In this document: positions 1 to 64,000 of the stretch, one piece after another
How positions within the stretch are numbered: position 1 is the first letter of the stretch
Layout of the letters: each line of letters begins with the position of its first letter
Source of the DNA: Pseudoscleropodium purum
Lineage: Eukaryota; Streptophyta; Bryopsida; Hypnales; Brachytheciaceae
Assembly: GCA_963969395.1 (NCBI GenBank)
Contig: OZ017802.1
Location: 374,501-438,500, forward strand
Reading direction: 5' to 3'
DNA: 64,000 bases
Made by a program: the position numbers and the translations under genes
Notes under the pieces: generated by a model
The model's input: only the letters and a program-made list of their open reading frames with translations
The model's database searches: none
Told to the model about the DNA's origin: nothing

Positions 1-2879
1 TTCCGTGACTTATAGTGGCTGAAGACCCACTGTCCTACCTTCTAAACTCCTAAGCTAATCCGGATCCGGTTTGGTCCTTCACAACAACCCAGATAGCAAT
101 CCGGGTTGTAGGTCACACAAAGACCCCACACTCGACCCTCTCGTACTACAACGACCTTGATGCTACTTCCGATCCGTGCGAAGACAGGTGGTTACAAGTG
201 CACCCGTCCGTTCCAACATCAACTAAAGTTCTTCCGTTACCCATACGGGTGGTGAGACCTCACAAGAGATCGGACACTCAACCGGATTTCCCACCCGGGA
301 GTTCTAGCGCAGCTAAGGAATCCCTCCCTACCCGCCTAGCCTAACAACGGCTTTCTCACACGGAATCTCAAACTCTAGACGTGCTGAGGAACTAAGTTCA
401 CTCCCAACTCTTCGATACCTATTCACATGCACCTTGGATCGGAAAATAAACACCAAGGGGAGAAATCACTTGCAAACCAACTCGTACTATCCTAACTCCA
501 CATCATACAATCCTGTCGCGCTGGAGAGAGATACACAACGAAGAGAATAGAAAAGTACAAGAAGTTTGCAAAATGAACAACTCCCAGTTCCCATCTCAGG
601 AACCGATTTATATACAAAGGGTGAAAACCCTAAAAGCACAAAAAGGAGCGGAAAACCCGTGGGGGTCCGCCGCCACCTAAATCTAACTTCCGGTCTAACC
701 TAATACTGTTGAGCCGGATCCGGATCCGGATCCGCTCCTACCCCTAACTGAAATTAAAATCCTATCTACCCTACAACTCTAGATCCTATCGTCGGTCTTC
801 CGACCTCCGGGACTAGCTCCTCGAAGACTTCACTCAAATTCCGGACCCGTTCCCCCTCCGAAGGATTCGGTCCGGGTGGAGACTCCAGGTCGATGGTAAT
901 ATCCGGTCTCGTGCCCGGAGTCCCAGTCCGTGCAGACTTCTTTGACTCAGGAGTCCAATCCTTCCTGTCCTTCGCCATAGTTGCATCCGGAAAGAGGTCC
1001 GGTAGAGAGATGTCCGAAAGGTGAATACCTTTGTCGCACATCGCTCCCGTCAGCTTCCGGCTGCTCTCCTCGATCCGGTCCGCAGCCTTCCGCCCCTCCA
1101 CCATTGCCGTCTCCACCTGCTCGGCGAAGTCCGCGAGAATCCGGACCATCCGGGAATCGGATAGTTTCTTCTCTTCGTGGATCTTCTCGTCGAAGAGCTT
1201 CGCTTTGGCAGCTGCCGTTCCGGTCTCTCCCAGGACCACCTTGATCTGCTCGGCCACCTTCCGAGTCTCCTCCGCCATCTCCCGAGCGGCCGTCACGTCT
1301 TCCTGATAGGCAAAAAGTGTTGCCTTCAGTTTATCTACCTCCTCCTGCAACCGGCGGATCTCTGCTTCCTGCTTCCGGGTCTCTTCCGGATTCGTGATGC
1401 ACTCCGCCACTTGTTCCGCCAATTTGCTGTCCGGTGCAGCACCCACCAACTTGCCGATTGCCGCAAGCGTCCTGTGCTTGACCTCCCAATCCGCCCTGAT
1501 GTTGTAGAGGACGTTGATCAGACCGTTGAACGGATCTTGCATATCCGGATCTCCCCCGGAATTGGTCTTCTCGGCTTCCGGTTTCTCCTCCGGGGTCGGT
1601 TTGTCTTGACCGAGAGGCGTCCCGCGCTTGTGTGGAGGCGTCAGCTTCTGTCGCTTGATCGGCGGCATCGGCTCCTCCTCTTCCTCGCTGGACTCCCGGT
1701 CTGACCCGGAATCGGATTCCGCCTCGTCATCCGTCTCCGACTCCCCATATTTCAGGAGCCCTTCCTGCGTCTTCCATGCCCTCTCCTCCGTATCGGTGAG
1801 GACTTGGTTCTCCCGATAGAGGTGGAAGAGATAAGGGCACACTGGAGTGGCCCTTTTCTTCCCAACCCTACTAACAAGCTGGGCCACGAGATCGGAAATG
1901 ATCCGTGCCCAGTCCACTTTCCGGGTACCACTGAGGGCACCGAAAATGGTGTTGCCGAGGGTGATCGTCACCCTGGTCGGCTTTTCCGGGTGAAGAACCG
2001 GAACCAGGAATTGCAGGAGCCGACGGTGTCGGTCATCCAAGCAATCCTCGACCGCGTATCCGTCCTTCGGGTTGACGGCTCCCTTGAACTTCCCTCGGAC
2101 AAACTCATCCTTCCGGCTCGCCATTCCCAAACCTCCTGCCCGGAAACCGTAAACCGTTCTCCACATCCCCTCGTTTCAGCTGACGGGAGCTCCCCTCACG
2201 GTGTTGTCAAACTGGTTGGACAACTTTCCGAGGAGCTCCTTGACCATTCTCTCCTCCCTAAAACCCCAAGGTTTCTCAGCAAACCCTACGCAACCCATGG
2301 ATTTGAGATCATCCATGAGTTGAGACTTTTTCGGCTCTATGGAGGGAATAACCGGAATGACTTTCCGGAGCTTCACCTCGCCTCCAGAGGGACTCGCTTG
2401 TCTCGACCTATGTAGCTGAGGCATTCCCACTCACATCTACCTCACTCTCTCCTAGCCGCACGTCCCGTTCTTCACTTCCTCTCTCCGATCTCAACCGGAA
2501 GCAAAACAGACAAAACACAAACGCACAAACTCCAAAAACTCAACCGCGCGCTCTCAAGGTCGAGTTTCTAAAAGGGGGTGCAATAGTGAAAGCTCCTCCT
2601 TATATAGTCCCTGGACTCTTTCCGGTTTGTCATCATGAATCCGGTTTACCATTATAATCCGGTTCATCATCATCATCCGGTCCTAGACCTAATTCGTGTT
2701 GCATTCCGTTTCCGTCGTTAGTTACTCCAGACCGGATTAGATCTAAGAAGCCCACTACTTCACGTTCCGTGCTAATTTTGAGTTTTCCTTCCCCACCTAA
2801 TCGGATCCGGTTAGCTAATGACTAGTTTCCGTTCCTATTTGGGTGTATACTAAGAAAATCAAAATTCTAAGCTGCGACA
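1..2879 (-). mobile_element. F1-b: reverse-strand copy of the TG...CA-bounded F1 element, running off the window
   Basis: Read on the minus strand, this segment matches the complete element at 10014-13279 almost end to end. Its 5' terminus (TGTCGCAGC on the minus strand) lies at 2871-2879 and is followed by CCACA. The other end lies beyond base 1, since roughly 0.4 kb of the other copy's 3' end is missing here. It keeps the upstream TATA region, one long coding frame (766-2424) and the non-coding 3' part. No reverse transcriptase, integrase or second LTR is visible. It is probably the same kind of object as F1-a: a solo LTR that carries an ORF, or a non-autonomous retroelement. Confidence 0.85.
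766..2424 (-). pseudogene. F1 coiled-coil, Gag-like protein, decayed copy
   Basis: This is the counterpart of the intact protein at 10451-12109, with the same order of parts: basic N-terminus, conserved globular block, acidic Ser/Glu stretch, a basic KRQK-type nuclear-localisation-like patch, a long coiled coil and a Pro-rich tail. The frame is broken by an in-frame TGA at 2176-2178, where the other copy has CAG (Gln). The remaining 466 codons are open. I recognise no catalytic motif and no CCHC knuckle, so Gag-like only describes its place and coiled-coil nature. Confidence 0.75.
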
Positions 2880-2909
2880 CCACACCTTGGTTTAGGATGC
2901 ATTATCACC

Positions 2910-3185
2910 ATGGATTCAGATACAACCCCAGACACTGAACAATATATGGTCACAATAGGTACATTTCATGAATGCACTTGCCCATATTTCAAAGAGATGT
3001 CTCTAAAAGCTCTGGGCAAAAGAGGACAATGGACAAATTGCAAGCACTTGTACTTTCTATTTGTTGGAGTTTGCCAACTAGATGCAAGAGTTGATCTATT
3101 TATTCATGCCCCAAGTTTTAGCTTCAATGAAGTCAAGCGCCTTCTTGAAGGTGGTATCTTGAAGTTGAAATACAATTTGCCCTAA
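2910..3185 (+). pseudogene. SWIM zinc-finger fragment
   Basis: A 91-codon open frame carries a Cys-X-Cys pair (HECTCPYF) followed after about 20 residues by Cys-X-His (NCKHLYF). This is the CxCx(n)CxH layout of SWIM zinc fingers, found in MULE transposases, FAR1-like proteins and other plant nuclear proteins. The domain sits near the middle and a short tail ends at TAA. No transposase core is seen upstream, where the F1-b element ends 30 bases before the start. It is most likely a residual 3' exon or a fragment of a gene or MULE cut off by that insertion. The first Met is simply the first in frame. Confidence 0.55.
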
Positions 3186-4315
3186 ACCATTAGTCCACTG
3201 AAGTGGCGCTAATATTGTACTCAATACCTTTGGGTGATGGATTTTATTGACCATTTATTTATGAATTGTAGTGAGACTAAAGGGCCACTATTGAATTTGA
3301 GTTTCATGTATCCCATGCAAGTTGTACTACCATGCATGATTGTTTTTCCTCAATTCTGTAGTATGATCCATGTACACTTGTCATAATTCATTGTTCATAG
3401 TACGATGGTGATATTGCTAATGATTGAATGCCATACTAAACCAAGAGCATAGTCAGTCCTAGATCTGATGCCTTGACCTTACCCATTTTGGGATTGTATA
3501 ATGCAAATAGTAGGACAATATTTGAACTTGAACCTTTAACCTTATCTGAAATGGTTCCTTTCAACAACCAATGACACTTTTATTATTATATTGCGGTTAA
3601 GGATTTCTAAGTAGATCATCAACTTCATAAAGGAAAAGCATGTCCCTAAACCTCTAAACCACGGTCATAGGTGTACGTCTAGATGCTTTGATTTCACTAA
3701 AGTCCTAAACCTGTGCTATTGAATCCATGGAGATGGGACCATTGCAACAATCAAAGGTACCTTACTAGAGGCCTAATGAATTATATTTCCTAGGACCTCT
3801 AAATTGTTGTCTTAAATCCACGGTGATAGAACCTCTAAAACGGTCATAGGTACTGTTACATAGAATGCTATAATTATACTTTCCAAAAGTACTATTTCAC
3901 AATTTTTTGAGAGCATGTCATGATGGCAATGGTTGAGAATTTGATGAAGAATTGTACTTAACTAGTCTTTTGATAGTTGGCACACTAAATTTTTCCACAT
4001 CCACAATTTCCCACTTCATCCACTATTATGGAGAAACAAAATAATTCTTGAAAGTAGAAAAAAGCAATGTCCATTCGATTGATGCAATGCAGTTCCATAA
4101 TGTCCCAACCCCAAAAAAGCATCCTCCAATTTTGCTGGAAATTAATTCTTTAATTGTTCATTTACAAATTCGTGTAAATTTTTTACTTAACTTCAAGTAT
4201 GTCAATTTATGAAGAGTATGTTGAAAAGGGAAGCCAACATCTAAAGGGAATTATTTTAAACCCAAAAATCAAAAACAACAAAAATTTGGCCTAGAAAATC
4301 ACAAAAATTTGCACC
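3186..4315. other. AT-rich interval without a recognised feature
   Basis: About 1.1 kb with no credible coding frame on either strand and no terminal repeat that I can pair. It may be the 3' flank of the SWIM-encoding fragment. The last five bases before 4321 (AAGAT) are the left half of the imperfect target duplication of F2-a. Confidence 0.4.
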
Positions 4316-5089
4316 AAGATTGTGGGAGCACAAAAACTCAAACCGAATGAAATTAGTCTAGGATAAGGTTAGATAGACTTGCAATTTTTATTTGTTTTGG
4401 TAACTCATAGAGATTTTTACTACACTGAGACTATGATAGAAATAGTCAGTTTCCGGATTGCTAGAACCGTTAGTAACGTTATGAAAACAAATCTGATACG
4501 GATCTGGGATATAGAAAAGTACCAAATTCTTAAAACCTACATTCTAGAATTCTAGTCTAAGAAACTAGGAGACCATTAGGAGAACAGTCTTTTACCTGTT
4601 CGCCACTGAGAACTATCAGTTGCGCATCAGGTACTTAAGTCCATTGCCACTTTTTTTTTTCTCTCTTTTTGATTGCTGAACGTTGTGAACATATAGCTAA
4701 GGGAAAGATTGGTGAATTAGTGATTGCAATAGAGAGAAGACATAAAGATCAATACCATGCACACCGAATTAGATTATTGACTGTTGATGATTCATGGCAA
4801 TGACTAGCGATCCAGTTGTGCAAAAGTCTGTAGTGGCAATCCGAATGGTTTGTCTGGTTATTCCTTCCGAACCAGCTCACCGAGCACAGTTAGAAGAGGA
4901 CCTCATGTATATCGGATGTATCAAATTGTTAGATAAGTCGTAGAACATGAAAAACAAGGAGATGATCCAAGAACTCATTTATAGAGTTCTGAACTAGTAC
5001 GAGTTGATGGTGAAAAGTCAACTCATAGCTTGAATAGAAGACATCTGAGTGAATGTCTATTCATTTAGAAAGAATAAACTCGGACTAAC

Positions 5090-7123
5090 CGAAAGAACGG
5101 ATAAGTATGTAGTCAAAAAGTTCCGGAGTCAAGCCCACTCAAAGGAGGGTTTTCTATCAATGACTACAAAAACGAGAGGCTTAGACGAGTACTAGACTTC
5201 CTCGTTCCAATCTTCTATCCGGAAAAGCCTATCCGAGTTACAGTCACGGTGGCTAATACCATTTTCGAGCCTTTGGAGGACCGGATTGTCCATTGGGAGA
5301 GAGTGATTTAAAGGATAGTGGACAATTTGGGAGATCACATTGGCCAAGCAAAACATAGCCCTATCACCCCGTATCTGTTTCACCTCTATCATCATAAGGA
5401 GGTCTTAAGTGCCAAGAAAACAATTTAGTACAACACCGGAGTTGAGATCCTAAAGTACGGCCTAACGGATGAGTTAGAAAAAGAAGAGAAAGAATATGAA
5501 GAAGAAGGGCAACTGGAGGAAGAAGAAAAAGCAATGAACCGAAAACAAAGGAAGTCCCTAGATCCGGTTGCACAAAGGAAGTCCCTAGATCCGGTTGCAC
5601 AAAGGAAGTCCCTAGATCCGGTTGCACAAAGGAAGGCACCAACACTGGAAAGGGATAAGTCAATTCCGGACCCGAAACATCCTCAAGACCTAGAGTTCTT
5701 CGAAGCTGGAATCCAGTAGATGCAGCTGGCCAAATAGATGTATGGCGACCTGGAAGATCACGTGCTCCTTATTGCGGGCAAACTCAAGGTGGAATTGGAC
5801 TAGATTTTGGAGGAGATCCGGAAACACCCGAATCTAGAAGAATTCTAATGGAAGAGAGAACAAATTCGAAAGTTAGAAGAGGAAAGGGATAGCCTCAAGT
5901 CCCAACTAGAGTGGACGAAGGGGGAGTTGAATGTAGCGAGATGGAAGGAAATAGAGGCTCTTCAACTCATCAACAACCTCAAGAAACTCATCATGGTTCT
6001 AGAGCATACGGTGATCTGAGCTAGCCTCTACACCACTTGATTGGAGAAGGAAGGGCACATAACCTGATCAAAGATGATAAAAATTCTAGTCGACTTCAAA
6101 GCCTGGATGGGGATTGTTTTGAAGGACATGCACAAGTTGCTGGAATACCTGGATCTGGAACAGACCATCGACTTAGAAGGGTTTCCGGAAGTCCTCAAGA
6201 GCATATTCCGAGATACTCTAATTCAATAGATTTCAATTCAACAAGCTTTGAGTAGTTCGATTCAACCACAATTAGAAAACTGAAGTCTATCCTCACTCCA
6301 ATTGCGGATTCATGAAGCAATCAAGTACGGACTTCAGTAGGACCAGTGGGACCTGAGTCGAGAAAAGCATGGTTGTCATAGTGGACGGACGTCCGGTTCG
6401 TCCATCCGTTAGAGGTCCCGCCCGTCCGATACAGTCAACACATAGTTGACTTTCTGATAACGGAAATATAGGCCACGTGGATGCCATGTGGATTAAAGAA
6501 CATGTTGGGCGTGGATGAGATCGTCAGGGCGTAGACAAGATCGTCCGTGCCCTAGATTTCGCATTTTGAGGTGATGTGTCATTCCGCAAAATTGCACAAG
6601 TTACAAAATTAAAGCCGTTCGGACCGTCCGTCTGTCCCGTTTGATGGCCCTAACTCACCCATTATGACAACCATGGAGAAAAGGAACAAGTGAAAAGCCT
6701 GTTCCAGAGGAAGAAAGGATTTTTGTCTAAATTCTCCCACCACCTAGGAAAATCATGGTCGAAAAGTTCATGATACCCGGATTGGCTGTTTTCAGCAATC
6801 TCGATGCACAGATTGGAGTAATGACAAATCTGGGCCGTTCTCATCCACAAGATTTCTCGCATATGCAGCAATCGACACCGAAGTGGGATCATGTTGGAAT
6901 TGAGCTGAGTGAGCTGCCCCAAGCCAAAAATACGGAGATTCAAGAAATAAAGGAGTCAGAAGAAGAAGCGTTGAAGTCCAGATCTAAGGAAGAAACAGAG
7001 TTTGATTCACCTTTGAAAATTCCACTTAAATTTCAAACTCGATCATCAACAAAGAATACATCAATGAAGGCTTCAGTAAAGACTTCGGGCAGCCAAAGCG
7101 GGAGTAGCACAAAAAAAACATGA
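5090..7123 (+). pseudogene. F2 coiled-coil protein remnant
   Basis: Translated piecewise, this stretch recalls the F1 protein: a block around the motif ANTIF, a PYLFHLY-like block, an acidic Glu/Lys run, then coiled-coil segments and a Ser/Lys-rich end (6755-7123). Many in-frame stops occur, most of them TAG. Comparison with the sister copies shows TGG and CAG codons turned into TAG at different places in different copies, so the gene is dead. The last open segment contains repeated Ser/Thr/Lys residues and ends at a TGA just before the hAT insertion. Confidence 0.6.
5547..5634 (+). repeat. 27-bp tandem repeat, three units
   Basis: Three perfect tandem units of 27 bp, each encoding nine residues (RKSLDPVAQ) in the F2 protein frame, followed by a diverged partial unit. 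Being a multiple of three, the repeat keeps the frame. It lies just after the acidic segment of the F2 coding remnant. The other F2 copies have a single unit in this place, so the expansion is specific to F2-a. Confidence 0.85.
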
Positions 7124-7129
7124 TGAAAT

Positions 7130-7312
7130 CAAGGTTGACACGACGTCCGAACGCGGACGCTGTGTCCGCAGCATCCGCTGACATTCGCGGTCCCCGCGGA
7201 CGCAGCGTCCGCCAGGACCGCCCCGCTCGTCTACCCCGTCCACCCAGTCCACTTTGACGGCCCTATTTCCCTCGACCGCCCTACCCAAACTGCCCCGCGG
7301 TCACTCCCTTAA
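7130..7312 (+). repeat. hAT end A: terminal inverted repeat and GC-rich subterminal island
   Basis: Begins with the terminal repeat and continues with many CGTCCG/CGGACG motifs over about 180 bp. The same island, more or less mutated, is found at 24242-24415 and inverted at 41600-41785, and at one end of all three MITEs. Clustered short motifs next to the ends are typical transposase binding regions in hAT elements; that role is inferred here. Confidence 0.85.
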
Positions 7313-7427
7313 TCTTTAAACAATTTAAAAGATTATAAAGTTTGACCATGAGTCCATGATAGTCTTGAAACTATGAAAAAATTCCAATTCATTTTCAAAA
7401 GGCAAACTAAAAAAATTTGTGACTTCA

Positions 7428-7450
7428 AATATATATATATATATATATAT
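7428..7450. repeat. (AT)n microsatellite in the hAT spacer
   Basis: A run of about eleven AT units downstream of the kinase-like gene. The equivalent site has only about five or six units near 24596-24607 and a much longer run at 41398-41441, so its length differs between the three copies. Confidence 0.8.
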
Positions 7451-7648
7451 ACTATTTAAAAAATCAAGATCAATACAAATACAAACATAATCAATATGGG
7501 CAAAATGTATTCAATTTAATGTAGAATACCATACATTGTGCACATTTGGCTAATTGCACATATAATTTTTTTCATTCCAACTCTATATTTCTAAACTAAT
7601 TTTTAATGCCTATATAACCTATTCAACTACTACTTCTGCACTACCAAT

Positions 7649-9150
7649 CTAATATAAATGGCGGAAATGTTCATCTGGCATCGCCCAATGATATCTATTA
7701 GAAAATCGCGTAATCACATGGGCCAAACTAGTATTTTCATCGTCAGTCTTCGAAGAAATGCACTTCAAGTAAACATAAAACACTTTTGCAAAGTCATGAA
7801 AGGCAAATTGTGTCGCACTAAGTGTTTTAAGTAGCACGTTGAAATACGCCTTTGACATGTTGTTTCCATTCATCCGCTGAGCAATTTTTCGAATGGCATA
7901 TTCTTCCGACTTACGTGAATACATCGGAATGACTTCCACATCTGTACCTGCTTTATGCAAATATGCAATACGTGAATCCACCCACCATCTCCTCTGCAAA
8001 GTTTGTTTCATCTCATCTGCTGATGTAAATGTGTACAAAGACTACATTGGCTGAGAAGCTAAGGTGGTCATGCTCCAATCGCAAACTCCAATGTACACAC
8101 GTGACTCATCCTCTAGAAAATGCAACAAGATGTTGTCCGGAGAAAGATCATTGTGCAAATGTCCAACAAGATGCACTGCATACATTATATGCATAAACGC
8201 CCATGTCAACTCCGTGTCCTTCTTCCGATATCGTCCTAAACGGTGAGCTTTTACAACCTCTTCTTCAGATGGATTTGTATACATCAAACGGATTTGAATG
8301 TTGTCTGGAAAGTCCTTATTCATATTCAACATTTGTCGAAGAGTTCCACCATTCGACCATTCCACCAATACGCATAACCTTCACACGTCGTTCCGTGCAC
8401 CGCAGCAAACCGTATCACACCCGCGTGTGGAATTCGAACAGCCATTGATTCGTTTTGATGTTCTAGCATTGCAAGATCGGGTCGAGTTTGGTGGTGAATG
8501 GATTTCTTTGCCGCAAACTCCCAATGAGGAAGTATTCTTGAACATCCTTCAATACGAACCTTTCGAATCGTTGCATATCCACCTCTCATCGTTCTATCAT
8601 CAACAACAATCACGCGTGTTGTATCTGGAAGTGCTATAAGGTGCCGTTTGGTCCTTTCTGCTTCAGCAACTCCATCATTGCTTTTCCACCAAGCAATTGA
8701 ACCAACTCGATTGTGCTTTTTGGCAAATGGAGCACATCGCCCCCTAAACAAGTCCGCTTTCAGAATCACTTCTTCAAACTAGGCGTCATTGGGTCGATAT
8801 TCCTTGCCATATTTAACCAAAATGACTTTGGAATTCCACAAAGCGTCATGAACCTTATTCTCCAAACATTTGGTGAAGTACGTTTTATGCATTTTGTCAT
8901 GCCACTTCGCCACATTCAATGCATCAAACATCATCTGTGTCATGTCTACCTTGAATTTAGACACGCACTCCTCTTGATATCTGATGTACTTAGTGTCTAA
9001 AGACAATGTTGTTTCCGATTCATAAAATTGAACGATGCGCTCAATCATGAATTTTTTGCATTCCTCCGAAGGACTTTGGCGAGCTACCTCCAAATTTGAT
9101 GGTCTCTCTCCATGTTTTAGCTTCGCAACCTTCTTCTTCCCCTTCGTCAT
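7649..9150 (-). pseudogene. Kinase-like cargo gene, copy 1 (broken)
   Basis: Homologous to the better preserved copy at 24805-26298. Seen here are a basic start, a helical N-terminal third, a glycine-loop-like stretch (GGYATIRKV), a Lys in FAAKKSI, the catalytic-loop form HNDLSPDNILL, and CDWSM where active kinases have DFG and copy 2 has DWG. The gene has a TAG at 8779-8781 (CAG in the other copies), an 8-bp tandem duplication near 8360-8367 that shifts the frame, and the TAG at 8042-8044 shared by all copies. The final stop is TAG at 7649-7651. The start ATG is the one shared by all three copies. A functional product is unlikely from this copy. Confidence 0.8.
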
Positions 9151-9334
9151 CGTGACAAATGAAATTGATATAGATCAAATTTTTTAATTTGAAATTGATT
9201 TCACGCGCAAGTGTCCAAAAAATTAGCAACAAAGAGGCCCCAATAAATCACTCTTGCCTTGCCTCGGAAAGGAGCCAATGGAGGATGAACCACCAAGCTC
9301 TCCGCTCCACCTTGCATTCACAAGGGGCAAAGCA

Positions 9335-9665
9335 AAAGTGACAATGCGGACGGCCCGTCCGCCCAATTGGACGGGCCGGGGGTGACGGACGCATTGGCCA
9401 TCCACCTCCCCGAAACCCTCGAGCCCCATCCGCCCGATCAGACGGCCACGGGCAGACAAATCTGGCGTCCGCTCGATCGGACGGTCTAGGGGGGCAAACG
9501 GGTATTGGGGCGGACGGGTATCGGGGCGGACAAGGCGGACGCCGGATCGGACGGATAGGGCGGACGGAGGACGGGGCGGACAGGTATCGGGCCGGACGGG
9601 GTTTGGGCAGACGAGGCGGACGGGGCGAATAGGGCGGACGGAGGTCTGGGCGGACAGGGCGGTTT
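9335..9665. repeat. Internal GC-rich CGTCCG island
   Basis: Some 330 bp dominated by GGCGGACGG-like motifs between the kinase-like gene and the AT-rich spacer. Composition and motifs match the element ends although this island is internal. The corresponding island in the outer giant hAT is 26490-26895. Open frames across it are Arg/Pro/Gly-rich products of the repeat and not genes. It may be a relic of a former element end. Confidence 0.8.
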
Positions 9666-10013
9666 GACCCTAAAGCGACCCTAAACCCATATTTTGCACA
9701 ATAAATAGAGGTCTTCATGGCACTGTATAGTTCAACTAACTTTTCATTCATTCAATGTAAAATTTGAAATTAAAAAAGGTAGCCTTCCTTTATGACCAAA
9801 TTTATGAATTCTTGGTAAATGATATTTTTGTACAAAGATATGAGCTAAAATGTGCAAAAATTCACGAAAGGATTGCGACGTTTAATATATGTATCCAAAT
9901 ATTCACGTTGCATTGTGTAGAAAGCAATTGTAAGAAGGTAGTTGAATAAAAATTCTACTATTAAATTGAATTAGTTGACGTCTAATCACTTAGTAAACCG
10001 CTAAATGTCCAAG
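9666..10013. other. AT-rich hAT spacer, left part
   Basis: Nearly identical to 26896-27239 in the outer giant hAT. It includes an ATAAATAG motif around 9700 that could be a plus-strand TATA box, but no coding frame follows. The last five bases (CCAAG, 10009-10013) are the left target duplication of the F1-a insertion. Confidence 0.6.
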
Positions 10014-10268
10014 TGTCGCAGCTTAAAATTTTGATTTCCTTAGTATACACCAAAATAGGAACTGAAACTAGTCATTAGGGAACCGGATCCGATAAGGTGG
10101 AGAAGGAAAACTCAAAATTAGCACGGAATGTGAAGTAGTGGGCCTCTTGGATCTAATCCGGTCAGGAGTAACTAACGACGGAAACGGAATGTAACACGGA
10201 TTAGGTCTAGGACCGGATTATGATGATGAACCGGATTTATGATGACAAACCGGAAAGGGTCCAGGGAC

Positions 10269-10276
10269 TATAAAAA
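10269..10276 (+). promoter_or_regulatory. TATA box of the F1 ORF
   Basis: TATAAAAA in the context GGGACTATAAAAAGAGG, about 175 bp upstream of the ORF start. The reverse copy F1-b has TATATAGT at the equivalent place. The surrounding sequence resembles that of the hAT transposase promoter at 15939. Confidence 0.65.
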
Positions 10277-10450
10277 GAGGAGCTTTCACTATTGCACCCC
10301 CTTTTAGAAACTCGACCTTGAGCGTGCGCGGTTGAGTTTTTGGCGTTTGTACGTTTGTGTTCTGTTCGTTTTGATTCCGGTTGAGATCGGAGAGAGAACG
10401 TGAGCAACGGGACATGCGGCTAGGAGAGAGTGAGATAGATTGGAGTGGGA

Positions 10451-12109
10451 ATGCCGCCGCTACGTAGGTCGAGACCAGCGAGTCCCTTTGGAGGCGAGGT
10501 GAAACTCCGGAAAGTCATTCCGGTTATTCCCTCCATAGAGCCGGAAAAGTCTCAACTCATGGAGGATCTCAAATCCATGGGTTGCCTCGGGTTTGCCGAG
10601 AAACCCTGGGGTTTTAGGGAGGAGAGAATGGTCAAGGAGCTCCTCGGAAAGCTGTCCAACCAGTTTGACAACACCATGAGAGGAACTCCCGTCCGCCAGA
10701 ACGAGGGAATGTGGAGAGGGGTTTACGGTTTACGAGCAGGAGGTTTAGGGATGGCGAACCGGAAGGATGAGTTTGTCCGAGAGAAGTTCCAGGGAGCCGT
10801 CAACCTGAAGGACGGATACACGGTCGAGGATTGCGTGGATGACCGACACCGTCGGCTCCTGCAATTCCTGGTTCCGGTTCTTTACTCGGAAAAGCCGACC
10901 AGGGTGACGATCACCCTCGGCAACACCATTTTCGGTGCCCTTAGTGGTACCCGGAAAGTGGACTGGGCACGGATCATTTCCGATCTCGTGGCCCAGCTCG
11001 TTAGTAGGGTTGGAAAGAAAAGGGCCACTCCAGTGTGCCCTTACCTCTTCCACCTCTATCGGGAACACCAAGTCCTCACTGACACGGAGGAGAAGGTGTG
11101 GAAGACTCAGGAAGTCCTCTTGAAGTATGGGGAGTCGGAAACGGATGATGAGGCCGAATCCGATTCCGGGTCAGAATGGGAGTCGAGCGAGGAAGAAGAG
11201 GAGCCGATGCCGCCAATCAAGCGACAGAAGTTGACGCCTCCACACAAGCGCGGGACGCCTCCCGGTCAAGACAGACCGGCCTCGGAAGAGAAACCGGAAG
11301 CCGAGAAGACCGTTTCTGGGGGAGACCCGGATATGCAAGATCCGTTCAACGGTCTGATCAACGTCCTCTGCAACATCAGGGCGGATTGGGAGGTCAAGCA
11401 CAGGACGCTTGCGGCGATCGGAAAGTTGGTAGGTGCGCCACCGGACAACAAGTTGGCAGAACAGGTGGCGGAGTGCATCACCAATCCGGAAGAGAGCTGG
11501 AAGCAGGAAGCAAAGATCCGCCGGTTGCAGGAGGAGGTGGATAACCTGAAGGCAACTCTTTTTGCCTATCAGGAAGACGTGATGGCAGCCCGGGAGATGG
11601 CGGAGGAGACTCGGAAGATAGCCGAGCAGATCAAGGCGGTCCTGGGAGAGACCGGAACGGTCGCCGCCAAAGCGAAGATCTTCAACGAGAAGATCTACGA
11701 AGAGAAGAAACTATCCGGTTCCCGGATGGTCCGGATTCTCGCCGACTTCGCTGAGCAGGTGGAGACGGCAATGGTGGAGGGGCGGAAGGCTGCGGACCGG
11801 ATCGAGGAAAGCAGCCGGAAGCTGACTGGAGCGACGTGCGACAAAGGGATTCATCTTTCGGATATCTCACTACCGGATCTCTTTCCGGACGCGACTATTG
11901 CGAAGGATAGGAAGGATTGGACTCCTGAGTCCAAGAAGTCTGCACGGACTGGGACTCCGGGCACGAGACCGGATATCACAATCGACCTGGAGTCTTCACC
12001 CGGATCTAATCCTGCGGAGGGAGAACGGGTCTGGAATTTGAGTGAAGTCTTCGAGGAGCTAGTCCCGGAGATCGGAAGCCCGACAATAGGATCCAGAGTT
12101 GTAGGGTAG
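10451..12109 (+). CDS. F1 coiled-coil, Gag-like protein of unknown function
   Basis: An uninterrupted 552-residue frame. In order: a basic N-terminus (RRSR), a conserved globular block to about residue 215 containing GNTIFGAL and PYLFHLY, an acidic Ser/Asp/Glu stretch (about 225-250), a nuclear-localisation-like patch (PPIKRQKL, about 253), a long heptad-rich coiled coil (about 320-460), and a Pro/Ser-rich tail ending at TAG. No zinc knuckle, protease, reverse transcriptase or integrase motif is present. The Met at 10451 follows a GTG two codons earlier and is the first ATG after the TATA box. A second copy (766-2424) and distant relatives in F2 show a family that has amplified. A structural Gag-like or regulatory role is inferred. 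Confidence 0.8.
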   Translation: MPPLRRSRPASPFGGEVKLRKVIPVIPSIEPEKSQLMEDLKSMGCLGFAEKPWGFREERMVKELLGKLSNQFDNTMRGTPVRQNEGMWRGVYGLRAGGLGMANRKDEFVREKFQGAVNLKDGYTVEDCVDDRHRRLLQFLVPVLYSEKPTRVTITLGNTIFGALSGTRKVDWARIISDLVAQLVSRVGKKRATPVCPYLFHLYREHQVLTDTEEKVWKTQEVLLKYGESETDDEAESDSGSEWESSEEEEEPMPPIKRQKLTPPHKRGTPPGQDRPASEEKPEAEKTVSGGDPDMQDPFNGLINVLCNIRADWEVKHRTLAAIGKLVGAPPDNKLAEQVAECITNPEESWKQEAKIRRLQEEVDNLKATLFAYQEDVMAAREMAEETRKIAEQIKAVLGETGTVAAKAKIFNEKIYEEKKLSGSRMVRILADFAEQVETAMVEGRKAADRIEESSRKLTGATCDKGIHLSDISLPDLFPDATIAKDRKDWTPESKKSARTGTPGTRPDITIDLESSPGSNPAEGERVWNLSEVFEELVPEIGSPTIGSRVVG

Positions 12110-12248
12110 ATAGGATTTTGGATTTCAGTTAGGAGTAGGAGCGGATCCGGCTCAACAGTATTAGGTTAGCCGGAAGTTAGATTAGGATGGCGGCGGACCC
12201 CTACGGGTTTTCCGCTCCTTTTTGTGCTTTTAGGGTTTTTACCCTTTG

Positions 12249-12257
12249 TATATAAAT
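12249..12257 (+). promoter_or_regulatory. Second TATA box in F1, downstream of the ORF
   Basis: TATATAAAT about 140 bp after the ORF stop, followed by a pyrimidine-rich leader and more than 1 kb of non-coding sequence to the TG...CA end. F1-b keeps the same motif on the minus strand (near 606-618). If F1 is a long LTR, this would be the promoter that starts the genomic RNA, with the ORF lying in U3. That is an inference. Confidence 0.5.
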
Positions 12258-13279
12258 CGGTTCCTGAGATGGGAATTGGGAGTTTTTCATTTTGCAAACC
12301 TCTTGTACCTTTCTCTTCTCCTCATTGTGTGTCTCTCTCCAGCGCGACAGGATTGTATGATGTGGAGTTAGGATAGTACGAGCCGGTTTGCAAATGATTT
12401 CTCCCCTTGGTGTTTCTTTTCCGATCCAAGGTGCATGTGAGTAGGTATCGAAGAGTTGGGAGTGAACTTAGTTCCTCAGCACGTCTAGAATTTGAGATTC
12501 CGGATGAGAAAGCCGTTGTTAGGCTAGGTGGGTAGGGAGGGATTCCTTAGCTGCGCTAGAACTCCCGGGTGGGAAATCCGATCGAGTGTCCGATCTCCTG
12601 TGAGGTCTCACCACCCGTAGGGGTAACGGAAGAACTTTAGTTGATGTTGGAACGGACGGGTGCACTTGTAACCACCTATCTTCGCACGGATCGGAAGTAG
12701 CATCAAGGTCGTTGTAGTACGAGAGGGTCGAGTGTGGGGTCTTTGTGTGACCTACAACCCGGATTGCTATCTGGGTTATTGTGAAGGACCAAACCGGATC
12801 CGGATTAGCTTAGGAGTTTAGGAAGTAGGACAGTGGGTCTTCAGCCATTATAAGTCACGGAAGGAGTGGTGGGCCTACCACTCTCAAATGTAAGCGGCGA
12901 CCCCTCTGATGGTGAAACAGAGGCAAAACTAAACCGGATAGGATTACGGATACAGGATGACCATCCGGACCGGATTGGTTAGGACGGATTTCCAGGATCG
13001 GAAGTTGTGAGATCCTGGAATTTGGGTATTTGTATGGACCGGATAGTAAGTAGGACCGAAAGAAGGAGTAATCCGGTCTGTAGTTATCCGGTGTGGTGGT
13101 ATTTCTGGTTCTAGATCTAGGACCGGAAAGTAAGATTGGGATACTGACTTAGCTTAACTGTTTAATAGAGCTAGATACTTCACAGGATCTCGTGGGTTCG
13201 ATCTTTAGAGTCACTTAGTTATACTCTAGAGCGATTTTTGTGAGTATAATGGGGAATTGACCTGCCCTGTGCTGCGACA

Positions 13280-15645
13280 CCAAGTCCTTGCAAGTGTGTT
13301 TTGGCTATCGAAAAAGAGCATGGACTTATAGTTATCCCCAATGAAGCAAATTGTTCTTTTTTCAAAATCTCATGGTATAGATGTTTAACCCCTAAAGTTC
13401 TTTTCACTAAAAACACTTCAAAACTGCCAGTAGTAGTGCAAATATCAAGTCTTAGAAGAAAAATACTTTGGGGCATATGTAACCGTAGGATCTTGTAGTA
13501 AATTAGTTGGAAAAAATCTGGAAAAAGTTTTAGACAAATCCACCATTTGGATTGTAAGATATTAGATATTGAGTGTTTCATTTAAGGGGGCTACTCAATT
13601 ATGTCTATTAATGAACAATTGGTAGGCTAACAAACCTAACTTAGCATGTATTTTAATATTTGTTGCAATTGTTTTAGGAATATTATAACATAATACTATT
13701 ATAATATTCTTATAAATGATATAGTACTAAATCATTTCAAATCAACAACATTTGAACACAATCTGTCAATCTTGTCTTCCATACTCCTTTAATGATATAT
13801 ATATATATATACATATATAAAATATATTAGATAAATCAACATGAACAAATCAATGATTATATATTTCATAGATCTATTCTTCATCAATCAAATAAGAGTG
13901 CATGTACAAATATAGACAAAGATGGTTTCTCCATTTGTTTCCAAAAATTAAATAAACAAATAGAGAAAGATATGAAGTGAATGTTACTTGGAGAATTGAA
14001 GGGAAAGAAATTGAAGTACTCAATTGCATTTTATTAAATTGGAAAATTGCATGTCGATGGCATGAATTAATCTTCATAGATGCTAAACTCATACGAGTTG
14101 CATTTCAACATTTATGATTTATGCAATTGATTGAATTGAAAGCTCTTGTAATTACATTTTCAAATTTTCGATTCAATCATTCAAATTTGCAAGAGTGATT
14201 TATGATAAATATATAACTTTAAATGTGAAAGCATTCAATGCCTTTATGCGTTTGTTCATCAATATATTAATTTTAAATCAATAATATATATTTTTTATAA
14301 TAGATGCATAAACCATTGCATTAAAAAAACAAAAACTAAGAGCCAAGCCAAATAGGCTGGTCAAATGAAGAGAACAAGAGAACAAGAGCCCTACAAGAAA
14401 GCAAAGGAAAAAAGAAAATATCAAAAGGATTCAAAGGAAGGAGCAAGATGCATTTTTGCAAGACCGTAGAATGCATAATGTGATAATGATTTCAATATCC
14501 AAACACAAATATATTTTCTATTTCAATGAGAGCCAAAAATGAACTCCCCTGCTCTCAAAGATTGTACAATGTATACGTTATACAAAACGAACATATAACA
14601 AAAAGAGTAGAAGACATCGTTTATCATGATTGAAAACTGAAATGATTTTTTTTTTTCTATGTAGAATATTTTATGAAATGTAACAATGTATTTAATTATC
14701 ATAGTAATTGGTAGAAATCTTTGTGCAATACGTAGAAACATTTCATTCATGTGGAATTTTTTCATTTATTTAGGATTAAAATTGAAGTATTATACTCTAC
14801 AAAGTACAAACCGAAAACAATATCATATACCTAAGTTCAAAAGTTTGCAATTGTTTCGTGAATTCATTTTGAAAACTCAAACAAAGAAATATTTTATAAT
14901 CAATATCTTGTTCATTTCAATCATTTCAAAATTCGAATTCCGAATTCAATTCCTATTTATAATAGAAATTATGTTTGTCAATTTTTTAGATCTTTAATAT
15001 TTAAAAACATCTGAAATAAGAATATAGGAATTACCCTTCAAAATAAATATAGCACATGTATAAGTGTATAATGTATTCTACTCCACCAACTCAAGTAACG
15101 AATTTTTCTATGTTTTTAAGGAAAAATATAGCCATATATGATTTGAAAGTTAAAACATTGATTCTTTTTCTTTGTTTTCAAATCTAATCAAAATTTCATT
15201 AAAAAATATGAAAGACTCGATGTTCATTTGAAGATCGTGATGCACTTCTAATTAGAAAACACAACCTTTCATTAAATATCATGAGGTTGAAATCCATTAA
15301 ACTGTTATTTTAATTATGTATTGGGGCCTTTTTTTAAATTTTCATTTGCTTATGATGAAAAAGGAATTGATTATTTTTTGCAAAACATTTGATTTCCTAA
15401 TGAACTTTAAAAAAATCCTCACCATCTTCAGATCTTCTCAAAACCTATTTAGAAGGATAATATGAGTAAATAATCCAAACATATTTAACTTAACCACATT
15501 CCCCTCATTCGTAAAACAATTTAGGGGAGAAAAGAAAAGGTTTAGGGTAATTAGGGTATAGGGTTTACATTTTTTTTTAAAATAAAATGATAAATCAATT
15601 ACATTGATCCTCATTTAGCAGTGATTATTAGGCTGTTTGTTTTTT
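13280..15645. other. AT-rich hAT spacer, copy A (no gene)
   Basis: Non-coding segment found three times: here, at 27235-29572 (copy B) and inverted at about 33930-36236 (copy C). A and C are nearly identical, while B differs by small indels and substitutions. Its first 280 bp match a dispersed repeat also present at about 51990-52195, 50690-50905 and around the CACTA insertion at 58349. It contains an (AT)n run near 13796-13820 and degenerate TTTAGGG-like motifs near 15538-15570. I see no coding frame with codon-like conservation. The first five bases are the right target duplication of F1-a. Confidence 0.7.
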
Positions 15646-15699
15646 TAAATGTTACCGCTTTTTTTGAGTAATATCGACCTCTTAGGATGCTCCAATGGA

Positions 15700-15880
15700 C
15701 AGCTGGGTGGACGCTGTCGGCGGTCAGTGTTTAAGTGGGGCGGTCGGCATGTTCAAAGCGCGGACGGCGTCGGAAGGCGGACAATACGGACAGTCCCGTC
15801 CGACCACCCTGTCCGCCACGTCCGACCGCCCGTCCGACCCGTCTGGCCTGTCCGCCCGTCCGCTTCAGCCCCGTCCGGGC
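15700..15880. repeat. Internal GC-rich CGTCCG island upstream of the transposase
   Basis: About 180 bp of CGTCCG/CGGACG motifs directly before the transposase promoter; the inverted copy is at 33692-33872. Same composition as the element ends. It could hold transposase-binding sites that act on the promoter, or be a relic of an ancestral end. Confidence 0.75.
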
Positions 15881-15938
15881 CGTTTCTTGTTTTTGAATGG
15901 AAACCCTAAAAATGAACCTTTAATTTTCTGGAGGGGAC

Positions 15939-15945
15939 TATAAAT
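15939..15945 (+). promoter_or_regulatory. TATA box of the hAT transposase gene
   Basis: TATAAAT in the context GGGGACTATAAATG, between the GC island and the first coding ATG at 16193. The spacing leaves a leader of roughly 220 bp. It is identical in the inverted copy (33627-33633). Confidence 0.6.
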
Positions 15946-16192
15946 GTTAGAAGAGAAGCTTTGGTATTCACTCTCGAAAAACCGAACACTAAGATTTCCA
16001 AGGGCTATGAGCTTCAATTTATTGAGTCTCTTGTTTGGTAATGCATAGTTCGGTGGACGGGGGGGCTTTGATTTTCAAAGCTTTGTGTGACTAATTTCAT
16101 TGATATTGTATACATTGTCACGTTGTGGGTTTCAAATTGAAAACATTCTATTGGTTTCTTTTGAAATTGAGGTAAAACATACACTTGTCAGT

Positions 16193-18910
16193 ATGGTGGC
16201 CAAACCGACGGGGGATTTTTCTCCTTGGTTTAGTGTGCAAGAGGGTGGTAAAGTAAAATGTAGGCTTTGCAAAGCGAGCATGTCAAGGAAGCTCAACCGT
16301 ATCTTCAGCCATTTAGGCTATTCTAGGCCTAAAGGTGTACGTGATAAAGGGGTGAGCCTTTGTCCACGATTACCAATGGCAGTTCGAGATTTATTTCAGC
16401 ATTGCGAAGGAGTTTTTCCAAAACGCGTTGTAATGGACAATGTGGATGGCAACCCTAGCCCTTTAGATGTCCAAGAGTTTTCGGCCGGAAAGGCTGTGTC
16501 GCATTCTGACCACGAAGACTCTTGTCCAGCATCCAAAGAATTGGTATCAATGGTATGTGTCACAACTGAAATGACTTTGAGTACGGAAGCTTCTGGTGAT
16601 TGTGAAACCCCGAGGGCATCAAGTTCTAGGCCTCAGAGGCAAGGAAGCTTAGTGAATGGGTTTGAAGAAGGTCATAGACGCAAATTACATTCAGTGTAGG
16701 CAAATTTTTTTTATTCGGCGAACATACCATTTTCCGTGGCTCGAAATTTAGCTTTTAAAGAAGCAGTGAAGAAAACGGCTGCGTTTGGTAGGCCATACAT
16801 TCCTCCCTCATACCATGACCTTCGGTACAAATTGTTGAATGAGGCGAAGACCAACATTCAGACACAGTTGAATGCACGGACTGAAGATAGCATTCGAAAA
16901 TTTGGAGCAACATTGTCCATTGATGGATGGAGCTCCGTGACTAATCGACCTCTCATCAATGCCATGCTTGTATCATCCGCAGGTGAAGAATTTCTTGGAT
17001 CTGTGGATACAAGTGGTTGTGAAAAAAATGCGAAGTACTTGGCAGTTGTGTTGGAAAAGTTCATTGAACAAGTGGGGTCCAAGAACGTCGTGTTAATAAC
17101 TACGGATAATGCTCCCGTGAATCCGTCCGCATGGGATGTAATATCTGTAAAATATCCTCATATTTTTTACCAAGGGTGCGTGGTACATGCATTGAATTTG
17201 TTGTTGAAGGATTGGGCTGCACAAAAATGGATTGCTTTCAAATTGGATAAAGGAGTTGTTGTAGCTAAATTTATCAGGAAGAGACATATGCCGCTAGCTC
17301 TATTGCGAAAGTATTCGCCAAATCTTGGTCTCTTGATGCCTGGGGATACAAGGTTCGCCTCTAAATTTATCATGATGGAACGTTTGACAAAATTGAGAGG
17401 AGCATTGGAACAAACGGTGGTAGATCCGCAATGGGTTGAATATGTACATACTCTCAAGAAGAAACGTAGAGCTAAAGTCCAACCAAAAGACTTGGCCTTA
17501 GCGGTGAAGAAAATTGTTCTTGATGACCATTTTTGGAATCGGTCCATCAATTATGTGGAGATGGTTGAACCAATCATATGTGCACTCCGCGATTTGGATT
17601 CAAAATCACCATGCATGGGGAAGGTGTTGCATATCATGAGGAAGTTAGAGAAGCACGTGAACGGATTACAAAGTCCACCATTTTGTTTGCTAGAAGAACT
17701 TGCAATTCCATTGGTACAGTCTTTTTATGCCCGAAGAAGAATGGTGGACAATGATCTCCAATCAGCCGCAGCTCTTTTGAATCCATACCTTCTTCATGAC
17801 AAAGAGCTAGCGGATGACGCAGATGCAATGTCAGGATGTAAGAAAGTTTTGGAGAGAATATGTAAACCGGATGAATATGCAACAGTGGTGAAGGAATTTG
17901 TAGCTTTTCGACACAAGGAACCTCCATTCCACAATATGTTGAATCCGGGAGATCAAATGTTGTCCGCACATGCTTGGTGGGATTTTGAAGGTGCATGTGG
18001 CAAGTTTATAGCTCCATTAGCGAAGAGGATATTGGCTCAACCGGTGTCATCATCTTCATGTGAACGAAATTGGAGCAACTATTCTTTTGTTCACAACAAA
18101 TCTCGAAATAAATTGAAGCCGGAGAGAGCAGCGGATTTGATGTACGTGTATACCAATTCCAAAGTATTAAACGCATCGAAGGAAAAAGATGAAAAAAAAT
18201 GGTATAATGATAATGTGGATCCGATGGAATCAGAGGATTTAGATAGGCCGACGTTAGAAGACGATGATGACGAGGATTTGGAAAGGGCCCTTTCAGCTGT
18301 AGATGGCGGAGATGACTTCAATCGTGCAACAGCATGGGGAGATGAAGACGTTATGCAAGACTTTCCCGATTTGGTGAATGATACGCATGATTATCATCTA
18401 AACCGCAAGGATGTCGTTCCCGACAATGCAAACGATGCATATACCTTTTGTGAAGACAAGGACAATGTAGGGGGAGAGGAGAATCTACCTTCTTTAGCTG
18501 CATATTGCAATAGAACGGGATACTTGAATAGCGAAAACATTCTATCGGAAAAGGCAAACGCTATTGCCAAAGAGGTGAAAATCAATGAGAATGCTATTGG
18601 TGATGAGGGGAGAAATGAAGATGTTCTAATTTCTCAATCTCCATCTGTGGCATTAAATGTAGTGCAAGGAAACGACAAAAGAGAAGATGCGGTCATGGAG
18701 GTGGACGTTCCAAAAGATGTGGGCAATAATAGTGGTGATGAGGGGGAATCAAATATTGCGGTACAAAAAAATAATGATTCACTTGGGATGGCAGTCACAA
18801 ATTCGGCAATTGTGAAGAGTGATAAAAGAAAGGAGCCAATGAAGTCAATTTTTGAAGTACCAAGATCTAGTGCTCTTCCACCAATACCGTTGAAGTCTGT
18901 TAGCACATGA
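16193..18910 (+). CDS. hAT transposase (BED finger, DUF659, hAT_C) with an in-frame TAG, copy 1
   Basis: Cuts and pastes hAT elements in the nucleus. Residues 1-168 hold a BED-type zinc finger (VKCRLCK, then FSHLGY) and a polar linker. After the TAG (codon 169, 16697-16699) the same frame continues for 737 codons. It starts with the usual ANFFYSANIPF block, then a DUF659 region (SIDGWSS, TTDNAPVN), and closes with the hAT dimerisation domain (SSSCERNWS, then KLKPERAADL). An acidic C-terminal tail of about 240 residues follows. Homology is continuous across the TAG, where relatives have a Trp, Ile or similar residue, so an intron is unlikely. The start is the ATG before the BED finger. The second copy (30662-33379) encodes the same protein with the same TAG. 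Full-length activity would need readthrough or editing. Confidence 0.85.
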
Positions 18911-19039
18911 TTGAATGATTCTCAGAGCTTTGGGTATGGAAAACGCCTAATGAACATTTAAAAAAAAATTTCTACAGGCGGTAATCTACGGAAAGTAGCG
19001 TCATCACCTACAAGCCTAAGTGATACGGATAGTGATCGG

Positions 19040-19549
19040 ATGCCATTGACATCTTTGCGTGCTCGCATTTTAGCAAAAGGAATGGCGCAAGAACCGATCA
19101 AATCAACAAACGGCACTCTATTACTTCAAAAGAAAGTCAAAGTGGAGATAACCGTTCATGGACATGTCGACCCTACATCGAGATTGATGGTTCAAGAATC
19201 GAGTAACGTGAAAGCAAAAAGAGAAAGGCAACCTTTTGCTATCTCTCCAGTGAAGAATAGGACCCCTCTTGATGAAAATGTTGCTACTTTGTCAAATAGA
19301 AAGAAAAAAAAGGTTCCTATTCAAAAAGCCTTTAATTGTTCTGTCAAAGTAAAAAAAGAAAAATTAAATTCGAAAGAAGGGAGTAAACCTACTTCGAGAG
19401 AAGACTTGAAGGAGACAACGATACTTGATTCCAACAATGAAGATGACTCCGACAATGAAGATGACTCCGATAATGAAGATTTTGAACGGAGAGCTGTAGG
19501 AGAGAGTAGTGGGGCTGAGGTTAGAGGAGATGTGGATTGGCGTCCATAG
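19040..19549 (+). CDS. Small basic/acidic protein or 3' exon downstream of the transposase
   Basis: A 169-codon frame, in phase with the transposase but separated from it by a TGA and a TAA. It starts with a basic segment, carries Lys-rich patches (RKKKKVP, KVKKEKL) and ends with Asp/Asn/Glu repeats from an 18-bp tandem unit (near 19441-19480). A possible 3' splice site (TTTCTACAG) precedes it near 18977, so it may be the last exon of the transposase gene. I could not find a convincing donor. An identical copy is on the minus strand at 30023-30532. Function unknown. Confidence 0.5.
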   Translation: MPLTSLRARILAKGMAQEPIKSTNGTLLLQKKVKVEITVHGHVDPTSRLMVQESSNVKAKRERQPFAISPVKNRTPLDENVATLSNRKKKKVPIQKAFNCSVKVKKEKLNSKEGSKPTSREDLKETTILDSNNEDDSDNEDDSDNEDFERRAVGESSGAEVRGDVDWRP

Positions 19550-19899
19550 GAATTGTGGAGATGTGAATTTAAATGTTTGATTGTTTAGTTGCTTATGATA
19601 TATGGAGCTCATGTTGACAAATGACAATGGTTTCTTCAATCATTTTATTATAAAATTGTTTGTTTATTGATGATATACATCTCGCTAGATTTTAAAGTGA
19701 TTTTGTTTCTAAATCAAAATGAAATTCAACAAAAAAAATTAAAAATATATTTCATATTTTAGCTTTTACATAAATAGTGATATACAACTCTATTGAATCG
19801 CAATTGCAATATAAGAAAAATCCAAATCCAAATGACTTCACTCTCAATCTCTCATTGGTGAAAACAATCAAAACAAAAAACCCAAAACGGGTTTTCTAA

Positions 19900-20038
19900 G
19901 CCGCCCCGCCCGGCCGCCCGGCCCCGCGCGTCCGCCTTCCGACGGCGGGAAGGATGTTGCGTCCGCTAGCGTCCGTGCCTCCGGACGTCCAGAAAACGGA
20001 TGCTATTTTGGGGCGGACGTAGAGATTCGTCAATCCTG
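19900..20038 (+). repeat. hAT end B: GC-rich subterminal region and terminal inverted repeat
   Basis: Ends with the mutated terminal repeat GTCAATCCTG. Inside it are the family's end-B signatures CGGAAGG and GGGGCGGACGT, seen again at 29573-29672 (inverted), 43735-43930 and in the MITEs. Followed by the GATGAAAT duplication. Confidence 0.85.
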
Positions 20039-21480
20039 GATGAAATAGATAGATACCTAGTAGGCAATTAGGTAGGACTTTCATTCTGGAACGGAATTTC
20101 CAAGCATGGGTTTGGGTTTTGGATTTTCAAGGATCCAGATTTGTAGGGACAATTGGATTGTAAACTTTTCGGACATCCCGAGGCATTTATTGGTTCAGGG
20201 TTGACAAATCAGTACGTCCATCCCAAAATAGCGTCCATAACCCGGACGTCCGTCCTCACGGACGCCAGCGAACACAGCGTCTTTCTCGTCGTCGAAAGGC
20301 GAACGGGCGGGGCGGACGGGTGGGGCGGACGAGCGGGGCGGACAGGGCGGACAAGCAGACGGAGGGACGGGGGAACAGATGGATGGGGTGGTCCCGACGG
20401 ACGCTGCATCCGCCAGAACCGCGAATGTCAGCGGACGCTGCGGACACAGCGTTCGCGTCCGAATGTCTCGGACGTCCATCCGTCCTGTCAACCCTGGATT
20501 GGTTGGTTACCTTGATTTTCGGGGTACCTTTTTGGCCTTTTAGGCATTGACTTTGGTTTTGGTTTTGGTTTTTAAAGGTCAACAAGTTTGTTGCCCTCTC
20601 ATTCCATCCTCATGATTAATCCATTGTATTTCATTTCCTTCTATAATCTGAGCCACCTGATGGACATTCTGGCTTCGACTTTTGTCTAGGTCGTGTTGGT
20701 TTATTACTTGGAGTGTTGAGAGGTGAGAAGGACGGGTGAGGAGGAATCCAGATTTTAGATAATTTGATCAGACTGAGGAAGTGCTATTGTAATGATGTTA
20801 GATTTGCAACAAAGGAACTACACGTGGTGCCTTTGAACTATTAGAATGATAATCTGGTTATAGTGAAGAGTGGTGTGAGTGCAAATTTGGAATTGGAAAC
20901 GATTCCATGCAAAGATTAGCGACTGTCAACGGAAACTTCCACTCATCGGAAAGTCTACCAACCTTAGGATCTGTCTTACACGTAGAAAGATTATCCCCTT
21001 GTTAGTTTATGATGCCTGAGATCTGTCATTGTAGTAAAGAAGAGTGAACGCAGTCCTGAGTAACCTGCATTCCAAATTGGCCATCTAAAACATTGTGAGG
21101 ATCCAGATCCACTTTTCGTGCTGCAACACCTTGATTACTGGGGTGTTTGTTGGTTTTTAATTGTGTAGTAAGTAGACTAGAGTGGTGAAGTCTCTACTCC
21201 TCGAAAGTTCAATAGTAGACCCTTTGATAGTAAAAGAGGAATTGAAAACCAATGTACTAGGAAATGTAACTAGAAATCAGGTAAAGTCGGATCTGGATTG
21301 GAATTCGAATAGTAGTAGGTTCTGGGAAAAGAATGGAAGAGAGTAGTTGGAAGAGGAGAAAAAGATCATCTAGATACTAAAGTTTGGAAGAACATCTGGA
21401 ATTCTCTAGGACAATAATTTGTGTCATCTTATAATGTTTTTGTGTATAAAGATACTTACGCCTAAATTGCACATACGACA
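20039..21480 (+). mobile_element. F2-a, 3' portion
   Basis: Continuation of the element begun at 4321, resuming at the duplicated GATGAAAT and ending with CACATACGACA at 21480. A 301-bp MITE sits inside it. This non-coding part resembles 22265-23540, 47600-49442 and, inverted, 43931-45100. It includes the conserved CTGCAACACC motif near 21120 and a TATAAAG motif near the 3' end. The right flank TAGAT differs by one base from the left flank AAGAT. Confidence 0.75.
20196..20496 (-). mobile_element. hAT MITE 1
   Basis: 301 bp with perfect ends CAGGGTTGAC and GTCAACCCTG and an 8-bp duplication with one mismatch (TATTGGTT/GATTGGTT). End B is on the left and end A on the right, so it lies inverted relative to the giant copy 1. 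It has the two ends of the giant elements and nothing between them, and must be mobilised in trans. The long frames crossing it are Pro/Arg-rich repeat products and not genes. Confidence 0.9.
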
Positions 21481-22264
21481 TAGATTTCTAAAAAGGGGCC
21501 CTAAATTCTTGCTCCACACTCAAATTCCACACTCTATGCTTCCCACTCCAACTTTATGCTCGTATATTAGCTTTGTTGGTTATGAACATTTGGACTTTTT
21601 CATTTCATTGAAAACATTAAAAGAAAATATATGAAGATGTCATCAATTAAACATTTCTTTAAATTCAGACATAAATGTATCAACTCAAAACTAATCTTCA
21701 AGATATTCGTACACAAATATTTGCACTAAAAAGGTTTCAATCAAAAGAATTCCAAAACAAATACATTGAATGATAAATACAAAGAAGCAAGTATTTTAAA
21801 AATACTATTAGTAAAAACCAACATCTATTACATAATTATACAATTATAGTAAATTCAACACTATTGGAACCTACGGAAACAGACTTTAGTTATTTCAAAT
21901 AAAATTTGAAGTAAGAAATCCATTCTCAATATATTTTTTTGATTCTACCAATTAGAAATAAATATAGGATCTCTTAATTGAGATAAAGTAGTTAAGGAAG
22001 ACATTCACACTTTTCGTCCTAACCAGAATCCAGAACCCAGATAATTATACAATAAGTATTTTCAAAGACTTTTGGCAATATCACAACTGGATCCAGAATA
22101 TTTCCGGAAATGTGTAGGATCTGGAATCCGGAAATGTTTCGAATCCGGATTGGATTTGGAATGGAATCCGGAATGGGTCCGGAATGGATCCGGAATTTAG
22201 AAATGTTCAGATTCCAGAATCCAGAAAATGATCCAAGAGAGAAGATTTAGACCTGTGTAGCAAC
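21481..22264. other. AT-rich interval with a short TCCGGAATGG-like repeat tract
   Basis: No credible gene. Around 22085-22215 there is a cluster of imperfect TCCGGAAT/GGAATGGA units, probably a decayed minisatellite. The rest shows no pairing ends that I can recognise. Confidence 0.5.
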
Positions 22265-23540
22265 CCAGACAACTCCAATGAAGGCTTCTGTGAAGACTCC
22301 GAGCAGTCAAAGTGAGAGTAGTTTGAAAAAGATGCAACGAGGGAGGTAGCTCGTTGGTTGTCTCCACTTAGTTAGGATTTTTTTAGATTCTGAAACGAGT
22401 TTTCCAAGTGTAGGCCCAAATTCCAGATTTCTAAGGATTCCGAATTCTTACGAATCTAGTTTTTTAGGGAATTGGGATTTGTAGGGATTTTAGATTTGTA
22501 GGGGCAATTGGGTTGTGAATGTTCCGAATATCCCGAGTTGTTCATTGGTTGGTTGCCTTGATTTCCAAGATGCCTTCTAGGGCTTTTAGGCATTGACTTT
22601 GGTTTTGATTTTGATTTTTAAAGGTGGACAAGTTTGTTGCCCTTTCATTTCATTCTAGTAATTATTTTATTGTATTGCATTCCCTTTTGAATTTGAGTCG
22701 CTTGGTGAACATACTCGCTTCAACCGTATACCCAGATTGTGTTGGTTTGTTGTTTAGAGTGTTGAAATGTGAAAAAGACAGGTGATGAGGAATCCGGATT
22801 TTGAATAACTTGATTGGATTGAAAGAGTACTATTGTAATGATATTAGATACAAGACAAGGAAGCTGCGCGTAGTGCCTTTGAACTACCGGAATGGTAATT
22901 CAGTTTTTAGTGAAGAGTGGTGTGAGTCCAGATCCGGAATTGGAAATAATAAGTATGAAGATTAGCGATTGTCAAAGGAAACTCCCACTCATTGGAAGGT
23001 CTGCCAACCTTAGGATCCGTCATACACCTAGAAAGATTACCCCCCCTTATTAGTTCCAAGTGTCTGAGATCTATTGTTGTAGTAAGGAGGAGCAAACGTA
23101 GTCCTGAGTGATCTACATTTCGGATCGGCCATCCAGGATGTTGTGGAGATCCGGATCTACTTTTTACTCTACAACACTTTGAGTACTTAAGTGTTTGTTG
23201 TTTGTTTGTTTGTTTTGTTTGTGTAATGAATAGACAAGAGTGGTGAAGTTTCTATCCCTCGAAAGATCAATAGAAGACCCTCTAATGGTAAAACAAAGAA
23301 ATTGAAAACCAGTTTGTTAAGGGACGAAATCAGAAAACCAGGTGATACCAGATCAAGATAGGAATTTGGATAGTAGTGATTCCGGAAAAGAAAGTGAAAG
23401 AGAGTAGTCAGAAGAAGAGGAAACGATCATCCGAATATTAGTGTTTGGAAAGGCATCTAGAATTCCTGGGACGATAATTCGTATCATCTTACTACGTTTT
23501 CATGTGTAAAGATACTTACTCTTAGATTGCACATGCGACA
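22265..23540 (+). mobile_element. F2-b: 3' fragment of an F2 element
   Basis: Matches the 3' half of F2-a and F2-c, from the end of the coding remnant (Ser/Lys-rich tail near 22270-22340) to the terminus GCACATGCGACA at 23529-23540. The 5' half is missing. It contains the family's conserved GGTGTGAGT stretch and TGTAAAGATACTTAC near the end. Confidence 0.7.
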
Positions 23541-24080
23541 GAGATTCTGAAGTACAGCTTAATGGAGGAATTGGAAAAGGAGTAGAAGGAATTGGAAAAA
23601 GAAGAAGCAGCCATTCAGAAACGAAGGAAGTCCACGAAGCCGACTGCACAAGCGAAGGCGCCAATGCCAAATAAAGAGGAGCTAAATCTGAATCCGAAAC
23701 ATCATGAAGACCTAGATTTTTTTGAAGCCGGAATCTAGTGGATGTAGCAGGCCAAATAGATGTATGGCAACCTAGAGGATCATATACTTTTCATCTCGAG
23801 TGAACTCAAGGTGGAGCTGAACTAGATTTTGGAAGAGATCCAAAAACAACCAGATCCAAAAGAGTTCCGACATAAGAAGGAACAAACCCAAAAGTTGCAA
23901 AAAGAAAGGGATAGCCTCAAGTTTCAATTGGAGTAGAAGGAAGGCGAGTTGAATGTGGCAAGACAGGAAGAGATGGAGGCTCTTCGACTCGTCCATAACC
24001 TCAAGGAACTAATCATGGTCCCAAAGTATACGATGATCAGAGTTGACCTCTATATCGCCTAGTTGGAGAAGGAAGGGCAT
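23541..24080 (+). mobile_element. F2-c, 5' fragment, interrupted by F2-d
   Basis: Corresponds to the coiled-coil coding part of F2-a (about 5445-6055). It continues after the F2-d insertion at 47600 with the very next part of the frame. Immediately before 24081 stands GGCAT, repeated at 47600-47604, which is the 5-bp duplication of F2-d. The frame is closed by several TAG codons. Confidence 0.7.
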
Positions 24081-24241
24081 TGTCGTATGCATAGTCTAGG
24101 TGTAAATATCTTTATATACAAAAACAAAGACAGATGACACGAATTATCATCCCAACGAATTTAGATGTTGTCCTAAACTTCAATATCTTGATGATCATTT
24201 TCTCCTCTTCCAATCAATCTTTTCCACCCTTTTCTCAAAAT
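24081..24241 (-). mobile_element. F2-d, 3' end (minus strand), cut by the outer giant hAT
   Basis: Begins with TGTCGTATGCATAG, the reverse of the F2 3' terminus, and runs to the hAT duplication CTCAAAAT (24234-24241). The next part of the same element resumes at 43931, so the two pieces together prove a 19.7 kb insertion. Confidence 0.75.
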
Positions 24242-24415
24242 CAGAGTTGACATGACGTCCGGACACGTTCGCTGACATTCGCGGTCCCCACGAACGTAGC
24301 ATCCGCCGGACCACCCCGTCTGCCCTGTCCGCCCCATCCGCCCCGCCCGTCCGCCCAGACGGCCCTATTTCCTCCGACCGCCCTGGCTACCCAAACTGCC
24401 CCGCGGTCACTCCCT
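24242..24415 (+). repeat. End A of the outer hAT
   Basis: Diverged copy of 7130-7312, with the terminal repeat, the internal motif GACATTCGCGGTCCCC and a cluster of CCGCCC/CGTCCG motifs. It has more C-to-T changes than end A of copy 1. Confidence 0.8.
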
Positions 24416-24804
24416 TAATCTTTAAACAATTAAATGTTAAATGAAGTGCAATGGTTCGCGATTTGTCATTAAAACAATGTCTCTTATAAGTTGAAAGATT
24501 ATAAAGTTTGACCATGAGTCCATGATAGTCTTGAAACTATAAAAAAATTCCAATTCATTTTCAGAAGGCAAACTAAAAAAATTTGTGACTTCAAATATAT
24601 ATATATACTATTTAAAAAATCGAGATCAACACAAATACAAACATAATCAATATGGGCAAAATGTATTCAATTTAATGTAGAATACCATACATTGTGCACA
24701 TTTGGCTAATTGCACATATAATTTTTTTCATTCCAACTCTATATTTCTAAACTAATTTTTAATGCCTATATAACCTATTCAACTACTACTTCTGCACTAC
24801 CAAT

Positions 24805-26298
24805 CTAATATAAATGGCGGAAATGTTCATCTGGCATCGCCCAATGATATCTATTAGAAAATCACGTAATCACATGGGCCAAACTAGTATTTTCATCGTC
24901 AGTCTTCGAAGAAATGCGCTTCAGGTAAGCATAAAACACTTTTGCAAAATCATGAAAGGCAAATTGTGTTGCACTAAGTGTTTTAAGTAGCACGTTGAAA
25001 TACGCCTTTGACATGTTGTTTCCATTCATCCGCCGAGCAATTTCTTGAATGGCATACTCTTGCGACTTACGTGAATACATCGGAATGACTTCCACATCTG
25101 CACCTGCTTTATGCAAATATGCAATACGTGAATCCACCCACCATCTCCTCTGCAAAGTTTGTTTCATCTCATCTGCTAATGTGAATGTGTACAAAGACTA
25201 CATTGGCTGAGAAGCTAAGGTGGTCATGCCCCAATCGCAAACCCCAATATACACACCTGACTCATCCTTTAAAAAATGTAACAAGATGTTGTCCGGAGAA
25301 AGATCATTGTGCAAATGTCCAACAAGATGCACTACATACATTATATGCATAAATGCCCATGTCAACTTCGTACGCTTCTTCCGATATCGCCCTAAATGGT
25401 GAGCTTTTACAACCTCCTCTTCGGTTGGATTTGTATACAACAAACGGATTTGAATGTTGTCTGGAAAGTCCTTATCCATATTCAACATTTGTCGAAGAGT
25501 TCCACCATTCGACCAATACGCATAACCTTCACACGTCGTTCCGTGTACTGCAGCAAATCGTATCACACCAGCGTGTGGAATTCGAATAGCCATTGATTCG
25601 TTTTGATGTTCTAACTTTGCAAGATCGGGTCGAGTTTGGTGGTGAATGGATTTCGTTGCCACAAACTCCCAATGAGGAAGTATTCCTGGACATCCTTCAA
25701 TATAAACCTTTCGAATCGTTGCATACTCACCTCTCATCGTTCTATCATCAACAGCAATCACGCGAGCTGTATCTGGAAGTGCTATGAGGTGCCGTTTGGT
25801 CCTTTCTGCTTCAGCAACTCCATCATTGCTTTTCCACCAACCGATTGAACCAACTCGATTGTACTTTTTGGCAAATGGAGCACATCGCCCCCTAAACAAG
25901 TCCGCTTTCAGAATCACTTCTTCAAACTGGGCATCACTGGGTCGATATTCCTTGCCATATTTAACCAAAATGACTTTGGAATTCCACAAAGCGTCATGAA
26001 CCTTGTTCTCCAAACATTTGGTGAAGTACGTTTTATGCATTTTGTCATGCCACTTCGCCACATTCAATGCATCAAACAACATCTGTGTCATGTCTACCTT
26101 GAATTTAGACACGCACTCCTCTTGATATCTGATGTACTTATTGTTTAAAGACAATGTTGTTTCCGATTCATAAAATTGAACGATGCGCTCAATCATGAAT
26201 TTTTTGCATTCCTCCGAAGGACTTTGGCGAGCTACCTCCAAATTTGATGGTCTCTCTCCATATTTTAGCTTCGCAACCTTCTTCTTCCCCTTCGTCAT
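24805..26298 (-). CDS. Kinase-like cargo protein, best preserved copy (in-frame TAG)
   Basis: The first frame runs 366 codons from the ATG at 26298. Residues 1-180 are a Lys-rich start and a helical region of unknown family. A kinase-like fold follows: glycine-loop-like GEYATIRKV (190-198), Lys216 in VATKSI, a candidate helix-C Glu230, catalytic loop HNDLSPDNILL (330-340, Asp332, Asn337) and DWG (Asp355) for DFG. The residues needed for catalysis are present, so activity is possible. The frame stops at TAG 25198-25200 just where the activation segment should continue. It goes on in phase for 110 codons (RRWWVDSRIAYLH and further helices) to a TGA at 24862-24864 that replaces an Arg codon of the other copies, and homology ends at 24805. 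It is transcribed away from the transposase. Substrate unknown. Confidence 0.75.
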
Positions 26299-26489
26299 CG
26301 TGACAAATGAAATTGATATAGATCAAATTTTTTAATTTGAAATTGAATTCACGCGCAAGTGTCCAAAAAATTAGCAACAAAGAGGCCCCAATAAATCACT
26401 CTTGCCTTGCCTCGGAAAGGAGCCAATGGAGGATGAACCACCAAGCTCTCCGCTCCACCTTGCATTCACAAGGGGCAAAGCAAAAGTGA

Positions 26490-26895
26490 CAATGCGGACG
26501 GCCCGTCCGCCCCTCTTATAAGGGCGGACGACCCTAAACCGTCCGCCCAATTGGACGGGCCGGGGGTGACGGACGCATCGGCCGTCCACCTCCCCGAAAC
26601 CCTCGAGCCCCGTCCGCCCGATCGGACGGCCACGGGCAGACAAATCTGGCGTCCGCTCGATCGGACGGTCCAGGGGGGCAAACGGGTATTGGGGCGGACG
26701 GGGCAGACAGGGCGGATGGGTATCGGGGCGGACGGGGCGGACAGGGCGGACGGGTATCAGGGCGGACAAGGCGGACGCCGGATCGGACGGACAGGTATCG
26801 GGCCGGACGGGGTTTGGGCAAACGAGGCGGACGGGGCGAATAAGGCGGACGGAGTCTAGGCGGACGGAGGTCTGGGCGGACAGGGTGGTTTGACC
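26490..26895. repeat. Internal GC-rich island in the outer hAT
   Basis: About 400 bp of GGGGCGGACGGG-type repeats, longer than its counterpart at 9335-9665 by several units. It separates the 5' side of the kinase-like gene from spacer B. Proline- and arginine-rich open frames here are by-products of the repeat. Confidence 0.8.
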
Positions 26896-29572
26896 CTAAA
26901 GCGACCCTAAACCCATATTTTGCACAATAAATAGAGGTCTTCATGGCACTGTATAGTTCAACTAACTTTTCATTCATTCAATATAAAATTTGAAATTAAA
27001 AAAGGTAGCCTTCCTTTATGACCAAATTTATGAATTCTTGGTAAATGATATTTTTGTACAAAGATATGAGCTAAAATGTACAAAAATTCACGAAAGGATT
27101 GCGACGTTTAATATATGTATCCAAATATTCACGTTGCATTGTGTAGAAAGCAATTGTAAGAAGGTAGTTGAATAAAAATTCTACTATTAAATTGAATTAG
27201 TAGACGTCTAATCACTTAGTAAACCGCTAAATGTCCAAGTCCTTGCAAGTGTGTTTTGGCTATCGAAAAAGAACATGGACTTATAGTTATCCCCAATGAA
27301 GCAAATTGTTCTTTTTTCAAAATCTCATGGTATAGATGTTTAACCCCTAAAGTTCTTTTCACTAAAAACACTTCAAAACTGCCAGTAGTAGTGCAAATAC
27401 AAGTCTTAGAAGAAAAATACTTTGGGGCATATATAACCGTAGGATCTTGTAGTAAATTAGTTGGAAAAAATGTGGAACAAATTTTAGACAAATCCACCAT
27501 TTGGATTGTAAGGTATTAGATATTGAGTGTTTCATTTAAGGGGGCTACTCAATTATGTCTATTAATGAACAATTGGTAGGCTAACAAACCTAACTTAGCA
27601 TGTATTTTAATATTTGTTGCAATTGTTTTAGGAATATTATAACATAATACTATTATAATATTCTTATAAATGATATAGTACTAAATCATTTCAAAATCAA
27701 CAACATTCGAACACAATCTGTCAATCTTGTCTTCCATACTCCTTTAATGATATATATATATATACATATATAAAATATATTAGATAAATCAACATGAACA
27801 AATCAATGATTATATATTTCATAGATCTATTCTTCATCAATCAAATAAGAGTGCATGTACAAATATAGACAAAGATGGTTTCTCCATTTGTTTCCAAAAA
27901 TTAAATAAACAAATAGAGAAAGATATGAAGTGAATGTTACTTGGAGAATTGAAGGGAAAGAAATTGAAGTACTCAATTGCATTTTATTAAATTGGAAAAT
28001 TGCATGTCGATGGCATGAATTAATCTTCATAGATGCTAAACTCATACGAGTTGCATTTCAACATTTATGATTTATGCAATTGATTGAATTGAAAGCTCTT
28101 GTAATTACATTTTCAAATTTTCGATTCAATCATTCAAATTTGCAAGAGTGATTTATGATAAATATATAACTTTAAATGTGAAAGCATTCAATGCCTTTAT
28201 GCGTTTGTTCATCAATATATTAATTTTAAATCAATAATATATATTTTTTATAATAGATGCATAAACCATTGCATTAAAAAAACAAAAACTAAGAGCCAAG
28301 CCAAATAGGCTGGTCAAATGAAGAGAACAAGAGAACAAGAGCCCTACGAGAAAGCAAAGGAAAAAAAAATATCAAAAGGATTCAAAGGAAGGAGCAAGAT
28401 GCATTTTTGCAAGACCGTAGAATGCATAATGTGATAATGATTTCAATATCCAAACACAAATATATTTTCTATTTCAATGAGAGCCAAAAATGAACTCCCC
28501 TGCTCTCAAAGATTGTACAATGTATACGTTATACAAAACGAACATATAACAAAAAGAGTAGAAGACATCGTTTATCATGATTGAAAATTGAAATGATTTT
28601 TTTTTTTCTATGTAGAATATTTTATGAAATGTAACAATGTATTTAATTATCATAGTAATTGGTAGAAATCTTTGTGCAATACGTAGAAACATTTCATTCA
28701 TGTGGAATTTTTTCATTTATTTAGGATTAAAATTGAAGTATTATACTCTACAAAGTACAAACCGAAAACAATATCATATACCTAAGTTCAAAAGTTTGCA
28801 ATTGTTTCGTGAATTCATTTTGAAAACTCAAACAAAGAAATATTTTATAATCAATATCTTGTTCATTTGAATCATTTCAAAATTCGAATTCCAAATTCAA
28901 TTCCTATTTATAATAGAAATTATGTTTGTCAATTTTTTAGATCTTTAATATTTAAAAACATCTGAAATAAGAATATAGGAATTACCCTTCAAAATAAATA
29001 TAGCACATGTATAAGTGTATAATGTATTCTACTCCATCAACTCAAGTAACGAATTTTTCTATGTTTTTAAGGAAAAATATAGCCATATATGATTTGAAAG
29101 TTAAAACATTGATTCTTTTTCTTTGTTTTCAAATCTAATCAAAATTTCATTAAAAAATATGAAAGACTCGATGTTCATTTGAAGATCGTGATGCACTTCT
29201 AATTAGAAAACACAACCTTTCATTAAATATCATGAGGTTGAAATCCATTAAACTGTTATTTTAATTATGTATTGGGGCCTTTTATAAAAATTTCATTTGC
29301 TTACGATGAAAAAGGAATTGATTCTTTCTGCAAAACATTTGATTTCCTAATGAACTTTAAAAAAATCCTCACCATCTTCAGATCTTCTCAAAACCTATTT
29401 AGAAGGATAATATGAGTAAATAATCCAAACATATTTAACTTAACCACATTCCCCTCATTCGTAAAACAATTTAGAGGAGAAAAGAAAAGGTTTAGGATAA
29501 TTAGGATATAGGGTTTAGGGTTTACATTTTTTTTTAAAAATGATAAATCAATTACATTGATCATCATTTAGC
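26896..29572. other. AT-rich hAT spacer, copy B, uninterrupted
   Basis: Corresponds to 9666-10013 plus 13280-15620 of copy 1 without the F1 insertion. Position 27235-27239 (CCAAG) is the empty target site. It differs from copies A and C by small indels, for example in the A-rich run near 28365 and around 29283. It stops abruptly at 29572 (CATTTAGC), where the inverted inner hAT begins. No coding frame. Confidence 0.75.
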
Positions 29573-29672
29573 CAGGGTTGACGAATCTCAACGTCCGCCC
29601 CAAAATAGCGTCCGTTTTCCGGACACAACGTCCCTCCCGCAGTCGGAAGGCAGATGCGCGGCGCGGGGCGGC
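29573..29672 (-). repeat. End B of the inner hAT
   Basis: Perfect terminal repeat CAGGGTTGAC followed by GAATCTCAACGTCCG and the GGGGCGG island, shorter than in copy 1 by some 30 bp. Confidence 0.85.
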
Positions 29673-30022
29673 TTAGAAAACCCGTTTTGGGTTTTTTGTT
29701 TTGATTGTTTTCACCAATGAGAGATTGAGAGTGAAGTCATTTGGATTTGGATTTTTCTTATATTGCAATTGCGATTCAATAGAGTTGTATATCACTATTT
29801 ATGTAAAAGCTAAAATATGAAATATATTTTTAATTTTTTTTGTTGAATTTCATTTTGATTTAGAAACAAAATCACTTTAAAATCTAGCGAGATGTATATC
29901 ATCAATAAACAAACAATTTTATAATAAAATGATTGAAGAAACCATTGTCATTTGTCAACATGAGCTCCATATATCATAAGCAACTAAACAATCAAACATT
30001 TAAATTCACATCTCCACAATTC

Positions 30023-30532
30023 CTATGGACGCCAATCCACATCTCCTCTAACCTCAGCCCCACTACTCTCTCCTACAGCTCTCCGTTCAAAATCTTCATT
30101 ATCGGAGTCATCTTCATTGTCGGAGTCATCTTCATTGTTGGAATCAAGTATCGTTGTCTCCTTCAAGTCTTCTCTCGAAGTAGGTTTACTCCCTTCTTTC
30201 GAATTTAATTTTTCTTTTTTTACTTTGACAGAACAATTAAAGGCTTTTTGAATAGGAACCTTTTTTTTCTTTCTATTTGACAAAGTAGCAACATTTTCAT
30301 CAAGAGGGGTCCTATTCTTCACTGGAGAGATAGCAAAAGGTTGCCTTTCTCTTTTTGCTTTCACGTTACTCGATTCTTGAACCATCAATCTCGATGTAGG
30401 GTCGACATGTCCATGAACGGTTATCTCCACTTTGACTTTCTTTTGAAGTAATAGAGTGCCGTTTGTTGATTTGATCGGTTCTTGCGCCATTCCTTTTGCT
30501 AAAATGCGAGCACGCAAAGATGTCAATGGCAT
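30023..30532 (-). CDS. Small basic/acidic protein or 3' exon, inner copy
   Basis: Identical in protein sequence to 19040-19549: basic N-terminal part, Lys-rich patches, Asp/Asn/Glu repeat tail. It lies downstream of the inner transposase at the same spacing. The full identity between two copies points to recent duplication or gene conversion of the whole transposase module. Confidence 0.5.
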   Translation of the reverse strand: MPLTSLRARILAKGMAQEPIKSTNGTLLLQKKVKVEITVHGHVDPTSRLMVQESSNVKAKRERQPFAISPVKNRTPLDENVATLSNRKKKKVPIQKAFNCSVKVKKEKLNSKEGSKPTSREDLKETTILDSNNEDDSDNEDDSDNEDFERRAVGESSGAEVRGDVDWRP

Positions 30533-30661
30533 CCGATCACTATCCGTATCACTTAGGCTTGTAGGTGATGACGCTACTTTCCGTAGATTACCGCCTGTAG
30601 AAATTTTTTTTTAAATGTTCATTAGGCGTTTTCCATACCCAAAGCTCTGAGAATCATTCAA

Positions 30662-33379
30662 TCATGTGCTAACAGACTTCAACGGTATTGGTGGAAGAGC
30701 ACTAGATCTTGGTACTTCAAAAATTGACTTCATTGGCTCCTTTCTTTTATCACTCTTCACAATTGCCGAATTTGTGACTGCCATCCCAAGTGAATCATTA
30801 TTTTTTTGTACCGCAATATTTGATTCCCCCTCATCACCACTATTATTGCCCACATCTTTTGGAACGTCCACCTCCATGACCGCATCTTCTCTTTTGTCGT
30901 TTCCTTGCACTACATTTAATGCCACAGATGGAGATTGAGAAATTAGAACATCTTCATTTCTCCCCTCATCACCAATAGCATTCTCATTGATTTTCACCTC
31001 TTTGGCAATAGCGTTTGCCTTTTCCGATAGAATGTTTTCGCTATTCAAGTATCCCGTTCTATTGCAATATGCAGCTAAAGAAGGTAGATTCTCCTCTCCC
31101 CCTACATTGTCCTTGTCTTCACAAAAGGTATATGCATCGTTTGCATTGTCGGGAACGACATCCTTGCGGTTTAGATGATAATCATGCGTATCATTCACCA
31201 AATCGGGAAAGTCTTGCATAACGTCTTCATCTCCCCATGCTGTTGCACGATTGAAGTCATCTCCGCCATCTACAGCTGAAAGGGCCCTTTCCAAATCCTC
31301 GTCATCATCGTCTTCTAACGTCGGCCTATCTAAATCCTCTGATTCCATCGGATCCACATTATCATTATACCATTTTTTTTCATCTTTTTCCTTCGATGCG
31401 TTTAATACTTTGGAATTGGTATACACGTACATCAAATCCGCTGCTCTCTCCGGCTTCAATTTATTTCGAGATTTGTTGTGAACAAAAGAATAGTTGCTCC
31501 AATTTCGTTCACATGAAGATGATGACACCGGTTGAGCCAATATCCTCTTCGCTAATGGAGCTATAAACTTGCCACATGCACCTTCAAAATCCCACCAAGC
31601 ATGTGCGGACAACATTTGATCTCCCGGATTCAACATATTGTGGAATGGAGGTTCCTTGTGTCGAAAAGCTACAAATTCCTTCACCACTGTTGCATATTCA
31701 TCCGGTTTACATATTCTCTCCAAAACTTTCTTACATCCTGACATTGCATCTGCGTCATCCGCTAGCTCTTTGTCATGAAGAAGGTATGGATTCAAAAGAG
31801 CTGCGGCTGATTGGAGATCATTGTCCACCATTCTTCTTCGGGCATAAAAAGACTGTACCAATGGAATTGCAAGTTCTTCTAGCAAACAAAATGGTGGACT
31901 TTGTAATCCGTTCACGTGCTTCTCTAACTTCCTCATGATATGCAACACCTTCCCCATGCATGGTGATTTTGAATCCAAATCGCGGAGTGCACATATGATT
32001 GGTTCAACCATCTCCACATAATTGATGGACCGATTCCAAAAATGGTCATCAAGAACAATTTTCTTCACCGCTAAGGCCAAGTCTTTTGGTTGGACTTTAG
32101 CTCTACGTTTCTTCTTGAGAGTATGTACATATTCAACCCATTGCGGATCTACCACCGTTTGTTCCAATGCTCCTCTCAATTTTGTCAAACGTTCCATCAT
32201 GATAAATTTAGAGGCGAACCTTGTATCCCCAGGCATCAAGAGACCAAGATTTGGCGAATACTTTCGCAATAGAGCTAGCGGCATATGTCTCTTCCTGATA
32301 AATTTAGCTACAACAACTCCTTTATCCAATTTGAAAGCAATCCATTTTTGTGCAGCCCAATCCTTCAACAACAAATTCAATGCATGTACCACGCACCCTT
32401 GGTAAAAAATATGAGGATATTTTACAGATATTACATCCCATGCGGACGGATTCACGGGAGCATTATCCGTAGTTATTAACACGACGTTCTTGGACCCCAC
32501 TTGTTCAATGAACTTTTCCAACACAACTGCCAAGTACTTCGCATTTTTTTCACAACCACTTGTATCCACAGATCCAAGAAATTCTTCACCTGCGGATGAT
32601 ACAAGCATGGCATTGATGAGAGGTCGATTAGTCACGGAGCTCCATCCATCAATGGACAATGTTGCTCCAAATTTTCGAATGCTATCTTCAGTCCGTGCAT
32701 TCAACTGTGTCTGAATGTTGGTCTTCGCCTCATTCAACAATTTGTACCGAAGGTCATGGTATGAGGGAGGAATGTATGGCCTACCAAACGCAGCCGTTTT
32801 CTTCACTGCTTCTTTAAAAGCTAAATTTCGAGCCACGGAAAATGGTATGTTCGCCGAATAAAAAAAATTTGCCTACACTGAATGTAATTTGCGTCTATGA
32901 CCTTCTTCAAACCCATTCACTAAGCTTCCTTGCCTCTGAGGCCTAGAACTTGATGCCCTCGGGGTTTCACAATCACCAGAAGCTTCCGTACTCAAAGTCA
33001 TTTCAGTTGTGACACATACCATTGATACCAATTCTTTGGATGCTGGACAAGAGTCTTCGTGGTCAGAATGCGACACAGCCTTTCCGGCCGAAAACTCTTG
33101 GACATCTAAAGGGCTAGGGTTGCCATCCACATTGTCCATTACAACGCGTTTTGGAAAAACTCCTTCGCAATGCTGAAATAAATCTCGAACTGCCATTGGT
33201 AATCGTGGACAAAGGCTCACCCCTTTATCACGTACACCTTTAGGCCTAGAATAGCCTAAATGGCTGAAGATACGGTTGAGCTTCCTTGACATGCTCGCTT
33301 TGCAAAGCCTACATTTTACTTTACCACCCTCTTGCACACTAAACCAAGGAGAAAAATCCCCCGTCGGTTTGGCCACCAT
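30662..33379 (-). CDS. hAT transposase with an in-frame TAG, inner copy
   Basis: The same 906-codon frame as 16193-18910, with BED finger, DUF659, hAT_C and acidic tail. The TAG between BED and DUF659 is at 32873-32875. As read, both parts match copy 1 residue for residue, so this pair was duplicated or homogenised recently, after the TAG arose. It is the only transposase inside the outer element. Nothing but the TAG prevents a full-length enzyme. Confidence 0.85.
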
Positions 33380-33626
33380 ACTGACAAGTGTATGTTTTAC
33401 CTCAATTTCAAAAGAAACCAATAGAATGTTTTCAATTTGAAACCCACAACGTGACAATGTATACAATATCAATGAAATTAGTCACACAAAGCTTTGAAAA
33501 TCAAAGCCCCCCCGTCCACCGAACTATGCATTACCAAACAAGAGACTCAATAAATTGAAGCTCATAGCCCTTGGAAATCTTAGTGTTCGGTTTTTCGAGA
33601 GTGAATACCAAAGCTTCTCTTCTAAC

Positions 33627-33633
33627 ATTTATA
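33627..33633 (-). promoter_or_regulatory. TATA box of the inner transposase gene
   Basis: Minus-strand TATAAAT, the same promoter context as at 15939-15945, located between the GC island and the coding start. Confidence 0.6.
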
Positions 33634-33691
33634 GTCCCCTCCAGAAAATTAAAGGTTCATTTTTAGGGTTTCCATTCAAAAACAAGAAACG

Positions 33692-33872
33692 GCCCGGACG
33701 GGGCTGAAGCGGACGGGCGGACAGGCCAGACGGGTCGGACGGGCGGTCGGACGTGGCGGACAGGGTGGTCGGACGGGACTGTCCGTATTGTCCGCCTTCC
33801 GACGCCGTCCGCGCTTTGAACATGCCGACCGCCCCACTTAAACACTGACCGCCGACAGCGTCCACCCAGCTG
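33692..33872. repeat. Internal GC-rich island upstream of the inner transposase
   Basis: Inverted copy of 15700-15880, practically identical. It lies between the transposase promoter and spacer C. Confidence 0.75.
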
Positions 33873-33929
33873 TCCATTGGAGCATCCTAAGAGGTCGATA
33901 TTACTCAAAAAAAGCGGTAACATTTAAAA

Positions 33930-36236
33930 AAACAAACAGCCTAATAATCACTGCTAAATGAGGATCAATGTAATTGATTTATCATTTTATTTTAAAAAAA
34001 AATGTAAACCCTATACCCTAATTACCCTAAACCTTTTCTTTTCTCCCCTAAATTGTTTTACGAATGAGGGGAATGTGGTTAAGTTAAATATGTTTGGATT
34101 ATTTACTCATATTATCCTTCTAAATAGGTTTTGAGAAGATCTGAAGATGGTGAGGATTTTTTTAAAGTTCATTAGGAAATCAAATGTTTTGCAAAAAATA
34201 ATCAATTCCTTTTTCATCATAAGCAAATGAAAATTTAAAAAAAGGCCCCAATACATAATTAAAATAACAGTTTAATGGATTTCAACCTCATGATATTTAA
34301 TGAAAGGTTGTGTTTTCTAATTAGAAGTGCATCACGATCTTCAAATGAACATCGAGTCTTTCATATTTTTTAATGAAATTTTGATTAGATTTGAAAACAA
34401 AGAAAAAGAATCAATGTTTTAACTTTCAAATCATATATGGCTATATTTTTCCTTAAAAACATAGAAAAATTCGTTACTTGAGTTGGTGGAGTAGAATACA
34501 TTATACACTTATACATGTGCTATATTTATTTTGAAGGGTAATTCCTATATTCTTATTTCAGATGTTTTTAAATATTAAAGATCTAAAAAATTGACAAACA
34601 TAATTTCTATTATAAATAGGAATTGAATTCGGAATTCGAATTTTGAAATGATTGAAATGAACAAGATATTGATTATAAAATATTTCTTTGTTTGAGTTTT
34701 CAAAATGAATTCACGAAACAATTGCAAACTTTTGAACTTAGGTATATGATATTGTTTTCGGTTTGTACTTTGTAGAGTATAATACTTCAATTTTAATCCT
34801 AAATAAATGAAAAAATTCCACATGAATGAAATGTTTCTACGTATTGCACAAAGATTTCTACCAATTACTATGATAATTAAATACATTGTTACATTTCATA
34901 AAATATTCTACATAGAAAAAAAAAAATCATTTCAGTTTTCAATCATGATAAACGATGTCTTCTACTCTTTTTGTTATATGTTCGTTTTGTATAACGTATA
35001 CATTGTACAATCTTTGAGAGCAGGGGAGTTCATTTTTGGCTCTCATTGAAATAGAAAATATATTTGTGTTTGGATATTGAAATCATTATCACATTATGCA
35101 TTCTACGGTCTTGCAAAAATGCATCTTGCTCCTTCCTTTGAATCCTTTTGATATTTTCTTTTTTCCTTTGCTTTCTTGTAGGGCTCTTGTTCTCTTGTTC
35201 TCTTCATTTGACCAGCCTATTTGGCTTGGCTCTTAGTTTTTGTTTTTTTAATGCAATGGTTTATGCATCTATTATAAAAAATATATATTATTGATTTAAA
35301 ATTAATATATTGATGAACAAACGCATAAAGGCATTGAATGCTTTCACATTTAAAGTTATATATTTATCATAAATCACTCTTGCAAATTTGAATGATTGAA
35401 TCGAAAATTTGAAAATGTAATTACAAGAGCTTTCAATTCAATCAATTGCATAAATCATAAATGTTGAAATGCAACTCGTATGAGTTTAGCATCTATGAAG
35501 ATTAATTCATGCCATCGACATGCAATTTTCCAATTTAATAAAATGCAATTGAGTACTTCAATTTCTTTCCCTTCAATTCTCCAAGTAACATTCACTTCAT
35601 ATCTTTCTCTATTTGTTTATTTAATTTTTGGAAACAAATGGAGAAACCATCTTTGTCTATATTTGTACATGCACTCTTATTTGATTGATGAAGAATAGAT
35701 CTATGAAATATATAATCATTGATTTGTTCATGTTGATTTATCTAATATATTTTATATATGTATATATATATATATATCATTAAAGGAGTATGGAAGACAA
35801 GATTGACAGATTGTGTTCAAATGTTGTTGATTTGAAATGATTTAGTACTATATCATTTATAAGAATATTATAATAGTATTATGTTATAATATTCCTAAAA
35901 CAATTGCAACAAATATTAAAATACATGCTAAGTTAGGTTTGTTAGCCTACCAATTGTTCATTAATAGACATAATTGAGTAGCCCCCTTAAATGAAACACT
36001 CAATATCTAATACCTTACAATCCAAATGGTGGATTTGTCTAAAATTTGTTCCACATTTTTTCCAACTAATTTACTACAAGATCCTACGGTTACATATGCC
36101 CCAAAGTATTTTTCTTCTAAGACTTGATATTTGCACTACTACTGGCAGTTTTGAAGTGTTTTTAGTGAAAAGAACTTTATGGGTTAAACATCTCTACCGT
36201 GAGATTTTGAAAAAAGAACAATTTGCTTCATTAGGT
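33930..36236. other. AT-rich hAT spacer, copy C (inverted)
   Basis: Reverse complement of spacer A at 13340-15645 and almost identical to it. At 36236 the match stops at the point corresponding to about 13345. A GC island follows here instead of the 0.4 kb that leads to the kinase-like gene in copy 1, so a module has been inserted or exchanged at this joint. Confidence 0.75.
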
Positions 36237-36244
36237 TTAGGGTT

Positions 36245-36690
36245 TAAGATGAGCCGTCCGCCCTGTCCGCCCGATCCGGCGTCCGCCTTGTCCGCCTCGT
36301 CCGCCCCGATATCCGTCCGTCCTATCCGCCCCGTCCACCGCGATATCCGTCCGCTTGTCCTCCATCCGCCCTGTCCGCCTGATCCGGCGTCCGCCTTGTC
36401 CACCTCGTCCGCCCCGATACCCGTCCGCCCTATCCGCCCCGTCCGCCACGATATCCGTCCGCTTGTCCTCCGTCCACCCTGTTCGCCTAATCCGGAGTCC
36501 GCCCTGTCCGGCCCGACCGCCCCGTCCGCCCCGATACCCGTCCGCCTTGTCCGTCCGATCGGGTGTCCGCCCCGATACCCGTCCCCCCCGGTACGGCCGT
36601 CCGATTGACACGCGGACTGATGTGGTCCGCATGATCTGGACGTCCGCCTCGAGGCGTCCGCATATATATATGGGGAGGCGGACGGCTCAT
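36245..36690. repeat. GC-rich island with tandem units of about 110-120 bp
   Basis: Made of TCCGCCC motifs arranged in at least two and a half longer tandem units. The blocks GATCCGGCGTCCGCC and GATATCCGTCCGCTTGTCC recur. It lies directly upstream of the Gly/Ser/Tyr gene's TATA box. Arg/Pro-rich open frames across it on both strands are repeat products. Confidence 0.8.
36663..36671 (+). promoter_or_regulatory. TATA box of the Gly/Ser/Tyr-rich cargo gene
   Basis: TATATATAT in the context GCATATATATATGGGG at the edge of the GC island, some 230 bp before the first coding ATG at 36895. Confidence 0.5.
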
Positions 36691-36894
36691 TCCGAACAGT
36701 CGTTCTCTTTTGGAGTGGGCGGACCAGTGCATTGGAAGCTCTGCGCGCCCCTTTCGCTTTGAGTGAACGATTGTTGTGGCATTGTTACAAATTTTCACAA
36801 AGTTCACGCTTGTAAAATTTTAATTAATTAATTAAATCAAAATTTTGGTTCTTAACCTTTCTAATTGTTCCATTCTCTTAGCTTCGGCTTCATC

Positions 36895-38157
36895 ATGCCG
36901 AAAGATAGAACACCCAAAAAAAGTAGTCGAAAGGGAAGACCTCAATTGTTCAATTGGGATGCTTGGGCCGATCCATTGTGCGTGGGTGAACTGGGATGGG
37001 AAGAAGAACCAACAAGAGTGTAGGATTGCTCAATGTGCAAGAAGTATGTAAAAATGACTCACATTCAAAAACTTTGGCGACGTGAACGTGTAGAGCACCA
37101 AGCGCCACGTTGGGAAGGACAAATGTCTACGTGCCAAAGTGAGCACTTCAAACAAAGATACACACAAGTGCATCGAGTTCTTGGCATTAAAAGCGCCAAA
37201 CCAAATATAATGAATTATAATGTTATGGCAATGGTTTGGGTAGAGATTGTACTTCACAAGGACGTGGACTGGCGTACCGCTACAGGTCACAATGTGGAGA
37301 ACTATACGCGCACGGATGCCGTTATAGATACACAATGGAGGGGCGCAAGCGATTGCATGCCAAAGTGGTCTAATCGAGGTTATCTACAACAACCTTCAGT
37401 TGTTCTACGAGATGCTGAAGATGCGTGGACAGATGACGATGATGACGATGATATGCAAGCGCCTGTCACATTTGGAATTAGACACGAGTGGGTAGAAGAA
37501 CGAGAACGAATTGAATTCGAACAACAAATGCAAGAGGCAACACGTAGAAGCCTTCAAGATCGTGGACGGCAAGAAAGGCATAGTGGGTCCTACAGACATG
37601 AACATGGAACGCGAGAATCTGAACATGGAAGAGGTAGTTCATACTCTGGTTACGATCGTCAAAATAGATATGAAGGTGGAAGAGAGAGCTATGGATCCAC
37701 GCATTATGGTGATTCAAGTGCAGTTGGTTCTCGTTATGGCACTCCCCCTGAAATTGACTCTCTAGGTGGGACAGGTAGCTATGGCAACACGCACTATGGT
37801 AGGTCTATTGAATCTGGTTCATATTATACGACGCCCACTCAAGTGGGTTTTGAAGGTAATGGAGGAAGCCATGTAACCCCGCAGTATAGTTGCTCTCTTC
37901 ACGGAAGCACCCAATACTATCTGGGATAAACTAGAAGTAATTCATACGGGCATCATGGGGCCTCTTATTACGGGGCTTCAAATGAAAGAGGATCAGAGCC
38001 TACTACTCCGGTTCGTCCTCCCACTTTTGGAGGTTCAAATTATGGACAAAGAGGTGCACCAAGTGGATATCACGGAAACTACGGAGGTGGTCCCTTCATT
38101 GGAGTACAAAGAAGAGGCAGCAGTCAACAATTTGAGTCCGATTTAGATTCCGAATAA
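36895..38157 (+). pseudogene. Gly/Ser/Tyr-rich cargo protein of unknown function (in-frame TAG and TAA)
   Basis: A 420-codon frame starting with a very basic segment (MPKDRTPKKSSRKGRP). After a TAG at 37021-37023 it continues with a Cys-X2-Cys (DCSMCKK), about 120 residues that I do not recognise, and an acidic run of seven Asp (about residue 182). Next come a charged helix rich in Glu/Gln/Arg and about 190 residues of Gly/Ser/Tyr low complexity with repeated THYG motifs. A TAA at 37927-37929 falls inside that tail, and the same composition goes on to a TAA at 38155. Flanked by GC islands on both sides, it is present only in the inner element. The tail resembles prion-like or RNA-binding-protein tails in composition only. 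It may be a functional gene with recoding or a decayed one. Confidence 0.6.
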
Positions 38158-38754
38158 AAAAACATGCAAGTATATAGTAAGCATGTATTTGCTCGATTTT
38201 CTCATTTTTACTCTCACGACAAGTATAGAGCACTAGATTGGTAGAAGTAGTACAAAATTTTAAATGAATAGAACAATTTTGAACAACAATTTTGTTCACT
38301 TTTTCAAAAAGTGTTGTGTAATAGTGTACACCAAGTATGTATGTAGGCAAGCATATTGTTGAAGACATCATTGTATTATTTTATAATAGCGTTGATGTAT
38401 ACGGCTATAAGCGACTTTGATAAATAATAAAAATATGAAGAAGAAATGTAATTTTGTAAGAGCCATATTATGTCTATTTTTGAATTTAGCATTCGAGGTT
38501 AAATATGTACTAGCATGGTGTGTATTTTGAAATTATTGTTGTGTGTTTATTACATTTAGAAACTCGTAAATGATATAAATGTATTTCTAATTAATTTATA
38601 AAAGATTGAATTATTTGAATATTTGAAATTTTTTTATTTTTCATTCAACGATTGCTAAAAACTAAAATGATTTCTTATTCGTATGAAGAAATGCCCAAAT
38701 TAGACAATTAGTGGTTCTTCTTTAGATTCTATTTTCAAATATGAAAAATAAATC
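38158..38754. other. AT-rich 3' flank of the Gly/Ser/Tyr gene
   Basis: About 600 bp with no coding frame. AATAAT-type motifs near 38424-38436 could serve as poly(A) signals. It ends at the next GC island. Confidence 0.5.
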
Positions 38755-39205
38755 GGATTGGGCGGACGCTTGATTTGTCCGCCCGTGCCCGTCCGATCGG
38801 GCGGACGGTTTGGGGCCGTCCGATGGGATGGACGGGCCGCCCGCCGCGACCCGTCGAATCGAGTGGACGCCAGATTTGTCCGCCCGTGGCCGTCCAATCG
38901 GGCGGACGCAACTGTAGGGTTTCGGGGAGGCAGACGACTGATGCGTCCGCCAATCACGGCCCATCCGATCAAGCGGACGGATTGGGGCCGTCCGATGGGG
39001 TGGACGGGCCGTCCGCCGCGACCCGTCGAATCGGGCGGACGCCAGATTTGTCCGCCCGTGGCCGTCCGATCGGGCGGACGTGGCTGTAGGGTTTGAGGGA
39101 GGCGGACGGCCAATCCGTCCGCCACCTCCGGCCCGTCTGATCGGGCGGACGGTTTAGGGCCGTCCACGCCCCAATAAGATGGGCGGACGGGCCGTCCGCA
39201 TTGTC
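38755..39205. repeat. GC-rich island with tandem units of about 175 bp
   Basis: Built of GGGCGGACG motifs in a longer period. The block GGGGCCGTCCGATGGG recurs at about 38812 and 38986 with a partial third near 39156, and CCAGATTTGTCCGCCCG recurs between them. It precedes the kinase-like gene, like the islands at 9335 and 26490 (on the opposite strand). Confidence 0.8.
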
Positions 39206-39394
39206 ACTTTTGCTTTGCCCCTTGTGAATGCAAGGTGGAGCGGAGAGCTTGGTGGTTCATCCTCCATTGGCTCCTTTCCGAGGCAAGGCAAGAGTGATTT
39301 ATTGGGGCCTCTTTGTTGCTAATTTTTTGGACACTTGCGCGTGAATTCAATTTCAAATTAAAAAATTTGATCTATATCAATTTCATTTGTCACG

Positions 39395-41200
39395 ATGACG
39401 AAGGGGAAGAAGAAGGTTGCGAAGCTAAAATATGGAGAGAGACCATCAAACTTGGAGGTAGCTCTCCAAAGTCCTTCGGAGGAATGCAAAAAATTCATGA
39501 TTGAGCGTATCGTTCAATTTTATGAATCGGAAACAACATTGTCTTTAAACAATAAGTACATCAGATATCAAGAGGAGTGCGTGTCTAAATTCAAGGTAGA
39601 CATGACACAGATGTTGTTTGATGCATTGAATGTGGCGAAGTGGCATGACAAAATGCATAAAACGTACTTCACCAAATGTTTGGAGAACAAGGTTCATGAT
39701 GCTTTGTGGAATTCCAAAGTCATTTTGGTTAAATATGGCAAGGAATATCGACCCAATGATGCCCAGTTTGAAGAAGTGATTCTGAAAGCGGACTTGTTTA
39801 GGGGGCAATATGCTCCATTCGCCAAAAAGCACAATCGAGTTGGTTCAATTGGTTGGTGGAAAAGCAATGATGGAGTTGCTGAAGCAGAAAGGACCAAACG
39901 GCACCTTATAGCACTTCCAGATACAACACGCGTGATTGTTGTTGATGATAGAACGATGAGAGGTGGATATGCAACGATTCGAAAGGTTCGTATTGAAGGA
40001 TGTTCAAGAATACTTCCTCATTGGGAGTTTGCGGCAAAGAAATCCATTCACCACCAAACTCGACCCGATCTTGCAATGCTAGAATATCAAAACGAATCAA
40101 TGGCTGTTCGAATTCCACACGCTGGTGTGATACGGTTTGTTGCGGTGCACGGAACGACGTGTGAAGGTTATGCGTATTGGTGGAATGGTCGAATGGTGGA
40201 ACTCTTCGACAAATGTTGAATATGGATAAGGACTTTCCAGACAACATTCAAATCCGTTTGATGTATACAAATCCAACCGAAGAGGAGGTTGTAAAAGCTC
40301 ACCATTTAGGGCGATATCGGAAGAAGCGTACGAAGTTGACATGGGCGTTTATGCATATAATGTATGCAGTGCATCTTGTTGAACATTTGCACAATGATCT
40401 TTCTCCGAACAACATCTTGTTACATTTTTTAAAGGATGAGTCAGGTGTGTATATTGGGGTTTGCGATTGGGGCATGACCACCTTAGCTTCTCAGCCAATG
40501 TAGTCTTTGTACACATTCACATTAGCAGATGAGATGAAACAAACTTTGCAGAGGAGATGGTGGGTGGATTCACGTATTGCATACTTGCATAAAGCAGGTG
40601 CAGATGTGGAAGTCATTCTGATGTATTCACGTCAGGGTTGACAGGACATCCGGACGCGGATGCTATGTCCGCAGCGTCCGCTGACATTCGCGTCCCGGCG
40701 GACGCAGCGTCCACCTGTCCCCCGTCCGCCCGATAACAGCCGTCCGATCGACGCGCGGACTAATCTGGTCCGCATGATCTGGGCGTCCGCCTCGTGCGGC
40801 CAGGCCGTCCGCCCCGTCCGTCCGCTTTCCGACGGTGGTCGGAACGCTGCGTCCGCTAGTGTCCGTGCATCCAGACGTCCGGAAAACGGACGCTATTTTG
40901 GGGCGGACGTTAAAATTCGTCAACCCTGATTCACGTAAGTCAGAAGAGTATGCCGTTCGAAAAATTGCTCGGCGGATGAATGGAAACAACATGTCAAAGG
41001 CGTATTTCAACGTGCTACTTAAAACACCTAGTGCGACACAATTTGCCTTTCATGACTTTGCAAAAGTATTTTATGTTTACTTGAAGCGCATTTCTTCGAA
41101 GACTGACGATGAAAATACTAGTTTCGCCCATGTGATTACGCGATTTTCTAATAGATATCATTGGGCGATGCCAGATGAACATTTCCGCCATTTATATTAG
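39395..41200 (+). pseudogene. Kinase-like cargo gene, inner copy (frameshift, TAG, MITE insertion)
   Basis: Same protein as at 24805-26298. It is open for 274 codons to a frameshift near 40181-40188, caused by the same 8-bp tandem duplication as in copy 1. The catalytic loop here reads HNDLSPNNILL: the Asp of the HxD motif and the final Asn remain, but the Asp before that Asn is changed. DWG is kept, and TAG stands at 40501-40503. The C-terminal part is split by a 296-bp MITE at 40633-40928 and then continues to the final TAG at 41198-41200. This copy cannot make a full protein. Confidence 0.8.
40633..40928 (+). mobile_element. hAT MITE 2, inside the kinase-like gene
   Basis: 296 bp with perfect ends CAGGGTTGAC and GTCAACCCTG and a perfect 8-bp duplication ATTCACGT (40625-40632 and 40929-40936). 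The uninterrupted site is present in the other two kinase copies. End A is on the left and end B on the right. Confidence 0.95.
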
Positions 41201-41396
41201 ATTGGTAGTGCAGAAGTAGTAGTTGAATAGGTTATATAGGCATTAAAAATTAGTTTAGAAATATAGAGTTGGAATGAAAAAAATTATATGTGCAATTAGC
41301 CAAATGTGCACAATGTATGGTATTCTACATTAAATTGAATACATTTTGCCCATATTGATTATGTTTGTATTTGTGTTGATCTTGATTTTTTAAATA

Positions 41397-41397
<1 letters not shown>

Positions 41398-41441
<44 letters not shown>
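41398..41441. repeat. (AT)n microsatellite, expanded in the inner hAT
   Basis: About 22 AT units at the position that has about 11 units in copy 1 and about 5 or 6 in the outer element. Confidence 0.85.
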
Positions 41442-41443
<2 letters not shown>

Positions 41444-41599
41444 AAGTCACAAATTTTTTTAGTTTGCCTTTTGAAAATGAATTGGAATTTTTTCATAGTT
41501 TCAAGACTATCATGGACTCGTGGTCAAACTTTATAATCTTTCAACTTATGAGAGACATTGTTTTAATAATAAATCGCGACCTATTGCACTTCATTTAAC

Positions 41600-41785
41600 A
41601 TTTAATTGTTTAAAGATTAAGGGAGTGACCGCGGGACAGTTTGGGTAGGGCGGTCGGGGGAAATAGGGCCGTCTGGGCGGACGGGGCAAACAGGGCGGTC
41701 CCGGCGGACGCTGTGTCCGCCGAGACCGCGAATGTCAGCGTCCGCGTCCGGACGTCCCGGACGTCCGGAGGTTGTGTCAACCCTG
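41600..41785 (-). repeat. End A of the inner hAT
   Basis: Reverse complement of 7130-7312, with the perfect terminal repeat GTCAACCCTG at 41776-41785. The RING gene of the outer element starts directly after it. Confidence 0.85.
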
Positions 41786-43427
41786 GTTAAAAGCAACACA
41801 ACAACCATCAATGGAAAAGCTTTCATCCGTTTATGTGAATGCGAAGACGCAAATGGAGAGTTGTAACTTTGAAGAGTTGAAGCATAAATTGGAGGAGGCA
41901 ATTGAAGCAAAAGGAATCGTTGAATCCAAGTTGAATCGATTGCAATTGTCCTTGGATTTGAAGAAGTTTATGCCATCTAGCGGCTTGGAGTCTCGATGGT
42001 TAGCATGGGTACAAAGACTCCAAGACAGACCCTCTGTAGTATCTCGAGCAATGGTAGGTCTTCAAACATTGGCAATGGAGTCGAATGAAATTTGCAATGC
42101 CATTCAAAGCTCTTTGAGTTGGTTCAAGACTATGTTTGATCAACATCTTTCTAAAGGATATACGGAGATCACATGTTGGAGAGACATGGATGCCATGTTT
42201 GAGCGGTTCAACCACACAAAGAAGAACCAAGCTCCACCCATCAATTGGGCCTTGGAAGTAGAGGAAGGATGGGTTCCTTACAACACACTTTCAGCACACA
42301 TCAATGTGAAAGACAAGCAAGTGGTGCATGCTTGTGATCCAACCTCTCCAATCTTGGATGGTTGTTGTAGCCTTTGCCAAGGCCTCTTTGGACCGGAAGG
42401 TGCGGTAACCATGGGCCAATGTCACCACACTTTCCATGTCACTTGCATTGTGAAAGCATCACTCATTCGTTCGGTGTGTGCCGAGTGTCGTAGTCCATTG
42501 AGTGCTAGGTTCTACGAAATGTTTGGTATCTTGGAAACTATGCCTCCAAGCCACGAGTACAATCGTTGGAATCTTCCTCTTGATCAAGCGCCGTACAAAT
42601 TCCAAATTTATCAACATTGGGGGAAACCAATCCGGTGGAATGCAAATGAACAGAGGCATGATTTGTACGAGGAATCTCAACAACCATTGGATTTTGATGT
42701 GTGGATGACTCACAATAGAGAGGTGGAATTGCGGGCTCGAGGAATTGTAGATGACGTGGCCCGTAAAATGTTTTGTTGCAACATGGGGGGACATTGGAGC
42801 TTGCAACACGAAAAGTTCTTTCGTTTTCCAGATAAAAAAGTAGAGAGAGGACCAGAAAACAGTTGGGTGGAGGTGAACCATGGAAAAGAGTTCGATGAGC
42901 AGTATAAGACATACAACCACACCCTCGTAGGTCGGGCCCTTCTATTGTCGAAGTTGGAAAAGGCTGCAAAAGTTCATGCTGTCTACGATACAAATGGACT
43001 AACAAGCACAGGACATTCATCTATAGATGTGGCAGCAACATTTGATAGGCGCATTGGCGATATTATAGGGCATTGGAAGGCTTTCCTATTGGATGGAGAC
43101 TGCCTCACAGTATAGCAAGGGAAAGAAGATGATGAAGTTGTTCAAGCGATGGTAAATCGTGTGGAGAGCAACTTGAGAACCTTGAAGGCAGACGAAGTCG
43201 ATTTATCACCAAAAAGAAAACAAAAAAGAAAGCGTGAAGAGGACGATGACTTCTCTCCGGAAACCAAGAAACAATTTCATAAGGTGGACATCGAAGTTCA
43301 ATCTGGAGGGCGAATAGTCCGTCCAAGTCAACAACGGTCAACTTGTCAATCATCTGCTAAACTCCTCGGTACAGCAAATTTTCCTTTTGTTTTAGGAGAA
43401 GGTAGTGGTCCATCCGGTGGAAAGTAG
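41786..43427 (+). CDS. RING-H2 cargo protein, 5' truncated, with an in-frame TAG
   Basis: The frame is already open where the inner hAT ends, so the 5' part and promoter are missing; the first Met is 41811. Numbering from it: a coiled-coil-like start (1-50), a central region of unknown type, and a RING-H2 finger at about 185-230 (CSLC, then QCHHTFHVTC, then CAEC). About 200 further residues lead to the TAG at codon 435 (43113-43115, followed by CAA). The same frame goes on for 103 codons with a strongly basic patch (KRKQKRKRE), typical of a nuclear signal, to TAG at 43425. RING-H2 proteins are usually ubiquitin ligases; which target is unknown. End B of the outer element follows 0.3 kb later. 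Confidence 0.7.
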
Positions 43428-43730
43428 GATTTGAGGAGAATTTTGTTTTTTAAAAACAATGGTCCTTTCATTGTTTAAAAACAAAAAAGAATGTGAAAGA
43501 TTTAGATCTTAAAATGATCGTATAAGATTCAATAATGATATTGGAACTATGTTTTCATGTATTTTGTTTATACATATATATTTATATATAAAGATGCTAT
43601 ATTTTCATTTTCGTATAAAAATATTTTTATATGTACATCTTATTTTACGTGGATGCATTCATTTTTGATTGTGTAACATTCAAATTACATAACAATATAA
43701 AATTTTCTAATGACTAATGGCAATGCGAAG
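43428..43730. other. AT-rich 3' flank of the RING gene
   Basis: No coding frame. AT-rich 3' flank between the RING gene and the end-B island. Confidence 0.5.
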
Positions 43731-43734
43731 TCCG

Positions 43735-43930
43735 CCTCGTCTGCCCTATCCGTCCGTCGTGTCCGTCAGCCCCGTCTGGTTTATACGCCCGACCGCCCCG
43801 GCCGTCCGCCCAGCCCAGCACATCTGCCTTCCGACGGCGGAAGGGATGCTGCGTCCGCTAGCGTCCGTGCATCCGGACGTCCGGAAAACGGACGCTATTT
43901 TGGGGCGGACGTTGAGATTTGTCAACCCTG
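43735..43930 (+). repeat. End B of the outer hAT
   Basis: CGTCCG-rich island ending with GTCAACCCTG. It shares CGGACGCTATTTTGGGGCGG with end B of copy 1, the inner element and the MITEs. Confidence 0.85.
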
Positions 43931-44941
43931 CTCAAAACCAACTACTATCCGGATTTCAATCCGAATTTGGCTTCATCTGGTTTCCGGTTACGTCTCTCAA
44001 TACATTGGTTTTTAAATCCTCTGTTTTACCATCAGAGGGTCCATTGTTGATCTTTCAAAGGTTAGGGACTTCACCACTCTAGTCTCTTTCTACTTATTAA
44101 ACTAACAAAAACAAACGAACACCCAAGTAATCAAAATGCTGCAATATGAAAAGAAGATTTGGATCCTCACAACATTCCAAATAGCCAATCCAGAATGCAA
44201 GTCACTCAAGACTATATTCACTTTTTCTTACTACAACAATAGATCTCCGACATTTGGAACTGATAAGGTGGTAATTTATCTGGATGTAAGATAGATTCAA
44301 AGGTTGGCAGACCTTTCGGTGAATGGGAATGTGTTGCTAGCGGTTGCTAATCTCTGCACGGAATTGTTTTTAATTCTAGATCTGCACTTATACGACTCTT
44401 TAGAATAATCGGATTACCATTCCGGTAGTTCAAAGGTACCACGTGCAACTTCTTTGTCACAAGTGTATTACCATTACAATAGTACTCCCTCAATCATATC
44501 CAATTATCCAGAAATCCAGATTTGACCTCACCCGTCCTTCTCACATCTCTACACTTTAAGCAACAAATTAACACAATCCGAACACACAATCAAAGCCAAA
44601 ATATCCACCAGGTGGCTTAGATTATAGAAGAAAATGGAACACAATGGATTAATCACCAAGATGGAATGAGAGGACAACAAACTTGTTCACCTTTAAAAAC
44701 CAAAACCAAAGTCAACGCCTAAAAAGCCTAAAAAGGCACCCAAAAAATCAAGGTAATCAAACATTGTATACCTCAGGATATCCAAACAGTTATTGGCCTC
44801 ACTGTCCCTACGAATTTGGAACCCCTAAAAATCCAAAATCCAAGCCCATGCTTGAAAGTCTTATTCCAAAATGAAAATCCTACCTAACTACCTACCAACT
44901 ATCTATCTACCCCGCCGTGCTTTCTTTATGCTGCTCCTTCT

Positions 44942-46700
44942 TTAGTTGCCCGGAGTCTTTACTGAAGCCTTCACTAGTGTATTTTTTGCTAATGATCGAG
45001 TTTGAGGCTTACGTGGAACTTCTAGAGGTGAGTCTTCAGATTCCATCTCTTCCTCAGATTTAGACTTCAACACCTCCAATTCCGACTCTTCAATCTCCTG
45101 AATCTCCGAATCTTTAGCTTGGAGCAACTCACTCAACTCAATCTCAACATCATCTCGCTTTAGTGTCAACTGTTGTATATGCAAAAAATCTTCAGATGAG
45201 ATTGGGTCGGATTTGTCATTGCTCCAATTCCTACATTGAGATCACCACGAATAGCCAATCTAAGTACCATGAACTTTTCGGCCGTGATTCTCTTAAGTGG
45301 TGGAAGAATTGGAACAGAAACTCCTTGCTCTACCAAAACGAACTTTTCACTTGCCTCTTTCTCAGGCTCAAGTACCACTGGTCCTGTTGGACTCAACGCT
45401 TGACTACTTGATGGATCTACAGCTGGAGTGAAGATAGACTTCAACCCTTCCGATTGTGGCTGCATTGGACTACTAGAAGCCTACCGGATCAATGTCTGTC
45501 GAACTGGAGTATCCCGAAATATGCTTCTAGGGACTTTTGGAAATCCTTCTAAGTCGATGACCTATTCCGGATCCAAGTATTCCAACAACTTGCACATGTC
45601 TTTCAAGACAATCCCATCCGGACTTTGAAGTCGACCAAAATCTTTACCATCCTTGATCTGGTCATATGCCCTTCACCCTCCAACCATATGGTATAGAAGT
45701 CAACTCGGATCACTGTATATTCCGGAACCATGACAAGTTCTTTGAAATCATAGACGAGTCAAAGAGCCTCCGTCTCTTTCCGTCTCGTTGCGTTCAACTC
45801 TCCTTCCATCCACTCCAGTTGGAACTTGAAACTATCCTTTTCCTCCTCCAACTTCCAGATTTGTTCCTCCTTTTGTCAAAGCTCTTCCAGATCCGGGCAT
45901 TTTTGGATCTCCTCCAAAATCTAGTTTAACTCCACCTTGAGTTTGCTCACAATAAGGAGCATGTGATCTTCCAAGTCGCCATACATCTAATTGGCCTATT
46001 GCATCCATTGGATTCCAGCTTCAAAGAAACTTAATCTTTATGATGTTTTGGATCTGGAATCGGCTCTCCTCTACCCAGCGTTGGCGCCTTTTCTCGTCAG
46101 CTAGATCCATGGACTTCCTTCATTTTTTATCTACCATTTCTTCTTCTTCTTTTGATTGCCCTTCTTCTTCGGATTCTTTCTCCTCTTTCTCCAATTCATC
46201 CATCAAGTCGTACTTTGGGTTCTCGACTCCGATGTTATACTAAATCGTCTCCTCCGCACTCAAGACCTCCTTGTGGTGATAGAGGTGGAACAGATATGGC
46301 CAGAGTTGACAGGACGGTCGGACGTCCGAGACGTCCGAACGCGGACACTATGTCTGCAGCATTCGCTGACATTCGCGGACGTTGTCCGCCCGTTCGCCCG
46401 TCCGTCCGCCCCGTCCCGCCCCGTCCGTCTGCCCGTCCGCCTTCCGACAACATGAGGGACGCTACATCCGTTGGCGTCCGGGTGGACGGACGTCCGAGTT
46501 ACGGACACCTTTTTCGGGCAGACGTAGAGATTCGTCAACCCTGGATATGGCGTGATAGGACTGTGTTTCACTCGGCCCATGTGATCTACCAGTTTGCCCA
46601 CTACTTCCTGAATTACTCTCCCCCAATGGACAATTTGGTCCTCTAAAGCCCCGAAAATGGTATTTGCCACCATGATCGTAATTCAGGTAGCCTTTTCCAA
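44942..46700 (-). pseudogene. F2 coiled-coil protein remnant in F2-d
   Basis: On the minus strand the pieces recall the F2-a protein: a block with ANTIFGAL, an acidic Glu-rich stretch, coiled-coil segments and a Ser/Lys-rich end (44942-45184). It is split by MITE 3 just after the ANTIFGAL block and carries many stop codons, two of which (TAG) are at the same codons as in F2-a and F2-c. Confidence 0.6.
46301..46543 (+). mobile_element. hAT MITE 3
   Basis: 243 bp, ends CAGAGTTGAC and GTCAACCCTG, with the perfect 8-bp duplication GATATGGC (46293-46300 and 46544-46551). End A is on the left and end B on the right, as in MITE 2. It is shorter than the other two MITEs by some 55 bp. Confidence 0.93.
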
Positions 46701-47599
46701 ATACAAGATCGGAATGAAAAAGTCTAGTATTTGTTTATACCTATCATTTTTGCAATCACTAATAGCAAAATCCTCTTTTGAGTGGACCTAACTCTGGAAC
46801 TTTTCGGCTACGTATTTATTCACTCCTCCAACTAGTTCAAGTCCGCTCTTTTTAAACGAATAGACATCTACCCAGATGTCTTCCGTCCAAGCTAGGGGTC
46901 AACCTCTTACCATCAACTCATACTGATTCGGAACTCCGTAAATGAGTTCTTGGATCATCTCCTTGTTCTTCATACTCCACGGCCTATTTAACAATCCAAC
47001 ACACCCGATACACATGATGTCCTCCTCTAACTGCGCTTAGTGGACCAAATTGGAAGGAATAACCAGACAAACCATTCAGGCTGACACTACAAACTTTTGT
47101 ATAGCCGGATCACCAGCCGCCACCATGAATCATCCACAATTGACAACTTAATTTGGTGCAAACAGCACCGACCTCTTCGTCCTCTCCTTATTTCGGTCAC
47201 TAACTCATCACTCTTTCTTTCAACTATATATTCACAAGGTTCAGCCAACAGAAAAGGAAAAAAAGAGAAGTGGCAATGGATTTAAATACCCGATGCGTAG
47301 CCAACAGTTCCCAGTGGAGACCAAGTAGAAGACTATTCCCCTAATGGTACCCTAGTTCTCTAAACTGGAAGCCTAAAACGTAGGTTTCAAGAATCTGGAA
47401 CTTTCCCAGATCCCAAATCCGTATTAGATCTATTTCCGTATCGCTAGTAATGATTCTAGCAATGCGGAAATTGACTAATTCTACTGTAGTTTTAGAATAG
47501 CAAAAATCTCTATAAGTTACCAAAAAAAATAAAAATTGCAAGTCTATCTAACCCTATTCTAAACTAACTCCATCCAGTTTGAGTTTCCGTGCTTCTATA

Positions 47600-49442
47600 G
47601 GCATATGACTGGATCGAGGATGGTTAAGATCTTGGTTGACTTTGAAGCCTGGATGGGAGTTGTCTTGAAGGACATGCGCAAGTTGTTGGGGTACTCGAAT
47701 CTGGAAAGGGCCATAGACTTAGAAGGGTTTCCATAAGTCTCGAAAAGCATATTTCAGAATACTTTGATTCAACAAACTCCAATCCGGTAGGCTTCTAATG
47801 GTCTGATTCAGCCACAATTGGAAGGACTAAAGTCTAGCTGTGGGTCTATCAAGTAGTCAAGCGCAGACTCCAACAAGACCAACGGTACCTAAGCCAAAGA
47901 AAAAGGCAAGTGAAAAGTTCATTCCGGTAGAATAAAGGGTTTCTATCCCAATTCTTCTATCACATGAGAGAATCACGGCCGCAAAGTTCATAGTACCTAG
48001 ATTGACTATTTATAGCAACCTCGACGCACAGAATGGACCGATGACAAATCCGACCCAATCTCTTCCAAAAGACTTCTCACTCATGCAACAGTTGACACCA
48101 AAGCGGGATCGTGCTAAGATTGAGCTAAGTAAGTCACCCTAAGCCAAAGATTCAGAGATTGAGAAGTCGGAAGAGGATGTGTTGAAGTTTGGATCCGAAG
48201 AAGAAACGAAATCTAAAGATTCACCTCCAAAAATTCAACGGAAACCTCAAACTCGGTCATCAATAAAGAATACATCAATGAAAGCTTCAATGAAGACTCC
48301 GAGCAGCCAAATAGGAGCAACACGAAGAAAGTAAGGCAAAGTAGATAGATAGTAGGCAGTTAGTTAGAATTTTCATTCCAAAACGGGTTCTCTAAGCATA
48401 GATTTGGGTTTGGGATTTTTCAAGACAATTGGGCTGTGAACTTTCTAGATATTCTAGGTTGTTCATTGTTTAATTACCCTGATTTCCAGAGTGCCTTTTT
48501 GGTTTTTTAAGCATTGACTTTAGTTTAGATTTTGGTTTTTAAGGGTGGGCAAGTTTGTTGCCCTTTCATTCCATCCTAGTGATTATTCCATTGTATTTCA
48601 TTCCTTTTTGTAATGTGAGCCACCTAATGGACATTCTAACTCTAACTTTGTATCCGGATTATATTAGTTTGTTGCTTAGAGTATTGAGATGTGAGAAAGA
48701 CGAGTAAGGAGGAATCCGAATTTCTAGGTAATTGGATAGGACTTAGGGAGTACTATTGTAATGGTGTTAGATTCATGACAAAGGAGCTGCGAGTGGTGCC
48801 TTTGAATTATCGGAACGGTAATCCGATTATAGTGAAGAGTGGTGTGAGTGCAAATTTGGAATTGGAAACAATTCAATGCAGATATTAGCAACCACCAACG
48901 ACACATTCTGACTCACCGAAAGGTCTACCAACCTTAGAATCCGTCTTACATCTAGAAAAAATACCCTTTTGTTAATTCTAGATGCCTAAAATCTATCATT
49001 GTAGTAAAGAGGAGTGAATGCAGTCTTAAGTGACCTGCATTCCAGATTGGCCATCTGGAATGTTGTGAGTATCCAGATCTTCTTTCCATACTGCAACACC
49101 TTGATTACTTGGGTGTTTGTTTATTTTGTCAGTTTAGTAAGTAGAGAGGCCAGAGTAGTGAAGTCCCTACCTTTCAAAAAATCAGCAGCAGACCCTTTGA
49201 TGGTAAAACAGAAGAATTAAAAACCAATGTATTGAGAGACGTAACCAAAAACCAAGTAAAGCCAGTACCAAATAATAGTTGGATCTAGAAAAGAGAGGAG
49301 GAGAGTAGTCAGAAGAAGGGAAAGAATTCATCCAAATAGTGAAGTTTGGGAGAACATTTGGAATTCCTTGGGATGATAATCCGTGTCATCTTACCACATT
49401 CTCGTGTATAAAGATACTTACGCCTAAATTACACGTACAACA
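47600..49442 (+). mobile_element. F2-c, 3' portion
   Basis: Picks up the F2 coding frame exactly where 24080 left it (equivalent to about 6065 in F2-a). It then runs through the Ser/Lys-rich C-terminus (48100-48330) and the 3' non-coding part to the degenerate terminus TACAACA near 49442. TAG codons interrupt the frame. Confidence 0.7.
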
Positions 49443-50689
49443 CTTTGGCTCTAGTACCCTGATGCATGTATAAGATATTTGTTTTAAGATTTAGGATTCA
49501 ATCCGTAAGTATTTTTAGCAATTGCACACTAGAAGAAAACAATGTTTTTTAGAATGTTTCAAAGAGATAGGTATGTTTTTCAAAACATGAGCTCCAGAAT
49601 GTAGTGGTTGCCTAGGGAGCGAGAATTTTTGAGGATGTTTTGATGAATGTGTAGATGTCAAATGTAAGATAGGTGAATGTTTTATTTGACAAGAATGTTA
49701 AATAAAACATCTCACAAAACATCCACACGTTTTTTAAAACATCCTCAAAAACATAGAACTACCAAATCAACACAGAGAGTTCTTTTTATAGGTTGTTCAC
49801 TTGGAAAAGTTCTTGTAGGTTTAGATTGGAAGCTAATTGACTGTGGCAACTAAAGAAGACGGGCTAGGTGATAGACTGGACATTATTTTCATACAATGTC
49901 AATTTATTAAAGTAAGATCATTGTATAATTTTGTTAATTGCTATACAATTTTGTCATGACTAGTTCAAATTAACCCTTAAAGGTCCAAATTGCGTTTTTT
50001 TGGCAACATAGCAATTTTGGGCAACTCACTACAAATGGAGTATTTAGTTTTTTTTGCTAAAAATTTCACACAACATGTGCCCAAGGAGTAGCTTTAAGGC
50101 CCAATAATTTTCATAACTTTTGACTACATGATTCAAAAGTTATTGTATGATATGTAATTTTCTTCACCGATAGCCCAAAAATTTCTTAAAAAATCACTTT
50201 ATTTGAAAATAAAAATTTGAAATTGATTTTCTAGATTTATATATATGTGGAAAGCTTTGAATCTTTCCATTTTGATTTACATGATGAAAGTTATGAGGTG
50301 CTTTAGTTTGCAGGTAGTTATGGATTCACTACTCAAAAATAAACTTAGGAATCCTTTATTTAACTCAATTTTTTATATTTTTTGAAAAAAACAAAAAAAA
50401 TATTATATAAATTGTTTATTACTACATTAGCACCATTAGGATGAGAAGTTTCAATTCCATAATTAGATTCTTAACAATTTAGTGTTTTGAATTATTTTGT
50501 ACTTCTTTCTACTTACTAATTTTTTCCTATATGTTGTGCAATTCCAAATGATCTAAAAATTTTCAAGCATGTATCCAACTTGACTTGAAGAATGAATCCA
50601 AGAGATACCATCATTTTGACATTTTTCATACAAATGTGGTCTTGTGAAGTGCAACTACCTGTATTTTCACAGGGTCAAAAAAAATGTTT

Positions 50690-50905
50690 TTTGTCACTTC
50701 TAACATTAATATCTTGCAATCTACACACTAAAAAATTTTGAAATTTTTTCCACAACTTTTTTAACTAGTTTAGTACAAGATCCTATGGTTGTATACGTCC
50801 AAAAGTGTTTTTCATCTAGAATTTGATGCTTCTATAAAAAAAAATGGCAGTTTTGGAGTGTTTTTGGTGAAAAACGTAGTCTCTGACCTTTAGGAGTTAA
50901 TAGAA
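50690..50905 (-). repeat. Dispersed repeat R, minus-strand arm
   Basis: Contains TAGTACAAGATCCTATGG and ends in a region complementary to AACTGCCA. It pairs with 51990-52195 as an inverted repeat and matches the start of the hAT spacers (13370-13570 and copies). Confidence 0.6.
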
Positions 50906-51989
50906 TGACTTAGAGCTTTACATATACAGAAAATATAATATTTTAGAAAAAAAAATTCAGAAACTTCTATTTTGAGTTTTATTTATTTTGGGGGGGTTCC
51001 TTGACAAGATTAGTTTTAGGCTTTTGTGGTATAATTTTTGCTCCCAAGTGCCAATTGAAATAAAAATTATATTCCTGTGAAGCTAATTGATTTTTGCATA
51101 TTATGTTAAAATTTTAAAAAGATTCACCAAAAATTGAGGTCATAGGATCTTGCCCATTTTTCCACTCAAGGGAACAATGGGACGTCAAGGATTAATTTTT
51201 GGCAAATTTGACAATTTCTCTTATTCATTTTATTTTATTTTTGAATTTTTAAAAACTAAATTTTTTGCCAACCCTAACAAACTAGTATGGTAGAAAAGAA
51301 GCTTTTCACATTATAAAAGCAGCCTTTTGCATATATAAAACAACCTTTTGTATTATAAAGTCATATTTCACATATAGAAAAAATTTATAGCTTGAATGCT
51401 CTAATTCAAGATGAGAAAACAATGAATACAAGTTAGTGCAAAAAAACAAGAACAATCGAGTGGAGAAAAACAAGAAAAAACTTTGTATAGAAGTAAATCT
51501 TTTTCAAGGCTTTTTTAATATGTTGAATGAAAATTCTATTTAAAATTTTCAAGTAAAGATTCTTTAAAATTTGAAATTTAATGAATAAAATATTATTGAT
51601 TGATGTTTGACTCTAAATTTTTATATTTTTTATTAATTCAATCGAGAAACTTTCAAAAAAATAAAAAACAATATATAAATAATTTTGAAATTTTTTGAAA
51701 TTTTCACTTTGGGGGGAAATTTTTGGAGTCAAGATCAAGATTTGTAAGATTTGGAGTCATAATTTAGTTAGTAATTTGTCACTCAATAAAGTTGAAATTT
51801 TGTGTAATTCTTAAGGAATAACTATAATAGAAATTCTCATTTCATTCACTAAAGAATCTTGGAAAAAACTTACTTGTGTTAATAGGTTTTTTCCAATTAT
51901 AAGGTAACTTAAATTATAAAAAAATTAGAAAGTACTTCAATTTTTTTTTAATTTATTCAAATAATCTTTGCTTTCCAACTTTGAATGTT

Positions 51990-52195
51990 AACCCCTAAAG
52001 TTCTTTGAGTATGTTTTCATTAAAAATGCTCCAAAACTGCCATTTTTAAAACAAGTACTGAATTTTTGAAAAAAAACATTTTTGAATGCATTTAACCATA
52101 GGATCTTATAGTATACTAGTTCAAAAAGACGTGGTAAAATTTTCAAAACAATCCACCCTGTGGATTGCAAGATCTTAGTGTTTGAACTTGCAAAA
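51990..52195 (+). repeat. Dispersed repeat R, plus-strand arm
   Basis: Shares CCCCTAAAGTTCTTT, AAAACTGCCA, ATAGGATCTT and TGGATTG in the same order as 13370-13570 in the hAT spacer. The spacing is similar, with many substitutions between. It is found again on the minus strand at about 58175-58348, there split by a CACTA element. Confidence 0.6.
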
Positions 52196-53968
52196 GTGCC
52201 ATTTTTTGACCTTGCTAATATCTGAGCAGATGTAGTTCAGTAGGTCAGATTTGCATGAAAATAAAAGACAAAATGATTGTAACTTTAGAATTTTTTGTTA
52301 ATGACAAGTTGGCTACATGCTTGAAAATTTTCAAATCATTTGGAATTGTTCAATATATAGAAAAAAAATAGTAAGTAGAATGCAGTAGAGAATGATGCAA
52401 AATACTAAATTGTTAATAATTAATTTATAAAATTAAAACACGCCAATGCCAATGGTTGAAATGTTGAAATGAACAACCTAAATTCTATCAATTTATTTTT
52501 TTTCCAAAAAATATTGAAAATTGAATTAAATATAGGACTTCAAAGTTTATTTTAGAGTAGAAAGTCAAAAATTGCCTGTGAACTAAAATTCCTCATAACT
52601 ATTGACTCACTTATTGAAATGGAATGATTCAAAGCTTTCCATGCATACATAAATACAATAAACCAATTTCAAATTTTAACTTTTGAAAAAAGAGTGATTT
52701 TTTAGAGCTGCCCAAGCTGACCTGCAAACAATATATTGTTTAATAACTTTTGACTCCTATTTCCAAATGTCTTGAAATTTGACACACTAAAAGATATTCC
52801 TTGTCCAAAACTTTCGAAAAACTTTGGGCCAAAATAAATCAAATCTCTACTCACAAGTACTTGCTCTAAAAGTTTATAATTCCAAAAATACAAGGCTAGT
52901 TCTTTAGGGATTAATATCTTCTAATCTCTATAGTCATGAAATTTTGACTACATGATTTAAGACAAGTAAAGTGCAAGATCCTATGGTTTGATTTTTTTTT
53001 AATTTTAGATTTTCTTAGATGAAAGTTGCCAAAATTTCAATATTGAGTCATTTTTGACAAAAAATTGGCCTTGGAACTTTAGGGATAAAATCAATTTTTA
53101 AAATTTGGGACATGCAAATGGTTCAAAATATTGGCCTTGGAATTTTCAGTGAAGTTGTTTTACATTATGCTCCATATTTCATAAAGTCAAACATATATAT
53201 ATCTTTGAAATTGTAATAACTAATATTTTGAACACATGGATTTGCATTATGGGAAGTATTATTTTTTTTTGCTTTCAACACTATGACTTTGGGGTTGAAG
53301 GACAATTGCAAGTATCACTTAATATTCTTGTTTGAAAATGTGATTAGTATTGGAATGTAATGACTTATAGAATTTCTATTTTTTCTTTTATCTATTTTTA
53401 CTATAAATCCTTTAGAAGATAGAGTACATATGTGAAAATGTAGGCTTAGAATAATCCAATTGTAAAAGTTATATACAATAAAATAGTGATGGAAAATGTA
53501 AGGAAATAGTATGATAAATATTGCTTTTAAAAAAAGAAGTTTTAAACTTATAACTTTTTAAGAAGGAAATCTAGGTCTCACATTCAAAAATGCTCATTTT
53601 GAACCACTTGTATGTTCAATAAATACAAATTGTATTCTTTACACATGCACCAAAGTGCAACAATTTGATAATTCAAAGAAGTTGGAAGCTTAGATATTTC
53701 CTGAGAATTTTTTTGGACATTTCTTTTAGTATAATTATTGTTTATATCTTCTTCCAAACAACAAAGAAAATTGAAAACAAAACAATGATTTTGCACTCAC
53801 TTCTATTGTATATTGCACTTATTTCATTTTCCATTGAAGGCTTTAGAAGAATTGAATTGCAAATAGATTAGAAGACGTTGCACTTTTCATATCATAGCCT
53901 TGTTCAATATTTCTAGTACAAATTCTTCTTTGCATGTTTAGGAATAATTTTGTTATCATTTTGAAATT

Positions 53969-54034
53969 CTATGAGGCAATAAGGGGGGGTTGTGCCCCCG
54001 TCCACCACTCATGGCGTTTAAGCTATGAGGCAAT
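53969..54034. repeat. 42-bp insertion between 12-bp direct repeats
   Basis: CTATGAGGCAAT occurs at 53969-53980 and 54023-54034. Between them is a GC-rich 42-bp stretch (AAGGGGGGGTTGTGCCCCC and onward), quite unlike the AT-rich surroundings. It could be a small captured sequence with a target duplication; the origin is unclear. Confidence 0.6.
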
Positions 54035-55728
54035 TCTTCTCCTATAAAATAAAATTCTATCCAATTTCAATATTTCATAAATAATAAATTATCTTTAAAA
54101 TGTAGATGAAGTAATAATATTGGAAAAGTAGATATTCTCCTTTTACTATTACATCTATGACATATAAATCCAAAATGTAAAGGCACCACATTTTGGTGTT
54201 GACAAAACTTTAAGGTAAAAGAAACTCTAAAGTACTCACTATTTTAATTAGTCATTTTTAAGAGTGATGTCTCCTTTAAATGTAGCTTCAACTTTGAACA
54301 TTTGATTTTGATGATGAATGATTATGATTTTTCAATTCAACATTTTGTATAAGGATGACCACTTCAAATCTTCATTTTCTATTGTTGAAGGCTCTTTTAA
54401 ATTAATGTGATGTGAAATACATCTTGCAAAGAAAATCACAATAGATATTTGATTTTACAAGATGTATAATACATTTAAATAAATTGAGAGAATTTTGAGA
54501 GGTTACAATTTTTGTTGGGACCAATATTTTGGATTTGACTTGGGATGAGAAGAATGATAGAAAGATTACAAATGACTTGCACACATTAGTATGGGCTTTG
54601 GATTTGACTACAAGTAAATTTCTATAAATTCTTGGGGGCTAAGGTAAAATAGTGACCACATGTGAAAAAAGAGGTGAAATCAAACCACATAGCATTGTTT
54701 TTCCAAAAAAAGTCACTTGCATTGGCATTTGAGTTATATGGGACCCAAAGAGGATGAAGTGGCATGCCAAATCAGCATGTTTTAATGCCATTTTAGAATT
54801 CTAACATTATTATAATAGATGTCCGCTAATATATCCTCTGTTGCATGTAGATTTTTTTGTGATGTCCATAGAGATGTCCATTGTGGCATTGAGATGATTT
54901 TTGTGATGTCAACTAAAACATCCTTTATAACATTCGGATGTTTTTTTGTGAGACAACATTGTATTCATCATATTATTTACATTTGAAATTTTGATTGTAA
55001 TAATAAAAAATTACATTTCAAATGTCCCATAAGGTTTGTCTTCCCTCCTACCATCTTTCTTGCATAAATAACTTGCTTTTGCATGTAAAAATCCTTATAA
55101 TAAGGCTTTTCAAGTCATTCAATATTATTGTCAATACGATGTATTGTGTACAATGTATGGCATATTGTATATAATATATGGTATAATATGTATTTGTATA
55201 ATGTATGTTGTATTGATATTATATGGCGTATTATGTATGATGTATAATATATTGTGTACAATATATAATGTATTGTATATGGCATATGTTCAAGCTAACA
55301 TCAAAATTGATGTTTCAAGAAATGCCTCAAAAAACATCTAGAGGCTAAAATGGATGTTGCTAAAGATAGTATTCAAATTCTTATGGACGTCTAAGTTGAT
55401 GTCACAATAAACATTATGAAAATTTTCAGAAACATAACGTCAACTACCACCTCATTTTTTGGTCAAGTGGAAAAAATCCTACATGGCAATACTTGCTTGC
55501 ATGGCACTTATGTGGCTGCCACATAGTACTATTGGGCCACTTTTTATAACCATGTTTGTTGTGATGTTTCTCTAAAAACATGGCATGTTTTTTTAGATTT
55601 TCTCATGTTTTTTCCATTTCAATCTTGACAGATTTTTCTAAACATTTTAAGTAAACATACTTCATGTTTAAGGAAATATCTAGACATGTTTTAGCACTTG
55701 TTAAAAAAAATACAATTTTCTTGTAGTG

Positions 55729-56620
55729 GCAAGTTTCGTTTTGGGATTGGATGCACTCGTGTTTGGAAGTATTTGGTTTAAGGTCCAAATGATTGTCTCT
55801 AAAGAGTATAAATGTCTTGCTCAATTTGTTAAGTTTAGGGGCTTAGGCCTTAGGGTGTATTAGGTTGTCTTGTTATTGATTTAGGATGTTGGGCCTATGT
55901 AGTTATTTGGTTTAAGGTATAGATTTCTTCCATTGTTGCTTGAGTGTGTAAATTAATCTAGATTTAGGGGGTAAAGATATGTCATTGTGTTTTAGGGCAC
56001 CATCAAAGTTTGTAGTGTTTCTTGGATTAGGATATCTTATTGCGTTCTTTGGACAACATTTGTATTTTTTCTAAAGAAATGGGGAAGGCTAGAGCAATCA
56101 CAAGAAGAAATGGGATCATACATCCAAGTCTAGATGAAAGGGATCCTAGAGATAGGAAGCAAGAATGGCAACATGAGTGTAAAAATGAAAAAAGAACTAC
56201 AACAACGTTGCACAAACAACCTATAGAGGAAGAGTTCCGTGAGGTAGAATCCTTCTAGAATTGGTGCAAGATTAAATCCATGGTGTGTTGTCATGATGCA
56301 AAAGCCATCCTAGATTTTATCTTTTCTACTTTGAATAAATCTGTAGACTTAGCACATCAACAAGCTGTTTTGCAGGTAGTGTGATCAAATGGACTTGCAA
56401 TAGTTGTTTTACTAGAATCTTATAGGCTTACAGTTTAGGTTCAAGCTCAAAATAAAATTATATCTAGTTTAACACAATCTCATAAACCACAATCCTCAAC
56501 AGAGGTAAAGAACTCAAAATGTAGGGTCCAACTTGTGACTAAGCATGCAATCTTGACAGCAGTAGTCAGTTGAAGTGCTTCCACATTAAAGAGGCAAAAG
56601 GTGTGGTTCTTGGGAGTTTA
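55729..56620. other. Interval between CACTA elements, with a possible decayed gene fragment
   Basis: Around 56040-56590 the plus strand gives short open pieces in one frame. A 72-codon piece is rich in Arg, Glu and Lys (56040-56258), followed by pieces separated by TAG or TGA. Codon-like texture suggests a dead gene, but I do not recognise the product. Confidence 0.35.
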
Positions 56621-57713
56621 CATTGGTTGAAAAATACAATGACCAAATCAACAAAATTCAATATAAAAGTATTGATTTTTTTTGTTGATTTGTACGTGTT
56701 GATTTAGGATACTTTTGAACATAAAAGTGTTCATTTTTTTTTTGTTGATTTTGGTTACATTTTTTTTTCATTAACTAAAAAAAAAATTCACAATTAACGA
56801 ACCAATCCTAAGTTGCCATGTTGCAATGCTACTTAGACACTCCAAAACATCTAGGTGGTGTTGCAATGTGGCACCTGCCACATAAATGGCTCCACATACA
56901 ATGTGGTATGTGCCATGTGGTAAATGCCACCACCAAGGTTTGAACTTTAAACTTCATGGATGACTTTCAAAGCTCAAACCATTGCACCACTTTTAATTTC
57001 ACATGATTACAAGTGTTGCAAAAACTTATTTATGTACTTTTTTGAATTTTTTCTTGTGGTCACTTCAAGTCAACACACTTTGAGGCAACTTTCACTTTGT
57101 AAACAAACTTTAAAAAAAATAGAACTAATGAAAATTGAAAAATTAAGCTATTTTTCACCTCCAACAGTGCATTTGAGATTTTGATCTTTTAATCAAAAGT
57201 TATGAACAAAAATTAGAGAAAATGTTAAAAAATATAAAAAAAAGAATGTAAATTTCTACCCCTCTTCGAATTTTGTCCATAACTTTTGATTGGAATATTG
57301 AAATCTCAAATAGATTGTTGAAAGTGACAAATAGCTTAATTTGACAATTTTTTTAAGTTCAAAGATTTTTGAAAAAAGTTCATTTACAAGACCAAAATCA
57401 CCCTAAAAGTTTGCAAACTTTCGTAGACACTAAATTGTGTAGTTATTTTATTCTTAAATTTACATTATATACTAAAGATTTTCAAAGATTTTGAAAAAAA
57501 TTTTAAAAATTTTAAAAATTTTAAAAATGAAAAAGAAATTAATAAATTTTTGTTGATGTGGTAATTGCACTATCCAAATCAACAAAAAAAATGAGACTAT
57601 TTTATTAATTATAGCACAATTAACAAAAATTTGTGAAAATGAACATTACAGTATCCAAATTAACAAGAAATTGTTGATGTTTTGTTAATTTGGACACTAT
57701 TTTTCTAGTAGTG
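56621..57713. mobile_element. Small CACTA-type non-autonomous element
   Basis: 1.1 kb. The left end is degenerate (CATTGGTTGAAAAATACAA) and the right end is TATTTTTCTAGTAGTG. TTA is duplicated on both sides. Most of its length recurs, inverted, in the outer parts of 58349-62446. No coding capacity. Confidence 0.7.
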
Positions 57714-58348
57714 TTAATATATACATGGAAAGCTTTTAATCATTCCATTTTGATCAATGAGTCTAGAGTTATGAAGATTTTTTGTTTGTAAGTAGTTATG
57801 GATTCTCTATAATAAAATCAGATTTGAAATCCTTTTTTTTACCTTGTTTTCTATATTTTTGAAAAAAATAAAATTATAGGATGTAGATTTTTAATTATAA
57901 AATTGCAACCACTAGGATTAAAAATTTTAATTCTATATTTAAAATCTTAATAATTTAGTATTTTGAATCATTTTTTACTAATATCTATTTACTATTTTTT
58001 TTCCTATATATTATACAATTTCAAATGATTTGAAATTTTTTTAAGCTTGTAGCCAACTTGTCTAGGAAAAATAATCCTAAGAAGTACCACCATTTTGGTC
58101 AATTATTCATAGAAAAGTGAGCTTGTGAAATGCAGCTACCCTGCTTTTTGCAAGGCAGAAAAAATGATTTTAATAAATTTGAATGGTTATATCTTGCAAT
58201 CCATATGGTGAAAATGTCTGAAATTTTTATCACATGTTTTTGACATTACTAGTACATGATCATATGGTTACATATTTTTTTTTAATTCAAAAATTTGGTG
58301 CTTGTAATAAAAATGGCAATTTTTGAGCTTTATTTTGTGAAAACATAG
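57714..58348. other. AT-rich flank related to the interior of the 49527-55728 element
   Basis: Diverged copy of about 50255-50900 in the same orientation, including repeat R. It continues after the next CACTA insertion at 62447 (GGAACTTTAGGGGTTA), which shows that the CACTA element interrupted it. Confidence 0.55.
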
Positions 58349-58721
58349 CACTAGTAGAAAAATAGTGCCCAAATTATCAAAACATCAACAAGTTCTTGTT
58401 AAATTGGATACTATAATGTTCAATTTCACAAATTTTTGTTAATTGTGTCCAAACTAACAAAATAGTCTCATTTCTTTTGTTCATTTGGATAGTGCAATTA
58501 CCACATCAACAAAAATTTATTAATTTTTTTGAAATATTTTAAATCATTTTAAATCTTTATGAATTTTTAAAAATCTTTGAAAATCTTTGGGAATCTTCAA
58601 TATACAATATAAATTTAAGAATAAATATTAGAAGAGATTTCAACCTCAGGAAAGGTTGTGAGTTCCTTGCAGTTTTCAAACTACAGCAACTGGCAGACAT
58701 GATAATGTGACTACCATGTCA

Positions 58722-58794
<73 letters not shown>

Positions 58795-61700
58795 TTATTT
58801 ATTTTTAAGGCCTCACTTAATCTATTGCTGTTTCACAAATATGACAAGCACTTATGACATTGACATCAAATATGCATGTCAAAAGTAAAATTTGAATTAT
58901 ATCTTCCCTAGATTTGTAGTTTTTTTTAAGAGTACTTTAAAAGGATACTTGCTGTATTAACCCAAGCATCATATATTCCAGCTTATGTACCAATATGCTT
59001 TGAGAGTGCAACATATATGTTCTGAAAAAATGAAAGTTGACCTGCCGCGCGCTACTTGCCCGCTCTCTCTTTTTGAGTTTGTAAAATGGTCCATAGGTTA
59101 AAGCTGTTAGTTTGTGATTTACAAACTTATCATAAAGACAGAATTGCAATTGTTACCAGGACTCATCTCACACTCAGTAGCATATATCTGTTTGCAAATA
59201 CTTGCTGCGATGGTGCTTGGGTCACAGAACAGCAGCCAACATGTGTAGATTTGTTCCATAGCTTAATGAAAAAATGTCTGGAAAACATTACTAACGCTAC
59301 TCTTTTGAGTTAGTTTGGAGAGAGTTCTTTCTTAGGTGAATATACAATAACAAGTAGTGGCAGTTTGAAGACACCTCATACATGTCGAATAGCACACTAA
59401 CTGTTTGTTGTTGTGACGTGGGTATAGGTGAGAATTGCCACCTCCTCAGAAATTTTTCATAAAATTTCAAATGATACTATTGGCATATGAAGGACAAGGG
59501 TTTTTTCTGGCAAATTAGCTTTGCAAAAACCTTTACTTGTGTGTTTTTTATGCTCGGAATGTTTGTCTTATGAAATCTACTTGGCTCAAATTGGATGTTG
59601 TTTTCTTTGATAAATTGTCTCATACAGATTTAGTTTGGTAAAGTAACTGTTACACCAGTTTTAGGGTACAGACTGTACATGCTGCTCAGTTCGAAAACTA
59701 GAGAGACATGGGGTTTTACTTGCCTCATATCATATATATTTTTTCTAGTATATACAACCTGCACTTTCTGGTCTCGTATCATGGGATGATCTGGCTTCCT
59801 GGTATATAAAGATGGATTACTGGTCAAGTAATAACTGATCACAAGTCATATCAAGGTTGGATTTACAGCTTGTTAGATTACAGGGTCAATCTTATTCAAC
59901 CCTATGAACAATGAGGTTATGATTTAAAGTAAAACACATGATCTGGCTTAAACATGCTGGCTTTGTAAGTATAATTAATAAGCTCTTGTTTTAAATACTA
60001 AGACAAGGTTATATGGCTAAAATTGAGTTTGAGTATGGAAAAGGAAACTGAATCTACTCTGACACAAACAGAGCAGTATTGAAAAAGCTATTTTTTTTTT
60101 AAATGAAGTTTTTTTCTTTTTTTCTTTTTTTCAGCTTCCATCTTGTAGTTCCAATACTTGGGATGATTCATGATATGATGAAGTAAGATTTCCTATGATT
60201 AAATACATACACCTATGAATTAATGAAATATCTGACACCCCACCCCACCCCCCCTTTTTTAAAGGGATTATACAGACGTTCATTTCTAGTTAATACCACT
60301 GTTTGGGTTAACTATGAATAACTAAGTAATTAACAACAACTGATTTGTTATGATTTGTTGTATGATTACTGGTAATATTAATATCCCACCATTTACAGCT
60401 ATACAAAGCCTAGCCTTGATAGCTGTACAGTAGCTGGCTACCACTATATACTATTTTGATTGGCAGCATTGTTCATTTATTTCCTGCAGATTCTAGGAGA
60501 TTATGTAATTTCAATATGGTGATATTTTCGTCCAATGAATGAAAATTAACGACTAGCATTATGTCTGATACCATTCGGTCGACATTCCATACTAAGTTGT
60601 ATCTAACCGACCAAGCGCCAAAATTACAGTACACCTTTACTCAATAGGAGATTTGAGTGATGATGTGATGTGTGTGGGACCTTGAGGAGCTAGTTAGCTT
60701 GAATTCTGTGAGATATTTTTGCTGTGATACTCTCTGTTGCACTGGAGTTACATACTCTCTAGCATTGGTGTTTCATATTCCAGGGTGTAGTTTCTACTGT
60801 AGAAACTGAGCAAGTTACTAGAATTACATTGTGGCTTCTTCTCAAATCACTACAAGCAGTCAGGTGCTAAGGAGAATGTAATATCTTGCTGTTTAAATGA
60901 CTTATGTGGAATGTTTACTTGTTTTTATGTTTTTTTTTTGTTCATTGTGAAGACAATAACACATTGTAAATGAGCTAAAAACACCTTACATACAATTTTC
61001 TAACTTCATTTTTGTTGTGGATTACCATGGGTGGAGGTGACGCTCACTACCTCAAGGAAATTTGAACAACAAGATGCTGTTACATTCCTATGACTAGTTG
61101 CTTTTTATAGCAATACTCTTTTATGAACTCGTATGATAGTCAAATATGTCTTTGTATTTTTTACTTATGGTGAAATATGATTTGACCATTTGTGATTTCT
61201 TTCTTTGAATAATGTCTCTGCAAATTAGCCATGCTAATTGGATAAGTTAGTTATTAGATTGATGTCTATGGTAATAAGCTCACTCAATCATTAAGCTTGC
61301 GGTTGTTTTTACAAAAGTAACCATATATGATTGATTGAAACAAAGTTATTGGACTAGATTATTGCTAGTAAGCATACTCACAAGTACACAAATTGGGATC
61401 CATTAATAATATGAGAGTATGTATTAAGATATGCACCAATATGGATTAGAAACTATAAATTTGGAAAAGAATAGAAAAGTTGCAAAAAAGTGCCCGTCTT
61501 TGGGATGTACCAAAAAAAGCTTTTTTTGGGAATAGCCACTCCCCATAATTGTGGAGGGGGGGGAACTGTGGGGCGCAGTTGCTTGAAGCGGCCCTTTTGA
61601 CCCTCCAGAAATCCTCTTATGATAACTACACAATTTGGTGTCTATTAAAGTCAATAGACTTTTGGTGTGATTTCCGTCTTGTAAATGAATTTTTTTTTTA

Positions 61701-62446
61701 AACATTTTGAATTACAAAAAGTTGGAAAATTAAGCTATCTTTCACTTCAAACAATTACTTTGAGATTTTGATCTTTCAATCAAAAGTTATGTACAAAATT
61801 TAGAGAGGGATGAAAATGGACATTTTTTTTTACATTTTTAAACACCTTGTTTGAATTTTGTCCATAACTTTTGATAGAAAGATTGAATCTCAAATAGATT
61901 ATTGGAAGTGAAAGATAGCTCAATTTTTCCAACTTTAAGTAGTTCAAAGTTTTAAGAAAAAAATGTGTTTACACGGTGAAATCGCCCCTAAAGTCTTCTA
62001 AATTGAAGTGACCATAAGAAAAAATTCAAAAAAAATACATAAATAAGTTTTTGCACCACTTATAATCTTATGAAATTACAAATGGTGCTATAGTTTCAAC
62101 TTTGAACCTCATTCATGAGGTTCAAAGTTGAAACGTTGGTGGTGGCATTTGCCATGTTGGCATTGTCATATGGCATGTGGGGCCATCCACATGGTAGGTG
62201 CTACTTGGCAACACTATGTAGATGTTTTAAATTGTTTATATAGCATCTTAGGATTGGTTATTCAATTGTGAAAAAAAAATTCAAAAAGAATTTATTAAAA
62301 GAAATGTAACTGTATCAAGAAAGAAAGTAATAGTTTTTTGTTAAAAAATCAACACTTTTGTGTTCAAAAGTACCCAAATCAACAAAAAAAATCAATACTT
62401 TTGGATTGAGTTTTCTTGATTTGGTCACTGTATTTTTCTACTAGTG
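58349..62446. mobile_element. CACTA-type element carrying about 3 kb of foreign DNA
   Basis: The ends CACTAGTAGAAAAATA and TATTTTTCTACTAGTG form a 16-bp perfect inverted repeat. The flanks share ATAG (four bases; CACTA elements normally give three). The outer parts, 58349-58630 and 61620-62446, match the small element 56621-57713 in reverse. The middle, about 58630-61620, is absent from that relative. It has a different texture with splice-site-like strings, but no coding frame I can identify. Confidence 0.7.
58717..58788. repeat. Long (AT)n microsatellite
   Basis: About 35 AT units in a nearly perfect run inside the CACTA element's extra segment. Confidence 0.9.
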
Positions 62447-62899
62447 ATAGTCATGGAACTTTAGGGGTTATTTCACATTCTAGCTGGAAGCTACTTAGAA
62501 ACAATTTTGAAAGAAGTTTTTTTAATTCCTAAATCTTAGCCATGCAATTTTTTCCTAAAAATATAACAAAATTTCAAAACTCATATATATATAAATTTCT
62601 ATAAGTTGATTTATATGTTTTCATTTCATAAGGATTCATTACAAAACTTATTTCAAGATGATCGTTTATATAATAATTGCTATATGTCCACAACGTGCAT
62701 TATAAATTCTACTCCTAGTTCTAAAGACATTGTGGTGTCTGTAGTTTGAAACACTTTGGATTTATTTTAGAATTAAGTTCCACTATACATATAATAATGT
62801 TAAACAAATTCAAGTTATCTTTTGTTTTATCATAACTTTTATCAAATTAGTCAATGGAATTATACAATAAGGGATATAGGAATTCAAAGATGAAACTAA
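62447..62899. other. AT-rich interval
   Basis: The first 40 bases continue the repeat broken at 58348. The rest shows no gene and no paired ends. Confidence 0.4.
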
Positions 62900-63093
62900 T
62901 TAGTAGTAGAAATCATAAGAATTCTAACAAAATTCTGTTGATTTGGACACATTGTCTTAGTAATTGTTTTGTTGATTTCAACAAAAAATTTATTTATTTT
63001 AACAAATTTCTGTTGAAATCAACAAAATAGTGACCGGGACAACGTGTCCAAATTAACATAATTTTGTTAGAATTCTTGCATTTTCTATTGGTG
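62900..63093. mobile_element. Foldback MITE, probably CACTA-derived
   Basis: Two arms of roughly 85-90 bp are inverted copies of each other. The left arm holds AGAATTCTAACAAAATTCTG and GGACACATTGTC; the right arm holds their reverse complements with a few changes. Only about 20 bp lie between the arms. The outer bases (TAGTAGTAGAAAT and ATTTTCTATTGGTG) recall degenerate CACTA ends. Confidence 0.6.
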
Positions 63094-63354
63094 AATGAAT
63101 GCCATTTTAAATCTTGTTTTTTTCTTTCACCTTTGAGAAATAAGAGTATCATTGACAATTCAATGTAGTAAATATGACTTTTTTTGGACCAATTGTGTTT
63201 GTTCAAATTCAAACCTTCAATCAAATCAAGCCTTGGAATTCTACACAAAGAGTGATGATACTCTAGTTGAAAGATGAGAACAAGGCATAATTTCATTTCC
63301 ATTCAATTTGAATTTAGCAAATATTTTTATCTTGAATTTCAATACACATAGAAT

Positions 63355-63645
63355 TGAAGATTTGATTTTATAATAGTGCAATTGATCTAGTAGAATAAGA
63401 ATCACTCCAATATATTATCTATAGTATTCATTTTTCTAAAGTAAAAGAGATAATTAAATATCAATTGATTTAGAACTCTTGTCAAAACTTCCAAAGATTG
63501 AAGACTTGTATTTGTAATGATGCATTTCATCTAGTAGATTAGAATTTACTATGAAAAATTATCAAGAGTATTTATTCTACAAAAGTAAAAGAAATTGTAG
63601 GGTATCAATTGATTAAGATTTATTGTCAAAATTTCTAAAAATAAC
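63355..63645. repeat. Imperfect tandem duplication, period about 144 bp
   Basis: Two diverged units, the second starting near 63498. Shared, in order, are ATTGAAGA, ATCTAGTAGA, AAAGTAAAAGA, TATCAATTGATT and TTGTCAAAA. Non-coding. The rest up to 64000 shows no feature. Confidence 0.55.
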
Positions 63646-64000
63646 ATTGCAAATTTCGTCTATAGCAATCTTTCTAATGCTAGTAGAAAGCTAAGGTAAT
63701 CTAGTTTAGTAATTGTGCAAAGAGTCTCATAAACAATTATAAAGATTTTCTAATGCTTTACTAAAAATGACAATTCACTTTTTGTTGGATTTGATTGCAT
63801 TGGAGAGTTTGACATTAAATTGTGTTGTTGTTAGATCTGCAACTTCCACCTATCAAATACACTTCTAGATGAATGAGAAGTTATTTGGATACAATAATAT
63901 TTTTAAGCACTTAGAATATTGAATGGACTTTGAATGCTTGGGTCTAATGTACTTGATAATCACGCAAGATAGTTAAACCTAAAAGTGCCAATTTCCTAAT

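Follow-up and report, generated by a model that had tools for sequence, protein, structure and literature searches.

A moss hAT transposon family carries a kinase gene that is common to two element types

The genome of the moss Pseudoscleropodium purum is host to a family of hAT transposons. Beside the terminus we call end A, most of its transposase copies that were checked have a gene for a kinase predicted to be active. We estimate a probability of about 0.6 that this kinase is the family's own helper for expression or mobility. The finding is larger than that of the initial annotation, which had described one giant element with a kinase-like cargo gene: it concerns a hAT family in which an apparently selected kinase is common to two element types. 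New beyond that annotation are an element type with kinase, M and RING genes, motif clusters upstream of each gene, and the broken state of the kinase in the three large copies of the window, that is, the whole stretch of 64,000 nucleotides of contig OZ017802.1 that was analyzed.

Copy 1 of the window spans 7130-20038; CAAGGTTGAC begins at 7130 and GTCAATCCTG stops at 20038. These terminal inverted repeats (CAAGGTTGAC / GTCAATCCTG) have two mismatches and are flanked by a perfect target-site duplication, GATGAAAT, read in the sequence at 7122-7129 and 20039-20046 and with no other occurrence on the plus strand of the window. Both the ends and the perfect 8-bp duplication match the letters as they were first described. 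From left to right, copy 1 contains end A (7130-7207, plus strand) with a GTCCG/CGGAC cluster from 7145; the kinase gene (7649-9150, minus strand), broken by an in-frame TAG and a frameshift near 8356-8359; a GTCCG/CGGAC cluster of tandem units upstream of the kinase gene (9347-9651); an insertion, F1 (10014-13279); a second cluster of tandem units upstream of the transposase gene (15761-15873); the hAT transposase gene (16193-19549, plus strand); and end B (19930-20038, plus strand), with its own GTCCG/CGGAC cluster. F1 has 9-bp inverted ends (TGTCGCAGC/GCTGCGACA), a 5-bp duplication (CCAAG) and a 556-aa frame with no Pfam match, and is 92% identical to window positions 1-2880. Without F1 and one CCAAG, copy 1 measures about 9.6 kb, the size given originally and in line with complete elements elsewhere that lack the M gene (9.5-9.7 kb).

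Pfam analysis of the copy 1 transposase detected DUF659 (3.2e-32) and Dimer_Tnp_hAT (2.1e-9) within 16703-18910. The proposed BED/DUF659/hAT_C architecture thus stands for DUF659 and hAT_C; the BED finger is a weak match (E 0.08), below the Pfam cut-off. A single frame of 1118 codons and a stop makes up the gene, and five relatives of 908 to 1,123 residues could be aligned without a break. The description of this transposase as complete fits its extent but not its coding state, because there are in-frame stops at 16193-19549. The majority-base row over 13 transposase copies had no stop. A profile of 25 transposases matched four distinct PDB chains, two of them named Hermes transposase and two transposase, with a best E to Hermes of 2.8e-11. 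Conservation was high at D74 (23/25), D135 (24/25), E454 (24/25) and W278 (25/25), which we take to be the catalytic D, D, E and the conserved W of hAT. Judged by its 8-bp duplications, short inverted ends, DUF659/hAT_C transposase and D/D/E plus W residues, the family belongs to the hAT superfamily and resembles Ac, Hermes and Tam3.

A search of the genome (313 Mb in 52 contigs) with the kinase yielded 1,430 first-look candidates, of which the best 110 were scored; all were at least 90% identical to the query. At 27 of the 30 best loci end A followed the stop codon at 451-878 bp, and no two of these had the same 8-base flank; at the other three (L014, L026 and L037) end A was not found within 900 bp of the stop codon. 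Nineteen of the 30 best-scoring loci were not intact. The surroundings of eight kinase copies were read. Six of the copies had been selected because their kinase frame is open, one of these six also because of a RING gene nearby, and the remaining two as an inverted pair. Seven of the eight proved to be complete elements: both ends are present, and so is an 8-bp duplication, which is perfect in six cases and matches at 7 of 8 letters in the other. Their terminal inverted repeats are CAGGGTTGAC / GTCAACCCTG; five measure 9,496-9,739 bp, one 9.74 kb and one 11,651 bp. The eighth, a partner in the inverted pair, has end A and is cut by its neighbor. In the five complete elements of 9,496-9,739 bp, which had been picked for their kinase, the transposase frame is broken; open transposase frames occur elsewhere, among 61 scored copies.

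These 61 were the best of 1,171 candidates from a transposase search of the genome, and their linkage was analyzed against a pool of 196 distinct kinase copies, which are scattered over 11 contigs. A kinase was located within 15 kb on the end-A side of 31 of the 61 transposases, always on the opposite strand and in 27 cases at 4.16-5.28 kb. Three kinases were found on the other side, all from neighboring copies (the window and the inverted pair). When 20 of the 39 non-window transposase copies initially without a linked kinase were probed, the kinase was at the expected place in 15 and slightly displaced in two; the probed position was occupied by the M gene in two and showed nothing recognizable in one (L069). 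In total, a kinase on the end-A side was shown for at least 46 of the 61 scored copies, two window copies included. No scored transposase copy with the same ends was shown to be without a kinase (46/61 positive, 12/61 outside the probed set). These frequencies hold for the best-scoring 61 to 150 copies of each search. The earlier view of the kinase gene as a stable component rather than an accidental capture is supported by end A near 27 of 30 kinase loci, by kinase linkage of 46 of 61 transposases and by an omega below 1 for shared kinase variants; copy 1 and all 31 coordinate-matched copies support its antiparallel orientation to the transposase. The kinase-less copies that were seen are three gene-free miniature elements in the window. 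A DNA search with the 12-base end gave 47 and 54 matches, compared with 43 and 46 for the reversed control.

Inverted neighbor pairs might represent a two-kinase element or an assembly fold-back, and both readings are disfavored in L044/L045, the pair that was read. Its two members are 99.9% identical over 2.2 kb and 92-98% identical over the rest, and their flanks are different. Since the identity is limited to 2.2 kb and the flanks differ, the near-identical stretch more likely stems from local gene conversion.

The kinase search retrieved 56 relatives, 30 of which were aligned. G192, K217, E236, D334, N339 and D357 are invariant in these 30 homologues, down to 27% identity; we assign them to the glycine loop, the lysine, the helix-C glutamate, the HxD...N motif and the DFG-type aspartate, the motifs here being written HND and DWG. 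The Pfam Pkinase model scored below its cut-off in five of six homologues and above it in P0055, and PK_Tyr_Ser-Thr was just above its cut-off in P0024 and P0055. A kinase fold was found in the predicted model, with the fold comparison covering model residues 164-489. With all catalytic residues apparently in place and the fold as modeled, the protein family is predicted to be active.

The initial annotation had asked whether the kinase gene is under purifying selection between copies. We applied a context-matched omega test to 28 of the 30 kinase loci, L018 and L025 being dropped for length changes. Variants private to one copy gave an omega of 0.96, and shared variants gave values below 1 that fell from 0.64 through 0.49 to 0.40 with rising sharing. 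By this measure, private variants look neutral and shared ones constrained, and the kinase appears to be kept by natural selection. The 30 loci are the best by protein similarity, a choice that favors conserved copies; we argue that the resulting bias is small because private variants are near neutral. Plain Nei-Gojobori ratios for intact kinase copies (0.41 in frame, 0.56 and 0.68 in the shifted frames) were set aside for the context-matched test because they ignore the mutation spectrum. For 13 transposase copies the test was noisy: over the whole gene omega was 1.03 for private variants, 0.75 for those shared by at least two copies (p 0.038) and, with few sites, 1.38 for those shared by at least three (p 0.84); in the catalytic part, variants shared by at least two copies gave 0.64 (p 0.045).

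The kinase is also present in a transposase-less element type with the same ends, an M gene and a RING-finger gene. The one such element read whole (L013+L074, C40:23.87M) measures 11.65 kb and has a perfect duplication, TATAAAAC. Its kinase gene is open, its M gene has stops and its RING gene is open over 1,075 codons; the element comparison detected no stretch of transposase similarity in it. The M and RING proteins have an N-terminal domain in common (39% over 83 residues, pairwise E 5e-14), beyond which the M protein is Gly/Ser/Tyr-rich and of low complexity. Open frames occur in many scored copies of each of the kinase, M and RING genes.

The arrangement of this second type recurs across the genome. 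A RING-finger frame at 41667-43115 of the window belongs to a larger family with 2,841 candidates, of which the best 89 were scored; a listed kinase lies upstream of RING in at least 19 of these 89 (17 on the opposite strand) and on the other side in two. The M gene gave 1,205 candidates, and the best 131 were scored. Downstream of M, at least 29 of the 131 have a listed kinase, all on the same strand and 28 at 1.1-2.1 kb (other side, two); upstream of M, at least 39 have a listed RING gene, 38 on the opposite strand and 34 at 5.1-5.5 kb (other side, one). A listed transposase is upstream of M in two of the 131, one being copy 3 of the window. Since the lists were confined to the best-scoring copies of a gene, the linkage counts for M and RING are minimum values. 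That RING is part of every element was ruled out for the scored copies: a scored RING gene is within 15 kb of one of the 61 transposases, namely in the nested window case.

Mixed forms of the two gene arrangements occur in the window. Copy 2 (24242-43930, plus strand; duplication CTCAAAAT/CTCAAAAC, 7/8) is of the kinase plus RING type without M. Its kinase gene (24805-26298, minus strand) has kept its length and has two in-frame stops, and the conserved lysine is changed to threonine. The 3' part of its RING-finger gene lies at 41786-43115 on the plus strand, the open frame 41667-43115 starting within end A of copy 3. Copy 3 (29573-41785, minus strand), inverted in copy 2 and with no matching 8-bp duplication, has kinase, M and transposase genes. 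Its transposase gene (30022-33378, minus strand) is within a 6.6-kb stretch 99.9% identical to copy 1; its M gene frame (37024-37929, plus strand) encodes the N-terminal domain in common with the RING protein and then the Gly/Ser/Tyr-rich part; and its kinase gene (39395-41200, plus strand) is broken and is interrupted by a miniature element of 296 bp that has the same ends (40633-40928; perfect duplication ATTCACGT). The other miniature elements are one of 301 bp with the same ends (20196-20496; duplication TATTGGTT/GATTGGTT, 7/8) and one of 243 bp with similar ends (46301-46543; perfect duplication GATATGGC).

An ordinary insertion of copy 3 into copy 2 was ruled out, as its flanks differ (CATTTAGC versus GTTAAAAG). 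Comparison with L013+L074 showed that about 2.3 kb of copy 2 is gone at the junction, and the arrangement is best read as an insertion with deletion. The statement that the same kinase gene lies by end A in all three large copies holds for copies 1, 2 and 3, and in all three the kinase is broken. The three are not equivalent, however: copies 2 and 3 are nested, copy 2 has RING in the place of the transposase, and copy 3 contains an additional gene and lacks a matching target duplication. Because the gene sets differ among them (kinase plus transposase in copy 1, kinase plus RING in copy 2, kinase plus M plus transposase in copy 3), we conclude that modules recombine.

The motif GTCCG/CGGAC occurred 39-50 times per element in five elements compared, against about 8 expected from base composition. 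In these five it is almost wholly confined to four clusters, one at either end (A and B) and one each upstream of the kinase and transposase genes. Five clusters are present in the M/RING element: two are terminal, and the others lie upstream of its kinase, M and RING genes, one per gene. The inner clusters in the window are tandem arrays.

We propose that the GTCCG clusters would be bound by a single protein of the element, which would couple the recognition of ends with control of every gene that the element carries. The proposed target of the kinase is the transposase, a chromatin protein or a silencing protein, whose phosphorylation would keep the element expressed. Because the two types have their ends in common, both could be cut by one transposase, which would be supplied by the kinase plus transposase type. 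Selection would then act on the kinase copies of the lineage that is still moving, each copy decaying freely after insertion. A more elaborate version, which we hold to be speculative and rather unlikely, is a two-partner system in which the kinase, the ubiquitin-ligase-like RING protein and the low-complexity M protein would form a signaling kit against host silencing at GTCCG-marked element genes, and the transposase-less type would be a helper and not a mere parasite. It is possible, if still doubtful, that silencing is not involved and that the direct target of the kinase is the transposase or its complex, for activation, nuclear entry or a self-limiting control of overdose. Phosphorylation control of transposases is known in other elements, and the fairly fixed distance and opposite orientation of the kinase would suit such a role; its presence also in transposase-less elements means, however, that the service would have to be given in trans.

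The helper reading must also be weighed against a kinase that does nothing for the element, a passive passenger captured once before the family spread. Captured gene pieces are common in plant transposons, and the broken kinases of the three large window copies and the 19 of 30 best-scoring loci that are not intact would be expected of a passenger. Such a passenger should nevertheless not show constraint on shared variants with none on private ones, nor catalytic residues that do not vary among 30 homologues with identities as low as 27%, a motif cluster upstream of it as for the other element genes, or retention in two element types otherwise different in genes, and we consider it improbable. 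That the kinase serves the plant, as domesticated or beneficial cargo with the element as its vehicle, is very unlikely: many of the best-scored copies have an open frame of about 500 residues and the Ceratodon relative P0034 represents 126 member sequences, but the scatter of 196 copies over 11 contigs and their neutral private changes point to a mobile lineage and not to host genes. Least probable of all is an independent mobile unit of kinase, M and RING that was repeatedly inserted into hAT elements. It would account for a kinase with two different partners, yet distances and orientations are near constant, and in the M-less copies that were compared (e1-e5 and window copies 1 and 2) the kinase side meets the spacer at the same place.

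Several features set the family apart from Ac, Hermes and Tam3: a length of 9.5-11.7 kb (eight complete elements, F1 excluded), a kinase gene with at least 46 of the 61 transposase copies scored, and a three-gene type without transposase. The latter is like Ds and MITEs in having the ends of autonomous elements and unlike them in retaining three long protein genes. A partial parallel comes from VANDAL elements, which are Mutator-like. In excerpts of one report, the VANDAL protein VANC binds motif arrays in noncoding parts and lowers methylation (PMC5735166). As far as those excerpts go, both systems have a non-transposase element protein and a short motif in noncoding tandem arrays, the binding here being putative; unlike VANDAL, the moss family has a hAT transposase, and Pfam matched no VANC-like domain in the kinase, M or RING proteins. 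By analogy, we propose that the element may work in a way that recalls the VANC system, to which it does not belong.

Fungal DNA transposons with a second enzyme gene are described in excerpts of another report, namely hAT7 with a TET/JBP gene and IS3EU with an alpha-kinase gene; IS3EU families with a TET/JBP gene have the alpha-kinase gene too, opposite to the transposase, and IS3EU has a 6-bp duplication and ends TAYGG..CCRTA (PMC12730594). Compared with hAT7 as it appears there, the moss elements have 8-bp rather than 7-bp duplications, a protein kinase rather than a dioxygenase and a plant host; compared with IS3EU, they are of the hAT superfamily, with an 8-bp duplication, other ends and a protein kinase of the common fold; Pfam gave no alpha-kinase match for it. 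Helper genes of other sorts, a kinase gene among them, are already known from transposons. A hAT element with a kinase gene was mentioned in none of the titles and abstract openings searched, which lie mostly outside subscription journals and Repbase reports, and a word search of the main text of a 2026 review on how plant transposons capture genes gave neither hAT nor kinase (PMC13317346).

A kinase under constraint as long as its element is moving, and evolving neutrally after insertion, would, if true, be a clear example of transposon-level selection. To our knowledge, second genes with a tested role on DNA transposons are few. With a kinase common to both types, the persistence of transposase-less elements with open genes becomes testable, as does the use of phosphorylation and ubiquitin signaling by the element against silencing.

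Named relatives of the transposase come from seed plants and one bacterial bin, and those of the kinase from the moss Ceratodon purpureus (P0024 and P0034), besides one bacterial bin. A longest contig of 27,639 bases is listed for both the kinase relative P0021 and the transposase relative P0070, which suggests that the two are linked in another genome.

Among the 11 pairs of neighbouring kinase gene copies closer than 60 kb in the genome searched (G000), nine are in inverted orientation, and identical scores were obtained in several. In the one pair of the 11 that was read, the inverted neighbours L044 and L045, identity reaches 99.9% over a stretch of 2.2 kb and is 92–98% elsewhere. Within the window, copies 1 (7130..20038) and 3 (29573..41785, inverted inside copy 2) share 6.6 kb at 99.9% identity, with their kinase sides at 95–97%. 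These near-identical patches likely arose by gene conversion between neighbouring copies in inverted orientation.

Two family elements have an end inside the RING-finger gene of another family member. These are the element at gene-copy locus L010 and copy 3 of the window (end at 41785); L044/L045 is likely a third case. Stop codons in the kinase copies L009–L038 are mostly of the C-to-T (or G-to-A) type, with CGA, CAA, CAG, or TGG changed to stop, as would be expected if these copies were methylated and silenced.

The 3,266-bp insertion F1 in copy 1 (window 10014–13279) has inverted ends TGTCGCAGC/GCTGCGACA and is flanked by a 5-bp duplication, CCAAG. It contains a 556-aa frame, for which no Pfam match was found at E 0.1. 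A second F1 copy occupies the left edge of the window (1–2880; 92% identity over 2.9 kb). Spaces between elements are filled by other repeats of ∼76–79% identity (43968–49264, 20498–21486, and 4327–6365).

Two protein relatives from bacterial metagenome bins, P0002 (kinase, 76% identity) and P0118 (transposase, 39%), are named Bacilli bacterium; both likely represent plant contamination of these bins.
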